Assembly: GCA_017444825.1 (NCBI GenBank)
Contig: JAFSVU010000034.1
Location: forward strand, 1-64,000
DNA: 64,000 nt
Reading direction: 5' to 3'
From: Clostridia bacterium
GTDB taxonomy: Bacteria; Bacillota; Clostridia; UBA1212
A model generated the notes under the pieces. It worked only from the letters and a program-made list of their open reading frames with translations, searched no databases and was not told the DNA's origin. The first letter of the stretch is position 1. Each line of letters opens with the position of its first letter. Positions 1-64,000 of this stretch are shown here, one piece after another. The position numbers were made by a program, and so were the translations under genes.

Positions 1-143
1 AGATGGATACATTTTATCATAAAACCTATCCCTAGAAAAATGTACACAATTCGGGGTTTTTAGTCTTTTACCACTTCTTTCGTGTCCGAAAATCAGGGCG
101 TACTACTAAAGTGCTGTGTCTATTTTCAGGGGTACAGTTTATT
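1..143. other. Non-coding left edge, possible insertion-sequence remnant
   Basis: No supported gene is present. Two diverged direct copies of a GTGTC-N(5-7)-TCAGGG pattern are seen near 82-98 and 116-132, and a TGTACA-like word lies near 41. Repeated short terminal motifs of this kind occur at the ends of some IS21-type elements, but no transposase is visible and the sequence continues beyond the window. The insertion-sequence reading is a guess. Confidence 0.2.
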
Positions 144-144
144 G

Positions 145-226
145 GTACCTCTTACTTCTTACCTTTTACTTATTACTTAAGCGGCACTCCCTTTAACTAT
201 TACTTTGTCCGGCACCGCTTAAACAT
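145..226 (-). repeat. Heptamer/GTGCCG composite repeat, copy A, abutting the glnN stop
   Basis: Read on the minus strand (glnN sense), it starts just after the stop codon. It contains GCGGTGCCGGACAAAGTAAT, a short spacer, GGGAGTGCCGCTTAAGTAATA, then 7-nt units of the type AAAGGTA/AGAAGTA/AGAGGTA. The same architecture recurs at 9553-9685, 32005-32177 and 55726-55841. No protein is encoded, and TAA triplets fall in several frames. Confidence 0.8.
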
Positions 227-2323
227 TTACCTTACGCTAAAAAGTATATCCGCATAAGTCGGGAACGGCCAGTAATCCTTCGCCGTCAATGTCTCCGCCT
301 CGTCGCAGGCAACTCGTAGTTCGCACATCTTGGGAAGCACCTCGTCGCGGATCATTGCGGACTCCTCCACCACGTCCTTGGCGTTGTGAAGCGCTATCAC
401 CTTATCCTGGAGCTCGCCAATGCTGCCGTAGATCCTGTCGGTAAGACTTGAAAGCTTTTTCACAAGACCGGTCTCATAGCTGCAGGCAAGGTTGGGATCG
501 AGTGCCAGCTTGGCTTCCGCGTTAGACGCAAGTTCTGCCGTGAATGCCGAGATCGCCGGAGCTATCTGCGTCTTTGCCATATCCACCATGGTATTGGCTT
601 CGATGGTGACAGTTTTGCAATAGTTCTCGAGCATAATGTCTCTTCTGGAACGGAGCTCGTCAATGGTAAATATCTTATGGCCGATGAGCATATCCACGTT
701 CTTCTTATCAAGGAGGTGGGGCATGCAATCAGCGGTAGTCCTGAAGTTGAGAAGGCCTCTTACCTCTGTGGCTTCCTTGATCCACGCGTCGTCGTAGCCG
801 TTGCCGTTGAATATGATGCGCTTGTGCTCCTTGATGGTCTCTTTTATCATGTCGTGGAGCGCAGTCTCAAAATCTGCGGCGCCTTCCAGCTTGTCCGCGA
901 ATATCTTAAGGCTCTCGGCCACTGCCGCGTTGAGCATAATGTTTGCACAGGCGATGCTGTTGGAGGAGCCGAGCATTCTGAACTCGAATTTGTTGCCTGT
1001 AAAAGCAAACGGCGAGGTCCTGTTGCGGTCGGTGGTGTCTCTGTTAAACTTCGGAAGCACGTCAACGCCGAGCTTCATCTGCGTCTTTTCAGCTCCCTTA
1101 TAAGGAGTGTCGTTCTCGATGGCCTCGAGTACCGCGTTCAGCTCATCGCCAAGGAACATGGAGATGACTGCCGGAGGAGCTTCATTGGCGCCGAGACGGT
1201 GATCGTTTCCTGCTGTGGCAACAGATATTCTGAGGAGATCCTGATAATCGTCCACTGCCTTAATGACTGCGCAGAGGAAGAGCAGGAACTGTGCGTTCTC
1301 GTAGGGAGTTTCGCCCGGTGACAGCAGGTTCTGACCCTCGTTGGTGGCGATGGACCAGTTGTTGTGCTTGCCGGAGCCGTTTACGCCTGCAAAAGGCTTC
1401 TCGTGGATCAGGCAGACAAGTCCGTGCTTTTCGGCGGTCTTCTGCATGATCTCCATCATAAGCTGGTTGTGATCGGTTGCGATGTTCGTCGTTGTATAGA
1501 TGGGGGCCAGCTCGTGCTGTGCGGGAGCGACCTCGTTATGCTCCGTCTTGGCAAGTATTCCAAGCTTCCAGAGCTCGTCGTTAAGATCGGCCATGTATGC
1601 TGCGACCCTCGGTTTGATGGCTCCGAAGTAGTGATCGTCCATCTCCTGACCTTTAGGCGGCTTTGCTCCGAAAAGGGTCCTTCCGCAGAATCTCAGGTCC
1701 GGTCTTTGGTCATACATCTCTTTAGTTATAAGGAAATATTCCTGTTCCGGGCCCACGGAGGAACGGACGCATTTTGACGTGGTGTTTCCGAAAAGCCTCA
1801 GTATCCTCATGGCCTGTTTGCTTAAGGCCTCCATGGATCTTAGCAAAGGGGTTTTTTTATCCAGCGCATGTCCGCCGTAGGAGCAGAAAGCGGTTGGGAT
1901 GCAAAGTGTCTTTCCTTTAATGAAAGCAAACGACGTAGGATCCCAGGCCGTGTATCCGCGGGCTTCAAAGGTCGCTCTCAATCCGCCCGAAGGGAATGAG
2001 GATGCATCAGGCTCGCCCTGGATGAGCTCTTTTCCGGAGAACTCCATGATCACGCCGCCGTCCGGTGCGGGAGAAATAAACGAATCATGCTTTTCGGCGG
2101 TGATGCCTGTAAGAGGCTGGAACCAATGGGTAAAGTGGGTAGCGCCCTTCGATATTGCCCAGTCCTTCATTGCCTGGGCCACCGCATTGGCGACGGAAGG
2201 ATCGAGAGCCACACCCTCGTCAATAGTTCTCTTGAGGGATGCATAGACTTTGGATGATAACATCGCCTTCATCACTCTGTCGTTAAAAACCATGCTGCCA
2301 AAATAATCCGGTACAGTTTCCAT
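227..2323 (-). CDS. glnN: Glutamine synthetase type III
   Basis: ATP-dependent amidation of glutamate with ammonium to glutamine in the cytoplasm. The 698 residues match the usual GSIII length (about 700, far longer than GSI). Visible signatures are the N-terminal VFND segment, the [13 protein letters not shown] block and the catalytic [12 protein letters not shown] block. The start is set by AAAGGAGA seven bases upstream of the ATG. A perfect sigma-A promoter lies about 155 bases upstream, and the leader carries two terminator-like hairpins. The gene diverges from the glutamate synthase operon, so both halves of the GS-GOGAT cycle share one control region. A composite repeat begins at its stop codon. 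GSIII enzymes of clostridia and Bacteroidetes are normally nitrogen-responsive; here that is inferred. Confidence 0.97.
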
Positions 2324-2349
2324 ATTATTTTCTCCTTTACCAAAAAATG

Positions 2350-2386
2350 AGGCGCCTCCCGCGTAAAATGCACACGGAAGACGCCT
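2350..2386 (-). promoter_or_regulatory. glnN leader hairpin 2 (terminator-like attenuator)
   Basis: On the minus strand a 15-bp stem with G-U wobbles (5' arm AGGCGTCTTCCGTGT, 3' arm ACGCGGGAGGCGCCT) encloses a 7-nt loop. It is followed by CATTTTTTG and, within 15 bases, by the glnN Shine-Dalgarno. Position and U-tract fit an intrinsic terminator in the leader. Its 5' arm shares GGCGTCTT with hairpin 1, so the 3' arm of hairpin 1 could pair with it instead. Confidence 0.65.
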
Positions 2387-2425
2387 TTGCCTTCAGTATA
2401 TTTGATTACCTGTTGAATGAAAAAC

Positions 2426-2457
2426 GGCGTCTCTGAACCAGGAAGTTCAAAGACGCC
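2426..2457 (-). promoter_or_regulatory. glnN leader hairpin 1 with hexaloop
   Basis: On the minus strand a 13-bp stem (GGCGTCTTTGAAC with GTTCAGAGACGCC) closes a six-base loop and is followed by GTTTTTC. It lies immediately downstream of the predicted glnN start point. ANTAR proteins bind paired hexaloop hairpins with A at loop position 1 and G at position 4. This loop, TTCCTG, lacks both bases, so the link to the ANTAR protein at 8968 is contextual only. Confidence 0.6.
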
Positions 2458-2476
2458 ATTGCCCTCAACGGAGTGC

Positions 2477-2505
2477 ATTATAACCCCGTGAAAATACTCT
2501 GTCAA
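2477..2505 (-). promoter_or_regulatory. Sigma-A promoter of glnN
   Basis: On the minus strand: -35 TTGACA at 2505-2500, a 17-base spacer, and -10 TATAAT at 2482-2477. Both hexamers are perfect consensus. The predicted start is near 2470, giving a leader of about 147 bases that contains both hairpins. Confidence 0.9.
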
Positions 2506-2552
2506 CCCCTTTTTTACGATTTGCGAAAAAATTTTTTCAGCCGATTTTTTTG

Positions 2553-2581
2553 TTGACAAACAATAGATATAGTTGTATAAA
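2553..2581 (+). promoter_or_regulatory. Sigma-A promoter of the glutamate synthase operon
   Basis: -35 TTGACA at 2553-2558, a 17-base spacer, and -10 TATAAA at 2576-2581. The predicted start, near 2586-2588, lies directly at the first base pairs of the antiterminator-like hairpin in the leader. It is divergent from the glnN promoter, whose -35 lies about 50 bases away. Confidence 0.88.
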
Positions 2582-2585
2582 GGCA

Positions 2586-2655
2586 CGTGAATGAGCAAAG
2601 GCGTTCATTTTCACGCAGGTTTTCTGCGGGAAAATGGCGCTTTTTTCGTTTTTCC
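2586..2655 (+). promoter_or_regulatory. Attenuator leader: antiterminator versus terminator hairpin
   Basis: Two mutually exclusive structures are visible. Antiterminator: CGTGAATGA at 2586-2594 pairs with TCATTTTCACG at 2605-2615, with a small bulge. Terminator: CATTTTC at 2606-2612 pairs with GAAAATG at 2630-2636, with GCAG/CTGC inside and GCG/CGC outside, followed by TTTTTTCGTTTTT at 2641-2653. It ends about 35 bases before the first gene. This is the textbook layout of transcription attenuation; the ANTAR protein closing the operon is the obvious candidate regulator (inference). Confidence 0.7.
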
Positions 2656-2690
2656 CAAAACCAATCGTAGAAAGAAAGGTGACTTTGGTT

Positions 2691-3785
2691 ATGTTGAAAG
2701 AAGGAGAGATCAGGATACCGTCAGGCTGTGCCATTGCCGGCGTTATCTCAAAAGAAGGCAACAGAATGACCGGCGAAAAGATAGTCGAGTCTATGAAGCC
2801 TATGCACGACCGCTCGAACGGACTTGGCGGCGGCTTTGCGGGATACGGGATATATCCTGATATGAAAGACTTTTATGCATTGCATATGTTTTTCGACTGC
2901 AGGGATACGAGAAAATCATGCGAGGCCTTTCTTAAAGAATCTTTTGAGATCGTAAAAAGCGAGCCCATCCCCACAAGAAAGATGGCCGAGATAAAAGACA
3001 AGCCCATCATTTGGCGATATTTCGTGGCTCCCCTCCGTTCTGTCCTTTCCAATCTTCACCTTGACGAAAAGGAATTCGTGGCAAGGACGGTCATAAAGAT
3101 CAACACCGATATGGCCGGCACATACGTTTTTTCCAGCGGTAAAAATATGGGGACCTTCAAGGCAGTGGGATTCCCTGAGGACGTTGGCGTGTTTTACATG
3201 CTGGACGAATACGAAGGATACGCCTGGACAGCCCACGGAAGGTATCCGACAAACACACCGGGATGGTGGGGAGGCGCTCACCCCTTCACGCTTCTTGACT
3301 GCTCCGTGGTGCACAACGGTGAGATCTCGTCCTACGACGCCAATAGAAGATATATTGAAATGTTTGGTTATAAATGCAATCTAAAAACGGATACCGAAGT
3401 CATCACGTATATTCTCGACTACCTGCTGAGAAGGCAGGGACTTACCCTTGAAGAAGCCGCCTCGGTGATCGCCGCCCCCTTCTGGAGCACCATCGATGGG
3501 AAGGCTGACGGATACGAAAAAGAGAAGCTTAAATACTTAAGGATCATATATCCAAGCCTTCTCGTAACAGGCCCCTTCTCGATCATCCTTGGTTTCAACG
3601 GAGGCCTGATGGCGCTGAACGACAGACTGAAGCTCCGTTCCATGGTGGTGGGCGAAAAAGACGACAAGGTTTTCATAGCCAGTGAGGAAGCCGCGATAAG
3701 AGTGCTTGAGCCGGATGCGAAAAACATCTGGTCCCCCTCGGGCGGCGAACCGGTGATAGTAAAAGTTAAGGAGGGTAAATACTGA
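2691..3785 (+). CDS. Glutamate synthase, class II amidotransferase subunit (split GltB N-domain)
   Basis: Hydrolyses glutamine and delivers ammonia to the FMN subunit encoded next door. 364 residues. The ATG at 2691 is chosen because AAAGGTGA precedes it and the upstream in-frame ATG (2634) lies inside the terminator hairpin. The class II nucleophile Cys sits at about residue 13 in PSGCAIAG, so a short propeptide would have to be removed, as in other stand-alone members of this archaeal/clostridial family. Further family blocks are GRYPTNTPGWWGGAHPF and CSVVHNGEISS. The stop overlaps the start of the next gene (TGATG), implying translational coupling. Confidence 0.92.
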   Translation: MLKEGEIRIPSGCAIAGVISKEGNRMTGEKIVESMKPMHDRSNGLGGGFAGYGIYPDMKDFYALHMFFDCRDTRKSCEAFLKESFEIVKSEPIPTRKMAEIKDKPIIWRYFVAPLRSVLSNLHLDEKEFVARTVIKINTDMAGTYVFSSGKNMGTFKAVGFPEDVGVFYMLDEYEGYAWTAHGRYPTNTPGWWGGAHPFTLLDCSVVHNGEISSYDANRRYIEMFGYKCNLKTDTEVITYILDYLLRRQGLTLEEAASVIAAPFWSTIDGKADGYEKEKLKYLRIIYPSLLVTGPFSIILGFNGGLMALNDRLKLRSMVVGEKDDKVFIASEEAAIRVLEPDAKNIWSPSGGEPVIVKVKEGKY

Positions 3786-5290
3786 TGGGCGTTGATTTTA
3801 TTTATCCCGAATTTGAAGTTGTGAGAAATCAGGACCGCTGTATCGCCTGCAGAGTGTGTGAAAGACAGTGCGCAAACGAGGTCCATACGTACAGCGCGGA
3901 GCTTGGAAGGATGATCAGCGACGATATGAAATGCGTCAACTGCCAGCGTTGCGTAGCTCTCTGCCCCACAAGAGCCCTCAAGATCGTAAAAAGCGACTGT
4001 GTGCTCAGGGAAAATGCCAACTGGCAGAACGATACTATAAAGGAAATATATAAACAGGCAAACAGCGGCGGCGTACTCCTCTCCTCCATGGGGAATCCGA
4101 AGCCCCTTCCGGTCTACTGGGACAAGATACTGATCAATGCATCCCAGGTGACCAATCCTCCCATCGACCCTCTCCGCGAACCAATGGAGACAAAGGTCTT
4201 TCTCGGCAAGAAGCCTTCGGAAATAAAGCGTGGTCCGGACGGTAAGATCTGCTGCGACCTTGAGCCCCAGATAGAGCTTGCCCTTCCCGTTATGTTTTCG
4301 GCAATGAGCTACGGCTCCATAAGCTACAACGCCCACGCATCCCTGGCAAGAGCTGCGGAGAAGCTGGGAATACTATACAACACCGGTGAAGGCGGTCTGC
4401 ACGAGGATTTCTACAAATTCGGTAAAAACACTATAGTCCAGGTGGCCTCCGGGCGTTTCGGCGTGCATGAGGATTATCTCAACGCCGGCGCCGCAATCGA
4501 GATCAAAATGGGCCAGGGCGCAAAGCCCGGCATCGGCGGACACCTCCCCGGTGCGAAGATAGTCGGCGACGTTTCAAGGACAAGAATGATACCTGAGGGC
4601 TCGGATGCGATCTCTCCTGCTCCTCACCATGATATTTATTCAATAGAAGATCTGAGGCAGCTGGTATTTTCACTTAAAGAAGCGACACAGCACAAAAAGC
4701 CTGTGATCGTAAAAGTGGCGGCTGTGCATAACATAGCAGCTATAGCAAGCGGCATCGCAAGAAGCGGCGCAGATATAATCGCTATCGACGGCTTCCGGGG
4801 AGGCACCGGAGCGGCTCCCACAAGGATAAGAGACAACGTGGGAATTCCGATCGAGCTGGCCCTGGCAAGCGTTGACCGGAGACTGAGAGACGAGGGGATA
4901 AGAGGTAACGTCTCCCTTGTGGTCGGCGGCTCCATAAGATCCGCTTCCGACGTGGTAAAGGCTATCGCTCTCGGAGCTGACGCCTGCTACATCGCAACAG
5001 CCGCCCTTCTGGCTCTCGGCTGCCACCTCTGCAGAACCTGCCAGACAGGAAAATGCAACTGGGGCATTGCGACCCAAAGGCCGGATCTTGTTAAGAGACT
5101 GAATCCCGACATCGGTTCCGAGAGACTTGTGAATCTGATCACGGCATGGCGCCATGAGATAATGGAGATCATTGGCGGTATGGGGATCAATTCCATAGAG
5201 GCACTTCGGGGCAACCGGCTGATGCTCAGGGGCGTGGGCCTGAGCGGAAAAGAACTTGAGATCCTCGGGATCTCTCATGCGGGGGACTGA
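3785..5290 (+). CDS. Glutamate synthase, ferredoxin/FMN-binding subunit (split GltB central domain)
   Basis: Carries the FMN site where 2-oxoglutarate and ammonia become glutamate. 501 residues. An N-terminal 2[4Fe-4S] module (CIACRVCERQC near residue 20 and CVNCQRCVALCP near 50) precedes the FMN barrel. Barrel markers are GGTGAAPTRIRD, VVGGSIRSASD and the 3Fe-4S Cys motif CHLCRTCQTGKCNWG near residue 415. This is the archaeal-type arrangement, in which the large GltB polypeptide is broken into separate genes. The start overlaps the preceding stop. Confidence 0.95.
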   Translation: MGVDFIYPEFEVVRNQDRCIACRVCERQCANEVHTYSAELGRMISDDMKCVNCQRCVALCPTRALKIVKSDCVLRENANWQNDTIKEIYKQANSGGVLLSSMGNPKPLPVYWDKILINASQVTNPPIDPLREPMETKVFLGKKPSEIKRGPDGKICCDLEPQIELALPVMFSAMSYGSISYNAHASLARAAEKLGILYNTGEGGLHEDFYKFGKNTIVQVASGRFGVHEDYLNAGAAIEIKMGQGAKPGIGGHLPGAKIVGDVSRTRMIPEGSDAISPAPHHDIYSIEDLRQLVFSLKEATQHKKPVIVKVAAVHNIAAIASGIARSGADIIAIDGFRGGTGAAPTRIRDNVGIPIELALASVDRRLRDEGIRGNVSLVVGGSIRSASDVVKAIALGADACYIATAALLALGCHLCRTCQTGKCNWGIATQRPDLVKRLNPDIGSERLVNLITAWRHEIMEIIGGMGINSIEALRGNRLMLRGVGLSGKELEILGISHAGD

Positions 5291-5293
5291 GTT

Positions 5294-5734
5294 ATGAAGC
5301 GGGTTTACGTAAATGAAGAATGGTGTCTCGGCTGTCACCTCTGCGAATACAACTGCGCCTTCGCAAATTCGGGTCTTGAAAACATGGTTTTCGCGCTGAA
5401 GGACAAAAAGATATTTCCCAGGATCCACGTGGAAGGCGAGGACAGGATCACTTTTGCGGTCTCCTGCAGGCATTGCGAAGACCCAATGTGCGTAAAAAGC
5501 TGCATTGCCGGAGCTATAACCAAGAAAGACGGCGTAGTTAAGATCAACCGCAATAAGTGCGTCGGATGCCTTACCTGCGTATTGGTCTGTCCTTACGGAG
5601 CACTGGCTCCCGGCGAGGACGGTATCATGCAAAAATGCGAGCTGTGCCTTGAAAACTCCTGCGGAGCGCCTGCGTGCGTAACGGGTTGTCCCAACAAGGC
5701 CATCGTGTACGAAGAAAGGAGCGGTGACCAATGA
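5294..5734 (+). CDS. Four-cluster ferredoxin subunit of glutamate synthase
   Basis: 146 residues with 16 Cys in HycB-like order: CLGCHLCEYNC, CRHCEDPMCVKSC, CVGCLTCVLVCP and CELCLENSC...CVTGCP. This predicts four [4Fe-4S] clusters forming an electron wire between the FAD oxidoreductase downstream and the FMN subunit upstream. The stop overlaps the next start (ATGA), so the two electron-transfer proteins are probably made in stoichiometry. The link to glutamate synthase rests on operon position. Confidence 0.88.
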   Translation: MKRVYVNEEWCLGCHLCEYNCAFANSGLENMVFALKDKKIFPRIHVEGEDRITFAVSCRHCEDPMCVKSCIAGAITKKDGVVKINRNKCVGCLTCVLVCPYGALAPGEDGIMQKCELCLENSCGAPACVTGCPNKAIVYEERSGDQ

Positions 5735-6963
5735 AGAGATACGTTATTATCGGAAACGGTACCGCCGCGGCCGGTATCATTGAAGGCATCAGAAACGTCG
5801 ATAAAGAAGGCAGGATCACCGTTATATCAGGCGAGGATCACCACGTCTACAGCCGCCCTCTTATATCCTACTACCTGGAGGGAAAGACCGACCTTGAAAG
5901 AATGAAATACAGGCCCGACGATTTTTATGAGACAAACGGCTGCGAAGTGCTCTTCGGTAAACAGGCCGAATCGATAGATAAAGACGGGAAGACCGTAAAG
6001 CTCTGCGACGGAACTGTCATAACTTACGACAAGCTTGCCGTGGCCACAGGCTCACGCCCCTTTGTGCCGCAAATGGATGGCCTTGAGAAGGTAAAAAAGA
6101 AATTCGGCTTCATGACCTTAGGCGACGCTCTGGAGCTTGAAAAAGTACTGACGAAAGACGCCAATGTCCTCATCGTAGGAGCAGGCCTCATCGGTCTTAA
6201 GTGCGCCGAGGGCATTTACGGACGCGTCGGACACATCACGGTCTGCGACCTGGCGGACAGAGTGCTTTCCAGCATTCTCGACAGCGACTGCGCGGCTATA
6301 GTGGAAAAGCACCTTGAGTCAAAGGGAGTATCCTTTATTCTTTCCGACACGGCCGCAAGTTTTGAAGAGAAACGGGCATATATGCGCTCAGGAAAAACTG
6401 TTGATTTTGACATACTGGTCCTGGCCGTAGGCGTAAGAGCAAATACAGGTCTTATTGGCAGTATCGGCGGGAACGTAAACCGTGGCATAGTCGTAAACGA
6501 AAAAATGGAGACAAGCATACCCGGGATCTATGCGGCAGGCGACTGCGCTGAAGGATACGATTCGGCACTCGGCTCAAACAGAGTGCTGGCCATACTCCCC
6601 AACGCATATATGCAGGGCTTCACTGCGGGAAAGAACATGGCCGGGTCCGAAGCCGCTTTGACCAATGCTATCCCCATGAATTCCATTGGTTTCTTCGGGC
6701 TCCACATGATGACCGCAGGGGTTTACGAAGGCGAGATGACTGAGGAAAAAAGCGAGGAAGGAGTCAAGCGTTTCTTCGTTAAGGACGGGCTTCTGAAAGG
6801 CTTCATGATCATAGGGAGCACGGAACGAACGGGGATACTCACGTCGCTGATACGCGAAAAAACCCCCCTTGACACGGTGGATTTCGGCAAGGTCAGGACC
6901 CTTGTTTCAAATATGATTTTTACTCGTGAAATGCGTAGAAAAAAGTTCGGAGGCATAGTATAA
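5731..6963 (+). CDS. FAD-dependent NAD(P)-disulfide-type oxidoreductase (electron input for glutamate synthase)
   Basis: 410 residues. The FAD-binding motif GNGTAAAG lies at the N terminus (a variant GxGxxxG), a second dinucleotide fold VGAGLIGLKCAEG near residue 150, and the FAD-closing motif GIYAAGDCAEG near residue 265. The family resembles NADH-rubredoxin reductases and the FAD module of nitrite reductase rather than the classical GltD. In this operon it probably replaces GltD by feeding electrons through the adjacent ferredoxin (inference). One base separates it from the next gene. Confidence 0.88.
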   Translation: MKRYVIIGNGTAAAGIIEGIRNVDKEGRITVISGEDHHVYSRPLISYYLEGKTDLERMKYRPDDFYETNGCEVLFGKQAESIDKDGKTVKLCDGTVITYDKLAVATGSRPFVPQMDGLEKVKKKFGFMTLGDALELEKVLTKDANVLIVGAGLIGLKCAEGIYGRVGHITVCDLADRVLSSILDSDCAAIVEKHLESKGVSFILSDTAASFEEKRAYMRSGKTVDFDILVLAVGVRANTGLIGSIGGNVNRGIVVNEKMETSIPGIYAAGDCAEGYDSALGSNRVLAILPNAYMQGFTAGKNMAGSEAALTNAIPMNSIGFFGLHMMTAGVYEGEMTEEKSEEGVKRFFVKDGLLKGFMIIGSTERTGILTSLIREKTPLDTVDFGKVRTLVSNMIFTREMRRKKFGGIV

Positions 6964-6964
6964 T

Positions 6965-7684
6965 ATGGAAGTTCATGCAGGCGGTCTTGGTTATCGCGAG
7001 ATCAATGATCTGATCCGTTCAAAAGGAGATAAAATAACTGTATCGGGATGTCTCGGGCAGCGATTTATATGCGCCGGAATGTCTGAAAAAGCCGTGACGA
7101 TAGAGGGGATTCCGGGGAATGCTCTGGGTGCGTACTTAAACGGCGCAGAGATAAGCGTTCTCGGCAATGCTCAGGATGCCGTTGGCGATACCATGAACGA
7201 CGGAAAGATCGTGGTACATGGAAATATAGGCGACGCGGCAGGTTATGCCATGCGCGGCGGAAAGATCTACGTCAAGGGCGACGCGGGTTACAGAGCCGGC
7301 ATCCACATGAAGGCCTACAAGGAAAAAGTGCCTGTCATGGTCATCGGCGGCAGAGCCGGCAGCTTTCTCGGCGAATACCAGGCCGGCGGCATTATCTTGG
7401 TTCTCGGCATTGGCGAAGGTGAAAAGAAAATAGTCGGAAACTTCCCCTGCACGGGAATGCACGGCGGAAAAATGTATCTTAGATCTGATTGCAGCGATAT
7501 CAGTTTCCCAGACAGGGTGACACCGAGATCTGCAACGGACGAGGATCTTAACGAAATAAGAGAATATATCAGGGAATATTGCGGTCTTTTCGGCATGGAT
7601 GAAGATTTCATTCTGAAATCGCCCTTCACCGTCGTAACGCCCGACAGCAAGAACCCTTATAAACAGCTGTACGTTGCAAATTGA
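6965..7684 (+). CDS. Glutamate synthase GXGXG (beta-helix) subunit
   Basis: 239 residues forming the right-handed beta-helix that is the C-terminal domain of full-length GltB and is encoded separately here, as in GlxC-type proteins. Repeating G-x-x-G steps are obvious (NAQDAVGDTMNDGKIVVHGN, GDAAGYAMRGGKIYVKGD, RAGSFLGEYQAGG). In intact GltB this domain is structural and lines the interface between the amidotransferase and FMN sites. It completes the set of split subunits. Confidence 0.92.
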   Translation: MEVHAGGLGYREINDLIRSKGDKITVSGCLGQRFICAGMSEKAVTIEGIPGNALGAYLNGAEISVLGNAQDAVGDTMNDGKIVVHGNIGDAAGYAMRGGKIYVKGDAGYRAGIHMKAYKEKVPVMVIGGRAGSFLGEYQAGGIILVLGIGEGEKKIVGNFPCTGMHGGKMYLRSDCSDISFPDRVTPRSATDEDLNEIREYIREYCGLFGMDEDFILKSPFTVVTPDSKNPYKQLYVAN

Positions 7685-7711
7685 TGCAGCTGACCGTTCA
7701 AGGAGGAACTT

Positions 7712-8923
7712 ATGAAATACTCAAAGGAAGAAGTCCTGCAGTATGTCACGGAGGAGGACGTTAAGTTTATCCGTCTTGCGTTCTGCGACGTTTTCGGAAA
7801 GCAAAAGAATATTTCGATAATGCCCGATGAGCTGCCGAGAGCTTTTGAATACGGTATCGCTTTTGACGCATCCGCTATTAAGGGCTTTGGCGACGAGGCT
7901 CATTCCGATCTCTTCCTTCATCCGGATCCCTCAACTCTTACCTGGCTTCCCTGGCGCCCCGAGCACGGGAAAGTTGTAAGAATGTTCTGCAGCATAACCA
8001 AACCGGACGGTTCCTCCTTCGAGTGTGACACAAGAACGCTCCTTATAAATGCGATAAACGACGCAAAAGACAAGGGATACACGTTTTATTTCGGCGCAGA
8101 GCAGGAGTTTTATCTGTTTGAGCTTGATGAGAACAACGAGCCCACCAGAAAGCCCTACGATCAGGCCGGCTATATGGACATTGCCCCCGAAGATAAAGGC
8201 GAAAACGTCCGCCGCGAGATCTGCCTCACCCTCGAGCAGATGGGTATAAGGCCCGAAAGCTCCCACCATGAGGAAGGCCCGGGTCAGAACGAGATAGATT
8301 TCAGATACGGAGAGGCCCTTGAAGCCGCTGACAACGTGATGACATTCCAGACGGTGGTAAAAACAGCTGCACGCCGCAACGGACTGTACGCTGATTTTAT
8401 GCCGAAGCCCCTTGGCGATAAACCCGGCAACGGATTTCATATCAACATGTCCGTGTCACCCTCCAAAAACGCCAATGCCCTCGAATGCATGACCGCCGGC
8501 ATCCTTAGCAACATCATACCCATGACGTTGTTCCTGGATCCGGTCGAGAATTCATATAAGCGCCTCGGCAAGATGAAGGCCCCCCGCTACGTGTCCTGGT
8601 CACATGAGAACAGGTCTCAGCTGGTGAGGATCCCCGCCGCGGAAAACGAATACCGACGCATCGAGCTCCGCTCCGCAGACCCCTGTGCGAATCCTTATAT
8701 CGCTTTCACTCTTCTTATAAAAGCCGCCCTCCTGGGCCTGGAAAACGGTATGCCGCTTGTGGCTGCTCAGGATCTTAACCTTTACAAAGCAGACAGTGAT
8801 ATTCTCGAAGGCTTAAAAAAGCTTCCCGAGACCCTCAAAGAGGCCAGAGAAGCCGCTGTTTCCGATGATTTTATAAACCGTAATATACCTGCTCCTATCA
8901 TCAGGATCTACTGCGAAGACTGA
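7712..8923 (+). CDS. glnA: Glutamine synthetase, short type I form
   Basis: 403 residues, shorter than the 440-470 of standard GSI. Core motifs are present: FGAEQEFYLF, SHHEEGPGQNEIDF, GNGFHINMS, ENRSQLVRIP and RRIELRSADPCANPY. The missing C-terminal part is where enterobacterial GSI carries the adenylylated Tyr, so control by adenylylation is unlikely. GGAGG lies seven bases before the ATG. This is a second glutamine synthetase beside glnN, placed at the end of the glutamate synthase operon and directly before an ANTAR regulator. Confidence 0.94.
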   Translation: MKYSKEEVLQYVTEEDVKFIRLAFCDVFGKQKNISIMPDELPRAFEYGIAFDASAIKGFGDEAHSDLFLHPDPSTLTWLPWRPEHGKVVRMFCSITKPDGSSFECDTRTLLINAINDAKDKGYTFYFGAEQEFYLFELDENNEPTRKPYDQAGYMDIAPEDKGENVRREICLTLEQMGIRPESSHHEEGPGQNEIDFRYGEALEAADNVMTFQTVVKTAARRNGLYADFMPKPLGDKPGNGFHINMSVSPSKNANALECMTAGILSNIIPMTLFLDPVENSYKRLGKMKAPRYVSWSHENRSQLVRIPAAENEYRRIELRSADPCANPYIAFTLLIKAALLGLENGMPLVAAQDLNLYKADSDILEGLKKLPETLKEAREAAVSDDFINRNIPAPIIRIYCED

Positions 8924-8967
8924 TCTTATACTGTTCGCAAATTCAAAAAGAAAGGCGGTGATGATGT

Positions 8968-9552
8968 TTGAGCCTAAAGGAGCAAGTATACAGCTTACTG
9001 GTTGTTTCCGCGTCCGATAAATTCAATCAGGCGCTTCCGGAGATATTCTCTCTGCCCACCTTTTCACCGATAACTGTAGTTTCAAACGTCAGTGCCGCAA
9101 AGCGCGAAGTCATGGAACGGGACTTTGACTTCATAATCGTAAACTCCCCTCTTCCGGATGACTCGGGCGTGCGTTTTTCCATCGACACGGCAAGCTCATA
9201 CAACACGATAGTCTTGTTCCTTGCAAGAAGCGAGCAATACGACATGATCTATGACCGTCTTGCCGAGCATGGTATTTTTATGCTTCTAAAACCCGCCTCA
9301 AAAGCAATTTTCCAGATCGCATGCGGCTGGATGATCACCGCACGCGAACGCACAAGATATTCTGAAAGGAAGACCCTCTCCATCGAGGAAAAGATGAACG
9401 AAATAAGGTTCGTCAACAGAGCTAAACTGCTCCTCATCAGCGAGCTCAAGATGACCGAGCCCGAGGCCCACAGGTACATCGAAAAGCAGGCCATGGACAG
9501 GTGCATCGGGAAAAGGCAGGTGGCGGAAGAGATCATTAAGGTTTATGGGTAA
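8968..9552 (+). CDS. ANTAR-domain response regulator (transcription antiterminator)
   Basis: 194 residues. The N-terminal two-thirds is a receiver-like fold, with FDFIIVNSPLPDDSG near residues 50-65 where a phosphoacceptor Asp would lie, and KPAS near 110. The C terminus is an ANTAR helix bundle (KLLLISELKMTEPEAHRYIEKQAMD), the RNA-binding module of AmiR/NasR-type antiterminators. The only in-frame start is TTG, because TGA sits two codons upstream; AAGGCGGTG gives a well-spaced ribosome site. Regulators of this type next to glnA are known in clostridia. The two attenuator-like leaders at 2350-2655 are its likely targets (inference). A composite repeat begins seven bases after its stop. Confidence 0.9.
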   Translation: MSLKEQVYSLLVVSASDKFNQALPEIFSLPTFSPITVVSNVSAAKREVMERDFDFIIVNSPLPDDSGVRFSIDTASSYNTIVLFLARSEQYDMIYDRLAEHGIFMLLKPASKAIFQIACGWMITARERTRYSERKTLSIEEKMNEIRFVNRAKLLLISELKMTEPEAHRYIEKQAMDRCIGKRQVAEEIIKVYG

Positions 9553-9685
9553 AGTAAAAGCGGTGCCGGACAAAGTAATAAGTAACAGGTAAAAAGTAAA
9601 AGGTCGCTGCACGAGGGGTGCCGCTCAGGTAATAGTTTAAGGGAGTGCCGCTTAAGTAATAAGTAAAAGGTAACAGGTAATAGGT
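9553..9685 (+). repeat. Heptamer/GTGCCG composite repeat, copy B
   Basis: Fills the whole gap between the ANTAR stop and the convergent tatD stop. It starts AGTAAAAGCGGTGCCGGACA, then runs of AGTAATAAGTAACAGGTA, GGGGTGCCGCTCAGGTAATA, GGGAGTGCCGCTTAAGTAATA and more heptamers. Orientation is the same relative to the upstream gene as in copies A, C and D. No terminator hairpin is recognisable between these convergent genes. Confidence 0.85.
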
Positions 9686-10558
9686 CTACTCGGAAAAAGG
9701 TTCGATGGAGAACAGCTCTACCGTATTGTTCAAGAGAACTTTTTCGACTTCTTCCACAGGCAGTTCTTTGATCTCAGCTATTCTTTCGATAACAGCTTTA
9801 AGTATGAGCGAAGTGTTTCTGGCATTTTTCCTTTGTTTTTTTGATTTGTACACATCGCAATCCGGCAGCATGTAAGGCGCGTCGGTCTCAACAAGGATCC
9901 TATCAAGAGGTATACGCCTGACCGCGTTTGAAAGGCGGTCTTTGCTCTCCTCGGTCAAAAGTGCCCCGCCGATGCCTATATGAAACCCAAGCTTGATATA
10001 TTTTGCGGCAGTCCTGCGGTCATCGCAAAAACAGTGCACTACGCCCCCCGTAAGGAGCTTTCGGTGTCTCTTAAGTATCCTCAGCGCATCATTTTTGGCT
10101 TTTCTTATATGCAATATGAGGGGTTTATTCAACTTATTTGCCAGCTCTATCTGATAAACGAACCAGCGCTTCTGGCAAGACTTATGACGGCGCAGCTCTT
10201 TGTAATGGTAGTCAAGCCCTGTCTCACCGACGGCAATACATCCGCAGTCAGGGTCACCCGCGTATCTCTCAATGACCTCCCGGTCTTCCCATTTTGCCAA
10301 AAAAGTATAGGAAGGATGGCACCCGTACGCGGGAAAAATGAAGCCTTCATACTGTTTATGCAGTTTTAATACGTTTTCGTTTGAACCTATCCCGATGGCG
10401 GGCTCCACGACGCCAATGACGCCCTTCTCCCTTACACGCGCAAGCAGACCTTCCCTGTCACCGTTCCCGACAGCAAATTTGCCGTCGTCATAGGTCAAAC
10501 AGGGAAAAGTCTGATCGAATTTTATGTGGCTGTAATGGGCATGGCTTTCTATAATCAT
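9686..10558 (-). CDS. tatD: TatD-family metal-dependent hydrolase/DNase
   Basis: 290 residues forming a TIM-barrel metallohydrolase. The metal ligands are recognisable in order: HAHYSH at the N terminus, GETGLDYH near residue 113, LHIRKA near 148, VHCFCDD near 172 and ETDAPYM near 222. Members are 3'-5' exonucleases or general phosphoesterases; the in vivo substrate is uncertain. It is the last gene of queH-LRR lipoprotein-tatD, starting nine bases after the lipoprotein stop. Confidence 0.9.
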   Translation of the reverse strand: MIIESHAHYSHIKFDQTFPCLTYDDGKFAVGNGDREGLLARVREKGVIGVVEPAIGIGSNENVLKLHKQYEGFIFPAYGCHPSYTFLAKWEDREVIERYAGDPDCGCIAVGETGLDYHYKELRRHKSCQKRWFVYQIELANKLNKPLILHIRKAKNDALRILKRHRKLLTGGVVHCFCDDRRTAAKYIKLGFHIGIGGALLTEESKDRLSNAVRRIPLDRILVETDAPYMLPDCDVYKSKKQRKNARNTSLILKAVIERIAEIKELPVEEVEKVLLNNTVELFSIEPFSE

Positions 10559-10567
10559 TGTTTCTTA

Positions 10568-12589
10568 TCAATAGTATATCTCGGATTCTACGGAATTGAG
10601 ATCGAAAAGACCGTCCGAGCAGACGACCCTGGTATTGTAATCAACTGCAAAACCGAACTCAAGAGTGACCAGTCTTCCGAAAGCATCAGTCGTACCGGCA
10701 AAACGGACCTCATCGATTTTTTTAAAGTCTAGAGAACTGTAACCGACAGAACTGCATGTCGCAGGAAGAGTCAGTGTCTTCGCAGAACAGCTGTAAAAAA
10801 CGTTTTGTCCAAGTGTTGTAAAGCCCTGAGGCAGAACAATATCTCCGCCTACGGTACAACCGTAAAAAGCACTGTCTGATATAGTCTCAAGCTCCGATCC
10901 GAATGTGATCGACGTCATTGAAGAGTCCTCAAATAAGCCCTCGGGTATAATCGATATAGCATTTGAAATCACCACGTCGCCGAGCCCTGTGCATTTTGAA
11001 AATGCAAATTCTCCGATTCCGGTAAAACCAGAACAATCAATATAAGCAAAATCAACTCCGATGCAGGCGTAAGGATCGATGCTTTTAACATATCCGGGAA
11101 CCGAAGCTCCGTCATTGGCTTTAAGCAATCTGCAGCTTGGCTTATTGATCAGGCAGTTATTTTCAAATACAAATTGAGTATTGCCTGCAGCAATATTGAA
11201 TTCAATATTCTTGTCTACATAGAACGCTTCTTTACCGATCTCGGAAAGGCCTGCAGGCAGATTTACCGTATTAAGGTTCTTGCAATCCCTAAACGCTTCT
11301 TTACCGATCGATACGAGTCCGGAGCCGCACGTCAACGTCTCGATCTTGCTTCCGTAAAATGCGAAGTTGCCTATCTTTTTTACCGAATCCGGTATAACAA
11401 GGTCTTTAATATCAAGAAAACAGAATGTAGAATCGCATATCTCCGTAACATAGTCCGGAATCGTCGTTCCATTAAGCCTTGTCACAAGCTTTCCTGTGCC
11501 TTTTTCAATAAAACATCCTGAGTCGTACACAAGATAGGTATTGTACGGAGAAATGGAAATATTTGTCAGATTATCGTCATAATAGAAGCCCCCAAGTTCG
11601 CTGTAAGTCGGTCCATAGGTATCTACGTAATACACGATCGGATCATACCCGGGGAATGCACCGTGGTTCTGAGAAAAAACTCTGCTCATGAGCGGTTCGA
11701 TCTTTTTCAGCGTCGAAGGCAGTTCCAGATCGTGAACCTCAGTATATGAAAAAGCCTGAAGCGAAATGGATTCGACACCTTCTGGAATTACGACCTTCCG
11801 AAGACTCGACGGGTTTCCCTTCCCTTGAGAGAAAGCAAATGCGTGGATCTCTTTCACAGTCCCGGGGATCACTATCTCGGTTATATTGGCGTTGAAACGG
11901 AAGGGATTCTCATCGTAATAAGATAAGAAGATCTTGTCCCAGTCATCTACAGTTTCACTGTCTGCGCCTACTTCAGTTACAAGCTTGCCTTCATAGACCG
12001 GAGGTATGTTTATCACTGTATCTGTACATTCACCGCTCCCGATAACGGCATATGAATCGGTGGATCTGATATATCTGTAGCTGAGACCCTGACTGGGCTT
12101 GCCCGAGAGTTTTCCGATATTAATACTGCTTAAAGGATTCCCACAGACCTTGCAAAGTCTTTGTACAACGTATTCTCCCGAATTGCCCTCCGCAGCTCCT
12201 ACAGTCCATTCGCCGGCAGTGTGGGAGGTAATATCCGCCTTCTGGCCGCATTCACATTCCTTCCAATGGTCATTTTCATCAAATTTGTATTCGTCCGGAT
12301 AGCTGTGGATATGCTCCGTGGGCTGAGGGCCGGTCTCTTCGGGCTCCCGGGTGACTGGGGGTTCCGTTTCAATCTCGGGTTCGGGAGTTTCCAAAGGAGT
12401 GGCATCGGAAGTCTCGTCGGAACCGGCAGTCTCTTCGGCAGGTATTTCTGCGGTCGGTTCCGAAGTATCTGCAGGTTCAGAGGGGTCAAACACAATACAT
12501 GAAGCAAATGTTATCACCGTCATCGCCAATGCGATCATAACAGCTATAATCTTAAATGCAAATTCAGGTTTAAATGAATGCGATCCCAT
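10568..12589 (-). CDS. Leucine-rich-repeat (BspA-like) surface lipoprotein
   Basis: 673 residues. The N-terminal hydrophobic segment ends in a lipobox (TFASC, Cys about residue 31), predicting a lipid-anchored extracellular protein. Next comes an acidic Pro/Thr/Glu-rich linker (about 35-95), a small Cys module (DHWKECECG, CKVCG), then LRR_5-type repeats with the F-x-x-C/S-x-x-L-x-x-V/I-x-L-P rhythm (for example AFRDCKNLNTVNLPAGLSEI). Such repeats usually mediate protein or host-surface binding. GAGAGGTG precedes the ATG. It sits between the housekeeping genes queH and tatD. The ligand is unknown. Confidence 0.85.
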   Translation of the reverse strand: MGSHSFKPEFAFKIIAVMIALAMTVITFASCIVFDPSEPADTSEPTAEIPAEETAGSDETSDATPLETPEPEIETEPPVTREPEETGPQPTEHIHSYPDEYKFDENDHWKECECGQKADITSHTAGEWTVGAAEGNSGEYVVQRLCKVCGNPLSSINIGKLSGKPSQGLSYRYIRSTDSYAVIGSGECTDTVINIPPVYEGKLVTEVGADSETVDDWDKIFLSYYDENPFRFNANITEIVIPGTVKEIHAFAFSQGKGNPSSLRKVVIPEGVESISLQAFSYTEVHDLELPSTLKKIEPLMSRVFSQNHGAFPGYDPIVYYVDTYGPTYSELGGFYYDDNLTNISISPYNTYLVYDSGCFIEKGTGKLVTRLNGTTIPDYVTEICDSTFCFLDIKDLVIPDSVKKIGNFAFYGSKIETLTCGSGLVSIGKEAFRDCKNLNTVNLPAGLSEIGKEAFYVDKNIEFNIAAGNTQFVFENNCLINKPSCRLLKANDGASVPGYVKSIDPYACIGVDFAYIDCSGFTGIGEFAFSKCTGLGDVVISNAISIIPEGLFEDSSMTSITFGSELETISDSAFYGCTVGGDIVLPQGFTTLGQNVFYSCSAKTLTLPATCSSVGYSSLDFKKIDEVRFAGTTDAFGRLVTLEFGFAVDYNTRVVCSDGLFDLNSVESEIYY

Positions 12590-12609
12590 AAACTACACCT
12601 CTCATGTTA

Positions 12610-13221
12610 TTATTGGTGCTTTGAAAAAACACATCCGCAGTAGTCCTGTCTGTAAAGTGAATGTTCCTTGGACAGTTCTATCGATCTCAAATACCCGTTC
12701 TTCTTCTTAAAATCCGAATAAAGATACCTGACCCCGTATTTCTCACTCATTTTTTCGCCAATGGAATTCAAAACAAGGGCATTCTTCAAAGGACTTATGG
12801 AAAGCGTGGTGGTAAAATAATCGAAACCGTTTTCATTGGCGTATCTTGCGGCCTCTTCAAGCCTCAGCTCAAAACAGATCCTGCACCGTTCCCCGCCCTC
12901 GGGATCCGATTCGTGACCTGAAACCGCATTGTAGTACCTTTCAGTATCATGATCGCCCTTCACGACCCGGACCGGGTATTTTGTCTTAAGTTCGGATACG
13001 AGCCTAACCTGTTCGTTATATCTTCGCTCAAACTCTTCATCCTCAATATTCGGATTGAAATAAAAAACGGTAATATTAAAGTAATCGGATAAATATTCAA
13101 GGCAATAGGATGAACAAGGCGCGCAGCAGCTGTGAAGCAAAAGCTCCGGAACGCGGCCCGACTCTGATATTTCCTTTAAAGTCCGATCCAGGATCAGCTG
13201 ATAATTGGTTTTACCTGTCAT
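12610..13221 (-). CDS. queH: Epoxyqueuosine reductase QueH
   Basis: Reduces epoxyqueuosine to queuosine in tRNA (DUF208 family, the non-cobalamin alternative to QueG). 203 residues. The conserved metal/cluster cysteines are visible: HSCCAPCSSYC near residue 30, RCRICFELRL near 113 and YCGCVFS at the C terminus, together with the family words YFNPNIEDEEF and TTTLSISPLKN. First gene of a three-gene minus-strand unit, 20 bases before the lipoprotein. No other queuosine genes are in the window. Confidence 0.93.
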   Translation of the reverse strand: MTGKTNYQLILDRTLKEISESGRVPELLLHSCCAPCSSYCLEYLSDYFNITVFYFNPNIEDEEFERRYNEQVRLVSELKTKYPVRVVKGDHDTERYYNAVSGHESDPEGGERCRICFELRLEEAARYANENGFDYFTTTLSISPLKNALVLNSIGEKMSEKYGVRYLYSDFKKKNGYLRSIELSKEHSLYRQDYCGCVFSKHQ

Positions 13222-13266
13222 TTTTTACAAGATCCTCTATAATACCGTTTTAGGCTTCATATAGTC

Positions 13267-13307
13267 GAAAAGACACCTGATCTGCCAGACAAACCGGGTG
13301 TCTTTCG
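13267..13307 (-). terminator. Terminator after tRNA-Pro
   Basis: On the minus strand AAAGACACC pairs with GGTGTCTTT around a roughly 20-base loop and ends in TTTTC. It lies seven bases beyond the tRNA 3' end and separates the tRNA from queH. Confidence 0.75.
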
Positions 13308-13313
13308 CGGGAC

Positions 13314-13389
13314 TGGTCGGAGTGACAGGATTCGAACCTGCGGCATCCTGGTCCCAAACCAGGCGCTCTACCAACTGAGCCACACCCCG
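13314..13389 (-). tRNA. tRNA-Pro (anticodon TGG)
   Basis: 76 bases including an encoded CCA. The acceptor stem is CGGGGTG with CACTCCG. The D-arm word GGCTCAGTTGGTAGAGC, the anticodon stem CCTGG/CCAGG around TTTGGGA, and the T-arm GGTTCGAATCC are all present on the minus strand. Confidence 0.97.
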
Positions 13390-13404
13390 ATTATTGCGGA
13401 TGAA

Positions 13405-13433
13405 ATATTAGCACCTTGGCGTCTCTTAGTCAA
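13405..13433 (-). promoter_or_regulatory. Promoter of tRNA-Pro
   Basis: On the minus strand: TTGACT at 13433-13428, a 17-base spacer, and TAATAT at 13410-13405, about 16 bases before the tRNA 5' end. Confidence 0.8.
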
Positions 13434-13453
13434 GAGAAATCGCGCTTACACTC

Positions 13454-13482
13454 TTACATTGGCAAGGATGTTGTGGTATAAT
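13454..13482 (+). promoter_or_regulatory. Promoter of the P-type ATPase/DUF1538/P-II operon
   Basis: Extended -10 TGGTATAAT with TATAAT at 13477-13482. A weaker -35 TTACAT lies at 13454-13459, giving a 17-base spacer. The leader of about 80 bases shows no clear attenuator. Confidence 0.75.
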
Positions 13483-13566
13483 CTTTTAGTCTAATATAAT
13501 GGATCAACACGGGTTTGGCGAAGATCATAACCCACGCGAAATCAATATTGCAAAGAGGTGCGCTAA

Positions 13567-16500
13567 ATGAATAAAAAAGCTGTCGAGAGACCCTTTATCG
13601 AACGAGTTGAAGCGGATCCGTCGAGGGGTCTGACACAGGCACAGGTTGCCGAGCGGGTATCGAAAGGTTATTGCAACGTATCAACAGACCCGAACAATAA
13701 GAGTACTCTCAAGATACTTGCCGAGAACCTTTTTACTTTTTTCAACGTCGTTCTTTTTTCCATTGCCCTGCTCTTCATTGGTTTTATCATTTACCTTAAT
13801 TCCATTGGGCGGGGTGACGTGGTAAACCAGTACTTCGGCTTTTCCAAGTTCGTATTTCTCATTCCTGCGGTCATGAACGTGGGCATGGGCACATACCAGC
13901 AGATCTCAAGTCTTAAGGTGATCAAGAAGCTGAAGATAGTCACAAGCACCAAGACCAAAACAGTGAGAGACGGCGAAGTTCAGCTCATTGACGCCAAAGA
14001 AGTCGTTCTCGACGATATCATCGCAGTTTCCGCCGGTGATCAGGCCACGGCAGATATCGTTGTACTTGAGGGTGAGGTCGAAGTCGACGAATCGATGCTG
14101 ACCGGTGAATCCGATCACGTTAAAAAAAGACCGGGAGATACCATACTTTCGGGCTCAGCCATCATAGTCGGATCGGCAAGGACAAGAGCGGTGAAGGTCG
14201 GCGACGACACATATGCTGCTGAGCTTACAAGAAAAGTCAAGTCCGGCGGTCCCCACAAGTCCGAGCTTATGGGCTCCATAATGAGAATAATCAAAATGCT
14301 CACCGTGGGGCTCTGCATCGCTATCTCCGCGATAACCGTAACCCTTGTGGTCAAGATAATTGCGACAGGCGGCGACCCTTCCATCTGGAACATGCAGCTT
14401 TCGATCAATGACCCGGTGACATGGGCGCTGATAGTCCTTACCGATGGCTCCTTCGGCATCGGAATGATACCTTCGGGCCTCGTGCTCACCTCCTCGGTCA
14501 CGATGATGGTATCCATCGCGTCTCTGACTAAAAAACAGACCCTCATCCAGGAGCTCTACAGTCTCGAAAACCTTTCAAGAGTCGACATAATCTGCCTCGA
14601 TAAAACAGGCACTCTCACGGACGGCACCATGAAGGTGGCTGACGTGAAGGCGTTCATACCGATGGGCGAGATCGAATATCACGCAAAGGCTCTAATGGCG
14701 GCTGCCGGTGACAGAAATGCCACTGCAGAAGCCATATTTCAAAGGTTCGGCATTGACGAAAACGCTCCGATCAAAGAAAAGATTCCTTTTTCAAGCGCCA
14801 CAAAATACTCCGGCCTTGTCTATGAGGACGGAAGAAGACTCCTTATGGGCGCGCCCGAATATTTGCTCGATAAAAACGACAAGAATCTTGAATATGTCAA
14901 CAAAATGGCTTCCGAGGGAAACAGAGTCATAGCATTGACGCTGGATGGGAAGCTCATCGGTTTCTTTGCCATAGAGGACCACATAAGGGATTCCGCCCCG
15001 GATACCCTCAGGTTCTTCCGTGAAAACAACGTCACAGTGAAGGTCATTTCCGGCGACAATCCCCTTACCGTAAGTAAGATAGCCATGAAATGCGGCATCG
15101 AGAATGCGGACAAATACATATCGCTTGCGGGAGTTCCCCTTGAGGATATTCCGAAGATCGCGGAAGAGTATACAGTTTTTGCTCGCGTGTCTCCGGAGCA
15201 GAAGGAAGCCCTGGTGCTTGCTCTCCAGGCTAAAAAGCATAAGGTCGCGATGACAGGCGACGGTGTAAACGATATCCTGGCCCTGAGAAAGGCGGACTCT
15301 TCCATCACCTTCGCCAAGGCCACTGACGCCGCCAAATCCTGCTCCGACGTTGTGCTTCTCGACAACGACTTCAGCCACCTTAAAGACGTGGTCGGCGAGG
15401 GCCGCAGGGTCATCGGAAACATCAGAAAGACCTCTGTGCTCTACCTTATGAAGTCCATTGCGGTTTTCATACTATCCTTCGCCCTCATTCCATTCAAGGA
15501 AGGTCAGATGTGGTTCTCCGTGGAAAACATGTACATGCTGGAGTCTGCGGTCATCGGTACCGGCGGTTTTCTCCTATCCCTGGAGCCCAGGAGGACACCC
15601 ATCAAGGGCTCGTTTATGAAATTCATGGTATCCCAGTCTCTTTGCGCGGGAATTCTTGCGGCGTCTGCGGTTTTGCTTCCGATATTACTTAACCAGATAC
15701 CGCTTGCAATGGGACAGGCACCCTTCATTATCGACGCCAATGTAAAACCGATGATGACCATAATGCTGACGCTTTCGGGTATCGTTGTGGTGTTTGCAAT
15801 GTGCATCCCGTTCAACAAGTACAGGACCTTTGCGCTGGGGGCCGTCATATTCGTCGCTTCCTTCCTTGGTTTCCTTGTTCCGTCTGCTTACATCGGAGGT
15901 CATACCATCGGCAGCGATATGCTTAAATTCGGCGAGGGACAAACGATCCTTGACTCACAGTTTGCCCACGAGCTGTTCCAGCCCTGGAATTCAGAGTACG
16001 TAAGAGGCGTGGCAGCAGAAACCAACAATTTTATTGTCCTCCGTATCTTCATATACGTGGCAGTGCCGCTGTTCATACTTCTCCACTTCGCTCTTGAGAA
16101 TTACGCCAGGAAAGACATCAAGGACGTAAAAACAGGCCGGGCCTTCAGAATAGGAAGAAGATTCATGCTGGCCTCAGGTCTGGTAATAATACTTCGGGCC
16201 CTGCTCACCGGTGTTGAAGCTGTGACCTCCACGGGTTACATGATCGAGCTGGGCAGCATTCTTCCCGAAAACAGGGTTGCGATAATTGCCGTGAACGTTA
16301 CCGTTGTGCTGATACATATCGCCATCGGTTACATTGGTTATAAACTCTGGAAGGATCCAACAAGAAAAATGATCAAAGTCGCCTTTGTCACGGCAATGGT
16401 TTTTGCGGCCGTAACCGCCGCCTCCGTGGCTCTTTCCGGTTCGATCATTAAACAGGGAAGCGTTCTCATTACGATCGACAGCGTGGTAACGATGCTGAAC

Positions 16501-16581
16501 ACAGTGTTTTACATAGCAGGCGCCATTATCGTTATGGCGAACATAAGCCACGGCCTGCTGAAGCCAAGGGACAAGGCATAA
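13567..16581 (+). CDS. HAD-superfamily P-type cation-transporting ATPase (CtpE/Exp7-like)
   Basis: 1004 residues. Key motifs are TGES in the actuator domain (about 179), the phosphorylated Asp in DKTGTLTDG (about 344) and MTGDGVND in the hinge (about 564). About ten membrane helices are evident. The membrane motif IPSGLVLT replaces the canonical PEGL, as in the CtpE/Exp7 branch, which is implicated in calcium or other cation transport; the ion cannot be read here. A long C-terminal membrane region (about 640-1000) carries an extra extracytoplasmic insert. AAAGAGGTG precedes the ATG. First gene of an operon with a DUF1538 protein and two P-II-like proteins. Confidence 0.88.
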   Translation: MNKKAVERPFIERVEADPSRGLTQAQVAERVSKGYCNVSTDPNNKSTLKILAENLFTFFNVVLFSIALLFIGFIIYLNSIGRGDVVNQYFGFSKFVFLIPAVMNVGMGTYQQISSLKVIKKLKIVTSTKTKTVRDGEVQLIDAKEVVLDDIIAVSAGDQATADIVVLEGEVEVDESMLTGESDHVKKRPGDTILSGSAIIVGSARTRAVKVGDDTYAAELTRKVKSGGPHKSELMGSIMRIIKMLTVGLCIAISAITVTLVVKIIATGGDPSIWNMQLSINDPVTWALIVLTDGSFGIGMIPSGLVLTSSVTMMVSIASLTKKQTLIQELYSLENLSRVDIICLDKTGTLTDGTMKVADVKAFIPMGEIEYHAKALMAAAGDRNATAEAIFQRFGIDENAPIKEKIPFSSATKYSGLVYEDGRRLLMGAPEYLLDKNDKNLEYVNKMASEGNRVIALTLDGKLIGFFAIEDHIRDSAPDTLRFFRENNVTVKVISGDNPLTVSKIAMKCGIENADKYISLAGVPLEDIPKIAEEYTVFARVSPEQKEALVLALQAKKHKVAMTGDGVNDILALRKADSSITFAKATDAAKSCSDVVLLDNDFSHLKDVVGEGRRVIGNIRKTSVLYLMKSIAVFILSFALIPFKEGQMWFSVENMYMLESAVIGTGGFLLSLEPRRTPIKGSFMKFMVSQSLCAGILAASAVLLPILLNQIPLAMGQAPFIIDANVKPMMTIMLTLSGIVVVFAMCIPFNKYRTFALGAVIFVASFLGFLVPSAYIGGHTIGSDMLKFGEGQTILDSQFAHELFQPWNSEYVRGVAAETNNFIVLRIFIYVAVPLFILLHFALENYARKDIKDVKTGRAFRIGRRFMLASGLVIILRALLTGVEAVTSTGYMIELGSILPENRVAIIAVNVTVVLIHIAIGYIGYKLWKDPTRKMIKVAFVTAMVFAAVTAASVALSGSIIKQGSVLITIDSVVTMLNTVFYIAGAIIVMANISHGLLKPRDKA

Positions 16582-16629
16582 GATCCTGGCAGCGAAACAA
16601 TTCAGGAAGGAACGGGTGAAGGATACCAA

Positions 16630-18156
16630 GTGAAAGTATTGGCGTTAAAGATAAGAGAAGCGGCGCTTTCGGTCATACCGGTTATGGCCATAGTGGTCAT
16701 CATGTACTTCATGCCTTTTGTGGAACTTACGGCCACTGAGCTGGTGGCGTTCCTTTGTTCGTCGGTGGCACTGGTCATAGGCGTTGGCTTCTTTAACCTC
16801 GGTGCTGACAGCGCCATGTCGCCAATGGGAGAGCATATCGGAACCGGCCTTTCAAAGGCGGGAAAGCCGGCGTTGCTGCTTATCGTATGCTTTGTGATGG
16901 GCGTAATGATAACCATTGCCGAGCCGGATCTTTCCGTGCTGGCGGGGCAGGTCTCGGATATGGTGAACAACTGGGTGCTCATTGGTGTCGTTGGCGTCGG
17001 AGTCGGCCTGTTCCTGATGCTTTCCATTATAAGGACGGTCAAGAACAAGCCCCTTCCACCGTATCTGATGTTCTTCTACCTGGCTCTTTTTGCGCTGGTT
17101 GCGGTGCTTCTGGTGGGCGGCAAGGGCAGCTTTACGGCCCTCGCCTTTGATTCCGGCGGTGTGACCACGGGTCCCATCACTGTTCCTTTTCTCATGGCTC
17201 TCGGCATAGGCATAGCCTCATCCGTCGGTTCTACCAAATCCACCGAGAACAACTTTGGTTCCATCGCAATGTGCTCTGTGGGCCCCGTGCTGGCAGTGGT
17301 GATCATCGGTATAGCGTCGAAAGGAAAAGTCAACTACACTCTTCCGGACTACTCTGTGGAATCCCAGCTGGGGACTCAGATATTTAAGACTATCCTCGAT
17401 ACTATGGGGGAAGTTGCGCTGGCCCTCGGCCTTATATGCGCCATGTTCTTCATTCTTCAGGTAACGCTCCTGAAGCTGCCGGGGCGAAAGATCTTGAGGA
17501 TCTTAAGAGGCGTGCTTTTCACGTTTATAGGTCTTGTTATATTTATGACCGCGGCAAAGATCGGTTTCATGCCCGTCGGCTTTAAGCTGGGGAAGGAGCT
17601 TTCCTCGGGAAACCACCCTGCGCTTCTTGTAGGATTCGGTTTTATTACAGGTATGGTGACGGTGCTGGCAGAGCCTGCGGTGCACGTTCTTAACAATCAG
17701 GTGGAGCGTGTCACAGACGGCGCAATAACCAAGAGGTCCATGATGATCGCCCTTTCGGTGGGCGTGGGGATCTCTATCGCCCTCTCCATGATCAGGATAA
17801 TATTCAATTTCAGTATCCTTTATTATCTTATTCCCGGATACATTTTATCCCTGGGGCTTTCGCTTCTGGTCCCCGGAATGTACACAGCTATCGCCTTTGA
17901 TTCGGGCGGAGTCGCAAGCGGTCCTCTCACCTCCACGTTCATACTGCCCTTCGCCATTGGCGCCTGTGCAATGATCCAGGGGCCTGAGATGATACCGCTT
18001 GATGCCTTTGGCGTCGTTGCGATGGTGGCCATGACACCGCTCATCTCCATACAGTTGCTGGGCTTTAAAGCAATCCTCAGCCAGCGTCTCAGAACAAGGC
18101 GCGCTATGAAGCGGATCCTCTCTGCTGACGACGAGCAGATCATCGAGTTTATGTAA
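16630..18156 (+). CDS. DUF1538 integral membrane protein (predicted transporter)
   Basis: 508 residues with about a dozen hydrophobic segments arranged as an internal duplication. The signature AEPDLSVLAGQV near residue 97 recurs as AEPAVHVLNNQV near 347, and AFDSGGVTTGPITVPF recurs as AFDSGGVASGPLTSTF. An inverted or tandem repeat topology of this kind suits a channel or carrier; no substrate is known to me. The start is GTG after GAAGG. It lies 48 bases downstream of the P-type ATPase and 12 bases before the P-II-like pair, which presumably regulates it. Confidence 0.85.
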   Translation: MKVLALKIREAALSVIPVMAIVVIMYFMPFVELTATELVAFLCSSVALVIGVGFFNLGADSAMSPMGEHIGTGLSKAGKPALLLIVCFVMGVMITIAEPDLSVLAGQVSDMVNNWVLIGVVGVGVGLFLMLSIIRTVKNKPLPPYLMFFYLALFALVAVLLVGGKGSFTALAFDSGGVTTGPITVPFLMALGIGIASSVGSTKSTENNFGSIAMCSVGPVLAVVIIGIASKGKVNYTLPDYSVESQLGTQIFKTILDTMGEVALALGLICAMFFILQVTLLKLPGRKILRILRGVLFTFIGLVIFMTAAKIGFMPVGFKLGKELSSGNHPALLVGFGFITGMVTVLAEPAVHVLNNQVERVTDGAITKRSMMIALSVGVGISIALSMIRIIFNFSILYYLIPGYILSLGLSLLVPGMYTAIAFDSGGVASGPLTSTFILPFAIGACAMIQGPEMIPLDAFGVVAMVAMTPLISIQLLGFKAILSQRLRTRRAMKRILSADDEQIIEFM

Positions 18157-18168
18157 AGGAGGCACGGT

Positions 18169-18552
18169 ATGGCACGTAACCAGACACCCGCTCCGGTGAG
18201 CTCTCCGGAAGGGCTGAAACTCCTCATCACAGTGGTGAACAGGACCAAATCCGAATATTACGCGGATCTTATTCAAAGCTACGGCGCAAATCTCCAATGT
18301 TTTGTTTCGGCAAAAGGCACGGTGAACTCCGCCGTGCTGGAAAGCCTTGGCATCGCGGATGACAGAAAGAGCGCTATCATGAGCGTAATAAGAGCCGATA
18401 AAGCAGGCGAGTTGCTTGAGATACTTGAAGACAGGTTCAGGACCATAAGAAACGGCAAGGGCATCGCATTTACGGTTCCCTTGAGCAGCGTCATTGGCGT
18501 GCAGGTATTCAGATTTTTGGCTGACAAGAGAGAGACCGGAGGTATATTCTGA
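18169..18552 (+). CDS. P-II-like signalling protein, first paralog
   Basis: 127 residues. The ferredoxin-like P-II core is recognisable: LLITVVNRTKSEYYADLIQS at the start, then a GIADD-containing segment in place of the T-loop, then KAGELLEILEDRF and NGKGIAFTVPLSSVIGV matching the GDGKIFVSPVEQA end of GlnB. The uridylylated Tyr of GlnB is not evident. AAAGGAGG gives a strong ribosome site. It overlaps the next gene by TGATG. P-II proteins bind effectors and gate transporters, and regulation of the DUF1538 protein is the natural guess. Confidence 0.8.
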   Translation: MARNQTPAPVSSPEGLKLLITVVNRTKSEYYADLIQSYGANLQCFVSAKGTVNSAVLESLGIADDRKSAIMSVIRADKAGELLEILEDRFRTIRNGKGIAFTVPLSSVIGVQVFRFLADKRETGGIF

Positions 18553-18899
18553 TGGATTTTACACATGAAGTTATTTTTTGCATTGTTAACGAAGGTTTCA
18601 GCGAGGCTGTAATGGACGCCGCCAAGAAAGCCGGAGCAGGCGGAGGAACAGTCCTTCGGGCAAGAGGCACCGCCAATATGAACGCCGAGAAGGTCTTCGG
18701 CATTTCGATTACACCCCAAAAGGAGATCGTGATGATACTGGTTGAGACGGCCATCAGAAACGACGTGCTCCACAATCTATACTCTATGTGCGGTCTCGAC
18801 ACGCCGGGCCACGGAATTGCCTTCGCCCTCCCCGTGGATCAGGTCATAGGGCTGAAAAGGAATGTCGAAAATGCGGCTCCCGCAGAAGAAGCCAAATAA
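18552..18899 (+). CDS. P-II-like signalling protein, second paralog
   Basis: 115 residues, homologous to the preceding gene but clearly diverged. GAGGGTVLRARGTA corresponds to the beta-strand before the T-loop of GlnB, the loop itself is short, and PGHGIAFALPVDQVIGL closes the fold. The C-terminal tail NAAPAEEAK is Ala/Glu-rich. The pair could form homo- or heterotrimers. A terminator follows ten bases after the stop. Confidence 0.82.
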   Translation: MDFTHEVIFCIVNEGFSEAVMDAAKKAGAGGGTVLRARGTANMNAEKVFGISITPQKEIVMILVETAIRNDVLHNLYSMCGLDTPGHGIAFALPVDQVIGLKRNVENAAPAEEAK

Positions 18900-18904
18900 A
18901 AAAA

Positions 18905-18955
18905 GAATCCGCCGGACTTCTTGTTAAATCCAAGTTTCCGGCGGTCTTATTATAC
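18905..18955. terminator. Bidirectional terminator between the P-II gene and the DUF4091 gene
   Basis: CCGCCGGA at 18909-18916 pairs with TCCGGCGG at 18937-18944, extended by ACTT/AAGT. On the plus strand TCTTATTAT follows. On the minus strand TTCTTTTTTTATTT follows, so it serves both convergent genes. Confidence 0.88.
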
Positions 18956-18974
18956 GTAAACTGTCGCTGAATTA

Positions 18975-20561
18975 TCATTCCAGGCTGTCTGCTATTGCCA
19001 GCAGTTTTTCAAAATTCCTTTCAAATTCTTCCGTATCGTCCGAATGGGCCTCGAAATCTCCCTTGGTCACTTCGTCAAGAAGCTCTCTGACATCCTTCTT
19101 TTGCTTATCGTTTCCTCGCTCGATTATCTGCATGAACAGATCTGCATCCTGAAGGCCGTCCCTCGTGTTCATAAATCTCGCTGAAAGATCAAGTTTTTTT
19201 GCCTGCAGGTTCTTGTAAACTATTGCGCCGTCACCTTTGAACCTGGCATCCGCGTTAAATCCGTAAAGCGAATCGCCACGGCCCCAATAGTTGAAGCCCC
19301 AGTGGAGGAAGCCCTTTGCACCGACGCCAATGCAGGCCCATTCCATCAGCCTTGAACGTATTACGGGAAGGTCAACGAATTTATTGAGGAAATATGCCTC
19401 CTCCGGGAAGCAGCAGGAATAGAGCCATAGCTCTCCGCCTCTTTCAACAAACCTTTTAAATACCGCAGGGTCCTCGTCGTGAACGTTGATCCTGGGAACG
19501 GCCCACCCGCAGTGGTCACATATGACCCTTGCGCTTTCGATCATATCAAGAGGTTCCCCGGCCAGAAGATCAGGCGCTGCCTCGTCAATTATCTTTTTCG
19601 TATGGAGCCAGACCTCAGTGGTATGGGGCTCATCCTCAATGTGGACCCGGAACAGACCCTTCCAGCCCTTTTCACTGATATGCTTTGATATTCCGCCGTA
19701 AAAAGTCCTTAAATAATCGTCTCCCAAGGGGGTATTAGTCTCGTAGGAAACTATGTCCGAAGTCCCCGAAAGAGCAGAAAAAGACTTTCCCTCCACGGAC
19801 TGAATGAACGCGGAAAGCGTGAAATCCCTTGCTGCGCCCTTCTTTAGAAACAGCTCGATGAAACGGTCAAACAGGTCAAATTTGAAATCAAAGTCATCGG
19901 GGCTATTATAGGTGCTGCCGCCGTGGTGAAGCAGCGGAAGGGGCTGGACGCATATGGTATTGTTCCTCATCTCTTTCATCACGTCGGCGTAATGGGAAAG
20001 AAGCTCCCACCACTCTTCGGAATAGGGAAGTATGCCCGTTTTATTTTTGGGGAGCAGGTCGAGATTGAAGAAATATTCATGGCCAAAGGTGGAGTCGGCG
20101 GGGTCTCTTATTACAGCCTTGTGGACAATGAGGTTGATCTTGGACGTTAGATCGCCCTTGTCGGTCTTAACAGTGACCGGGTATGTATATTTCCCCGGCG
20201 CGATGCTTTCGGGAACAAAAAAATCCACCCTGAAGGCTCTTGTGCTGTGGGCAGGTACTTTAATATCGGTCCTGCCGTTTTTCAGTTCTCTCAGCCTGTC
20301 CGGGTAGTATGTGCAATCGTTATATTTTTTATAGTCCTGTCTGAAAAGTCTGACTATTATGCCGTTATCTTCGAAAGTATCGCCGGTCCCGGATAATACC
20401 TCCACGGATCTTATCCTTACATTTTCAAGGAACCTTACGAGCACCTGAGCGGCGCAGTAACCGTTTCTTGCAGCATGCAAAAAGCTCTCCGCGGAAGCAT
20501 CCTTCCCCGGCCTTGCGTTCATAAATATACTTTTGGTGGAGGGTTCGTTCCAGATAAGCAT
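18975..20561 (-). CDS. DUF4091 / GH123-like glycoside hydrolase domain protein
   Basis: 528 residues with no signal peptide visible. An N-terminal beta-sandwich (about 1-165) is followed by a TIM-barrel-like region. The adjacent acidic pair in HIEDEPH near residue 307 matches the Asp-Glu pair used by GH123 N-acetyl-hexosaminidases for substrate-assisted catalysis; GFLHWGFNYWG near 430 is typical of DUF4091. The substrate is not determined. It follows the serpin gene by three bases, so the two are probably co-transcribed. Confidence 0.78.
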   Translation of the reverse strand: MLIWNEPSTKSIFMNARPGKDASAESFLHAARNGYCAAQVLVRFLENVRIRSVEVLSGTGDTFEDNGIIVRLFRQDYKKYNDCTYYPDRLRELKNGRTDIKVPAHSTRAFRVDFFVPESIAPGKYTYPVTVKTDKGDLTSKINLIVHKAVIRDPADSTFGHEYFFNLDLLPKNKTGILPYSEEWWELLSHYADVMKEMRNNTICVQPLPLLHHGGSTYNSPDDFDFKFDLFDRFIELFLKKGAARDFTLSAFIQSVEGKSFSALSGTSDIVSYETNTPLGDDYLRTFYGGISKHISEKGWKGLFRVHIEDEPHTTEVWLHTKKIIDEAAPDLLAGEPLDMIESARVICDHCGWAVPRINVHDEDPAVFKRFVERGGELWLYSCCFPEEAYFLNKFVDLPVIRSRLMEWACIGVGAKGFLHWGFNYWGRGDSLYGFNADARFKGDGAIVYKNLQAKKLDLSARFMNTRDGLQDADLFMQIIERGNDKQKKDVRELLDEVTKGDFEAHSDDTEEFERNFEKLLAIADSLE

Positions 20562-20564
20562 CGG

Positions 20565-22109
20565 TCAGGCTCCTATGTCTGTAAGCGTTCCGATGAAGAC
20601 CGGAAGCATTGACGTTGTATCAACAATTGCATAGAGGAAAGGTCTGTCCAGGATCACTTCAGGCTTTTCATCCGGCTCAATTGAGGTCACTCTGTCAACT
20701 ATGACTGCCGTAACCGCAGCCGCCCTGGTTCCCGAGGGATCCACCTCTATATGAGTCTTATGAATGACCTTGCTTACGGCAAGGTTATCGCCGCTGTCAA
20801 GTGTGCCGAGGCCCGAAAGATCGGCAAAATCCGAAAAAGCGGAAACGATGCCCATCACCTGGAGAACGTCGGAAAGCTCTTTTGAGAGGTCGAACTTAAA
20901 CTCGGGGATGGCTGCGGAGCAATTGCCTTTTCCTGACGCGATAAGAGAGTTCAAACGGCCATTTTCCAATGACTTGATATAGTCGGACATATCCATGCCT
21001 TTTTCGGGGAGAAGAGCCACAAATGCATACTTTCCGCCCTTGTAGTATTTGACGAAGCCCTCTTCACGTTCGCCCTTTATGTACCCCGATTCGGTGGAAT
21101 ACATAAGCTCCACATCACTGTCACCGTTTTCGCCGTGAAAAACGCCTTTCCGGACCTGATGGTCCTGATACTGCTCCTGCCAGATAGCATTAAAGCAAAG
21201 GGCATTCAGAAGAACCATGATCGTGTCTACGCCAACGTCATCATAATTGAGCACTTTTTTGATCATGCCGTCCGTATTTTCGTCGCACCAGTTATTGATA
21301 ATATCAACTGTCTCAGGATCGGTGAAGGAAGCCTTCGCAACAGCGGCTTTAAACAGGCTCTCCACTGCTTCCAGAAAATCATTGCTTACGGAAAAATCTT
21401 CCCGGTCCGTAAAGAAGACCGCATTGGCGTCTTCAAGGGAGGCATCCTCCGAATTTACAAGTCCGGAATAATAACTAAGTATTTCGGTATTGGCCTCTTC
21501 AAGGCTCATAGAGCCGAAAAGAACGTTTAGCATCTCCTCAAGAGTTTCGCCCTTCGCTCCGTTTGCAGTCATAAGAAGCGCAGTCATCACAGAAAGAGGC
21601 GAGACAAGAGAGCCCCCTTCGCCGGAGCAAAGGTCCATAAGTTTAAGCGCAAAATCATTGTAATGATTTTTGAATTCTTCGCTGACGGATGATACGGGAG
21701 TGCCCTGTTTGGAAGAGCCAAGCGTAAGGAAAGTCACAAGCTCGCCCGCAGGAGTTTCAGCGGGAGGTGTTTCCGTGGGTCCCGGCACGTCGGTAGCAGA
21801 GGGAGATCCATCGGGAGTTTCCGGAGAAATTGTTTCGGGAGCCGCAGTCTCCTCTGAAGGAGATGGCATTGGAGTATCATCCTCTGTAAAAGTTACAAGC
21901 CCTGCGGTATCGTGAGCCGGATCTTCGGTCGCGAGAGTGTCATCAGTATTTTGAGGCTCTTCGCCGGGAGCGGGAGTCGGGACGGGCGTCTTGGTCACAA
22001 AAGATTCGCTTTTACCGTCATTTATAACAGGTTCGATCTTAGCGGGAGCGCAGGACGCAAGACTCATTAAAAAAGCTATGCAGATAAAAAGGCAAATGAT
22101 TTTTTTCAA
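20565..22109 (-). CDS. Secreted serpin-family lipoprotein
   Basis: 514 residues. A signal peptide ends in a lipobox (LASC, Cys about 20), followed by a long Pro/Thr/Glu linker to about residue 135 and then a full-length serpin fold (FALKLMDLC, SPLSVMTALLMTANGAKGET, LLNALCFNAIWQ). The hinge reads DPSGTRAAAVTAVIV, close to the EEGTEAAAATA consensus of inhibitory serpins, so a protease inhibitor is likely. By counting from the hinge, P1 falls on Val or the preceding Arg. The start is TTG after AGGTGA. It lies 17 bases downstream of tRNA-Leu, whose promoter probably drives it. Confidence 0.9.
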   Translation of the reverse strand: MKKIICLFICIAFLMSLASCAPAKIEPVINDGKSESFVTKTPVPTPAPGEEPQNTDDTLATEDPAHDTAGLVTFTEDDTPMPSPSEETAAPETISPETPDGSPSATDVPGPTETPPAETPAGELVTFLTLGSSKQGTPVSSVSEEFKNHYNDFALKLMDLCSGEGGSLVSPLSVMTALLMTANGAKGETLEEMLNVLFGSMSLEEANTEILSYYSGLVNSEDASLEDANAVFFTDREDFSVSNDFLEAVESLFKAAVAKASFTDPETVDIINNWCDENTDGMIKKVLNYDDVGVDTIMVLLNALCFNAIWQEQYQDHQVRKGVFHGENGDSDVELMYSTESGYIKGEREEGFVKYYKGGKYAFVALLPEKGMDMSDYIKSLENGRLNSLIASGKGNCSAAIPEFKFDLSKELSDVLQVMGIVSAFSDFADLSGLGTLDSGDNLAVSKVIHKTHIEVDPSGTRAAAVTAVIVDRVTSIEPDEKPEVILDRPFLYAIVDTTSMLPVFIGTLTDIGA

Positions 22110-22126
22110 TTTTAGTCACCTGAAAA

Positions 22127-22215
22127 TGGTGCCGGCGACCGGACTCGAACCGGTACGGAGCTTTCACCCCGAGGGATTTTAAGTCCCTTGCGTCTGCCAA
22201 TTTCGCCACGCCGGC
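22127..22215 (-). tRNA. tRNA-Leu (anticodon TAA)
   Basis: 89 bases with encoded CCA and a long variable arm, as expected for a class II tRNA. Acceptor GCCGGCG/CGCCGGC; anticodon stem GGGAC...ATCCC around CTTAAA; T-arm GGTTCGAGTCC. No terminator separates it from the serpin gene. Confidence 0.96.
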
Positions 22216-22225
22216 GGCAACGCAA

Positions 22226-22254
22226 AGTATAACAACGGACAGCACCGTTGTCAA
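22226..22254 (-). promoter_or_regulatory. Promoter of tRNA-Leu (and probably the serpin gene)
   Basis: On the minus strand: TTGACA at 22254-22249, a 17-base spacer, and TATACT at 22231-22226, about 11 bases before the tRNA. Confidence 0.88.
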
Positions 22255-22300
22255 GATTTATTTATTTATAGGCCACAGGGGCCGCTCACGGTATTGCCGC

Positions 22301-23284
22301 TCAGAACAGCTTCAGAAGAAGTGCCGCAAGAGGCATGGTCGCCATAGAGAGAATGGTCGAAACAGGCACCATCCGTCCCGCGGTTTCCCGGTCAAGGTCG
22401 AATTTTTCTGCGAATATGGAAGTGATGGTGGCGCAAGGCGCCGCGCTGCAAAGAAGCACCGTAACGGCCACCTCGTAGTTGTAGAAAATGCCCGTGAGTT
22501 TAAAGAGGTAGAGAACGCCAAAGGCCAGCATTGGCGCGAGTATATGACGCACCGCTATCGAAAGCCACATTCTGCCGCCTTTCAAAAGCCCCGAAATCCT
22601 GTTCTCAGCCATATGGTACCCCACCACAAACATGGAAAGAGGCACCACCGTATTTTTCAGGAAATCAATGGCCGTGGTTAAGAACGACGGCACGTACTGA
22701 TCTATGGGGGCAAAGAATATCACAAGACCGATAAATATTGAGATGGTCGCGGGATTGAGAAGTATCTTCTTCGGGGACATGTAGTATTTGATGTCTCCGG
22801 TGGCAAGATAACACCCAACTGTCCAGAGAAACAGCTGAAAGCCGATGTTAAACACGGTTGCATATATGGCCGCGCCCTGTCCGAGGAATTTCTCGATCAG
22901 CGGAATGCCCATGTAGCCGCAGTTCCCGAATATAGCCGCGATCCTTACCGTTGAAAGGTTTTTGGTTTTGGTCTCGTCATCAGGTGAAGTTTCACCGGTT
23001 GATTTTCTTTTCCTGATGATGAGTATCACCGAAGCAGAAAAGAGAGCATGGCATATAAAAGAAAACAGGACCGTAAAGCCAACGTTTTTTAGTATCCCGG
23101 AATCAAAAGGCCTTATATACGGTGCGATCAGCATTGCAGGCTGGGCAATGTAAAGGACATATCTCGAGATTCCCTTCGCCATATCCCGTCCACGTGTGAG
23201 CTTTAATTTGTTAAAAAGAAAGCCGGGGATGAGAAGCAGGCAAAGGGATGCGGTTGTAGCAAATACGGTCAGTATATCATTCAT
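22301..23284 (-). CDS. AEC-family (auxin efflux carrier-like) transporter
   Basis: 327 residues with about ten membrane helices split into two halves by a charged loop (residues about 90-105). Family marks are FGNCGYMGIPLIEKFLG near residue 118 and CSAAPCATITSIFAEKF near 280. Bacterial AEC proteins export or import organic acids and similar anions; the substrate is unknown. It starts 13 bases after the large lipoprotein stop and so ends the radC-mre-pbp2 transcription unit. Confidence 0.88.
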   Translation of the reverse strand: MNDILTVFATTASLCLLLIPGFLFNKLKLTRGRDMAKGISRYVLYIAQPAMLIAPYIRPFDSGILKNVGFTVLFSFICHALFSASVILIIRKRKSTGETSPDDETKTKNLSTVRIAAIFGNCGYMGIPLIEKFLGQGAAIYATVFNIGFQLFLWTVGCYLATGDIKYYMSPKKILLNPATISIFIGLVIFFAPIDQYVPSFLTTAIDFLKNTVVPLSMFVVGYHMAENRISGLLKGGRMWLSIAVRHILAPMLAFGVLYLFKLTGIFYNYEVAVTVLLCSAAPCATITSIFAEKFDLDRETAGRMVPVSTILSMATMPLAALLLKLF

Positions 23285-23297
23285 TTTTAATAACCAA

Positions 23298-26200
23298 TCA
23301 GCCCACAGTCACTCTGAACGTGCGGCTGTCTGTGTAATTTTCCATGTCGACTATGAAGCTGTAATCAAAGAATCCTTCGGTGGTGTAGTTTACCTGGTAG
23401 CCGTCGAAGTCGGCCACGTTGTATACGTAATCCACCCAGCTTCCGTCCACAAGTTCCTGTATCTTGGGCCTTACAAGCTTTGTGAATCCGCAGACCCTGA
23501 CGGCATTGGCGTTACGCCCACCTGTTACTGTGAATTCAGCCACGTCGTTTTCGCACCCTACTATCGCGATGTAGTCGTCCTCGATGACCGATCCGGTCTT
23601 CACCTCAGAAACTCTCCAGGGATTGTTGATGGAGTCTTCTATTACGTAGGTAACGTTATCGTCATTGGTCTGGTTCGCCACACCGAAAGGCAACAGTATG
23701 AACACGCAATCAATGGTGTCGCCCTTCTTGAATTCAAGCACGTCAGCGTCCACGCCGATCTCCACCTTGTTCAGCATCCCGCCGTCGTTTATGACGGAAT
23801 TTCTCATCACAAGGCCGTTTTCAAACGCCTTACCGCCAACAGTCATACTGAAGGATTTCACTATGAAACCAAAGTTCTCAACGTCACTGCCGTTTCTCAC
23901 GGAATAGTTGTAAAGGCTGTAGTACGGGTTATCGAGGGACAGCTTGTATATCTTTTCGGACTGTACGCCCTTTGTGTTGTTCTTCAGTTCCACAAGGGTG
24001 CCATCCTCCGACTTGTATTTGGTGGTTTCCATGCACGCGGACCTGGGATCAAAATAGAACAGTGTAAAGGTCTTTCTGGCATCCTCGAAGGTAACGTCCT
24101 CAAGCACGGTGGCCTTCATGGAATAATATGTCCTGTTCTCGTCGTTAGACGGGAATTCAACGTGGCGAAGGTCATAGGCAATTGTGCCGTCAAATGAAAT
24201 GTATGAATAGTCAAGATCAGAATAGACCGGCCCCACCGAACGGATATACGAATCGGTGTATTCGGACTGGTAGACCTTGTTACCCACCTTGTATCTCAGG
24301 AAGCCCGGACGTCCCACTGAATTGAACTGGGGCTGCGTCGTCCACATAATACCGCTGCAACCGCGGAAGTCAGGCAACGTCCAGCCGTCTCTTCCGTATA
24401 CGAAATAAGGCGCGATGCAGTTTGACTCTGTTGTACCTGTAGACAGGTGATAATAGCCAATGTGAAAACTTATAGAGGAGATCTGTTTAAGAGCGTGGGC
24501 TCCCCAGTTCTGGTAGAGATTTAGCATGGTGTAAGTTAGATCCTTCCCCGCCTCCACCACAAGGGGATAAACGGTCACGCCCCACTGGGGATCCTTCGGA
24601 TCGTAATAGCTTTCCTCGTTCTCGCCATGGAAGTTTTTACAGACCTCCGGCTGAATCGGAGTGAGCATCATCTTATCGTCAAGGAGCGCGGCGGCCTCAA
24701 GACAGCCGTTTTCGCCTTTGCTGTAAAAATAGATCTTTCTGTTATCTGAGGAAGCGCTCACTTTTACGGTGCCTCCGTAGTAGTTGTTCCTGTTCTTGAC
24801 CCTGTATGCGGTCTGAAAATCGGTTCCGGCAACAGTCAGTGTGTAGGCACCGACATTGGTGTCGTATCCTGTGGCTTTAAACTTGGATGCTTTTGAATAC
24901 TGCTCGGTGACCTCAAACGTCAGCGGATGGCGCTCGTAATAAGCCTCCATCTTTAGCTCGTCGAAATCATGCTTTCCGCTTGCATATATCCTGTGGCCGA
25001 ACCTGCTGCTTGAGGCCTTCTTGTGGGAGCCCGTAATATCGATAAAAATTTCGACGACGTAGTTGTCCCCTTCTGTGAAAACTCTGGTGCCTGTGACGCC
25101 GTCATCCTCGGCAATAACACCGAACACGCCCGCATCCTTTATATTAAAACCAATGTACTCAAAGTTTTCCACCGTTCCGTCTATGCTTTCAAGCAGGCTT
25201 CCGCCGGGCATACCGACGATAAGCTTCTCAACGGTGCTCTTCGGTATCTGATACCTGCCGCCGAACTCTTTAAGGTCGTCCTGGGCCACGTCATATATGA
25301 TCCTGAGAGTGGAATGAAGCTTGTCGGAGTAGGAATGGAGCGTCTGCTCAAAGCCGTATTTGACTGTGGGTACGGAAGGCGCTTTGGCGAGGGAAACGTT
25401 CTCGATGATGACCTTGTCGTCCTCTGTGGCACCGTCAATGTCAAATCTGAGGCCCCTGATCTTCCCGCTTGTACCGTCGAAGTCGGGTATGTAAACATAC
25501 ACTCTTTCCTTGGTCGCACCCTGGGTAAACTTGAAATTTCTGCTCTGCTCCGGGCAGTATGAAGTATGGCCGTCATACGTGTAAAAGATCTGGCCGCTTG
25601 AGGCGCTTCCGTCGCTTGTGATATCGAATGCCACGCAGTTTGCGCCATTGAGAGGCTGGGACACGGCGAATACTATGTATGGATCAGAGCTCCTCTGAAT
25701 AACAAACGAAAGCACGTCGTTTTCCACATTAACATCCGTGACGTCATGGCCGTTTCTTTCGTAAGAATCCAGGTGCACGGCATCGCCCTCCTCGTAGACG
25801 TCAACGGCCCCTTCCGGCGTTTCGAAAGCCAGTTCTCTGATATTTACTTCGTAATAGTATGAGCCCAGTTTATTGGTGTTTGTCCTGGCTGACGATGAAG
25901 ACGTGGTGTTGAACGTGAAGCCGTCATTGGTTTTTACGTAGCCGGTGATACCGCCGTTTACAAGTGGTACGCCGTTTGCGTTCATGATCGAAGTGAGACC
26001 CCGTTCACTCCCGCCCTTCAAAGTTATGTGAGCTCTTGAGTTCAGATTCTGAACAGTGAAGCCGTTTCTCTCGGGGGAGTCGTAAAAGCACTGGACCCCG
26101 TTCATAAGATCGTTCGCGTAAACTATACTTGAAGCCATAGCGGTCTCATCCTTTATACTTCTCGGTTCGGGAGTCGGTTCCGGTTCGGCAGTAGGCAGAT

Positions 26201-26312
26201 CAGTCTGTCCGGGCTTACCGGGGTCTCCTGTGTTCGTGCATCCCACAGCCGGAAGAAGAATGGCAAGTGTAAGCACAAGCGATATTACCGCGAGAAATCT
26301 CTTATTTTTCAT
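23298..26312 (-). CDS. Large secreted lipoprotein of unknown function
   Basis: 1004 residues. A signal peptide with lipobox AVGC (Cys about 25) and a short Pro/Glu spacer lead into a long, beta-rich, Asn/Tyr/Asp/Ser-rich body with no motif I recognise. Aromatic-rich stretches such as SFHIGYYHLSTG suggest carbohydrate- or envelope-binding beta-sandwiches (inference). It starts 16 bases after pbp2, so it is made with the elongation machinery. AAAGGAGC precedes the ATG. Confidence 0.75.
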   Translation of the reverse strand: MKNKRFLAVISLVLTLAILLPAVGCTNTGDPGKPGQTDLPTAEPEPTPEPRSIKDETAMASSIVYANDLMNGVQCFYDSPERNGFTVQNLNSRAHITLKGGSERGLTSIMNANGVPLVNGGITGYVKTNDGFTFNTTSSSSARTNTNKLGSYYYEVNIRELAFETPEGAVDVYEEGDAVHLDSYERNGHDVTDVNVENDVLSFVIQRSSDPYIVFAVSQPLNGANCVAFDITSDGSASSGQIFYTYDGHTSYCPEQSRNFKFTQGATKERVYVYIPDFDGTSGKIRGLRFDIDGATEDDKVIIENVSLAKAPSVPTVKYGFEQTLHSYSDKLHSTLRIIYDVAQDDLKEFGGRYQIPKSTVEKLIVGMPGGSLLESIDGTVENFEYIGFNIKDAGVFGVIAEDDGVTGTRVFTEGDNYVVEIFIDITGSHKKASSSRFGHRIYASGKHDFDELKMEAYYERHPLTFEVTEQYSKASKFKATGYDTNVGAYTLTVAGTDFQTAYRVKNRNNYYGGTVKVSASSDNRKIYFYSKGENGCLEAAALLDDKMMLTPIQPEVCKNFHGENEESYYDPKDPQWGVTVYPLVVEAGKDLTYTMLNLYQNWGAHALKQISSISFHIGYYHLSTGTTESNCIAPYFVYGRDGWTLPDFRGCSGIMWTTQPQFNSVGRPGFLRYKVGNKVYQSEYTDSYIRSVGPVYSDLDYSYISFDGTIAYDLRHVEFPSNDENRTYYSMKATVLEDVTFEDARKTFTLFYFDPRSACMETTKYKSEDGTLVELKNNTKGVQSEKIYKLSLDNPYYSLYNYSVRNGSDVENFGFIVKSFSMTVGGKAFENGLVMRNSVINDGGMLNKVEIGVDADVLEFKKGDTIDCVFILLPFGVANQTNDDNVTYVIEDSINNPWRVSEVKTGSVIEDDYIAIVGCENDVAEFTVTGGRNANAVRVCGFTKLVRPKIQELVDGSWVDYVYNVADFDGYQVNYTTEGFFDYSFIVDMENYTDSRTFRVTVG

Positions 26313-26328
26313 AAAAAGCTCCTTTCAG

Positions 26329-28497
26329 TCAATAGATTGGACCGTCTGTATTGAACCATTTGCCCAGTCGCTGGCCGCTGCCCACAGAGTTTGAGTATCT
26401 GTCATACGTATGAGTGCCGGTAACGTCGCCCTCTTCGTATTTGCCCTCAAAGCAGCAATCCATTATCTCGCCGATCATGGGGAAAGTATTTCCGCTGTAG
26501 ACACCGTGCTCCAGCATAAGTGTCAGCGCTATCTGCGGATCGTTGCAGGGAGCAAATCCGGTATAAAAACCGTGGGACGACTGCTCATTGGTACCTGTCT
26601 GGGCCGTTCCGGTCTTTCCCGCCACAAAATATCTGGGGTACATGTTTACAAGCTTTGCGATAGCAGGGTAAGCCTCTATCATTCTCGTCATAGCGACTTT
26701 TACAAGATCCACCGCATCCTTGGAGACGCCTGTCTCTGTGGCTATCTTCTCGCGCTTGTAAACGATGCTGCCCTTCGCGTCCACAACGACGTTCAAAAGG
26801 TGCATATCGTAAAGCGTTCCGCCGTTTGCGATGGCGCCGGTGTAGCGGTTGACCTGGATAGGTGTAAAGGCTGTGTAGAGCTGTCCGATGCAGGTGGCCG
26901 CGGTGGATGCGTCATTCCACGCATGGTACCTTCCCGATTCGAATATATCCATGGTCTGCGGGTTGCTTCGTGATCCCTGGCGTTCCGGTATCTCTATGCC
27001 CGAGAACTCGCCAAGGCCGAACTGCTTCGCCCAGTAGTCGATATTCTCGATGCCCGCGTCAATGCCCACGGTCGCAAAATAAACGTTGCAGGACCTTCCC
27101 AGGGCCGCCACAAGGTTAACGTTATTGTGTATACCCAGGCATTTCATCTTTCTGCCGCCGGCCTTGATGTATCCGGGACAGTTTACGACCCTGTCCGCAT
27201 CAGTTGCGCCGGATTCCAGAGCCGCAATGGCGATGATAGGCTTTATCATCGATCCGATAGGATAGGTTCCCTGGGTGGCACGGTTGATGCTCGGTGAGTC
27301 GTCAGCCTCAAGGATCTGCTTTATCTGCTCCTGAGCCTTGAAATCCGATGCCGGTGCGACGAAAAGGTTATTGTCGAAGCTCGGATAGGAGACCATGGCG
27401 TAGATGGCTCCCGAATTGACGTCGGAAACAATTGCGGCGCCGGCATTGCAGTCTCCGAAGTTGTCCTGCTCCTGAGGGGCTCTCGACACCGTATTCTTAA
27501 CAATGGTATCCATGGACTCATAGAGTCTCTGCTGGAGCCTGATGTCGATGGTGAGGTAAACGTCGTAGCCCGCCCTTGGCGCCTGATATCCGGTCTCCTT
27601 TACGGTTCCGTCGGCACCGATGGCATATGACCTGTATCCTCTCTCGCCCCTAAGATATGTCTCGTAGGACTTCTCAAGGCCTATCTTACCTATGACGTCA
27701 TCCGCAAGGTAGCCCTGGTCTTTTTTCTGTTTGTATTCCTCTTCGTCGATGGCTCTGACATAGCCGATCACAGGACCCAGTGACTCATTGTTCACGTAAT
27801 ACCTGTAGTACGTTTCCTCGGTGGTGATACCGTGGAAGTCCCCGGATTTCGCCGTTATCTCGTCAATACTCGCCTTGCATGCATCGCTGCTGACAACGGT
27901 CGGTTTGATGGTATCCAGGCCGTATGCGTAGGTCGTATAACGCATGATCATTATTTTGTATGCCTCATAGTCCGAATAATCCTCGGATATGCCGAAAAGA
28001 TTGGACCTGAGGTAGTTAAAAGCGGATCCCGGTGTGTCAAAATAGCTCTTGTCGGACTTTGACGTGACAAGATCGTTCATAAAAGCCTGTTTGTTTCCGA
28101 TTTCATAGGGTTCGTCGATCATCGGTCCCCAGGCCGGAGGATAGAGGAGATAATCGCCAAGGAAATTGGTGTACTCATCGCCGTTCTTCTCAAAAATGTT
28201 GACAAGCTCCAGGTACATCCTGTCGCGGTAGGACTGGTCATCGTCGGTGTTTATCATATAGACCTTGTAGGAGGTCCTGTTTCCCGCCAGCAACACGCCG
28301 TTTCTGTCGTATATGTTTCCCCTTGGCGCGTCAAGAGGAAGCTTGTACTCAGTCATTTCCTTAAGATCGTCGGCGTAGAGCTCGCTGTTTACCACCTGTA
28401 TGGAAAACAGTCTCGCCGCAAGAAGGATCATGACCAATACAAGTCCGATCCCGAGATACGTTATACGGTTATGAAGCAGCTTTTTAAGTCCGTTCAT
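26329..28497 (-). CDS. mrdA: Penicillin-binding protein 2 (elongasome transpeptidase)
   Basis: Cross-links peptidoglycan during cell elongation, outside the membrane. 722 residues with one N-terminal membrane anchor (about 12-32), a PBP dimerisation region (APRGNIYDRNG near 57) and a class B transpeptidase. The active-site triad is complete: SMIK near residue 414, SCN near 467 and KTGTAQTG near 627. Its place directly after mreD supports PBP2 rather than the division enzyme PBP3. The stop of mreD and this start are four bases apart. Confidence 0.95.
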   Translation of the reverse strand: MNGLKKLLHNRITYLGIGLVLVMILLAARLFSIQVVNSELYADDLKEMTEYKLPLDAPRGNIYDRNGVLLAGNRTSYKVYMINTDDDQSYRDRMYLELVNIFEKNGDEYTNFLGDYLLYPPAWGPMIDEPYEIGNKQAFMNDLVTSKSDKSYFDTPGSAFNYLRSNLFGISEDYSDYEAYKIMIMRYTTYAYGLDTIKPTVVSSDACKASIDEITAKSGDFHGITTEETYYRYYVNNESLGPVIGYVRAIDEEEYKQKKDQGYLADDVIGKIGLEKSYETYLRGERGYRSYAIGADGTVKETGYQAPRAGYDVYLTIDIRLQQRLYESMDTIVKNTVSRAPQEQDNFGDCNAGAAIVSDVNSGAIYAMVSYPSFDNNLFVAPASDFKAQEQIKQILEADDSPSINRATQGTYPIGSMIKPIIAIAALESGATDADRVVNCPGYIKAGGRKMKCLGIHNNVNLVAALGRSCNVYFATVGIDAGIENIDYWAKQFGLGEFSGIEIPERQGSRSNPQTMDIFESGRYHAWNDASTAATCIGQLYTAFTPIQVNRYTGAIANGGTLYDMHLLNVVVDAKGSIVYKREKIATETGVSKDAVDLVKVAMTRMIEAYPAIAKLVNMYPRYFVAGKTGTAQTGTNEQSSHGFYTGFAPCNDPQIALTLMLEHGVYSGNTFPMIGEIMDCCFEGKYEEGDVTGTHTYDRYSNSVGSGQRLGKWFNTDGPIY

Positions 28498-28500
28498 GTT

Positions 28501-29187
28501 TTATCCTCTGAAGTCTATAGCTTTTCTTCTTCCTCTGCCCAGTTTACCGAGAGCATAAGTGACCGGTACCAGAAGAGCGAGATAGACCACGTATGTGTAA
28601 AGAGACGAGGGAAGCGTCCTGTAAAGCAGATGTCCGAAGAAATCCTCGTACAGCACAGGTGCTCTTGACGCGTAAAGCGAAAGGAATCTGGCGCCAAAAC
28701 CCTCGACCAGTGTATAAAGCGTTATAAAAACAGGTCCCGACGATATGTAAAACACCATCTTTCCTTTAAATGCGGGTCTCACGACGGCCGCGGTGATGAT
28801 GCAAAAATACATGTATATCAGCCCGTAAAAACCAATGTACCTTCCCAGCGAAATGTCCACGGCAAGCCCGCTGAACAGCCCCAGAAACATGGAAAAAGTC
28901 CCGTCGCTGCTCATGGATATAAGCACAAGAAGCGCCAGCAGGATATTGGGCTTGGTCCCGAATATCCTCAGATCGTTAAAGAACGCCTCCTGAACGAATA
29001 TCGCCAATGCCGCCGCAAACACCGAAAAAACTATTTTTCCTCTGGTGGTGGCATAGTCGAACTGCTCGGCGCCTCCAAGAATGGCATTTCCGGTATGCAG
29101 AATAAAGCTGTCCTTTGCACCGTGTGTAAAAGGACCGGGTCTTCCTCTTCTGAAAAAGCGCTTTATTGCTTTCGTGTTAAGAAACAT
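28501..29187 (-). CDS. mreD: Rod-shape-determining membrane protein MreD
   Basis: 228 residues with five or six membrane helices, part of the MreBCD-PBP2-RodA elongation complex. The start at 29187 is preferred because GGAGG lies six bases upstream; the longer frame starts without a ribosome site. An unusual hydrophilic N-terminal extension of about 50 residues with an RRGRPG patch precedes the first helix. Family words are FGTKPNILLALLVLISM and GLFSGLAVDISLG. Confidence 0.9.
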   Translation of the reverse strand: MFLNTKAIKRFFRRGRPGPFTHGAKDSFILHTGNAILGGAEQFDYATTRGKIVFSVFAAALAIFVQEAFFNDLRIFGTKPNILLALLVLISMSSDGTFSMFLGLFSGLAVDISLGRYIGFYGLIYMYFCIITAAVVRPAFKGKMVFYISSGPVFITLYTLVEGFGARFLSLYASRAPVLYEDFFGHLLYRTLPSSLYTYVVYLALLVPVTYALGKLGRGRRKAIDFRG

Positions 29188-29236
29188 CCGCTGCCTCCGA
29201 AGTAAAACGGGAAAACATCCCCGCCTCACCATCATG

Positions 29237-30061
29237 TCATCTGTCGATCATTATAAACACCTTGCTGAGAAGTGTCAGGTCCACCGCAGGCTCCACAAGA
29301 GCCGTAGTGATGCCGCTCTCCCTGTCTATAGAGACCGATTTGACAGTTCCCACCATAACTCCCTGGGGGAACACACCGCCGCTCTCTGCCGTGACGATAT
29401 TGTCGCCCACCTGAACGGAGGTCGTGGAGGAAAGCCTGTCAACTCTCAGCTCGTAGACCATCTTCTCATTTGAGACGCCTCTTACGCGTACAAGTTCGTT
29501 TGTACGCGACACGCGGCACATAAAAGCATTGTCCTCGTCAACAATTGTCAGTATCTTCGAGGAACCGAGTCCCTCCTCAGTGACAATGCCCACAAGGCCT
29601 TCAGGCGCAATGACCGTCGCGCCCCGCTTCACTCCGTCGTTCACTCCTCTGTCAACGGTAAAAGTGTTAAACCAGTCCGTAACGTCCTCAGCCACAATCT
29701 GGGCAGGCAGCAGGTTGTAATCCGACGAATAATCATCGAAGTCCAGCATACGGCGGAGCTCATTGGTTTCAAGAATGAGTCTCTCTTTCTCATCCTCAAG
29801 CACCGGGATCTCGGCGTTCTTTTCTCTCAATTCCTCAAGCTCGGCCTTCACGCTGTTATAAGACGTAACGTAGGAGAACCAGTCGGAGATGCCTGTAGCG
29901 GCCTTCCTGAAGCCATTGGTTATGAGGGTCACCGGAGTACCCGCAATTCGGTAAAGTGCGTTAAAATCACCGTTGGGGCTGGCGGAAACAACTATGGAGA
30001 CCACCAGCAGGATCGTTATGACCGTAAGTGCAAAAAGAGTTATCTGAGTTCTTTTATTCAT
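29237..30061 (-). CDS. mreC: Rod-shape-determining protein MreC
   Basis: 274 residues. One N-terminal helix, a coiled coil (about 60-95, rich in Glu/Leu), and the extracytoplasmic beta-barrel pair (AQIVAEDVTDWFNTFTVDRG, GLVGIVTEEG, VMVGTVKSV) that scaffolds PBP2. The start at 30061 is chosen for the AAGGGG site seven bases upstream; the longer frame adds 25 non-family residues. It lies between mreB and mreD. Confidence 0.94.
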   Translation of the reverse strand: MNKRTQITLFALTVITILLVVSIVVSASPNGDFNALYRIAGTPVTLITNGFRKAATGISDWFSYVTSYNSVKAELEELREKNAEIPVLEDEKERLILETNELRRMLDFDDYSSDYNLLPAQIVAEDVTDWFNTFTVDRGVNDGVKRGATVIAPEGLVGIVTEEGLGSSKILTIVDEDNAFMCRVSRTNELVRVRGVSNEKMVYELRVDRLSSTTSVQVGDNIVTAESGGVFPQGVMVGTVKSVSIDRESGITTALVEPAVDLTLLSKVFIMIDR

Positions 30062-30084
30062 AATTGACCCCTTGGAACCGTCCG

Positions 30085-31110
30085 TTAAGCTCTGCCAGCG
30101 TTGATGAGTTCTTTCAGCGTGACATCCGAGAGACACTTGCCAATGCCGTTAGCCGTGGCATATCTTGCGCCGTCAACTACCTTCACCGGAACGTTGGTCT
30201 CAGTCCTTACAAATTCCGAAAGACCGGTAAGAAGAGATCCGCCGCCAGACATGGCAATGCCGTTCCTTACAATATCCGCGCTTATCTCCGGCGGAAGCCC
30301 GTCCAGCACGCCCTTGATGCAGTCCACTATCTGGATGGCGGGATCCTTGAAAGTCTCTATGAGCTCGTTCGAGTAAATGCGAACGTTCCCCGGAAGACCC
30401 GTGATCATGTCACGTCCGTAAACGTCAATGCTCTTCTCCTGAGCCTGTGGGAAAACACACCCGGCCTTTATCTTAACTGTCTCTGCGGTCTCCTCGCCAA
30501 TGAGAAGGTTGTGATCGGTCCTCATGTGGTTTATGACCTGAAGATCGAAAGCCTCGCCTCCCACGGTGATGGAGTCTCCCACAAGAATGCTGCCCATGGA
30601 AATGACTGCCACCTCTGTGGTGCCGCCTCCTATGTCAACTATCATGGAGCCTTCCGCGCTTTCGGCCCGGAGAGGAAGATCGGCGCCAATGGCAGACGCA
30701 AGCGGTTCCTCAATAAGCCTCGGCATCGCCCTGGCAGGTCTTCTGCATGATGACTTGGCGGCTTCGAGCACAGCCAGCTGTTCCACCTCGGATATCTTTG
30801 TGGGAACGCTGAGGATCATCCTGGTGGTGCCGAAGTTTATGGCAAGACCGCAGGCCTTTGCCAGAAAATATCTGAGCATAAACTCAGCTATCTCAAAATC
30901 CGCTATCGCGCCTTTTCTCACAGGCTTAACGGTAGTGATGGTTGGAGGCGTTCTCCCTATCATACGCTCGGCTGCGGTGCCGACAGCGATGGGTTTTCCG
31001 GTGCTTGTATTGATAGCGACAACGGAAGGTTCGCTGAGCACGATGCCCTTGTCCTTCATAAAAATATTCGTCGTCGATGTTCCAAGGTCTATGCCGATAT
31101 CCTTTGCCAT
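30085..31110 (-). CDS. mreB: Rod-shape-determining actin homolog MreB
   Basis: 341 residues, the membrane-associated actin filament that directs lateral wall synthesis. Nucleotide-binding signatures are GIDLGTSTTNIF (phosphate 1), VDIGGGTTEVAVIS (phosphate 2, near 160) and MSGGGSLLTGL (adenosine, near 288). It follows radC and precedes mreC, the conserved Bacillota order. Confidence 0.96.
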   Translation of the reverse strand: MAKDIGIDLGTSTTNIFMKDKGIVLSEPSVVAINTSTGKPIAVGTAAERMIGRTPPTITTVKPVRKGAIADFEIAEFMLRYFLAKACGLAINFGTTRMILSVPTKISEVEQLAVLEAAKSSCRRPARAMPRLIEEPLASAIGADLPLRAESAEGSMIVDIGGGTTEVAVISMGSILVGDSITVGGEAFDLQVINHMRTDHNLLIGEETAETVKIKAGCVFPQAQEKSIDVYGRDMITGLPGNVRIYSNELIETFKDPAIQIVDCIKGVLDGLPPEISADIVRNGIAMSGGGSLLTGLSEFVRTETNVPVKVVDGARYATANGIGKCLSDVTLKELINAGRA

Positions 31111-31137
31111 ATTTTCAACTGCCCTTCGGATTATTAA

Positions 31138-31863
31138 TTATACTGCTTTATCAAATCTCAATGATTCGAATCTGTCCATTATTCCAAGATCTTTAAAACT
31201 CGAGAACTGTTTTCTTCCTACTATTATGTGGTCAAGGAGCGTTATCCCCATGATGTCGCCGGCCTGCTTTAGTCTTGCGGTAAGACTGATGTCCTCCCTG
31301 CTGGGTGTGATGTCCCCGGAGGGATGGTTGTGAGCCACCACCACCGCATAAGCAAGCTCCTTCACAGCGGGCTGAAATATCTCCCTTGGGTGCACAATGG
31401 TCCTGTCAAGAATGCCTCTCGAAACGACCCTGTAACCAATGATCCTCAGCCTTTTATCGAGCATCACCATCGAGAAGACTTCGCCGGGCTCATTCCAGAG
31501 CTCCTGCACAAAGAACTCGCCGATCTTCTTAACGTCTCCCCCGGTCTCGGCCATCCATTTGAACTCTCTTTCGATCCTTAAAGCCATCTCACCTGCGGCC
31601 TTAAGCTGGATAGCTTTCACCCTTCCGATACCTTTAACGGCCAAAAGCTCGCCCACACCTGCGCCGCATACGTTTTTAAGTTTCCCGTCGAATGCAAAAA
31701 GCAGTTCTTTTGCAACGTCGACCACGTTCATGTCTTTAGTCCCCGACCGGAGAATGACAGCAAGGAGCTCTGAATCGCTCAAGGAAGAAGCTCCGTACAA
31801 TTCAAGTTTTTCATAAGGCCTGTCACACTCGGGAATGCCGGGAAGCGTCGTTTTCAAAGCCAT
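31138..31863 (-). CDS. radC: RadC/JAB-domain protein
   Basis: 241 residues. A helix-hairpin-helix region (about 60-80, VGELLAVKGIGRVKAIQL) precedes a JAMM metalloprotease-like domain with VVAHNHPSGDITPSREDI, the H-x-H-x(10)-D zinc motif. The start at 31863 is set by GGGAGG seven bases upstream. Its cellular role is unsettled; early links to recombination repair are doubtful. First gene of the mre operon. Confidence 0.93.
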   Translation of the reverse strand: MALKTTLPGIPECDRPYEKLELYGASSLSDSELLAVILRSGTKDMNVVDVAKELLFAFDGKLKNVCGAGVGELLAVKGIGRVKAIQLKAAGEMALRIEREFKWMAETGGDVKKIGEFFVQELWNEPGEVFSMVMLDKRLRIIGYRVVSRGILDRTIVHPREIFQPAVKELAYAVVVAHNHPSGDITPSREDISLTARLKQAGDIMGITLLDHIIVGRKQFSSFKDLGIMDRFESLRFDKAV

Positions 31864-31973
31864 CTCCGAACCTCCCAATTATGAAAGCTGATACGAATTT
31901 ATTATACAATTTCCGGGCACCCAAATTCAACTGTTTCAGCCCGCCTCAAGGAATCCTTTTGACCCAATAATAA

Positions 31974-31996
31974 AGGGCCCGAAGGCCCTAAAATGA
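31974..31996 (-). terminator. Terminator of the surface-protein gene
   Basis: On the minus strand AGGGCC-TTCG-GGCCCT forms a UUCG-capped stem followed by TTTATTATT. It lies beyond the composite repeat, so the repeat is inside the surface-protein transcript. Confidence 0.75.
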
Positions 31997-32004
31997 TATT
32001 TCCC

Positions 32005-32177
32005 TTTGTACTTATTACCTAAGCGTACCTCTTACCTCTTACCTCTTACTTATTACCTTGTCCGGCACCGCTCGAACTATTACTTATTACCTGGGCGGCA
32101 CTCCCTTGAACTATTACTTATTACCTAAGCGGCACCCCTCAGACTATTACTTATTACTTTGTCCGGCACTCGCTTTA
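32005..32177 (-). repeat. Heptamer/GTGCCG composite repeat, copy C (longest)
   Basis: On the minus strand it begins four bases after the surface-protein stop with GCGAGTGCCGGACAAAGTAA. It then carries three tandem 33-34-base units (each a GTGCCG module plus AGTAATAAGTAATAG-like heptamers) and ends in AAGAGGT/AGAGGTA heptamers. It is the fullest copy and shows the unit structure best. Confidence 0.85.
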
Positions 32178-32179
32178 AC

Positions 32180-34954
32180 TTATATTACTCCCCGCTTCTT
32201 CAGCACCACCACAATGACCGCCACTCCGGCCGCGACAATGATCGCCGTGCTAACGGTAACCGTTATCAGTATCCTTGTTCTGAGATCCGCAGCGCCGGCA
32301 TTGGCAAGTGAGCCTTTATTTCCTCCATCATCTCTGATCTCGGTATAGACCGCGTTTATCACCACATCCCCCGTGGAAAGCTCAACGGTCTCCCATTCGC
32401 CCGTATAGCCGGCTTTTGCGGGAACATCCGGGAAAGTAAACTTTTTGTTTTCCACCGTATACGACGCCGTACCTATCTCCACTCCATCGCAGACAAAAGT
32501 GATCGTGTAAACGTTTATGGTGTAATAAAGATTTATCGTAACGTCTCCCGAGGTAAGTTCCACCCTCTCCCAGGCGCCTGTGTAGCCCTCTTTTTCGGGT
32601 ATTGCCGGGTATCTTATGTTCTTGTCCTCGTCACAATAATAGTCATCGCCAATGGTCTTCCCATCAAAAACGAAAGTCACATTGTAGATATTGAGAGTGT
32701 ATATAACGTCAATGGTTACGTCCCCGGTCCCCCAAACGATCCTTCTCCAGAGACCAATATATCCCTCTTTTTCGGGAATTTCAGGATATTCGACCTCGTC
32801 TGTTTTGTCCACGGTGTAGGTGCCGTTCCCGATGACCTCGCCCTCGCACACGAACAATATGTTATAGACGATAACGGTATAGTAAACGTTAATTGTGATA
32901 TCCCCCGTCGAAAGCGTCACGGTCTCCCAATGGCCCACGTAGCCTGGCTTTTCCGGTATCTCGGGATAAATGATGTTTTTGTTCTCCACGGTGTAGGTGC
33001 CTGTGCCTATCTCAGCTCCATCGCACAGGAATATGATGTTATATATGTTCACCTTGTAGATAACGTTTATGGTTATGTCGCCGGTTGAAAGTACGACCTC
33101 CTCCCAGGTTCCGGTATAGCCCTCCCTTTCGGGGATCTTTGGGTATTTTATATCTTTGTTCTCCACCGAATAGGTGGCGTCGCCGATCTTAAATCCGTCG
33201 CACACAAAAACTATGTTGTAAACGATCACGGTGTAATAAATGTTGATGGTTACGTCACCTGTGGAAAGCTTTACCTCCTCGAAATGGCCCTCATAGCCCG
33301 GCTTTTCGGGTATCGCCGGATAATTGACCGTCTTATCTTCAACGGTATACGTGTCGGAGCCGATGACCTTGCCGTCAAGGACAAACACGATGTTATAGAT
33401 GTTTATCTCGTAAATAAGGTTTATGGTAACGTCGCCTGTGGTGAGAACCACCTTTTCCCAATGGCCTGTGTAGCCGGTCTTTTCCGGAATGGGCGGGTAG
33501 ACGATGTTCTTGTCGGAAACTGTGTAGTCGTCGACGGCCACCTCTTTACCGTTTATCACAAATCTTATGACGAACACTTTCTCGTAGAGATTTACCGTAA
33601 TGGTCTTGCCGCATACGGGGCAGACTTCGTTGTTGTATCCGTGTCCCGCATCCGGACCGTTTTCGTCCTTTTCAAAATGACCTTTGGTGTGGCCCGTGGC
33701 AGCTATGGTGCCTGTCTCAAGTACCTCGCCGCACACTGTGCACTCCTTATGCTTTGAACCTGCGGAAGTACATGTAGGTTCCTTGTCTACGATCCATTCA
33801 CCCGGGGTATGGGTCGTGTGACCACCCTGGGCAGATCTCCAGACCGCATAAAGGGTCGTGTCGGAATTAATCGAAAAAGATTTTAGTCCCGATGACGTAT
33901 AATCCGGGGAAGATGCATTTCTGTTTGCAGACCAGCCGAGGAAAGTGTAGCCGCTCCTGCTGGGGATATGGTTAAATACCACGGTCACCTGGTCGCCCGA
34001 AGAGTATTGGTTAAGGTCGAGAGGAACACTGTTTGAACCGCCGTTTGAGTTATAGCTGACCGAATAGAATGAGTATCCTGCCGTGGTCGTGAGCGTTTTT
34101 AACGTATTGTGGGTAGTTGCGTCCTTTATGACCACATCTATCTGATATGTGCCCTTTGGCGATCCTCCCTCAAGATCAAATGCAACGTTTTTAGTATTGA
34201 CAGCGGATGTGACCGTCATGCTTGAGAAAGCGCTGCCGTACTGACTGCCGGACTTTGATGCGCTGTACTCGAGTTCCACGTTCATATTGCTCTCTGAGGA
34301 AATGGAAAGGTTCGTCGAGACTCTGCCGGAGTTGGATATGGATGCAGAAAGGTCCGCTGAATTAAGAGCGTTGCCGCCGGCTCCCGTAAACTCAAGGGAA
34401 ACAGTCCTCACGTATACGACCCAGCTCAAACATACGTCAAACTCAAAATGGTAGCGGTGGCCTTTGGTGAACAAAGAGGGATCCAGCATAAAAACGGTGC
34501 TGTTCCATTCCTGATCCATTCCCGAAAGGTGCCCGACGGTGGATTCCTGACCCGAGGTCTCATCAATCAGATATACGTAATCGATTTCTCCCTGACCCTC
34601 GTCAACGTCAAAAGCGTAGACGGTAAGCCTCGTAAGCTCGTTAATATCGGTCTGTATATCAAACTGAAGACCCATGCGGAGCCTGACTTTTCTGTTTCTA
34701 GATCCTCCGAATATATCGTACCCGTTGTTGGTGAACGAAGCTGCGTTGGGATTGTAGTCACGGTCAGAGCTCTCATTGTAAGCTCTTCCTCTTCCGGTAG
34801 CTCCGCTGTTAAAAAGGTTTACGGTGCCGGTAGTTCCGGTTACCGTCACAGGGTCTGTCGTGTTCTGAGCAGCCTGCGGAAAGACCGCAAATATCAATAA
34901 CGATGCCACAAAAGCGGTGAGAATAAGTGCCGCCAAGGTATGTGATCTGGCCAT
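32180..34954 (-). CDS. Giant repetitive surface protein with C-terminal membrane anchor
   Basis: 924 residues. An N-terminal signal/anchor segment (about 8-27) leads to a beta-rich domain (about 35-290), an InlB-type repeat (YTFLGWSANRN...TLYAVW near 340-375), a Cys-rich module (TCTSAGSKHKECTVCG, CPVCGKT) and seven tandem repeats of about 59 residues. A final membrane helix ends in KKRGVI, so it is held in the membrane rather than sorted by LPXTG. GGAGG lies seven bases before the ATG. An adhesin or structural surface role is inferred. Confidence 0.85.
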   Translation of the reverse strand: MARSHTLAALILTAFVASLLIFAVFPQAAQNTTDPVTVTGTTGTVNLFNSGATGRGRAYNESSDRDYNPNAASFTNNGYDIFGGSRNRKVRLRMGLQFDIQTDINELTRLTVYAFDVDEGQGEIDYVYLIDETSGQESTVGHLSGMDQEWNSTVFMLDPSLFTKGHRYHFEFDVCLSWVVYVRTVSLEFTGAGGNALNSADLSASISNSGRVSTNLSISSESNMNVELEYSASKSGSQYGSAFSSMTVTSAVNTKNVAFDLEGGSPKGTYQIDVVIKDATTHNTLKTLTTTAGYSFYSVSYNSNGGSNSVPLDLNQYSSGDQVTVVFNHIPSRSGYTFLGWSANRNASSPDYTSSGLKSFSINSDTTLYAVWRSAQGGHTTHTPGEWIVDKEPTCTSAGSKHKECTVCGEVLETGTIAATGHTKGHFEKDENGPDAGHGYNNEVCPVCGKTITVNLYEKVFVIRFVINGKEVAVDDYTVSDKNIVYPPIPEKTGYTGHWEKVVLTTGDVTINLIYEINIYNIVFVLDGKVIGSDTYTVEDKTVNYPAIPEKPGYEGHFEEVKLSTGDVTINIYYTVIVYNIVFVCDGFKIGDATYSVENKDIKYPKIPEREGYTGTWEEVVLSTGDITINVIYKVNIYNIIFLCDGAEIGTGTYTVENKNIIYPEIPEKPGYVGHWETVTLSTGDITINVYYTVIVYNILFVCEGEVIGNGTYTVDKTDEVEYPEIPEKEGYIGLWRRIVWGTGDVTIDVIYTLNIYNVTFVFDGKTIGDDYYCDEDKNIRYPAIPEKEGYTGAWERVELTSGDVTINLYYTINVYTITFVCDGVEIGTASYTVENKKFTFPDVPAKAGYTGEWETVELSTGDVVINAVYTEIRDDGGNKGSLANAGAADLRTRILITVTVSTAIIVAAGVAVIVVVLKKRGVI
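32336..33574 (-). repeat. Seven tandem repeats of about 177 bp inside the surface-protein gene
   Basis: Each unit encodes the pattern hYNIhFVxDGxxIGxxTYTV followed by YPxIPEKxGYxGxWExVxLSTGDVTIN and a Tyr-rich end (about residues 460-873). Units alternate between IYN and VYN beginnings and between NIYYTV and NVIYKV ends, hinting at duplication of a two-unit block. Such arrays expand and contract by recombination. Confidence 0.9.
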
Positions 34955-34999
34955 CAGGGAACCTCCGTGTTTTTATGAAATATCTGTAACAACGCTAAA

Positions 35000-35028
35000 A
35001 TGATACCACAAATTTCAAATACAGACAA
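35000..35028 (-). promoter_or_regulatory. Promoter of the surface-protein gene
   Basis: On the minus strand: TTGTCT at 35028-35023, a 17-base spacer, and an extended -10 TGGTATCAT with the hexamer at 35005-35000, about 45 bases before the ATG. Confidence 0.75.
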
Positions 35029-35115
35029 CGATTTTTCGTGTTTTTTGTAACAAACCAATGCTTTCAGCTTAAAAATAAAGAGCCGGAAGGATCATTGAAA
35101 CGGGAGGCTGAAATA

Positions 35116-35145
35116 TTGACGCAAGTCCGTCCGTTGTGCTAAAAT
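35116..35145 (+). promoter_or_regulatory. Promoter of glnS
   Basis: TTGACG at 35116-35121, an 18-base spacer, and TAAAAT at 35140-35145. Transcription would start near 35152, downstream of the GTG at 35136, so translation cannot begin at that GTG from this promoter. Confidence 0.7.
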
Positions 35146-35201
35146 TGGGGCCTGTAAAAGAGCATCATATGCTCACACCGTTTTTGAAAGGCGACATAAC
35201 A

Positions 35202-36890
35202 ATGGCTGATCTTGAAAACATAAGCAACCCTGAGCTTTTCCTTGAAAGCTCAAATTTTCTCACGGACATAATCGACGAGGATCTGGCGGAAGGATCGTAC
35301 ACCGAGATACACACGAGATTTCCTCCCGAGCCCAACGGTTACCTGCACATTGGCAGCGCAAAAGCCATATTCATCAATGCGGCTATTGCGAAAAAATACG
35401 GCGGAAAATTCAACCTGAGATACGATGATACGAATCCCGAGAAGGAAGACACCGAGTACGTAAACTCCATTGAAAACGATCTTCTCTGGCTTGGCGCCGT
35501 ACCTACCGGCGGTATTTTTTACGGTTCCGACTACTTTGACAAGTGCTACGAGTTTGCCGTAAAGCTTATAAAGGACGGCAAGGCATACGTCTGCGACCTC
35601 TCCCCGGAGGAGATAAGAGAATACCGCGGGACCCTCACCGAGCCCGGTAAAAACAGTCCCTACAGAGACAGATCCGTGGAAGAAAACCTGGATCTTTTCG
35701 AGAGGATGAAAAACGGGGAGTTTCCGGATGAAAGTCACACTCTCCGCGCCAAGATCGACATGTCCTCCAGCAATATCAATCTCAGGGATCCGATCATCTA
35801 CAGGATCTGCAAGCAGCACCACCACCGTCAGGGCGACAAATGGTGCATCTATCCCCTCTACGATTACGCACACCCCATTCAGGACGCCATAGAGGGCATC
35901 ACCCATTCCATGTGTTCTCTTGAGTTCGAGAACCACAGACCTCTTTACGACTGGGTCATTGAGAACATTGGTTTCGATCCGAGACCTAAGCAGAGAGAAT
36001 TTGCCCGCCTCAACGTCACGTATACAGTCATGAGCAAGCGTTACCTTCGCTCACTTGTGGAGACCGGTGCCGTGGACGGATGGGATGATCCCAGAATGCC
36101 CACGCTTTGCGGTCTGCGCCGCCGGGGCTACACGCCCTCTTCCTGCTTCAAATTTGTGAAGATGGCCGGTATATCAAAGGCGAACTCACTTGTGGATATC
36201 GAAGCCCTCGAGCATTGCATAAGAGACGAACTCAACGGGACCGCCGAGAGAAGGATGTGCGTTCTCGACCCTGTGAAGCTTACCGTAACCAATATCCCTG
36301 AAGGCAAAGTCGAATACTTCGAGGTTCAGAACAACCCGAACGACCCCGATGCGGGTTCAAGAAAGATACCCTTCACAAAGAATATATTCATTGACCGTCA
36401 GGACTTTATGGAGGAACCCATACCGAAGTTCTTTAGGCTGAAGCCCGGCGGAGAAGTGAGGCTCGCAGGCGCCTATAATGTCAAATGCACGGACCTTAAG
36501 AAGGATGATGCGGGAAACATTACAGAGATCATCTGCGAGGCGGATCTTGAGACAGGAAACGGAATGCCTGCAGACGGCCGCAAGGTAAAAGGCACCATCC
36601 ACTGGGTCAGCGCAGACATAAACCACAGGACCACCGTGATGCAGTACGACCGCCTTTTCACCGAGCCGAACCTTCTCGACCTCCCTGCGGGAAAAACACT
36701 GAACGATTATCTCAATCCGGAATCGGTAAAGAAGATCGACGCCGTGGGCGAGATATCCTTAAAGGACGCAAAGCCCGGGGACCACTTCCAGTTTATGAGA
36801 ACAGGCTACTACTGCGTGGACACGAATCACGAAAACGTTTTCAACTTCACCGTAGGCCTTAAAGACACATTCAAGAAAGCAGCGGAATAA
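35202..36890 (+). CDS. glnS: Glutaminyl-tRNA synthetase
   Basis: Charges tRNA-Gln directly with glutamine. 562 residues from the ATG at 35202, preceded by AAAGG and the family-typical N terminus NFLTDIIDEDL. Class I signatures are HIGH as YLHIGSAKA and KMSKS as VMSKRYL (near residue 270), followed by the two anticodon-binding beta-barrels. Most Bacillota make Gln-tRNA through GatCAB instead; a GlnRS occurs in only some clostridia and probably arrived by transfer. Monocistronic, with a stem-loop after the stop. Confidence 0.95.
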   Translation: MADLENISNPELFLESSNFLTDIIDEDLAEGSYTEIHTRFPPEPNGYLHIGSAKAIFINAAIAKKYGGKFNLRYDDTNPEKEDTEYVNSIENDLLWLGAVPTGGIFYGSDYFDKCYEFAVKLIKDGKAYVCDLSPEEIREYRGTLTEPGKNSPYRDRSVEENLDLFERMKNGEFPDESHTLRAKIDMSSSNINLRDPIIYRICKQHHHRQGDKWCIYPLYDYAHPIQDAIEGITHSMCSLEFENHRPLYDWVIENIGFDPRPKQREFARLNVTYTVMSKRYLRSLVETGAVDGWDDPRMPTLCGLRRRGYTPSSCFKFVKMAGISKANSLVDIEALEHCIRDELNGTAERRMCVLDPVKLTVTNIPEGKVEYFEVQNNPNDPDAGSRKIPFTKNIFIDRQDFMEEPIPKFFRLKPGGEVRLAGAYNVKCTDLKKDDAGNITEIICEADLETGNGMPADGRKVKGTIHWVSADINHRTTVMQYDRLFTEPNLLDLPAGKTLNDYLNPESVKKIDAVGEISLKDAKPGDHFQFMRTGYYCVDTNHENVFNFTVGLKDTFKKAAE

Positions 36891-36911
36891 ACCGGGTTCA
36901 GCAGAAATAAA

Positions 36912-36955
36912 AATTTACGGGCGCCCGCTTGACAAAGGTCAGGGGCGCCCGTATT
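36912..36955. terminator. Terminator between glnS and the acyl operon
   Basis: ACGGGCGCCC at 36917-36926 pairs perfectly with GGGCGCCCGT at 36943-36952. The minus strand has the better U-tract (AAATTTTTATTT); the plus strand has only TATTGGTTA. It closes the nine-gene operon and probably also glnS. Confidence 0.85.
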
Positions 36956-36982
36956 GGTTACAGAGGAAAGCATTGGCGGGTC

Positions 36983-37948
36983 CTAAAGAACACCGCTGTG
37001 CCTCGCTACAAAATCGCATATGGTATCGTCATACTCATCTTCGTTATTGATCCTGACGTGGGAATGTCCGCCTTTCTTAAACCAGTGTATCTCTTTTACG
37101 GAAGACGTGCAGTTTGCAAAAAGCTTCCTGCTCTCCGGGGGCAGTGAATACCGGTCCAGCTCGGTGTAAAGGAAAAGAATTGGCTTCTTCAGTTTTTTCA
37201 CGGCTTTGTAGGGACCGTATGTCAGGCAGTTTGCGCCGGTATTCTTTCTCAGTATGATCATAACCTCGTAGGCCACCGGGAAAGCGGGCTTGTTCCACTC
37301 CTTCATATGGAGCCTGAAGGTCTCAAAAAAGTTCTTGTACATGCCATCGGCGCACATGCCGGTAAAATAGTCGGGAACGTCCGGCTCGGTCATGGTGTAG
37401 ACGGCCGTGGACGATCCGATGCATATCCCGTGAAGGAACACCGAGTTATTTCCGAGGCTGTCGTGTAAAAGCCTGCCCCACTTGATGACGTCCCTCTTCT
37501 CAAGCTCACCCATGGAGTAGTATTTTCCGTCGGAAAAGCCTGTGGCCCTGCTGTCGATAACAAGCACGTTAAACCCGGCCTTTCTGTAAGGCTCTGCATA
37601 GTAATATGAATACGCAAGTGACTCCGTCCGCCCGGGCAGGATGATCACAGACCGTGTAAAGCCGAAGTCATAATACTCGCCAAGGAGCCTCAGCCCGTCA
37701 TTTTCGATCTCAATGGGTTTCATTGAAGCTTTGTAAAGCTCCGCCCAGTCAAGTCCCCTTCTGAACATCTCGGCCTGCTCTTTGTCGTCGGGAGCAGAGC
37801 ACTTTCTGGCCCTCTCCTCACCATCAGGCCTTATGAGCGTCTTATCGTATACTCTTCCTGCAACGTAAAAAGTAAAGACCACCGAGAACACTATCCCCGA
37901 TCCCAAAACGATGCCGGCTATCAGAATTACGATCTCCAAAGGCCCCAT
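36983..37948 (-). CDS. Membrane-anchored alpha/beta hydrolase with Cys at the nucleophile position
   Basis: 321 residues. An N-terminal membrane helix (about 5-30), then an alpha/beta-hydrolase fold. The nucleophile elbow reads HGICIGSS, so Cys stands where Ser is usual; the acid (TELDRYSLP) and His (GGHSHVR) of the triad are present. Its paralog at 40737 has the normal GLSMG. Cys nucleophiles are known in dienelactone hydrolases, so activity is possible. Last gene of the acyl operon. A thioesterase, lipase or acyl-transfer role is inferred from context. Confidence 0.8.
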   Translation of the reverse strand: MGPLEIVILIAGIVLGSGIVFSVVFTFYVAGRVYDKTLIRPDGEERARKCSAPDDKEQAEMFRRGLDWAELYKASMKPIEIENDGLRLLGEYYDFGFTRSVIILPGRTESLAYSYYYAEPYRKAGFNVLVIDSRATGFSDGKYYSMGELEKRDVIKWGRLLHDSLGNNSVFLHGICIGSSTAVYTMTEPDVPDYFTGMCADGMYKNFFETFRLHMKEWNKPAFPVAYEVMIILRKNTGANCLTYGPYKAVKKLKKPILFLYTELDRYSLPPESRKLFANCTSSVKEIHWFKKGGHSHVRINNEDEYDDTICDFVARHSGVL

Positions 37949-37954
37949 AAATCC

Positions 37955-39721
37955 TCAAATCAAACCGATAATATAGTCCTGCGATTTCTGTCCGCCGCCG
38001 GTCACCACAAATTCAATATCCGGGAACTCGTCGGAAAGTCTGTCGGAAAGCTCGTCGGTCACGTCTTCATCCGCGTTTTCGCCCGTAAATATGATGGCGG
38101 TCTCTTTTTCTTCTATACCCACTACAGCGCCAATGCTCTTCACCGCCACGCCGATCATGTCATCCTGGGAGGAAGCTTTTATATCGCCGGAAACAAGAAG
38201 GCCTATCCAGTCGCCCTCTTTGCACTTTGAATCGCCGTTTCCATAGTCTTTGCTGGCTCTTAAAACCGCGATAGTGGACGTGGCCTCGGCAGTCTTTCGC
38301 ATAAGCTCTATACGCTCGGAGGGGCTAAGCTGGGGGTCGTCATTGGCGATTCCGAAATACCCGGCAGCAGAGCTTAAGGACTTTATAATATGCACTTTTT
38401 CGTCGCTTGTAAGGTCTTTAGACTGCTCGGCCGCAAAGAAGATATTGGGATTGTTGGGAAATATAACAATTTCGGCGTCCTTGCTGACCTCCCTGATCTC
38501 CTCTATACAGCTTACAAATTCACCTGAGGAGGTGTTCATTGTGGCGCCGCCGTCGATCACGAAATCAGCCCCGCTCTCCTCAAGAAGAGAGAGCACGCCT
38601 TCGCCCGTGCCGACAACTATCTTGTAAAGATCCTTTTCGCGTATGCGGCCTGCCGCGTTTACAGGAAAGGCTTCCCCATCGCCGGGAAGCGACGTACCGG
38701 AGATACCTGAAGAGGCGTCGTGGCCGTTTGAGCGGTCCTGACCCTCGGATTCCCTGCTGTCGTAAATACTGTTGTGCTGGAGGCACATGTTTTCAAGCTT
38801 GAATGACACGAATTCACCGTAGTTCTGGACAAGCTCGATCACTCTTGCGGGCTTGAACGTGTGGACGTGGACCTTGACCCTGGTTCCGAGCTTTGACACG
38901 ACGACGGATTCGCCGATGCCCTCAAGGGTGGAGACAAAGGAGGTCAGATTGAACATGTTCACATAGTTCGGCCCCTTCATTATCTGGAGCAGAAATTCCA
39001 TGCAATAGCCGTATTCAAACGGAGTGTTCTCATTGAATGCGGCAATGGACGTATTGGCGACAGGTCTGTGATCCGCGGATGAGGTGAAAGAAAAGTCCTC
39101 GATATAGGAATTGTCCTCAAGATAGCGGAGCATTCCTTCAAATACACGTACAAGACCCATTCCGCCGCTGTCGATAACGCCGGCTTCCTTGAGACAGGGA
39201 AGGAGCTCCGGAGTATTCGCAAGTGACTCCTTCAGCCTCGCAATGTACATTCCGAGCAAGGTCTCAAAAGAGCAGGATCTCGGAAGCTGGGGACGCACGA
39301 ATTCGATGCCTTCCCTTGCAACTGTCAGGATGGTGCCCTCCTTAGGGGATCTGCAGCCCGAATAGGCCTGTTTGTACCCGTGAGTGAGGGCCGAAGCCAT
39401 GGCGTTTGGAGCCATTGATTCGTAGCGTCTGAGGCTTCTTGCGAAACCGTCAAAAAAGTTTGACAGGATAACGCCTGAATTTCCGCGCGCGCCGAAAATC
39501 ATACCGTCCGCCAGGGCTCGAAGGTATTGGTTAAGAAGAGTCTTGCCTGTGGCCGCATCGATGCCGTGGGCAAGTGTAAGCTTCATATTTGTGCCGGTAT
39601 CGCCGTCCGGGACCGGGAAAACATTGAGGGAATTGATCTTTTCTTCGGATTCAGTGATGCCTTTCAAAGCTCCCAGCATCATTTTTCCGAAATCCATCCC
39701 GTTTACTCTGTAAGTTGCCAT
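37955..39721 (-). CDS. fakA: Fatty acid kinase ATP-binding subunit FakA (DAK2/YloV family)
   Basis: Phosphorylates FakB-bound fatty acid to acyl-phosphate. 588 residues (typical about 550). The N-terminal DhaL/DAK2 domain has the metal-binding Asp motif NVFPVPDGDTGTNM near residue 35 and FGARGNSGVILS near 77. A central linker and a C-terminal domain follow. A Ser/Gly-rich insertion around 335-365 is not typical. It lies 50 bases downstream of the fakB-like gene and six bases before the last hydrolase. Confidence 0.9.
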   Translation of the reverse strand: MATYRVNGMDFGKMMLGALKGITESEEKINSLNVFPVPDGDTGTNMKLTLAHGIDAATGKTLLNQYLRALADGMIFGARGNSGVILSNFFDGFARSLRRYESMAPNAMASALTHGYKQAYSGCRSPKEGTILTVAREGIEFVRPQLPRSCSFETLLGMYIARLKESLANTPELLPCLKEAGVIDSGGMGLVRVFEGMLRYLEDNSYIEDFSFTSSADHRPVANTSIAAFNENTPFEYGYCMEFLLQIMKGPNYVNMFNLTSFVSTLEGIGESVVVSKLGTRVKVHVHTFKPARVIELVQNYGEFVSFKLENMCLQHNSIYDSRESEGQDRSNGHDASSGISGTSLPGDGEAFPVNAAGRIREKDLYKIVVGTGEGVLSLLEESGADFVIDGGATMNTSSGEFVSCIEEIREVSKDAEIVIFPNNPNIFFAAEQSKDLTSDEKVHIIKSLSSAAGYFGIANDDPQLSPSERIELMRKTAEATSTIAVLRASKDYGNGDSKCKEGDWIGLLVSGDIKASSQDDMIGVAVKSIGAVVGIEEKETAIIFTGENADEDVTDELSDRLSDEFPDIEFVVTGGGQKSQDYIIGLI

Positions 39722-39770
39722 ATTTAAAAAATCTCCGGTTTGACCTTGTCTACATTTTTAATAAAGGGTG

Positions 39771-40697
39771 TCACCCGTTGAGCCTTGCAAGTATCGCTCT
39801 TTCCTCCTCAAGATCCGCTGTAAGAGGCTTTCCGATATAGTAGCAGGCCATGATGCCGGGGCCGCCGTTGGTTCCCGACGTCCTGTAAATATCGGTGTAG
39901 TATATCGCCTTCGGATGGAATCTCTCCTTTATAAGCTCGAGATACTTTTCCGCGGGCTTTCTCCTGTTGGAGCTCGCAACGATCATTATCTGGTTTTCCG
40001 GGTCGGTGACTGTCTCGCCAATGTAATCAAGAAGCACCTTGAAAGCCGAGCGCTCGCCTTTGATCTTGGCAAGGACCGTGGTCATGCCCTCCTGGGAAAA
40101 ATCGCCAACGGGTTTAATTCCGACCAATGTTCCCATGAAAGCCTTGGCATTTGATATTCTGCCTTTTTTAGCGGAGAATTGAAGATCGTCGTGCCAGCCT
40201 GCCTGGTGGATCAGATTCTTGACAGATTCGAGGTATTCTGCGGTCTGATCAAGGTCTGAGCCCTCTTCGTCCCTTTTTACAGCGGCAAGGATCGTAAGAA
40301 GTCCCGCACCTGCCGCATATTTTCTCGTATCAAAGCAGTATATCTTTGCGTCGGGGTATTCCTCAAGGACCTTGTCCCTTGCGGCGCAGGCAAAATCGTG
40401 AGTGCCGCTCATTTTGGAGGACATAGCCGTGTGAAGTACCGGCATGCCTTCCGCGGCGTATTTTTTGAATATCTCATAAAGCTCGCCAACGGAAGCCGGA
40501 GCCGTGGTATACCCGTCCGGATTCTTCTTTAAAGCATCATAAAATTCCTCGCAGGAGTTGTAATCCCAGTTAAGCTCCGACTCTATCTCGTTGCCGTCGG
40601 GAAGCATAAGGTGACCCTTGATATACTCGGTTCCGAACTTCGCCCGAAGCTCAGGGGAAAGATCGCAAGATACATCGCCCAAAATCACAAATTTCAT
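39771..40697 (-). CDS. fakB: DegV-family fatty-acid-binding protein (FakB-like)
   Basis: 308 residues. DegV fold with the fatty-acid carboxylate-binding Thr/Ser loops: YTTAPASVGEL near residue 60 and HTAMSSKMSGTHDFA near 90, and a GTNGGPG loop near 280. Presents fatty acid to FakA, whose gene follows immediately, so the two probably work as a pair. Confidence 0.9.
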   Translation of the reverse strand: MKFVILGDVSCDLSPELRAKFGTEYIKGHLMLPDGNEIESELNWDYNSCEEFYDALKKNPDGYTTAPASVGELYEIFKKYAAEGMPVLHTAMSSKMSGTHDFACAARDKVLEEYPDAKIYCFDTRKYAAGAGLLTILAAVKRDEEGSDLDQTAEYLESVKNLIHQAGWHDDLQFSAKKGRISNAKAFMGTLVGIKPVGDFSQEGMTTVLAKIKGERSAFKVLLDYIGETVTDPENQIMIVASSNRRKPAEKYLELIKERFHPKAIYYTDIYRTSGTNGGPGIMACYYIGKPLTADLEEERAILARLNG

Positions 40698-40736
40698 AAT
40701 ATTACCTCCGTTCCTTCAGCACCGGAGCGGCACAGC

Positions 40737-41666
40737 CTATGCGCCGACCTCTTCCGCAAATGCCTTCAATGATTCCTCTATATATTGTCTGTCGGCAATA
40801 AACGCCTCCGCATGCCCGGCACCCTCAGCTATGTAAAGCTTTTTATGTGCCGAGCCTATCGCTTCAAAATTTAACTTCGCATTTTCCGGTACCACGAGCC
40901 TGTCTTCGCTTCCGTGGATGAAATATGCGGGAACATCGCATTGCCTCAGCCTCTCTTTGATCTTCGACTTTTTAATGTCGATCCCCAGGAACATGATCCC
41001 CGAGAGCCTGCACAAAACCGCTACCAGAGATCCCCAGGCGCCGTATTTCTTCGCTCCCACGAGTAGCGTGTCGTAGGCCCTTCTGTAACCGCTCTCAAGC
41101 ACCAGCAGCTTCACGTTGGGATAGTTCTTAAGCTTGTCCGCAGTGAGGCAAATGGTAGCACAGCCCATGGAAAGGCCGTAAAGGGCTATGATATCGTCAG
41201 GTCTCCGCTCCGAGACATAGTCCAGCCATGCTGTCAGATCCTTTTGCTCCCGCTCTCCGAAGGTGATCGCTCTGCCCTCGCTGTCGTAGTGGGCCCTGTG
41301 GGACACCAGAAGCACGTTATAACCAAGGTCCTTCATGGTAAGGAACCCCGCGTGAATGTTATTGTACGGAATGGCCCTGTAGCCGTGAAGAGCTATCACT
41401 GTTTTGTTAAAGCCAAAGTCGTAGAACCTGGCTCCAAGCAAAAGACCGTCGTATGACCTGATCCTCACCGGCTCGTATGCCATCTGTTTTATCTCAAGGA
41501 TCGTCCTTAGGAGTTCGTCCTTGTATTTTGCGTAGTGTGACTTGCTTAGGTCAAGAGACTCCAATGGCACCTCCTCGCCCCGCAAAAAGCAGCCCGCAAA
41601 GCATCTTACGAGCAAAACGACGAAAAAAACGATCACAAGTCCCGCGCCAATGACAGCAAATATCAT
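40737..41666 (-). CDS. Membrane-anchored alpha/beta hydrolase (Ser type)
   Basis: 309 residues with an N-terminal membrane helix (about 3-25). The nucleophile elbow is YGLSMGCA near residue 146, the oxyanion region ALHGYRA near 93, the acid in HGSEDRLV near 250 and the His in GAGHAEAF near 284, a complete triad. Closely similar in layout to the Cys-type protein at 36983. It follows the ACP gene with one base between, suggesting action on an acyl-ACP or a lipid made by the operon. Confidence 0.85.
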   Translation of the reverse strand: MIFAVIGAGLVIVFFVVLLVRCFAGCFLRGEEVPLESLDLSKSHYAKYKDELLRTILEIKQMAYEPVRIRSYDGLLLGARFYDFGFNKTVIALHGYRAIPYNNIHAGFLTMKDLGYNVLLVSHRAHYDSEGRAITFGEREQKDLTAWLDYVSERRPDDIIALYGLSMGCATICLTADKLKNYPNVKLLVLESGYRRAYDTLLVGAKKYGAWGSLVAVLCRLSGIMFLGIDIKKSKIKERLRQCDVPAYFIHGSEDRLVVPENAKLNFEAIGSAHKKLYIAEGAGHAEAFIADRQYIEESLKAFAEEVGA

Positions 41667-41667
41667 T

Positions 41668-41928
41668 TCAAGCCTGTCTCTTATCTATGTATCTTACCAC
41701 GTCACCGAGAGTCACGAAATCGTTCATTCCCACGTCGTCGAAGCTGATGCCGAATTCGCTCTCGATCACTATGATCATATATATCATGCCTACGGAGTTG
41801 AGCCCGAAATAACCGGTGAGTTCCGACTCTTCGCCGCCGGCATTGATGCGGTCTTTGTCTCCGGGATTCTGCATCACAAGTATCTCTTTCAGCTTGGATG
41901 CGATCTTTTCTTCTCTTTCAGTAAACAT
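41668..41928 (-). CDS. Stand-alone acyl carrier protein
   Basis: 86 residues from the ATG at 41928, which has GGAGG seven bases upstream; the longer frame adds a 14-residue leader without a ribosome site. The phosphopantetheine Ser lies in GLNSVGMIYMI, where Asn replaces the usual Asp of DSL. Helix II (MIYMIIVIESEF) is normal. Probably a pathway-specific carrier rather than the fatty acid synthase AcpP, since no fab genes are nearby. Confidence 0.88.
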   Translation of the reverse strand: MFTEREEKIASKLKEILVMQNPGDKDRINAGGEESELTGYFGLNSVGMIYMIIVIESEFGISFDDVGMNDFVTLGDVVRYIDKRQA

Positions 41929-41966
41929 CAGGTGTCCTCCGTTTGAACGGCATTGGTTACAGAGTT

Positions 41967-43487
41967 TCAACCGAACTTCTTATACCTCTTGATCTTCATC
42001 GCAGGCGTCCTCTCAAAGTCCTCGGTCCTTATGGTGACCTTCGAGGGTCTCTCAAATGACGGCAATGTCTTCGTTACTTCGTTTACAGCCTCCATTATCT
42101 TTTTTGCCGCAGTCTCTTTGTCAAAAGCCGCTATCTCCGTTTTTCTCGGAACCACTTCAAGGTGCAGGAAGTGAGGTCCGTCGCCCTCCGCATCTTCAAA
42201 CAGCTGGCAGTCCTGGATGTAAACGATGTTATTGTAATGTTTTTCCACCTCAGCGGGAGAAACGTTCTCACCGTTGGAAAGGACTATTATCTCCTTGATC
42301 CTGCCTGTGATGTAAAGGCAGCCGTCCTCGTCCAGTCTTCCAAGGTCGCCGGTCTTAAACCACCCGTCCTCTGTAAAGGCGTTTTTGGTCTCTTCCGGAT
42401 CACCAACGTATTCCTTGAATATGTTGATGCCCTTAAGCTGTATCTCGCCGTCTTCGAATCTGATCTCCTGGAAGGGATAGAGGATTCCGACAGACTCGGG
42501 CTTTTCATTGTTGTAGGGGTTTCCGGACACAAGGTTTGCGGACTCCGTAAGACCGTAGCCCGGATAGACGCTTACGCCCATTGCTCCGAATTCTCTGATG
42601 AGATAAGGAGGCACCCAGGCGGCTCCGGCAATGACAGTCTTGACAGTGCCCAGCATGTTCTTTTTGAAAAGTCTGGAAAGACCGAGAGCCATCTCCACGA
42701 GAGCCGGAACGGCCACAAGGACTGTGGGCTGATATGCTGCGATATCCGCAAAGAGGTCTTTGTTGTTTCTGCAGATGCAGAGAGTGCTTCCGGAATAGAG
42801 GCTGGTCATCATATTTCTGATGAGCCCGAACACGTGGGACAGCGGGAGACAGAGGATATATGTCTGATAAAACACTTCAGGAAGGTCAAGACATCCAAAA
42901 ATTGTTCCTGCGATTACGTTCCGGTGGGTGAGAAGAGCACCCTTGCTGCGGCCTGTGGTGCCGCCGGTAAACATGATCACACAGTCGTCATCGGGAGAAA
43001 TGTCATCTGCAGCGGGGGCCGCGTCTCCCTTGCCCGTTACGTCAAGCGCTTTAAAGCCGGGTTTCTTGGCGGATGCAACAGATGTCTTGGCGGAGAGCCC
43101 CTCCGTGGTAATTATTGCTTTGAGCCCGAATTTCATGGAAACGCCGAACACTGTCATCTCATCCAGCTGAACGGGAAGGACGGCTGCTGTTGCACCCATT
43201 GTCGTGACAGCCAGAAACGCCTTCACAAAATCGGCGGAATTTGGAACCAGTATGCCCACTCTGTCACCTTTTGCGATTCCCTCGGAAGAAAGATATCCTC
43301 TGAACGCCGCCACGTCGCTTGCCAGCTCGCTGTAGGTCTTTACGATTTCCTTATCCTTTACAGCCACTCTGTCGCCGTAGCTTAAGGAATTCTCCCACAT
43401 TTCGCCAAGGTTCTTGAACCATTTGATCTTTGCGAATGTTTCCTTGTCGGTAAACCTTTCAAAATAACTCAAGTCAAAAGATTTCAT
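41967..43487 (-). CDS. Acyl-CoA/acyl-ACP synthetase (ANL adenylate-forming family)
   Basis: Activates a carboxylic acid as acyl-AMP and passes it to a thiol. 506 residues. ANL motifs: A3 MFTGGTTGRSKGALLTH near 171, A5 GYGLTESAN near 308, A7 TGDLGRLDEDG near 375, and the C-terminal catalytic Lys in AMKIKRYKK. The gene directly upstream of the free ACP suggests transfer to that ACP rather than to CoA (inference). Confidence 0.9.
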   Translation of the reverse strand: MKSFDLSYFERFTDKETFAKIKWFKNLGEMWENSLSYGDRVAVKDKEIVKTYSELASDVAAFRGYLSSEGIAKGDRVGILVPNSADFVKAFLAVTTMGATAAVLPVQLDEMTVFGVSMKFGLKAIITTEGLSAKTSVASAKKPGFKALDVTGKGDAAPAADDISPDDDCVIMFTGGTTGRSKGALLTHRNVIAGTIFGCLDLPEVFYQTYILCLPLSHVFGLIRNMMTSLYSGSTLCICRNNKDLFADIAAYQPTVLVAVPALVEMALGLSRLFKKNMLGTVKTVIAGAAWVPPYLIREFGAMGVSVYPGYGLTESANLVSGNPYNNEKPESVGILYPFQEIRFEDGEIQLKGINIFKEYVGDPEETKNAFTEDGWFKTGDLGRLDEDGCLYITGRIKEIIVLSNGENVSPAEVEKHYNNIVYIQDCQLFEDAEGDGPHFLHLEVVPRKTEIAAFDKETAAKKIMEAVNEVTKTLPSFERPSKVTIRTEDFERTPAMKIKRYKKFG

Positions 43488-43503
43488 TTTATTCCTCCGT
43501 ATG

Positions 43504-44172
43504 TCATTTGCATATGCTTTTCAAATAGTTTTCTTTTTCCGTGATCATGGCGGTGACCTCATTGATCCTCTCCATGGTAGGCATTTTACCCAGCAGTGAT
43601 TTCACGTCAATAGGCTCGCCAATGGCCACCTTCACCCGCTCGAAAACACCGGTCCTCGGTTTAAGATAAACAGGCCATATGGGAGCTCCGCTTGAGAAAG
43701 CCATCATGACCATACCTGATTTCAAATTATCAACCATTGGCGCATTTTTTTCAAGTTTTTTCTTGTTATCCGCGGCCTCGTCGCCTTCCCCGTCTTCGTC
43801 CCTGACCACGTGTCCTTCCGGAAAAATGACGCACATATTTCCCTCTTTGAGATTAGACGTGATCTCCCTGAAGGAACTCATTGCAAAGTTCTTTCTGTCG
43901 ATCGGGATGGTAAGAAAATGCCTGAAGAGCCAGCGGTTGAACTTTGTGTTCATAAGCTCATCGGTGCACACGTAGTGGTGGCGCCTTTTCCATATGCTCA
44001 GCATAAGATAAAGGGGGTCGAATAGAGTGTTGTGGTTGCACACCATCAGCACGCCTCCCTTTGGCACCTTTTTTGCGGCTTCGTTTTCGTATATGTGCTT
44101 GGGCCTGAACCAGAGCAGTCCCGGCGCCGCGGTAAATATCACAAAATCATAAACAAAAGTCGTCATAACCAA
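43504..44172 (-). CDS. PlsC-like acyltransferase, paralog 1
   Basis: 222 residues. The acyltransferase motifs are NHNTLFDP (H-x4-D) near residue 46 and FPEGH near 116, typical of 1-acylglycerol-3-phosphate acyltransferases. One N-terminal hydrophobic segment. An acidic insertion (DEDGEGDEAADNKKK) lies just after the FPEGH motif. The acceptor lipid is unknown. Four bases separate it from the next PlsC-like gene upstream. Confidence 0.9.
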   Translation of the reverse strand: MVMTTFVYDFVIFTAAPGLLWFRPKHIYENEAAKKVPKGGVLMVCNHNTLFDPLYLMLSIWKRRHHYVCTDELMNTKFNRWLFRHFLTIPIDRKNFAMSSFREITSNLKEGNMCVIFPEGHVVRDEDGEGDEAADNKKKLEKNAPMVDNLKSGMVMMAFSSGAPIWPVYLKPRTGVFERVKVAIGEPIDVKSLLGKMPTMERINEVTAMITEKENYLKSICK

Positions 44173-44175
44173 TCC

Positions 44176-44823
44176 TCATTTGCGGCATGTCTTCTCGCCA
44201 AGAAGCTTTCCAAGCTCAGCCACCCTTTCTCTGAGAGCTTTTGTACAATTAGTCAGGTTTTCTCTTTCCGGAAGCTCCGGGTCGTAATAGTCAAATACGT
44301 CAAAGGGCTTTCCGATGATCATGCGGGCCCTTCTGCTCAGCTTGAAGTACTGGCCGTCGGTGTATACCGGGATGATCGGCACGTTTGCCGAAAGAGCGGT
44401 AAGGACGCAGCTTGGCGTGAAAGGAAGCAGTTCACCCTTCTCCTCCGCCCGTGGTATCCTGGACTCGGGGAATATTCCGACTACGCCCCCGTCATCAAGT
44501 ATCTCAAGAGACTCGTCCACAAAATCAAGACTTTTTGAATCTCTGTCAACATAAACTGAGCCCATTGCCTTAAGAAGCTTCCCCAAGGCCTTCTTCTTAT
44601 ACAGTACCTCCGCCGTCTGGAACCTTACGGTCCTTGTGAAAAACGTGAACATAACGGGCACTATATCAAATACCGAGGTGTGGTTCGAAGCGATTATGGC
44701 GGGACCTTTTATATGCCTCCCGGAAGCCTTCTTGTCCTCATAATAGACCTTTGTGGTAAAAAGGAGCAGCTCCGCCGGCCAGCCCGTCAGCTTTAAAAAA
44801 GTGTTTACAAAGCCGTGGATCAT
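44176..44823 (-). CDS. PlsC-like acyltransferase, paralog 2
   Basis: 215 residues with NHTSVFD near residue 47 and FPESRIPRAEEKGEL near 118; the second motif has Ser in place of Gly. It overlaps the preceding ligase-ACP gene by four bases (ATGA). Two different PlsC-type enzymes in tandem could add the two acyl chains of a lipid, or acylate a non-phosphatidate acceptor. Confidence 0.9.
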   Translation of the reverse strand: MIHGFVNTFLKLTGWPAELLLFTTKVYYEDKKASGRHIKGPAIIASNHTSVFDIVPVMFTFFTRTVRFQTAEVLYKKKALGKLLKAMGSVYVDRDSKSLDFVDESLEILDDGGVVGIFPESRIPRAEEKGELLPFTPSCVLTALSANVPIIPVYTDGQYFKLSRRARMIIGKPFDVFDYYDPELPERENLTNCTKALRERVAELGKLLGEKTCRK

Positions 44824-46832
44824 TCTTCCCGCACCCCCTCTTCCAGCATCTTAAGTATCTCGTCACGCAAAAATCTCGGGGTGATCTTTTCTCCGGAATA
44901 GCCGACCGGCATTGTGCCGGAATATTTCACCGAAAGCCCCGACAGTACCTCAATAAAATCAAGAGAACTGAATCCAAGTTCACCGAAAAGATCCGAATCG
45001 GGACCAATGTCATTAACGTCGATGCCTTTTGCCTCGGCGATTATATTAATAACGTCAATGAGCACCGTGTCGGAAGGATCAATTTCAGTCCCTGATTTTT
45101 TTCTGCGGGACTTGTCGGTGACGTCCCTTATTTCACCGCTTTCGAGACTTCTTGCCAGCTTCTTTCTGCTTACCTTAAAATCGCCCTCCGGGATCAGGCT
45201 TTCGCTTGTAAGTATGATTTTTGAGATCATGCCCCGAAGAGGAGTTGAAAGCGCATTCCGAGATATCTCATCACGTATCTCCGCGATCCTTTCATCAGTA
45301 AGACCCTCTTCGATCTCAGCAACTATGGCGGCCCCCTGCCCGTCTCTTAACGCACAAAGCGTCACGACTCCGTTGGTATAGAGGTATTTCTCGACTATAT
45401 CGGGGTTTATGTTCTCGCCGCTTTGGGGAACGATGAGATCGTCGGCTCTTCCGAGTATGCGGTAGCCCTTGCCTTCTTTTGCGGCCATATCCTTCGTGGG
45501 AAACCACTCCGGAAGTTCTTTTCTTACGCCGTTTTCAACGATATAGCTTGCGACCACCTGTCCCTTTATGAAAAGCTCGCCGCCCTCTATCTTGTATTCC
45601 ACCTTGTCAAGGGGTCTTCCCACAAGTCCCTTAAGCACCTGTTTGACGTTTTTGGAAAGCTCGACGCTGGCAATGCCGGTCTCGGTCATGCCGAAGCCGT
45701 TCATAAGCCTGTAACCAATGAGATTAAAGAACTCCAGCACGTCCTCCCTCACGGCGCCTCCCCCGCTTATCATAAATGATATGCTGCCTCCAAAGAGCTT
45801 CCTTCTGACCGGTTTAAATGCGGCTTTGGAAAATGCATTGCCGAGTAGAGAACCGATGATCGGTATCCCGTAGATTTTCTCCGCGATCCTCATGCCTTTC
45901 CTGAACCTTGCGGCAGTCTCCTCGCCCATGGAATTTATCTTCCTCATGGCCCCCTCGAACACCTTGTTCCAGAACAGGGGAACCGCAAAGATATGGGTCA
46001 CGTGTCTGCGCCTTACGGTATTGGTCAGTGTTTCGGGACTTAGATCGCTGAGGAACACAAAGGTCCTTGAGAAAAATCCGAACCAGAGATATACCGCCAC
46101 AAAACCGAAAATATGATAAAATGGCAGAAACGCAAGGAGCTTAAGCTCACCCCTGTAATGTCTCTTGGTGAGCCGGTTTTTCTTGATGATCTCAAATGAA
46201 TACGATATCTGATGGAAGAATCTGTCCGCGCCGTAATAACAGAGCTTCACGTTTTCGGTGGTGCCTGATGTCATGAATATGATCTCATTGGCGAAAGGCT
46301 TTCCCGAAAGCGCAGGCTCTTCATCGCAGTATTCCTTTGTTTTTTCCAGAAGATCTCCGGCGCAAACTATGTTAAAATCTTTAAATTCGTCAGAAAAAGA
46401 CTGGAGTTTTGACCTGTCGCATATAATATGCCCGCAGGCGGCAGATCCCGCGGCTTTTTTAAGAGATCTCTTATCAAGCAGGAGATTCATCAAAAGAGGC
46501 TTCACGCCCGCGATGACCAATGCCCAGAATATCTCTATCCAGAGGAGGCTGTTCTCCATGTATATTCCGCAGACAGCCCCTTCTTTTGACACAAGGTCCG
46601 GCATCATGGCTTCCACAGCCTTTGAAAGGAGCAGCGAATTTCTTTTAGCTTCACCGTAAGTTGTCTTTATTACTTTAAAGCCCCTTGACTCCTCGCTGAT
46701 TATGTTGTCAGACTCCCTGAACATCAGCCGGAAGAGTGTCTCAAAGCACTTCTCCGACCTTTCAAAATCAAGAAGCTTCTTTCTCACATATTCGTTGATG
46801 GTGCGCGCTCCGCCCAGGTTTGTAACTCTCAT
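44820..46832 (-). CDS. Acyl-adenylate ligase fused to an acyl carrier domain
   Basis: 670 residues. An ANL ligase domain (about 1-565; A3-like MTSGTTENVKL, A5 NGFGMTETG near 377, LGRADDLIVPQSGEN near 455) is joined to a C-terminal ACP domain with the phosphopantetheine Ser in GELGFSSLDFIEVL. The A3 loop lacks the usual Lys-Gly. Such fusions load their own carrier, as in polyketide starter or lipid-tailoring enzymes. No Shine-Dalgarno is evident before the ATG. First gene of the nine-gene operon. Confidence 0.88.
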   Translation of the reverse strand: MRVTNLGGARTINEYVRKKLLDFERSEKCFETLFRLMFRESDNIISEESRGFKVIKTTYGEAKRNSLLLSKAVEAMMPDLVSKEGAVCGIYMENSLLWIEIFWALVIAGVKPLLMNLLLDKRSLKKAAGSAACGHIICDRSKLQSFSDEFKDFNIVCAGDLLEKTKEYCDEEPALSGKPFANEIIFMTSGTTENVKLCYYGADRFFHQISYSFEIIKKNRLTKRHYRGELKLLAFLPFYHIFGFVAVYLWFGFFSRTFVFLSDLSPETLTNTVRRRHVTHIFAVPLFWNKVFEGAMRKINSMGEETAARFRKGMRIAEKIYGIPIIGSLLGNAFSKAAFKPVRRKLFGGSISFMISGGGAVREDVLEFFNLIGYRLMNGFGMTETGIASVELSKNVKQVLKGLVGRPLDKVEYKIEGGELFIKGQVVASYIVENGVRKELPEWFPTKDMAAKEGKGYRILGRADDLIVPQSGENINPDIVEKYLYTNGVVTLCALRDGQGAAIVAEIEEGLTDERIAEIRDEISRNALSTPLRGMISKIILTSESLIPEGDFKVSRKKLARSLESGEIRDVTDKSRRKKSGTEIDPSDTVLIDVINIIAEAKGIDVNDIGPDSDLFGELGFSSLDFIEVLSGLSVKYSGTMPVGYSGEKITPRFLRDEILKMLEEGVREE

Positions 46833-46854
46833 CGTAAACTCAAATATGCTTGGT

Positions 46855-46886
46855 CAAAACTAAAGCCGGCTTTATTTCCGCCGGCA
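46855..46886 (-). terminator. Terminator after folD
   Basis: On the minus strand GCCGGC (46885-46880) pairs with GCCGGC (46870-46865) around GGAAATAAA, then TTTAGTTTT. It separates the envelope operon from the acyl operon. Confidence 0.8.
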
Positions 46887-46895
46887 AACGTGGTG

Positions 46896-47747
46896 TCATT
46901 TACGGATCATGGCGGCTTTAAGGGTGTTCTTCATGAGCATCGCCACAGTCATGGGCCCTACGCCGCCCGGCACGGGAGTTATGGGTCCGCATATTCCGGC
47001 CACGTCGTCAAAGTCCACGTCGCCGCAGAGCTTTCCGTTTTCGTCCCGGTCCATGCCCACGTCTATCACCGCGGCTCCGGGTTTGATGTATTCGCGGTTG
47101 AAAAATTTTGGTTTTCCGATGGCCGCGACCAGAATATCGGCCTCCCTTGTGACCTTTTTAAGGTCCCTTGTCTTCGAATGGGCAGTGGTCACGGTGCCGT
47201 TCTCGGCAAGAAGCAGCGCGGAAACAGGCTTCCCAACGATGTTGCTGCGCCCCACCACCACGCAGTTTGCGCCGCTTATTGTTACGCCTGCATATTTAAG
47301 AAGCTCAATTATCCCGGCGGGCGTACAGGGCAGGAACAGTGGATCCCCGGTGTATACTCTTCCCACGTTCACAGGGTGGAAGCAGTCCACATCCTTGTCG
47401 GGAGATATCCTTAGTATTACCTCTTTTTCGTCAATGCCACGGGGCAAAGGCAGCTGTACGAGAATTCCGTCCACGTTACCGTCCCCATTCTTTTCGTCGA
47501 TCAGAGAAAACAGTTCCTCCTTCGTAACAGTTCCCGGAAGCTCGATGGTCTCGGAATCTATTCCGCAGTCACCGCATGCCTTTTGCTTGTTTCTCACGTA
47601 GACCTTGGAGGCAGGGTCGTCCCCGGCAATGATCACGCAGAGCTTTGGCCGTCTTTTACCACTCGCGACCATCTTTTCACACTCATTTGCGACCTCGCTT
47701 CTTATCTTTGCAGCAAGCGCTTTTCCGTCAATAACGCAAGCTCCCAT
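46896..47747 (-). CDS. folD: Methylenetetrahydrofolate dehydrogenase/cyclohydrolase
   Basis: Interconverts methylene-, methenyl- and formyl-tetrahydrofolate. 283 residues. The catalytic Lys is in [14 protein letters not shown] (about 50-63); [12 protein letters not shown] near 95 and the NADP loop [17 protein letters not shown] near 163 are hallmarks, as is the closing [15 protein letters not shown]. Its ribosome site AAGGAG lies inside the last codons of ftsK, indicating coupling. Confidence 0.96.
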
Positions 47748-47748
47748 A

Positions 47749-50463
47749 TCAATCGATCTCCTTCTTCAATACCTGTCTCTTCTTGGAGCCCTTCTGCTCT
47801 ACATCCTCCACGTATCCCTCTTCGATGAGTCTGTCAAGGATAGTCGCGGCGTGATTATAACCAATGGCGCACTTTCTCTGTATCTCCGAGATGGAGATGT
47901 CATCTCTTGTAATAACGTATTTCAGGACCTTTGTGTAGTCGTCATCCTTTGCGCTGCTCATACCGTCAAAGTAAAGCTGCTCCGCGCCTGACGGTCCCGC
48001 CGCCATTGAATCCTCCAGCTCCTGCTGAGCCGCGGGCTTCTCGTTTACGTGGTTCTTGACCTTGATATATCCAACTATCTCTTTGATATCCGGCGGATCG
48101 CAGTAACCGTTCTGGAGACGTTTTTCCCTCTTCTCCCCGTTAAGCAGGCAAAGCATGTCGCCCTTACCGTTGAGCTTCTCGCCGCCGACCCTGTCTATGA
48201 TGATCCTCGAGTTGAGGTTGTCCCTTACCAGCAGACATACCTTTGAAGGCATATTGGCTTTGATCTGGCCCGGGAAAACGTCGGCTGAGGGACGCTGGGT
48301 GGCAAGCACCAGGTGGATACCGCAGGCACGGGCAAGACTGGACAGCTGGCGGCAGTACTCATTGGTTTTTTCCTTCTGACGCTGCATCAGATCCATAAAC
48401 TCGTCGATAACCACCACGATCCTGGGAAGCTTGGGAAGGCCCTTCTTTTCCGCCACCTTGTTGTAAGCTTCAATGTTGTTCAGCTCAAATCTCTCAAAGA
48501 AATCGTAGCGTTTCCTCATTTCGTAAGTGACCCAGCCGAGGGCGGCCACAGCTTTGTCGGGCTCCACGATGACAGGAGTAATTAAGTGCGGCAGCGATTT
48601 GAACACCATGAACTCGGTCTTCTTCGGGTCCACAAGTATCAGTCTCACCTGTTCGGGGGAGGCCTTGTATATAAGGCTAAGTATAAGTCCCTGGGTGAAT
48701 ACGCTCTTGCCGGAACCCGTGGTGCCGCCGATCATGATGTGGATCATGTCCTTCATGGTGGATATCCAGTTGTTGCCCCGAATATCCATACCGAGGGCCA
48801 CCGGAAGATCCTCTGCAGGCAGGTTTTTGAATTCTCTCGAGCCGATGAGATCCCTCTGGTATACAGGGAAAGTAGATTTGTTGGCCATCTCGATACCGAT
48901 GGCATTCTCTCCGGGTATAGGAGCCTCAATTCTGACGTCGTCACCGGAGACGTGCACACTTATATCGTCGGCAAGGCCTTTGATACCCTTGACCTCCTGG
49001 GTGGTCTTAGGCACGACCACGAACTGGGTGAAAGAAGGTCCCATATTGTAGCTCTCGCAGGTGACGTCAATGCCCCTGGAATCAAACAGATTCTGCAGGT
49101 TGTGCATCATGGTCTCGTTTTCCTTTATCATTTTCGCGAGAGCTTCAGACTTTTTGTTTTCGTCATATGAAAGGAGTTCCAGAGGCGGAGCCTTGTAGTT
49201 GGCATACTCGCCTGTCGCAAGGAGCGGCAGCTTTCCCGGCTCTATATGCTTATAAACTTCCACAGGGTCGTCCGCATATGTCTGGGCATATGAATCCTTT
49301 TCATCCTCACTGTGGACCACGTTATTTTCGTCTGCGGAGAAGCGTATTTTGCCGTCATCTGTGGTAAACCTTGTGCGTACCGCGGAATCGGAAGCGGTTC
49401 TCTCCGGAACAGTTTTCTCGGGGGCCGGCTTATTATCAGCTTCAGTCTTCTTCGCCGCGATGCTCCCATCCTCGTCAATGTCGTCAAATTTAACGTTAAA
49501 ATCGGTGATCCTTTTGCTCTTCGGTATTTTACCGTCAACGTCTACTGCGAAGGCTTCCGCATTCTCGTCGTCGGGATCCTCGAAAATGACCTTGTTTATG
49601 CGTACCGGCTCGGTCTTTTCGTTGAAGGACTCATGGGCGTCCCTTTCAGCCGGGGTATCAGTCTCGTCCTCATCGTCATCCTGCTGTCTTCCGGCATTGG
49701 TGTGGATGACGCGTATCGGCGCGTGATCGTTAGTATTCTTTCTGCCGAATATGCGCTTAAAGAGGGCTACTATCCCCTTCCCGATCTTCTTAAGTATCCT
49801 GCCGACGCCCGTAAAGAAAGGCAGCAGAGAAAATCTGAACAGAAGGAGAGTCAGAATAAGAGTAAGGGGTATCTGTATTACAAGTGCTCCCACGTGGGTC
49901 ACAAGAGCCTGGAGAAGCGTGGAAAAACCGCCGGCAATGACACCGCCGCCAAAGCTGTTCTGGCCGGAACTGCTCCATAGATTTCCAAAGAGCTTAAAGA
50001 ATGACTCGCTGCTCTCAAAAAACGGTGTTGTGTAATTTGAATTCAATCCCGACAGAGTGTGGAACAGGGACGACACCGAAAGGATAAAGAAAACTATTAT
50101 CACCGTGGTCTTGCCTGTAAACACGGAGGCTCTGGTGCCCCTTAAGATAGTGATGGCAAATACAACCAGAGTGATGATTATCATTATAGAGCCGAAAAGG
50201 CCGAAAAGACCCCTCAGCACAGTGTTTACAAGGTTGCCCACAATTCCCGCCTTGCCGATGATGCACACCACAAGAAACACACACACCGCGATCAGAATTA
50301 TAGCGGATATCTCCTTATAGTTTGCACTCCTGCTTGCCACCTTTACGTGGGGTTGCTCCGGCTGGGCGTCCTTGCGATTGTTTTTGCGGTCGCTCTGTTT
50401 TGCGGAGTCCGTCTTTTTTGTATTTGAGGTTGATCTGTTGGTTTTTTTCTTTTTATCAGCCAT
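47749..50463 (-). CDS. ftsK: FtsK/SpoIIIE-family DNA translocase
   Basis: Pumps chromosomal DNA through the septum. 904 residues: a basic Lys/Asn-rich N terminus, four membrane helices (about 55-215), an acidic linker (about 250-420), and the RecA-like motor with Walker [12 protein letters not shown] near residue 583 and Walker [12 protein letters not shown] near 690. A C-terminal gamma winged helix ([22 protein letters not shown]) reads polar DNA motifs. It sits in an operon with deacetylases and folD. Confidence 0.96.
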
Positions 50464-50501
50464 TTTATTCCCCTTTGGTATATCTTCAGTATATTAAAAA
50501 T

Positions 50502-51470
50502 TTATCCGAGAAGCGAATCTACGTAATCCTCGATCTCCTTCTCCACCCTTTGGGACGTAAGAGAAGATCTCACCGCTTCGATATCGTCATTCGCCACCGC
50601 TTCATCATAGTCAAAACAGTAAAGCAGTATATAATTTTGGCCGTCCATGATGACACAGGTGTCGCCCTTTGCCTTGATATATTTCAGAACCTCTTCTTTT
50701 ATGCTGTTGCTTAGTGACCCGTAGGAGTCGGCCAGTTCGCTTAAAGTGACGATGTCCTGATCCGTGCCCGAGCGATTGGCGTCGATAAGCGCCGACATAT
50801 CGTCAGAATCCTTCAGCGACTCCCCGATCATCTCCAGCAGCTCCTTATAACCAATGCTCTCGTCGGGGTAACCCTCAATTGCAACGCCCTCCGGGAGCAC
50901 AGGATACGTCTTACCGTCAAACTCAGACCGGAGAAGGTATATTCCGCCGGCTATTCCCTGTTTTTCAAGACAGTCAAGTGCCTCCTGCTCCGTGGCGGCA
51001 AAGCGCACCGACAGAGTATCGTAAAGCATGTCTATCAAATAATACCCGCGCATAATGCTTTTGTATTGCTGCAGCGTGATGGCAAATTCCCTTGCGCAGG
51101 CTTCGTCATAGGCCTCGTCCTTCGAAAGCTTGTAAAAATCCAGCAGTTCCTCTGCTTTCTTATCCGAAGCCTCTATATCGCTGTCCGAGAGAGTCAGGCC
51201 CGTGCTTTTGCAAAGAGAAAGTCTCGCCGCAAATCTTCTGGCGGAAACCTCAGGTTCCTTTTCCTTCAAACTGGTAAAATACTGGACGTAGTAGTCATAC
51301 ACCAGTGTATTGTCGCTGAGCACGTACACGACAAGGCCGTCTCCCGCAGTGGGCTCCGGAACCTTGCCGTTATCCTTAGGCTTTTGCACGCAGCCCGAGA
51401 GGAGAAGCGCCCCTCCGAGGATGACCGATACAGCCGTGCAGATCATTCTTTTAATAATACCGTTCTTCAT
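50502..51470 (-). CDS. Lipoprotein with SurA/PrsA-like helical region
   Basis: 322 residues. Signal peptide with lipobox LLSGC (Cys about 27). The body is helical and charged, with a SurA N-domain-like stretch (DSDIEASDKKAEELLDFYK) near 95 and a long C-terminal helix. No parvulin domain can be recognised, so chaperone activity, if any, would be foldase-free. Lies between the degenerate deacetylase and ftsK. A role in envelope protein folding is a guess. Confidence 0.65.
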   Translation of the reverse strand: MKNGIIKRMICTAVSVILGGALLLSGCVQKPKDNGKVPEPTAGDGLVVYVLSDNTLVYDYYVQYFTSLKEKEPEVSARRFAARLSLCKSTGLTLSDSDIEASDKKAEELLDFYKLSKDEAYDEACAREFAITLQQYKSIMRGYYLIDMLYDTLSVRFAATEQEALDCLEKQGIAGGIYLLRSEFDGKTYPVLPEGVAIEGYPDESIGYKELLEMIGESLKDSDDMSALIDANRSGTDQDIVTLSELADSYGSLSNSIKEEVLKYIKAKGDTCVIMDGQNYILLYCFDYDEAVANDDIEAVRSSLTSQRVEKEIEDYVDSLLG

Positions 51471-51506
51471 ATATTCGATCCTTTATCAAGGTCTGCATTC
51501 ATATTT

Positions 51507-52736
51507 TCAGAAAAACTCGTCCGGAAGCACAAAAGAAAAGCCCTGCTCATGAGCGTAATCTATAAACTCTCCAAGCACGCCAAGGGTCATTCTGCTTGTT
51601 GCATGGATGTATATCACACATCCCGGGAAAAGCGAGTTTTTAAGATTCCAGAGAGCGTCTTCGCGGCTCATGGTATCGTATTCCTCATAATCGTAATACG
51701 TAAAGGTCCAGAATGTGGTTATGTAACCAAGCTCCTCCAGGAGTGCAACGGTCCTCTTTGTAGCCCCGCCGGAGGGAGGCATGAAGTATCTCAGCTTGTA
51801 TACGTAACCAAGTTTGTTGTTCAGCGTATTGTAGAAGGCGTTGAGATCTGCCACCGCCTGCTCATTTGAAAGCTTGTTGTAGGCAGGATGGTACATGCTA
51901 TGGCTTCCTATCACGAAGCCGTCATCGATTATGCCACGCAGGAACTCAGCGGAGAGTGATATCACAGGCTCTCCCGTAAGGAAGAACACGCACCTGACGT
52001 CTCTCTCTTTCATGATATTCACTGCGGTCTCCATGGTCCCGTTGTCGTATCCTGCGGATAAAGCCAGCATAAGCTTCTTTTCAGTGGTCGGGAGCCTGTC
52101 GAAGGCGTGATGAGCCTTGAGAAACGCAAGAGTTGAGGGTTTTTTATCATATACGCACCTCAAAATACCCTGGGAGTCATATCTCCACTGTCCGCAATAC
52201 CATTGCTGCGACTCATGGCTCATATCTCCGTAAAGGATCTCATTCGGAATCGAGTTTACGTAAGTGTAGTCGACCTCATTCGGCGGTATGATCTTTGCGG
52301 AACGTTCAGACCATGGTCCCGGCTCCGGTGTGACAATAGGATCGGGTATCTTTGTCGGAACCGGTGTGGGCGAAGGAGTCGGAGAAGGCGTATTGGTCGG
52401 AGGAGGAGTCTTCCTCGGAGTCCTCTCGGGAGTCGGAGTCGGTACCGGCGTTACAGTGGGCGTCGGGGACGGTGTAGGAGCCGGCGTAGGTTCCGCCGTC
52501 GGCTCAGGAGTTTTCGTTGCCTCAGGCGACACGTCAGATCCATTTAAAGGAGACCCGGTCTCCGAGACAGCGGCAACGGCGTCCCCGGAAGACTTTGATC
52601 TTTCGCGGACAGATCTTGAGGCACCGACGAAAGCCAGACATGTAAAAGTCACCGCCAGCATCATTCCCAGTGCGCATATCATTATTCCGGCATTGACAAT
52701 TCCCGGCCGGTTTCTGTCTGTCTTAGGTCTGCCCAA
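51507..52736 (-). CDS. Degenerate polysaccharide deacetylase-like membrane protein
   Basis: 409 residues: an N-terminal membrane helix (about 16-38), a Pro/Thr-rich stalk of PTP-type repeats (about 70-145), and a NodB-fold domain. Against its neighbour at 53509, motif 1 TFDCGYENG has become ALSAGYDNG (the metal-binding and catalytic Asp are gone) and motif 3 RPPQG has become MPPSGG. Motif 2 HSMYH keeps both His. It is probably catalytically dead or altered, yet the frame is intact and in a conserved operon slot, suggesting a binding or scaffold role. Confidence 0.82.
   Translation of the reverse strand: MGRPKTDRNRPGIVNAGIMICALGMMLAVTFTCLAFVGASRSVRERSKSSGDAVAAVSETGSPLNGSDVSPEATKTPEPTAEPTPAPTPSPTPTVTPVPTPTPERTPRKTPPPTNTPSPTPSPTPVPTKIPDPIVTPEPGPWSERSAKIIPPNEVDYTYVNSIPNEILYGDMSHESQQWYCGQWRYDSQGILRCVYDKKPSTLAFLKAHHAFDRLPTTEKKLMLALSAGYDNGTMETAVNIMKERDVRCVFFLTGEPVISLSAEFLRGIIDDGFVIGSHSMYHPAYNKLSNEQAVADLNAFYNTLNNKLGYVYKLRYFMPPSGGATKRTVALLEELGYITTFWTFTYYDYEEYDTMSREDALWNLKNSLFPGCVIYIHATSRMTLGVLGEFIDYAHEQGFSFVLPDEFF
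52350..52520 (-). repeat. Low-complexity PTP-repeat coding stretch
   Basis: GGAGTCGG/GGTGTAGG-type repeats encode the Pro-Thr stalk of the degenerate deacetylase. On the minus strand they read CCGACTCC/CCTACACC in multiples of six bases, so length changes would keep the frame. Confidence 0.7.
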
Positions 52737-52778
52737 TAGTCAAATCTCCCAAAAGCCGCAATCGGCGTCACGAACGGA

Positions 52779-53486
52779 TCAGTCGGACAGCACTGTAAGC
52801 CTGAAGCTTCTCAGCACATCCTCTATGTTCTCCCGGAACTGTTCATATTCCGAAAGAGACTGCTTTATCACGACCACGGCGTAGACACATTTCGCTCTCT
52901 TGGCGACGTAAAGCGTGCCCGAAAAAGAGCCGGTCTCTGCGCTTGTGCCTCTGAAATCCACTGCGTAAAGTTCGGTCTGCTCGCTGCCCACATTGGTTTT
53001 ATCAACTGAAGAGGATATCTCTGTCACCGTGACGGAGCTGCCCAGCATTCCCGATCTCAGCTTATCCTGATAATAGATCATAACTTTGTCAAGAGAAGCG
53101 CTTTTCGGGTCAAAGTCAGGCACATGGTAGAAAAATGATATCTTCACCTTATCGTGTCTTGTAACCACATCCTCCTCATCCTCGTTTGCAGCCTTTACTT
53201 TAACAGCGGGAGTCAGAGTCACCACGAGCCCGGTATCCTTGTCAAGGAAGAAGCCGTTGGGGCTCTTATCTGTCTGCCAGTCCTCGGGGTGATCAAATCT
53301 GAAGAAATACCTGGAGGCGTTGAAAGTCACAAGACCTTCGCCGGGACCCTGTTCCGTGAGCGATCTCTCAAGCTCAACAAGCAAAGGCCAGGTGAAAGCA
53401 AGCGCCACAACCAGCACGAAAAGGAACAGAAAAAAGATCCTCTTGCGCTTGTAGATATTTTCGTCACTGTAGTATTCTTCGTTCAT
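52779..53486 (-). CDS. Single-pass membrane protein with PsbP-like extracytoplasmic domain
   Basis: 235 residues. A short cytoplasmic N terminus rich in Tyr/Asp/Lys, one helix (about 15-37), then a beta-rich domain with the FFRFDHPEDWQ...TGLVVTLTP pattern seen in PsbP/MOG1-like folds and ending in EDVLRSFRLTV. Small stability or lipid-binding domains of this kind are common in clostridial envelope operons. It lies between the two deacetylase-type genes. Function unknown. Confidence 0.7.
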   Translation of the reverse strand: MNEEYYSDENIYKRKRIFFLFLFVLVVALAFTWPLLVELERSLTEQGPGEGLVTFNASRYFFRFDHPEDWQTDKSPNGFFLDKDTGLVVTLTPAVKVKAANEDEEDVVTRHDKVKISFFYHVPDFDPKSASLDKVMIYYQDKLRSGMLGSSVTVTEISSSVDKTNVGSEQTELYAVDFRGTSAETGSFSGTLYVAKRAKCVYAVVVIKQSLSEYEQFRENIEDVLRSFRLTVLSD

Positions 53487-53508
53487 TATATCTTAAACCG
53501 TTTCACCG

Positions 53509-54699
53509 TCACTGATCGATGCGTCTGATCTCGTACCCCTCAGCCCTGATATAATCAATGAGGTCGCCAAGGATCGTGGCGTTCGTCTTTGAGACAGCGT
53601 GGAGCAGGAAAACACAACCCGGGTGCAACTTTTCCTTCATAGACTGAAGCGATGCGGCAGGATCCGGCTGGTTGTCTACGTCATAGTCGCCGTAGGCAAA
53701 AGCCCAGAATGTGGTGTGATAACCAAGGTAATTCGCGAGAGCAAGATCTCTCGGAGTGCAGGCCCCCTGAGGAGGCCTGTAGTAAAGCATCGTAAAGTCG
53801 TCGCCAAGTGTTCTCTTGAGCTTCCTGTATACTGAATTAAGTTCCTCGACAAACTCCTCGTTTGACAGGGTGGGCATGATCTTATGGTGCTCAGTGTGTG
53901 AGCCTATGAGATGTCCCTCCGCCAGCATGCGCTGCATCATCTGCTTTGTCATATCGCCGTAGTCAATAAAACCGCCGGTGACGAAGAATATCGCCTGAAC
54001 GTTCTTCTCTTTCAGGGTGTCGAGGATCGACATAGTATTTCCGTTCTCGTAGCCGCAGTCAAAGGTAAGATAAACGACCTTCTGGTCCTGATTTTTGCGG
54101 TAAATACCGCCGTACTGTTTAAGGTAGTTGAGAGTGCTGGGGTATCTGTCCCAGGGGTATGATATATTTCCCGCGGCATCTTTTTTTACCGCGCCGCAAT
54201 ACCAGTCATAGCTTCCTGCGCTGCAGTCCTCAAAAGCCGCAGTCGATACGCCGTCAAGGAACGAGAAATCAATGTTTGCAGGGTCAACTATCCTGGCCGC
54301 CACCTCGTCAATGCCGGTGACCGACGGGGTCGTCTTCGGCGCCTGTGTAGGAGTTCTGGGGATCTCGGTGGGATCCTGTGTAGCTAAGGGGCTGTCCCCC
54401 GGGGTTACCGTCCCTGTTTCCGTCTCACCGGGCAGAGGTGTCTCGTTTCCGGGAGCCGGTGTATTTTCACCGGGAGAAGGCGTATTATCAGCAGGTGCGG
54501 CAGTGCCGCCGTTCGGATCCTGAGTGATCACTGCCAGCGGCGTTCCGTTTGGCTCGACAGCATTTGAGTTGTTAAGGTGTATAATAGCCACCACCTCAAC
54601 AACGATGACAAGCACCAGAAAAATAATAGCTATCGTATATATGACCGGTTTTACGCCGATGTTATATTTAGATTTTTGAATTTTGTCATTATTATCCAT
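53509..54699 (-). CDS. PdaA-like polysaccharide (peptidoglycan) deacetylase
   Basis: 396 residues with an N-terminal membrane helix (about 17-40), a Pro/Thr/Gly linker and a NodB domain. The active site is complete: TFDCGYENG (catalytic and metal Asp), GSHTEHH (metal His pair), RPPQG and LLHA. TFDCGYENG in place of TFDDG is the mark of the PdaA family, which deacetylates muramic acid on the way to spore-cortex delta-lactam. First gene of the unit that ends with folD. A vegetative wall role is equally possible. Confidence 0.88.
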   Translation of the reverse strand: MDNNDKIQKSKYNIGVKPVIYTIAIIFLVLVIVVEVVAIIHLNNSNAVEPNGTPLAVITQDPNGGTAAPADNTPSPGENTPAPGNETPLPGETETGTVTPGDSPLATQDPTEIPRTPTQAPKTTPSVTGIDEVAARIVDPANIDFSFLDGVSTAAFEDCSAGSYDWYCGAVKKDAAGNISYPWDRYPSTLNYLKQYGGIYRKNQDQKVVYLTFDCGYENGNTMSILDTLKEKNVQAIFFVTGGFIDYGDMTKQMMQRMLAEGHLIGSHTEHHKIMPTLSNEEFVEELNSVYRKLKRTLGDDFTMLYYRPPQGACTPRDLALANYLGYHTTFWAFAYGDYDVDNQPDPAASLQSMKEKLHPGCVFLLHAVSKTNATILGDLIDYIRAEGYEIRRIDQ

Positions 54700-54777
54700 T
54701 CAAAGCCTCCGGTTGGATGAACGTAGATGAAATCAATTTACCGGCGTGCCCGGAGCCCGAACATCCGATATACTTTT

Positions 54778-54806
54778 ATTATACCATTAAACGGCTGAAA
54801 ATTCAA
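54778..54806 (-). promoter_or_regulatory. Promoter of the deacetylase-ftsK-folD operon
   Basis: On the minus strand: TTGAAT at 54806-54801, a 17-base spacer, and TATAAT at 54783-54778 with an extended TGG. The leader is about 70 bases. Confidence 0.85.
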
Positions 54807-54819
54807 TGTAAACCGATAC

Positions 54820-54843
54820 AAAAAAGCGGGACAAATGCCCCGC
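54820..54843 (-). terminator. Terminator after the PHP gene
   Basis: On the minus strand GCGGG pairs with CCCGC around GCATTTGT, followed by TTTTTTG. It ends the PHP transcript just upstream of the next promoter. Confidence 0.82.
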
Positions 54844-54902
54844 CGCTGCGCCTTTAAAAAGCCTTTAAAAAGCGTATTATCATAACCAATATTGCCCCCC
54901 GG

Positions 54903-55724
54903 TCAGCCCGGAACGTAACGCACCGGCTGCCTCTTTTTAAAGTAACAGGCGTGCTTAATTCCCACGTTTTTCAGAATCTCAGCAGCTTCTCTGAAGCCCT
55001 TTCCAACGTTTTCGGGTACGTGGGCATCCGATCCGAATGTCACAAGCTCGCCGCCCATGGATCTGTAGACACGGAGGACATTGGCGTCGGGAGCGAACAT
55101 GCCTTTTTCAAACCAGGACATATTGATCTCAAGAGCAATTCCCCGCCTGATGATAGTTCTAAGCGTTTCCCTGATGATCTCGCCCAGCTCCTGGTCATTG
55201 ATATCCTCTTTTTGGGGCGCCATTTCGTATTTGTTGATATGCGTCAGGTGGCAAAGAATATCGATATCCGACTCCTCCGCGGTTCTAAGCACGTCACAGT
55301 AGTATTGAACGACCACCCGCCTCACAAGATCCGCAGGAAGCTCGCTGAACCTGTAATTCGAAAAGCAGAAATCCTTTCCGTCAAGGTAGACCTTGTGCAC
55401 AGACCCCAGCACCGCATCAAAAGGGATGTCCCCGATAAGCCTTGCGCAGACAGCCTGATTACGGATGCTCTCGCCGATCTCAGCGCCAATGGCAAGCATG
55501 AAACCGGAACCCTCATCCTCAAGCCTCTTTTTTTCTTCGCAAAAGCTGCCGTAACACCCGTACGCGGGCTGAAGAAAAGCATCACCCTCAACACCGATGT
55601 CCACGTGATCCGAGAACATGAGGCCGGAAAGGCCTTTATTCATCGCCGCGGCAATGATAAGAGGCGGCTCGGCCATTGAATCATGGGAATGTTTTGTATG
55701 AACGTGACAATCCATAAAAGGCAT
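54903..55724 (-). CDS. PHP-domain phosphatase (histidinol-phosphatase HisJ/HisK-like)
   Basis: 273 residues. PHP metal motifs: DCHVHTKHSHDS at the N terminus, SDHVD near 38, LGSVH near 105, CHLTHIN near 158 and FGSDAHVPENVG near 233. The arrangement fits histidinol phosphate phosphatase, although no other his genes are near. Two in-frame ATGs (55724, 55715) are possible. The only ribosome-site-like bases upstream are the AGGTAAAA of the composite repeat, so this repeat may influence its translation. Confidence 0.85.
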   Translation of the reverse strand: MPFMDCHVHTKHSHDSMAEPPLIIAAAMNKGLSGLMFSDHVDIGVEGDAFLQPAYGCYGSFCEEKKRLEDEGSGFMLAIGAEIGESIRNQAVCARLIGDIPFDAVLGSVHKVYLDGKDFCFSNYRFSELPADLVRRVVVQYYCDVLRTAEESDIDILCHLTHINKYEMAPQKEDINDQELGEIIRETLRTIIRRGIALEINMSWFEKGMFAPDANVLRVYRSMGGELVTFGSDAHVPENVGKGFREAAEILKNVGIKHACYFKKRQPVRYVPG

Positions 55725-55725
55725 T

Positions 55726-55841
55726 TTTACCTATTACCTATTACCTATTACCTCTTACCTCTTACCTCTTACCTTTTACTTATTACTTGGGCGGCACTCC
55801 CTCAAACTTTACTTATTACTTTGTCCGGCACTCGCTCGCGT
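55726..55841 (-). repeat. Heptamer/GTGCCG composite repeat, copy D
   Basis: On the minus strand it starts at the ilvE stop with GCGAGTGCCGGACAAAGTAATAA... and runs through a GGGAGTGCCG module into eight or nine heptamers of the AAGAGGT/AATAGGT type, reaching to within a few bases of the PHP start codon. The heptamers contain repeated AGAGG, which resembles a Shine-Dalgarno. Confidence 0.85.
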
Positions 55842-55842
55842 C

Positions 55843-56868
55843 TCAAACGATCTTGACAACCCAGCCTTCCGGCCCTTCAATGCGGCCCATCTGGATACCC
55901 GTCAACGTGTCATAAAGCTTCTGGAGCACAGGGCCCATCTTCTCCATGCCGCTGGGAAGCTCGATAACGCCGCCGTCGTAGGTGATCTTGCCCACAGGGG
56001 AGATGACCGCAGCGGTGCCGCAAAGGCCTGCCTCGGCAAACGTCTTGACCTCCTCAAAGGGAATGGGTCTCTCTTCGGCTTCCATGCCAAGGATGTGCTG
56101 GGCAACGTAGACCAATGACCTTCTTGTGATGGAAGGAAGAATGGTGTTAGATTTTGGAGTCACGACCTTGCCGTCTTTTGTGACGAAGAGGAAATTGGCG
56201 CCGCCTGTCTCCTCAACGTAAGTCCTGGTAGCGGCATCGAGGTACATGTTCTCGTTGAAGCCCAGCTCATGAGCGTGCTCGATGGCGAAGAGGCTCATTG
56301 CGTAGTTGAGGCCTGCCTTGACGTGGCCTGTTCCGTGAGGGGCTGCTCTGTCAAAGTCGCTGACCATGATGCTAACAGGTTTTGCGCCGCCTTTAAAGTA
56401 TGGGCCTACGGGGGATACGAAGATCCTGAACTGGTAGGTGACTGCGGGTTTAACGCCAAGGACGGGGCTGGTCGCGAACATCACGGGACGTACGTAAAGA
56501 GTTGCGCCGGAGCCGTAGGGAGGCACGTAGTCTGCATTTCTTTTTACAGTCTCTATTACGGCTTCCACAAAACGGTCAACCGGGAATACAGGCATGCAGA
56601 GCCTTTCACAGCTGGTGGCCATTCTGGCGGCGTTGAGGTCGGGGCGGAAGCATACGATATCGCCCTTCTCTGTTTTGTAAGCTTTAAGGCCTTCAAAGCA
56701 GGTCTGTGCATACTGAAGCACGCCTGCGGACTCGTTGATGACAACGTTGGGGTCCGTTGAAAATCTGCCCTCATCCCATTTTCCGTCGACAAAATCGGAA
56801 ACGAATCTGACAGGGGTCGTTCTGTAAGCAAAGCCGATATTCGGCCAATCCATATTAATTTCAGCCAT
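55843..56868 (-). CDS. ilvE: Branched-chain amino acid aminotransferase
   Basis: PLP enzyme (fold type IV) exchanging amino groups between Val/Leu/Ile and 2-oxoglutarate. 341 residues. The PLP Lys is in HVKAGLNYA near residue 183; VEETGGANFLFV near 215 and the N-terminal family word FEGLKAYKT near 58 are clear. GAGGAG lies upstream of the ATG. It links to the glutamate metabolism at the left of the window only by chemistry, not by operon. Confidence 0.95.
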   Translation of the reverse strand: MAEINMDWPNIGFAYRTTPVRFVSDFVDGKWDEGRFSTDPNVVINESAGVLQYAQTCFEGLKAYKTEKGDIVCFRPDLNAARMATSCERLCMPVFPVDRFVEAVIETVKRNADYVPPYGSGATLYVRPVMFATSPVLGVKPAVTYQFRIFVSPVGPYFKGGAKPVSIMVSDFDRAAPHGTGHVKAGLNYAMSLFAIEHAHELGFNENMYLDAATRTYVEETGGANFLFVTKDGKVVTPKSNTILPSITRRSLVYVAQHILGMEAEERPIPFEEVKTFAEAGLCGTAAVISPVGKITYDGGVIELPSGMEKMGPVLQKLYDTLTGIQMGRIEGPEGWVVKIV

Positions 56869-56910
56869 AATTAATTCACTCCTCTAAAATAAAAGAATCT
56901 ATAAGCGAAA

Positions 56911-56935
56911 CCGCCCCGAGCTCAGCCGGGGCAGG
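56911..56935 (-). terminator. Likely terminator of the oligopeptide transporter operon
   Basis: On the minus strand GCCCCG pairs with CGGGGC around a loop of eight bases, followed by a weak GGTTTCGCTTAT. It is the only stem between the small membrane protein and ilvE. Confidence 0.5.
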
Positions 56936-56969
56936 TGTTTAAATCGCGGCGGCATTTTGTAACCAAGGC

Positions 56970-57224
56970 TCAGTTGTGGAACCAGACCTTGTCCGCAAAA
57001 AGAATGAAAAAGAAATATCCGAGCCCGAAGATGGCGGCAACAAGTAGCGCCGCTCCCGCAACACCGAGGATAAGGAAAAGAGTTTCCTTTTTCGAAAGCT
57101 TCTTCAGATCCTCCGCTTCGCCTTCGGCGTTTGGCTTGTTCGGCACGTACCAGGGCATGCCGTCAACGTTCATATCGGCTATGACCCTGCCGTCATCCTT
57201 CAGTTCTTCGTCTTCTTTTTTCAT
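56970..57224 (-). CDS. Small single-pass membrane protein of the opp operon
   Basis: 84 residues: a charged cytoplasmic half (DEELKDDG, PWYVPNKP) and one C-terminal helix (about 48-78). No known domain. It lies six bases after oppF and is therefore co-transcribed. A regulatory or assembly role for the transporter is possible but unproved. The ribosome site is poor. Confidence 0.7.
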   Translation of the reverse strand: MKKEDEELKDDGRVIADMNVDGMPWYVPNKPNAEGEAEDLKKLSKKETLFLILGVAGAALLVAAIFGLGYFFFILFADKVWFHN

Positions 57225-57230
57225 CTTTGG

Positions 57231-58337
57231 TTATTTTTTCGCATTTGCTTTTGCGGCGATCTTAGCGTCGATCTCCGCCAGCTCCTTCTCAAAGCGTTCC
57301 ATTTCCTCAACCGTGTCGTAGAGGTGGCATGCACAGAAGTGGCCCGGTTCGACTTCCTTCACCGGAGGCTCGATCTGCTCGCAAACCCTAAGGCCTTTTG
57401 CTTTGCACTCGTTGCATCTTGTATGGAATTTGCATCCCTTCGGCGGGTTTGCAGGGGAAGGAATACTGCCCTCGAGAACGATCCTCTCCATCTTGTAATC
57501 CGGATCCGGAACAGGGATGGCGGAGAAGAGCGCCTTGGTGTATGGGTGGAGCGGCCTTGCGAATATCTGTTCGGTATCGGCATATTCCACCAGATTTCCC
57601 AGGTACATAACGCCGACTGTATCGGAAATATGCTCTACGACCGAAAGGTCATGGGAAATGAACAGATACGTAAGGTTGAACTCGTTCTGAAGCTGTTTCA
57701 GAAGGTTTATGATCTGCGCCTGGATGGAAACGTCAAGCGCCGAAACAGGTTCGTCGCAGACAATAAAATCAGGGTTAAGCGCAAGAGCTCTCGCGATGCA
57801 TATTCTCTGTCTCTGTCCGCCGGAGAATTCGTGGGGATATCTGTCCTTGTGATACTCCTGGAGACCGCAGGCCTTCATGACTCGGGAAATATAGTCGTTG
57901 TACTCCTCCGGAGGCACAATATTGTGCTCTTTTACAGCCTCGCCAATGATCTCGCCAACAGGCATTCTCGGTGAAAGACTTGAATAAGGGTCCTGGAAAA
58001 TGATCTGGATCTTCGGCCTTATAGCCCTGAGTTCCTTCCTTGAGAGCTTGAATATGTCCTTGCCGTTGAAAATGACCTCACCCTCGGTCTTTTCCAGCAG
58101 TCTCAATATGGTACGGCCCGCGGTGGATTTTCCGCATCCGGACTCGCCCACAAGACCCATCGTCGTACCCCTTTTGATCTTAAAGGAAATGCCGTCAACG
58201 GCCTTTACGTGTCCGATCACGAGTCTCAAGAAACTGCTCTTTATCGGGAAATATTTCTTGAGATTCCTGACCTCAAGAACCACGTCATTGCCCGGATCAT
58301 TCTGATTGACTTCATTGTTAAATTTTTTATCGTCCAT
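57231..58337 (-). CDS. oppF: Oligopeptide ABC transporter ATP-binding protein OppF
   Basis: 368 residues. Walker A GESGCGKST near 60, signature FSGGQRQRICIARAL near 165, Walker B FIVCDEPVSALD near 186, and the C-terminal oligopeptide region with Cys-rich GCKFHTRCNEC that binds an Fe-S cluster in some homologs. The ATG at 58337 is chosen: GGAGGAG lies eight bases upstream, whereas the alternative GTG overlaps the oppD stop. Confidence 0.95.
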   Translation of the reverse strand: MDDKKFNNEVNQNDPGNDVVLEVRNLKKYFPIKSSFLRLVIGHVKAVDGISFKIKRGTTMGLVGESGCGKSTAGRTILRLLEKTEGEVIFNGKDIFKLSRKELRAIRPKIQIIFQDPYSSLSPRMPVGEIIGEAVKEHNIVPPEEYNDYISRVMKACGLQEYHKDRYPHEFSGGQRQRICIARALALNPDFIVCDEPVSALDVSIQAQIINLLKQLQNEFNLTYLFISHDLSVVEHISDTVGVMYLGNLVEYADTEQIFARPLHPYTKALFSAIPVPDPDYKMERIVLEGSIPSPANPPKGCKFHTRCNECKAKGLRVCEQIEPPVKEVEPGHFCACHLYDTVEEMERFEKELAEIDAKIAAKANAKK

Positions 58338-58339
58338 GT

Positions 58340-59524
58340 TCACAGCTCCTCCGGGTCAATAATGATTGGTTTCCCGACGATCTCACCATCGTCAATGAAA
58401 CGGTAGCAAGACACGATGTGTGTATCGCTTATCTTGATCTCGGGCGGGTACTCACCGGAGCATTTGCCGGTGCAGTATTCGCAGCGGTCCTTGAAATAGC
58501 AGTAGTTCGGCATATTGATCGGGTTAGGAACGCTTCCCGGAATATTGTAAAGTTCGTCGACTTTCTTTCCGACCACAGGCTTGGATTTCATAAGACCGAT
58601 GGTGTAGGGGTGGCAGGGATTGTGGAAAATATCCCATGCAGTGCCCTTCTCGACCACACGCCCCGCGTACATAACCACAACGTAATCTGCCATCTCGGCA
58701 ATAACTCCCAGGTCATGTGTGATAAGCATGATCGAGCTGTTGATCTTATCCTTAAGGTTGCGGAGAAGATCGAGTATCTGAGCCTGAATGGTAACGTCAA
58801 GAGCAGTTGTAGGCTCATCGGCGATGATCAGCCTCGGATTGCACGCGAGAGCTATAGCGATCATGACCCTCTGGCGCATACCGCCGGAGAGCTCGTGGGG
58901 GTACATCTTGTACACGCCCTCGGCATTGGCGATACCGACCATTTTAAGGAGCTCGATAGTTCTGGCGGTTACCTCTTCCTTTGACATTTCTTTATTATGA
59001 AGGAAAAGCACCTCGTTCACCTGGTCACCGATCCTGAAGACCGGGTTGAGGCTGGTCATAGGCTCCTGGAATATCATCGATATCCTGTTGCCCCTGATCT
59101 CCTGCATGATGGATGTGGGAGTATTCACGATATTATATGCGGTGCCGTCGTCATTGTTGAGACGGATCTCGCCGCCCACCACCTGACCCGAGGGCCTCTG
59201 AAGCAGCTGCATAACCGAAAGGGACGTAACGCTTTTACCGCAGCCTGACTCACCAACGACTCCGACAGTAGCCTGTTTCGGAATGTTGAAGGAAACGCCG
59301 TCAACTGCTCTCACTACGCCAATGTCGGTAAAGAAATACGTGCAGACGTTGTCCAGCTCGAGAACGTTGTTCTCGTCATGCATCTTGGTCATGTAGAGAG
59401 CCGGATCCTTGTTCGCGTTATCCCTCTCCTTTTCAAGTTTTCTCGTTATTTTACGGTTTCTTTTGGAAATATAACGGGATTCCTTACCGGAGATATAAGA
59501 AGTCTTTTTTGTTTTACCTGCCAT
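58340..59524 (-). CDS. oppD: Oligopeptide ABC transporter ATP-binding protein OppD
   Basis: 394 residues. A basic N-terminal extension of about 50 residues (KKTSYISGKESRYISKRNRK) precedes the ATPase. Walker A GESGCGKSV near 95, signature LSGGMRQRVMIAIAL near 215, Walker B LIIADEPTTALD, and the terminal Cys motif CYFKDRCEYCTGKC. GGGAGG precedes the ATG. Confidence 0.95.
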   Translation of the reverse strand: MAGKTKKTSYISGKESRYISKRNRKITRKLEKERDNANKDPALYMTKMHDENNVLELDNVCTYFFTDIGVVRAVDGVSFNIPKQATVGVVGESGCGKSVTSLSVMQLLQRPSGQVVGGEIRLNNDDGTAYNIVNTPTSIMQEIRGNRISMIFQEPMTSLNPVFRIGDQVNEVLFLHNKEMSKEEVTARTIELLKMVGIANAEGVYKMYPHELSGGMRQRVMIAIALACNPRLIIADEPTTALDVTIQAQILDLLRNLKDKINSSIMLITHDLGVIAEMADYVVVMYAGRVVEKGTAWDIFHNPCHPYTIGLMKSKPVVGKKVDELYNIPGSVPNPINMPNYCYFKDRCEYCTGKCSGEYPPEIKISDTHIVSCYRFIDDGEIVGKPIIIDPEEL

Positions 59525-59542
59525 GATAATACCTCCCTTCCG

Positions 59543-61471
59543 TCACCGTTTCATCTTCGGGTCGAACGCGTCGCGGAGACCGTCACCAACGAAGTTAAAC
59601 GCGATAACCGTGAGACAGATGAGAATTCCGACAGGAACCCAGATGTATGTGTACGACTTCATCGCTTCTATGGTGGAAACCGAGTTGATCATATTTCCCC
59701 ACGTAGCAAGCGGGTGCTTAACGCCAAGGCCCAGGAATGAGAGGGAGGACTCGGTAAGGATAACTCCGCCGAGGCCCATCGTCATGGATACGATAAGCTG
59801 AGGCATTACGTTAGGAACGAGATGCTTGAATATCCTCTTGCTCGTACGAAGACCGGTAGCCTCCGCAGCTATCATGAACTCCTGTTCTCTTAAGGAGAGG
59901 ATCTGGCCTCTTACAAGCCTTGCTATACCGGACCATCCCAGCACGCCCAGCAGCACCATCATCCAGAACAGTCTCTGGTACGGGTCAACCTTATATGCGT
60001 CGAATACCGAAGCGAGGATGATCATGATAGGCATTGTAGGTATGCAGTAGAATATATCAACAAGCCTCATGATAAGGGTGTCCACCCATCCGCCGAAGAA
60101 GCCTGCGATACCGCCCATGATAACGCCAAGGATAGTCTCGAGGATAACAACGACGAAGCCCACCAGAAGCGATACGCGTCCGCCGAACAGGATACGTGCA
60201 AATACGTCATAACCGTCGCCGTCCGTACCGAGAATATGGGCCGCCGAAGGCTTTTCATAGATGGTGATAAGCTTCCGGTTCATGTTGTACTTGAAATAAA
60301 AGCTTCTTTCGCCGGCAGTTTCCTTGCGGACAACGTTTACGGTCTCTTTCGTAAGAATGATATTTCCGTTTTCATCGAGATCGTACTGCTCCGTATCGGG
60401 ATTGATCTGGGGCACCTCGTACTCAAAAGAGTAAGTGGCGGCATTTTCCGCTTCCAACTGATCCACAATGGAAGCCGCCTTCATCTTGAATGTCAGATCA
60501 AGAGAGTCCTCACCGGAGGCGTGTCTTGTGGAATACCTTGAAATATATACGTAAGGATCACCGCTTTCATCCTTGATGATAAGGTTGTCACTGTCCTCCT
60601 GGTCAAAGCTATAAGACTTATCACCGTACGTGAAGGGTTTCGTCTGATCCGCAATGTTCTGAAGAACGGCGATCTTAAACTTATTATCGATCTGTTCCTT
60701 GTGATTTACAGCGTCGAATACGAGCTTTGTGGCAATGATGGTCTTCTTTTCACCGTCAATGGCCGTAAGACGCGACAGGGAAACCTTCGTTTTGGAGACC
60801 TGCTTAATGAAATAGATATCTCCGTCAAACTCGACGGATTCCTTTTTCTCTTTTACAGCAGAGCTAAGAACTTCGGCAAGTCCCTCCACGGTCTCGCCGG
60901 CAGTGATCTCGCCGAGGATGGGGTCAAAAGTGCCGAAATCTTCCATTTGGGCAGCAATATAGCCCACGTACACACGGTCAACGACCTTCTCAATGATAAA
61001 TTCTATATCGCCCTGGAGCACACTGAGCTCGGTCTCATTCGACGACTCCATCTGTATGATATAGGAGTCAAACTTAAGCTTGAGATCGTCCAGCACGGGA
61101 TCATTCATGTCGGCTTCATTGACGAAATACTTCGTATAGGAAGAGAGCTCGCCGCAGACGGCATAATCGAGTTCAAGAGGCGCAATTTTATAGAATTTAT
61201 CAGTCTGTCCGTAAGGATAGAGAGCAGCGCCAAGGAAGCACATCGTGAACATTACTATAAGAATAGCAAGTCCCGTGATGGCCAGTTTATTTTTAAGGAA
61301 ACGCTTTGTTACAAGCCTTGCAGGGCTGAGGACCTTTACACGCTGTGAATCGTCAAGGGCCAGGGGTTTGTTTTCAGAGGAATTCAGATCCTTGTTCTTA
61401 AGTTCCTCCTGCTCGCGTTCCTTCAGTTTCTCATTCAAATGATTTGGTTTGTAATCTGCCACTTTCATCAC
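59543..61471 (-). CDS. oppC: Oligopeptide ABC transporter permease OppC with large extracytoplasmic insertion
   Basis: 642 residues, twice the usual length. A charged N terminus and helix 1 (about 64-86) are followed by about 320 residues of hydrophilic, mixed alpha/beta sequence before the normal permease core restarts at HILGTDGDGYDVFARILFGGR near 412. The EAA loop region (EATGLRTSKRIFKHLVPN) is present. The insertion would face the substrate-binding protein. The start is GTG (61471) or ATG one codon later. Confidence 0.92.
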   Translation of the reverse strand: MMKVADYKPNHLNEKLKEREQEELKNKDLNSSENKPLALDDSQRVKVLSPARLVTKRFLKNKLAITGLAILIVMFTMCFLGAALYPYGQTDKFYKIAPLELDYAVCGELSSYTKYFVNEADMNDPVLDDLKLKFDSYIIQMESSNETELSVLQGDIEFIIEKVVDRVYVGYIAAQMEDFGTFDPILGEITAGETVEGLAEVLSSAVKEKKESVEFDGDIYFIKQVSKTKVSLSRLTAIDGEKKTIIATKLVFDAVNHKEQIDNKFKIAVLQNIADQTKPFTYGDKSYSFDQEDSDNLIIKDESGDPYVYISRYSTRHASGEDSLDLTFKMKAASIVDQLEAENAATYSFEYEVPQINPDTEQYDLDENGNIILTKETVNVVRKETAGERSFYFKYNMNRKLITIYEKPSAAHILGTDGDGYDVFARILFGGRVSLLVGFVVVILETILGVIMGGIAGFFGGWVDTLIMRLVDIFYCIPTMPIMIILASVFDAYKVDPYQRLFWMMVLLGVLGWSGIARLVRGQILSLREQEFMIAAEATGLRTSKRIFKHLVPNVMPQLIVSMTMGLGGVILTESSLSFLGLGVKHPLATWGNMINSVSTIEAMKSYTYIWVPVGILICLTVIAFNFVGDGLRDAFDPKMKR

Positions 61472-61472
61472 C

Positions 61473-62474
61473 TCAATTCACACGAACTCTCGGGTCTACG
61501 ACCGCGTAGAGAATATCGGAAATCAGGTTTCCGAGAAGAGTCAGAATAGACATGAGCGAGAGATAGAACATTGTGAACGGAATATCTCCGCCTGTCATGG
61601 AGTAATATGATGCATAGCCAATACCGTCGAGAGCAAACAGCGTCTCGGTGATAAGAGCACCGGAAAAAAGTCCCGGAAGAGATCCGCCAAGTATGGTAAC
61701 TATCGGGATCAACGTATTTCTGAAAGCATGGTAGCCGATGACCTTGCTTTCGGGAAGGCCTTTGGCCCTGGCAGTCCTGATGTAATCCGCGTTCAAGACC
61801 TCCAGCATGTTCGTTCTTGTGTAACGCATAAGACCGCCGATTCCTACAAATATCAAAGTAAGAGCCGGAAGAACGAAATGCTTTGCAACGTCCAGGAACG
61901 AGGTCCAGGCTGTTGCATTTTCGGCAATGTAATCCCTCGAATGCATGCCGCTGATGTCAAACCACTGAAGTCTGACCGCAAACACGAGTTTTAAAATAGT
62001 GGCGACAAAGAATGTGGGAAGAGAGATGCCTATAAGCGAAACACAGGTAACGGTATAATCCGTGATACTGTACTGTTTCCTCGCGGCAAGTACTCCGAGA
62101 GGGATGGCAATAAGAGTTTCAATTATAAATGCTACAAGTCCTAGGAAGAAACTGTTCCAGATAACCTTGGAGAATTTTTCCGTACAAGGCATGTTCCATT
62201 TCCAGCTGTCGCCGAATTTGCCCTGAACGGCATTCCCCAGCCATGAAAAATAACCTCCTACAAGGCCCTTATTCATGCCGTACTCTTCATTTAATTGCTC
62301 CAGCCACTCGTGATAGGTCTTTCCACCCATCTTTGAGGATGCGGACGCCAGTTCTCTTGCGGTACTTTCGACATAACTTGTAGGCAGACAGTATATCAGC
62401 GTGTATATCAAAAACATCGCAAAAAAGAATATAACGACGCTAAGGAGCAGTCTCTTGACTATAAACTTGAACAT
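61473..62474 (-). CDS. oppB: Oligopeptide ABC transporter permease OppB
   Basis: 333 residues, six helices, normal for the family. EAA loop: DYIRTARAKGLPESKVIGYHAFRN. The ATG at 62474 has AAAGGAGA six bases upstream; the longer TTG frame would start within that ribosome site. About 100 bases separate it from the binding-protein gene. Confidence 0.94.
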   Translation of the reverse strand: MFKFIVKRLLLSVVIFFFAMFLIYTLIYCLPTSYVESTARELASASSKMGGKTYHEWLEQLNEEYGMNKGLVGGYFSWLGNAVQGKFGDSWKWNMPCTEKFSKVIWNSFFLGLVAFIIETLIAIPLGVLAARKQYSITDYTVTCVSLIGISLPTFFVATILKLVFAVRLQWFDISGMHSRDYIAENATAWTSFLDVAKHFVLPALTLIFVGIGGLMRYTRTNMLEVLNADYIRTARAKGLPESKVIGYHAFRNTLIPIVTILGGSLPGLFSGALITETLFALDGIGYASYYSMTGGDIPFTMFYLSLMSILTLLGNLISDILYAVVDPRVRVN

Positions 62475-62500
62475 AAAAGTTCTCCTTTGCAATTATATTA

Positions 62501-62534
62501 GCGGCAAGCACGCAGATGAACGGGTGCTTGCCGC
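62501..62534 (-). terminator. oppA-oppB intergenic stem-loop
   Basis: An 11-bp perfect stem (GCGGCAAGCAC with GTGCTTGCCGC). The minus strand lacks a real U-tract (TAATATAATTG), so it is likely a leaky terminator or 3' stabiliser letting the binding protein be made in excess over the permeases. On the plus strand ATTTTTTATTTT follows. Confidence 0.7.
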
Positions 62535-62577
62535 CATTTTTTATTTTACTTAAGTTAAACTAAGTATTACCTGTTCA

Positions 62578-64000
62578 TTACTTGGCAGGATTCATTTCGA
62601 GAAGTTCGATATCATTCATCCAGCCCCAGAAGGTGGTGATGTCAGGAGTTACTGTGCTCATGTTGACACGCTCTGTGCTGAAGATAACAGCGTTCTGTCT
62701 CTGGTATGTCGGGATCTCAACGCCCCAATCCATGATAATGTCAAGGCACTCTTTGTAGATAGCTTTTCTGTAAGCGTGGTCAGCACTCTTACGAGCGTCG
62801 AGGATCTTCTTATCAAGTGTCTCGTCCTGGATGTGGTAGTGGTTGGACTCGGAGGAGCCTTCGATACCGACTATGTTCTGGCTGTAGTATATCTGATACA
62901 TATCAGGGTCAACCGTTGCGCCCCAAGCAGCTGTCCAGAAATCCTGGGTTCCTGCGTCAAGAGCATCCCAGAGGACGTTAGAGTCGGACGGGTCATTAAT
63001 GTTAAGCTTAATGCCGATGGACTCGAGAGCCTTCTGAGCATCAGTAAGAATACCGTATGCAGGGTGATCGCCGGTACCGTCGCCGGGGACGATTACTTCA
63101 TATTCCATCTTAGCGCCGTCGGGAGCAGCGGTGAACTTCTTAGCGGAGTCATCCCATGTGTATCCGGCTGCCTTAAAGAATCCGATAGCTGCCTGGAGAG
63201 CGGCCTCGTATTTCTGGTCCTGAGTCATCTCAGCTGTGTAGATGTCCTTGCCTTCTGCATCCTTGGAGTATGCAAGAGCATATCCTTCGTCGTTCGGCTT
63301 CGGAGCAGCCCAGGAAGTGTTGGAAATAGGATACTGGATGATGGAAGCTCTCTCTTTGTAGTAGGAGTAGATGTTTGTATCTCTGTATACAGCGAAGAGA
63401 GTTGCGAAAGCTTTACGGAGAGCCTTGGACTCTTTGCTTCCGGAGTCGGTGCCGACTTTAACAGTGGTAGCGTTAGCGCCAATGTAGCCGTAGCCGAGGT
63501 TGTCAACTGTGTTGGTTGTGATCTTGTCGCCTGTGATAGCGCCGTTATTGTTGATCTTCTTGATAGCTTCAACAGCCTGATCGCTGAAGGAAGGATCAGT
63601 TACGTCGAACGTTCCGCTCTCAACGCCCGGAACTTTATCGGCGTCATCGGTCTCCTGGAACTTGATGTAAGTGATCTTAGGTGTGCCAAGATAGTAGGAT
63701 TCGTTTCTCTTGTAGGTTACAACACCGTCAGCGTAGCTCTGGAAAATGTAAGCGCCTGCGCCCATAGGAGTGCTGGTCTTTGCCTTAACGGTTGTGAGGT
63801 CGCCCTTGTCGAAGCCGAACTTGTTGTTGGCGTAATCATACTTAGCCTTGTCTCCGTAGTAGTGGAGAGGAGCGATGGTGATGCCCAGCTGGTAAATAGC
63901 TGTAGCGTCGAATTCAGTCATCTTAACGTTGAGTTCGTAGTCGTTTACTTTAACGATACCGGCAATGTTAGCGGCGGAATCACCGAGAACAACAGCCTCA
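62578..64000 (-). CDS. oppA: Oligopeptide-binding protein OppA, 3' part (runs off the window)
   Basis: SBP_bac_5 substrate-binding protein that captures peptides outside the membrane. The 474 codons seen are open to the right edge, so the N terminus and signal peptide lie beyond the window. Family words: KTSTPMGAGAYIFQSY, VTYKRNESYYLGTPKI, and the C-terminal half-lobe KECLDIIMDWGVEIPTYQRQNAVIFS. Codon use is strongly biased to frequent codons, suggesting high expression. Confidence 0.93.
   Translation of the reverse strand, partial: EAVVLGDSAANIAGIVKVNDYELNVKMTEFDATAIYQLGITIAPLHYYGDKAKYDYANNKFGFDKGDLTTVKAKTSTPMGAGAYIFQSYADGVVTYKRNESYYLGTPKITYIKFQETDDADKVPGVESGTFDVTDPSFSDQAVEAIKKINNNGAITGDKITTNTVDNLGYGYIGANATTVKVGTDSGSKESKALRKAFATLFAVYRDTNIYSYYKERASIIQYPISNTSWAAPKPNDEGYALAYSKDAEGKDIYTAEMTQDQKYEAALQAAIGFFKAAGYTWDDSAKKFTAAPDGAKMEYEVIVPGDGTGDHPAYGILTDAQKALESIGIKLNINDPSDSNVLWDALDAGTQDFWTAAWGATVDPDMYQIYYSQNIVGIEGSSESNHYHIQDETLDKKILDARKSADHAYRKAIYKECLDIIMDWGVEIPTYQRQNAVIFSTERVNMSTVTPDITTFWGWMNDIELLEMNPAK

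Follow-up and report, generated by a model that had tools for sequence, protein, structure and literature searches.

Organization of the operon

A locus that encodes two chemically independent ways of activating free acids, together with carriers, acyltransferases and hydrolases, raises the question of which acyl chains it handles and where they are delivered. We examined such a locus within a 64,000-nucleotide stretch of clostridial DNA (the window). Nine co-directional open reading frames are located on the minus strand from 46832 to 36983, with intergenic distances ranging from a 4-bp overlap up to about 49 bp, and Pfam and NCBIfam searches assign a class to each, in agreement with the gene list and positions given in a preliminary description of this DNA. 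That description also placed the unit between two terminators. A strong terminator (36904..36953, minus strand; stem 36953-36916, -28.3 kcal/mol, z -4.1) is indeed positioned 3' of the last gene, abH2, ahead of a convergent tRNA synthetase gene, but the upstream candidate, although plausible, is weaker; this is a terminator-like hairpin in the gap between folD and the operon (46856..46885, minus strand), with a GCCGGC stem at 46885-46865 followed by TTTAGTTTT (z -1.6). In a congener (locus L050) folD overlaps the ligase gene by 4 bp, and the upstream operon boundary is therefore variable.

Acyl-activating enzymes and carriers

The first gene, LigACP (44820..46832), codes for a 670 aa acyl-AMP ligase with a C-terminal acyl carrier domain (PF00501, 1.6e-31; PF00550, 8.2e-7). 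Residues D448, R462 and K553, and the carrier residue S623, are invariant in 13 orthologs, such that LigACP has both the intact adenylation motifs and the phosphopantetheine Ser of acyl-ACP synthetase/FAAL-type enzymes, and the fact that it is fused to a carrier that is both intact and conserved speaks for loading in cis. A second acyl-AMP ligase of 506 aa, Lig2 (41967..43487; PF00501, 2.8e-59), has no fused carrier, and its nearest solved structures are fatty-acyl and feruloyl-CoA ligases. Adjacent to it is a gene for a free ACP (41668..41928), which matches NCBIfam ACP families (E 8e-8) and scores just below the Pfam cut-off (20.1 against 20.8 bits). The reading frame reaches a TTG at 41970, although the ATG at 41928 is the likelier start and gives a protein of about 86 aa, in which Ser59 is kept in all 76 operon copies.

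Activation by phosphorylation is represented by FakA and FakB. FakA (37955..39721; PF02734, PF21645, PF13684) is a fatty acid kinase catalytic subunit in which the DAK2, middle and C-terminal domains are all present, the DGDTGTNM motif and the kinase motifs are conserved, and the match to the YloV model is above its cut-off (427 against 396 bits). FakB (39771..40697; PF02645, 2.7e-44) belongs to the DegV family, scores 166 bits against TIGR00762 (cut-off 99.7), and has conserved ligand-site residues T65 and S93/S97. It differs at one ligand-site position, where solved DegV/FakB relatives carry His and 68 of the 73 aligned operon copies carry Asn (Asn277 in the window). By alignment this position equates with His270 of Staphylococcus aureus FakB1, which is part of the network holding the fatty acid carboxylate (PMC8892158). 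The other FakB of the window genome retains His.

Acyltransferases and hydrolases

PlsC1 (44176..44823; 215 aa; PF01553, 6.5e-18) and PlsC2 (43504..44172; 222 aa; PF01553, 1.6e-20) are PlsC-type acyltransferases with NHTSVFD and FPES motifs, and NHNTLFD and FPEG motifs, respectively, and both match acyl-[ACP]-phospholipid O-acyltransferase models. In PlsC1, H48, D53 and E120 are conserved, and the closest solved structure to PlsC2 is 5kym, a PlsC.

The two hydrolase-fold proteins, abH1 (40737..41666; PF12146, 4.7e-14) and abH2 (36983..37948; PF12146, 2.5e-9), each have a single N-terminal hydrophobic segment and are predicted to be membrane-anchored. The Ser-Asp-His triad of abH1 (S166-D255-H285) is conserved in 70 of 70 copies. 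At the nucleophile position of abH2 there is a Cys in 61 of 62 copies, within a Cys-Asp-His arrangement (Cys176-Asp265-His295). The abH2 model (pLDDT 93) has as its nearest solved folds the archaeal esterase Pf2001 and monoacylglycerol lipases, remote matches whose E-values say nothing on function, and 21 of 23 abH2 proteins weakly match lysophospholipase L2. A Cys nucleophile is unusual among this esterase and monoacylglycerol lipase group.

Conservation of the gene set across clostridia

LigACP has 243 encoded relatives in a scan of approximately 85,000 species genomes. The 80 best of them belong to clostridial genomes (one labelled only 'bacterium' and one 'Bacillota'), for which the rumen and gut are the main sample sources. 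Gene content was counted at the 56 loci with 9.3 kb of downstream sequence, and all nine genes of the window operon individually occur at 49 or more of these, in near-identical order. Two further genes recur, one for an LRAT/PLAAT-type protein (48 of 56 loci; the His and Cys are kept in 64 of 64 LRAT-type proteins) and one for a GPH-family transporter (33 of 56), and PlsX genes are also found in some homologous operons. The most frequent arrangement, LigACP-PlsC1-PlsC2-Lig2-ACP-LRAT-abH1-FakB-(transporter)-FakA-abH2, includes the transporter at 14 loci and lacks it at 13. The window operon has neither the transporter nor the LRAT gene, and both are also missing from the window genus.

Within the order to which the window belongs, 15 of the 31 genomes searched have a LigACP ortholog that includes the carrier. 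Synteny of the full gene set extends to congeners and to two further families (L041, L042), and a shorter set, FakB-FakA-transporter-LigACP-PlsC1-abH2, is present at L043, L045 and L047. When 392 genomes of the class were searched, LigACP hits scoring over 400 bits were confined to this order and to one genus of a different family (f42/g58). Ruminococcaceae bacterium P7, a named strain genome, also carries the operon. Linkage of the gene set across families, at more than 50 named loci, exceeds chance by far, and the search for co-occurrence across clostridia that the preliminary description called for thus finds the genes linked in relatives, not scattered.

The model of the relatives' transporter (pLDDT 86.5) has MFSD2A as its top three Foldseek matches, although alignment with VIA-align gives Z values of 33.8 for MelB and 32.0 for MFSD2A and singles out neither. 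Sequence libraries label these proteins as GPH sugar symporters, the transporter profile finds a marginal SUC1 match alone among PDB sequences, and it has no match to E. coli LplT. Because MFSD2A and MelB are resembled about equally, a lipid role for the transporter is suggested by its context. Some of the transporters are long (L131, L136, L140) and were considered as candidate MFS-PlsC fusions, but Pfam finds no extra domain in them.

Fatty acid synthesis genes and genome context

The preliminary description noted that the operon lacks a chain-extending synthase, and this holds genome-wide for the families searched. FabF, FabH, FabD and FabZ were not found in the window genome (assembly 97.4% complete), using searches that give matches in most control genomes. 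The organism therefore probably must obtain fatty acids from its surroundings. Two PlsX genes and PlsY are present, and a second FakA-FakB pair adjoins one of the PlsX genes (L149); the window organism is thus likely auxotrophic for fatty acids, with the usual Fak-PlsX-PlsY route. Given this second FakAB-PlsX locus and PlsY, the operon is an additional module and not the sole route.

Similar absences are seen in related genomes. Of 29 genomes in the order, 24 lack FabF-type synthase, 24 lack FabH, 23 lack FabD and 24 lack FabZ. Five genomes (G001, G002, G003, G008 and G014) have FabF, FabD and FabZ together, FabH is encoded in four of the five as well as in G018, and a FabD fragment is present in G021. 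G008 has a compact fab cluster that includes plsX, a counterpart of what the window genome is without. Most of these genomes are metagenome assemblies, so that single absences may be gaps, but the concordant absence of four families from many genomes is not.

All 15 operon-bearing genomes of the order are without FabF and all five FabF-bearing genomes are without the operon, and nine genomes of the order that lack FASII also lack the operon. Across the class, a FabF-type synthase is present in 266 of 354 good genomes, and among 47 operon-bearing genomes it is absent from 33 and present in 14, including Ruminococcaceae bacterium P7. FASII loss is associated with the operon and is not required for it, and as FabF is kept in these 14 genomes, the operon is not only an auxotrophy module. 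We also compared FabF with the transporter. Where the transporter occurs, FabF is absent in 24 cases and present in 1, and where it does not occur the corresponding counts are 8 and 13 (Fisher p 4e-5). When mapped onto the LigACP tree, the association comes down to about five and three changes, and independent pairs are non-significant; it is confounded by phylogeny with few independent changes, and hence we make no claim of a link between transporter and FabF loss.

A proposed role in salvage and reacylation

On balance, we think it somewhat probable that the operon is a clostridial unit for salvage and reacylation of fatty acids and lysolipids (a "Lands-cycle" unit), and we infer its substrates, direction, carrier loading and lipid product. 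Our preference for salvage and reacylation comes from the set of recurring partners, which consists of lipid-hydrolase folds, activators of free acids, carriers and acyltransferases, and to which relatives add an LRAT/PLAAT-type protein, a GPH transporter or PlsX. The abH1 and abH2 proteins, and in relatives also the LRAT/PLAAT-type enzyme, would release or move acyl chains of monoacylglycerols, lysophospholipids and damaged lipids. Free acids would be lifted off the membrane by FakB and then phosphorylated by FakA, with the acyl-phosphate passing to PlsY directly, or to ACP via PlsX, both of which are encoded outside of the operon. LigACP would adenylate acids and load its own carrier in cis, Lig2 would load the dedicated ACP in trans, and PlsC1 and PlsC2 would transfer the carrier-bound chains to lysophospholipids or lysophosphatidic acid to give membrane lipid. 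The GPH-family transporter of many relatives may import the acceptor or a substrate. The two activation chemistries may serve separate acceptors, acyl-phosphate through PlsY and carrier-bound acyl through PlsC1 and PlsC2, an idea that agrees with known enzyme specificities (PMC10146087, PMC13400652).

The preliminary description proposed salvage of exogenous or released acids, and both the genome-wide absence of the four FASII families and the LRAT, GPH transporter and occasional PlsX genes of homologous operons lend weight to this. It also suggested assembly of an acylated envelope polymer, for which we find no support, as no glycosyltransferase, MBOAT or polymer gene is present in the operon or recurs in homologous operons. 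A more specific and less probable version of the salvage and reacylation reading is that of a Gram-positive Lands-cycle operon, with which FASII-less clostridia might build membranes from scavenged lysolipids or monoglycerides. The two activation chemistries would then be kept separate, acyl-phosphate serving the first acyl position via PlsY and acyl chains held on a carrier serving the second via PlsC1 and PlsC2; the Cys lipase-fold protein might be an acyltransferase, and relatives would have an MFSD2A-like lysolipid importer.

It is conceivable, although we are doubtful, that the end product of the operon is a specialized lipid or an acylated metabolite. In this case, one of the ligase-carrier pairs would provide an uncommon acid (branched, hydroxy or dicarboxylic), which the PlsC enzymes would attach to an acceptor other than the standard ones, and the Cys hydrolase-fold protein would be an acyltransferase or editing enzyme. 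Two ligase-carrier pairs together with FakAB exceed the needs of plain uptake, the housekeeping Fak-PlsX-PlsY route has its genes elsewhere, and the prevalent Cys of abH2 and Asn of FakB hint at an unusual ligand or reaction. Nonetheless, the homologous operons have no recurrent exporter, nor any recurrent enzyme for chain modification or for glycosyl, amino or head-group chemistry. Simple incorporation of free fatty acids, in which a duplicated Fak, ligase and PlsC set leads to phosphatidic acid and the hydrolases clear excess, without a lysolipid cycle, seems to us unlikely. FakAB and PlsC, with PlsX and PlsY, are sufficient parts for this, and the window genus has neither transporter nor LRAT gene, but two anchored hydrolases, and the LRAT and transporter genes of most homologs, would be left unexplained, as would the two carriers, since PlsX already yields acyl-ACP. 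A dlt-like activity, with Lig2 and the free ACP activating a short acid or an amino acid to modify the envelope, is highly improbable. Lig2 does adjoin a small carrier and match DltA structures (about 81 bits), but it is closer to fatty-acyl and related CoA ligases (about 135 bits), and neither DltB (MBOAT) nor DltD is among the nine operon proteins.

Relationship to known systems

In keeping with the salvage and reacylation reading, the nearest working analogue of the operon may be the E. coli LplT-Aas system, described from gram-negatives, which similarly has acyl-ACP synthetase and PlsC-type acyltransferase modules for carrier-based reacylation (PMC11416262), and to which the operons of relatives add the likeness of an MFS-fold transporter. 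The differences are that Aas is fused whereas PlsC1, PlsC2, LigACP and Lig2 are separate genes, that the clostridial operon has its own fused and free carriers as well as extra FakAB and hydrolases, and that the transporter is of the GPH family, not LplT, and is lacking from the window operon. Orthology was considered and rejected. The acyltransferases do not favour Aas over PlsC (PlsC1 profile, 54 bits to E. coli PlsC and 28 to Aas; PlsC2 profile, 46 to Aas and 44 to PlsC), LplT is unmatched, and the Aas ligase is far nearer to Lig2 (128 bits) than to LigACP (28 bits). As a fused Aas and LplT are absent and the acyltransferase scores do not set Aas apart, we do not claim membership of the LplT-Aas system. 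For the relatives' transporter alone, the MFSD2A lysophosphatidylcholine transporter offers a likeness in its GPH/MFS fold.

The FakAB-PlsX-PlsY-PlsC pathway of Firmicutes (PMC10146087) is similar in that FakA and FakB have intact kinase motifs and PlsX and PlsY are encoded elsewhere in the genome. Here, however, FakAB shares its operon with AMP-forming ligases, carriers, acyltransferases and hydrolases, two of each, and the operon FakB is without the usual ligand-site His. We found no published description of this gene combination in the open-licence literature, and the set is apparently undescribed as a system, though made of known parts; the earlier view that it has no known counterpart therefore stands for the whole set in that literature, but not for its modules, which function in the manner of LplT-Aas and FakAB.

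Among gut bacteria without cultured members, RF39 was previously reported to have lost fatty acid synthesis; there, FASII genes are likewise missing and reliance on exogenous fatty acids was inferred (PMC6784871), although that report concerns other taxa and names the Firmicutes Fak mechanism and no such operon. Lipolytic, fatty-acid-requiring rumen Butyrivibrio are also on record (Hazlewood and Dawson 1979, as cited in PMC6784871). If correct, the salvage and reacylation reading would help to account for membrane formation in the absence of fatty acid synthesis in a large set of rumen and gut clostridia, most of them uncultured, would suggest fatty acids, lysolipids or monoglycerides as media supplements for them, and would give LplT-Aas a Gram-positive counterpart. 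The operon of Ruminococcaceae bacterium P7 provides a defined target with which to test lipid cross-feeding in the rumen.

Within the order, two genomes of one genus provide a natural comparison pair: G007 carries the operon and lacks FASII genes, whereas in G008, whose assembly is only 69% complete, the fab cluster is full and the operon was not found.

The second membrane-anchored alpha/beta hydrolase of the operon, abH2 (36983-37948), has an esterase/monoacylglycerol-lipase fold, and its motif reads G-I-C-I-G in place of G-x-S-x-G, with the cysteine nucleophile kept in 61 of 62 homologs. Relatives' operons contain further genes. LRAT/PLAAT-type proteins recur there, as at L046:10319-10741 and L065:14986-15411 (both with an NCEHF motif), and the catalytic His and Cys are present in all 64; the window genus lacks them. 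Directly 3' of LigACP, the ligase-carrier fusion, three loci encode longer versions of the operon transporter (L131:11809-13929, L136:11946-13829 and L140:12111-14099; 627-706 aa), whose C-terminal extensions have no Pfam match.

Elsewhere in the window's own genome, PlsX and a further FakA-FakB pair adjoin each other on contig C23 (L149, 7169-11923), where FakB retains the canonical ligand-site His (Asn in the operon FakB). This is probably the housekeeping locus for fatty acid activation. A GNAT-like protein (marginal match) also lies beside the pair. Contig C17 encodes a 586-aa paralog of the LigACP ligase without the carrier domain (72874-74589; L039:12872-14632), outside the window; its 507-aa neighbour has no Pfam match. 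Congeners also have such carrier-less paralogs, in some with the operon on the same contig.

In the window, the gene that immediately follows one for a penicillin-binding protein (26329-28497) encodes a 1004-aa protein (23298-26312, minus strand) with no Pfam match at 1e-5. The window of this clostridial genome also encodes a serpin-family protein (20565-22109, minus strand; PF00079, 2.3e-75), adjoined by a GH123-type glycoside hydrolase gene (18975-20561).
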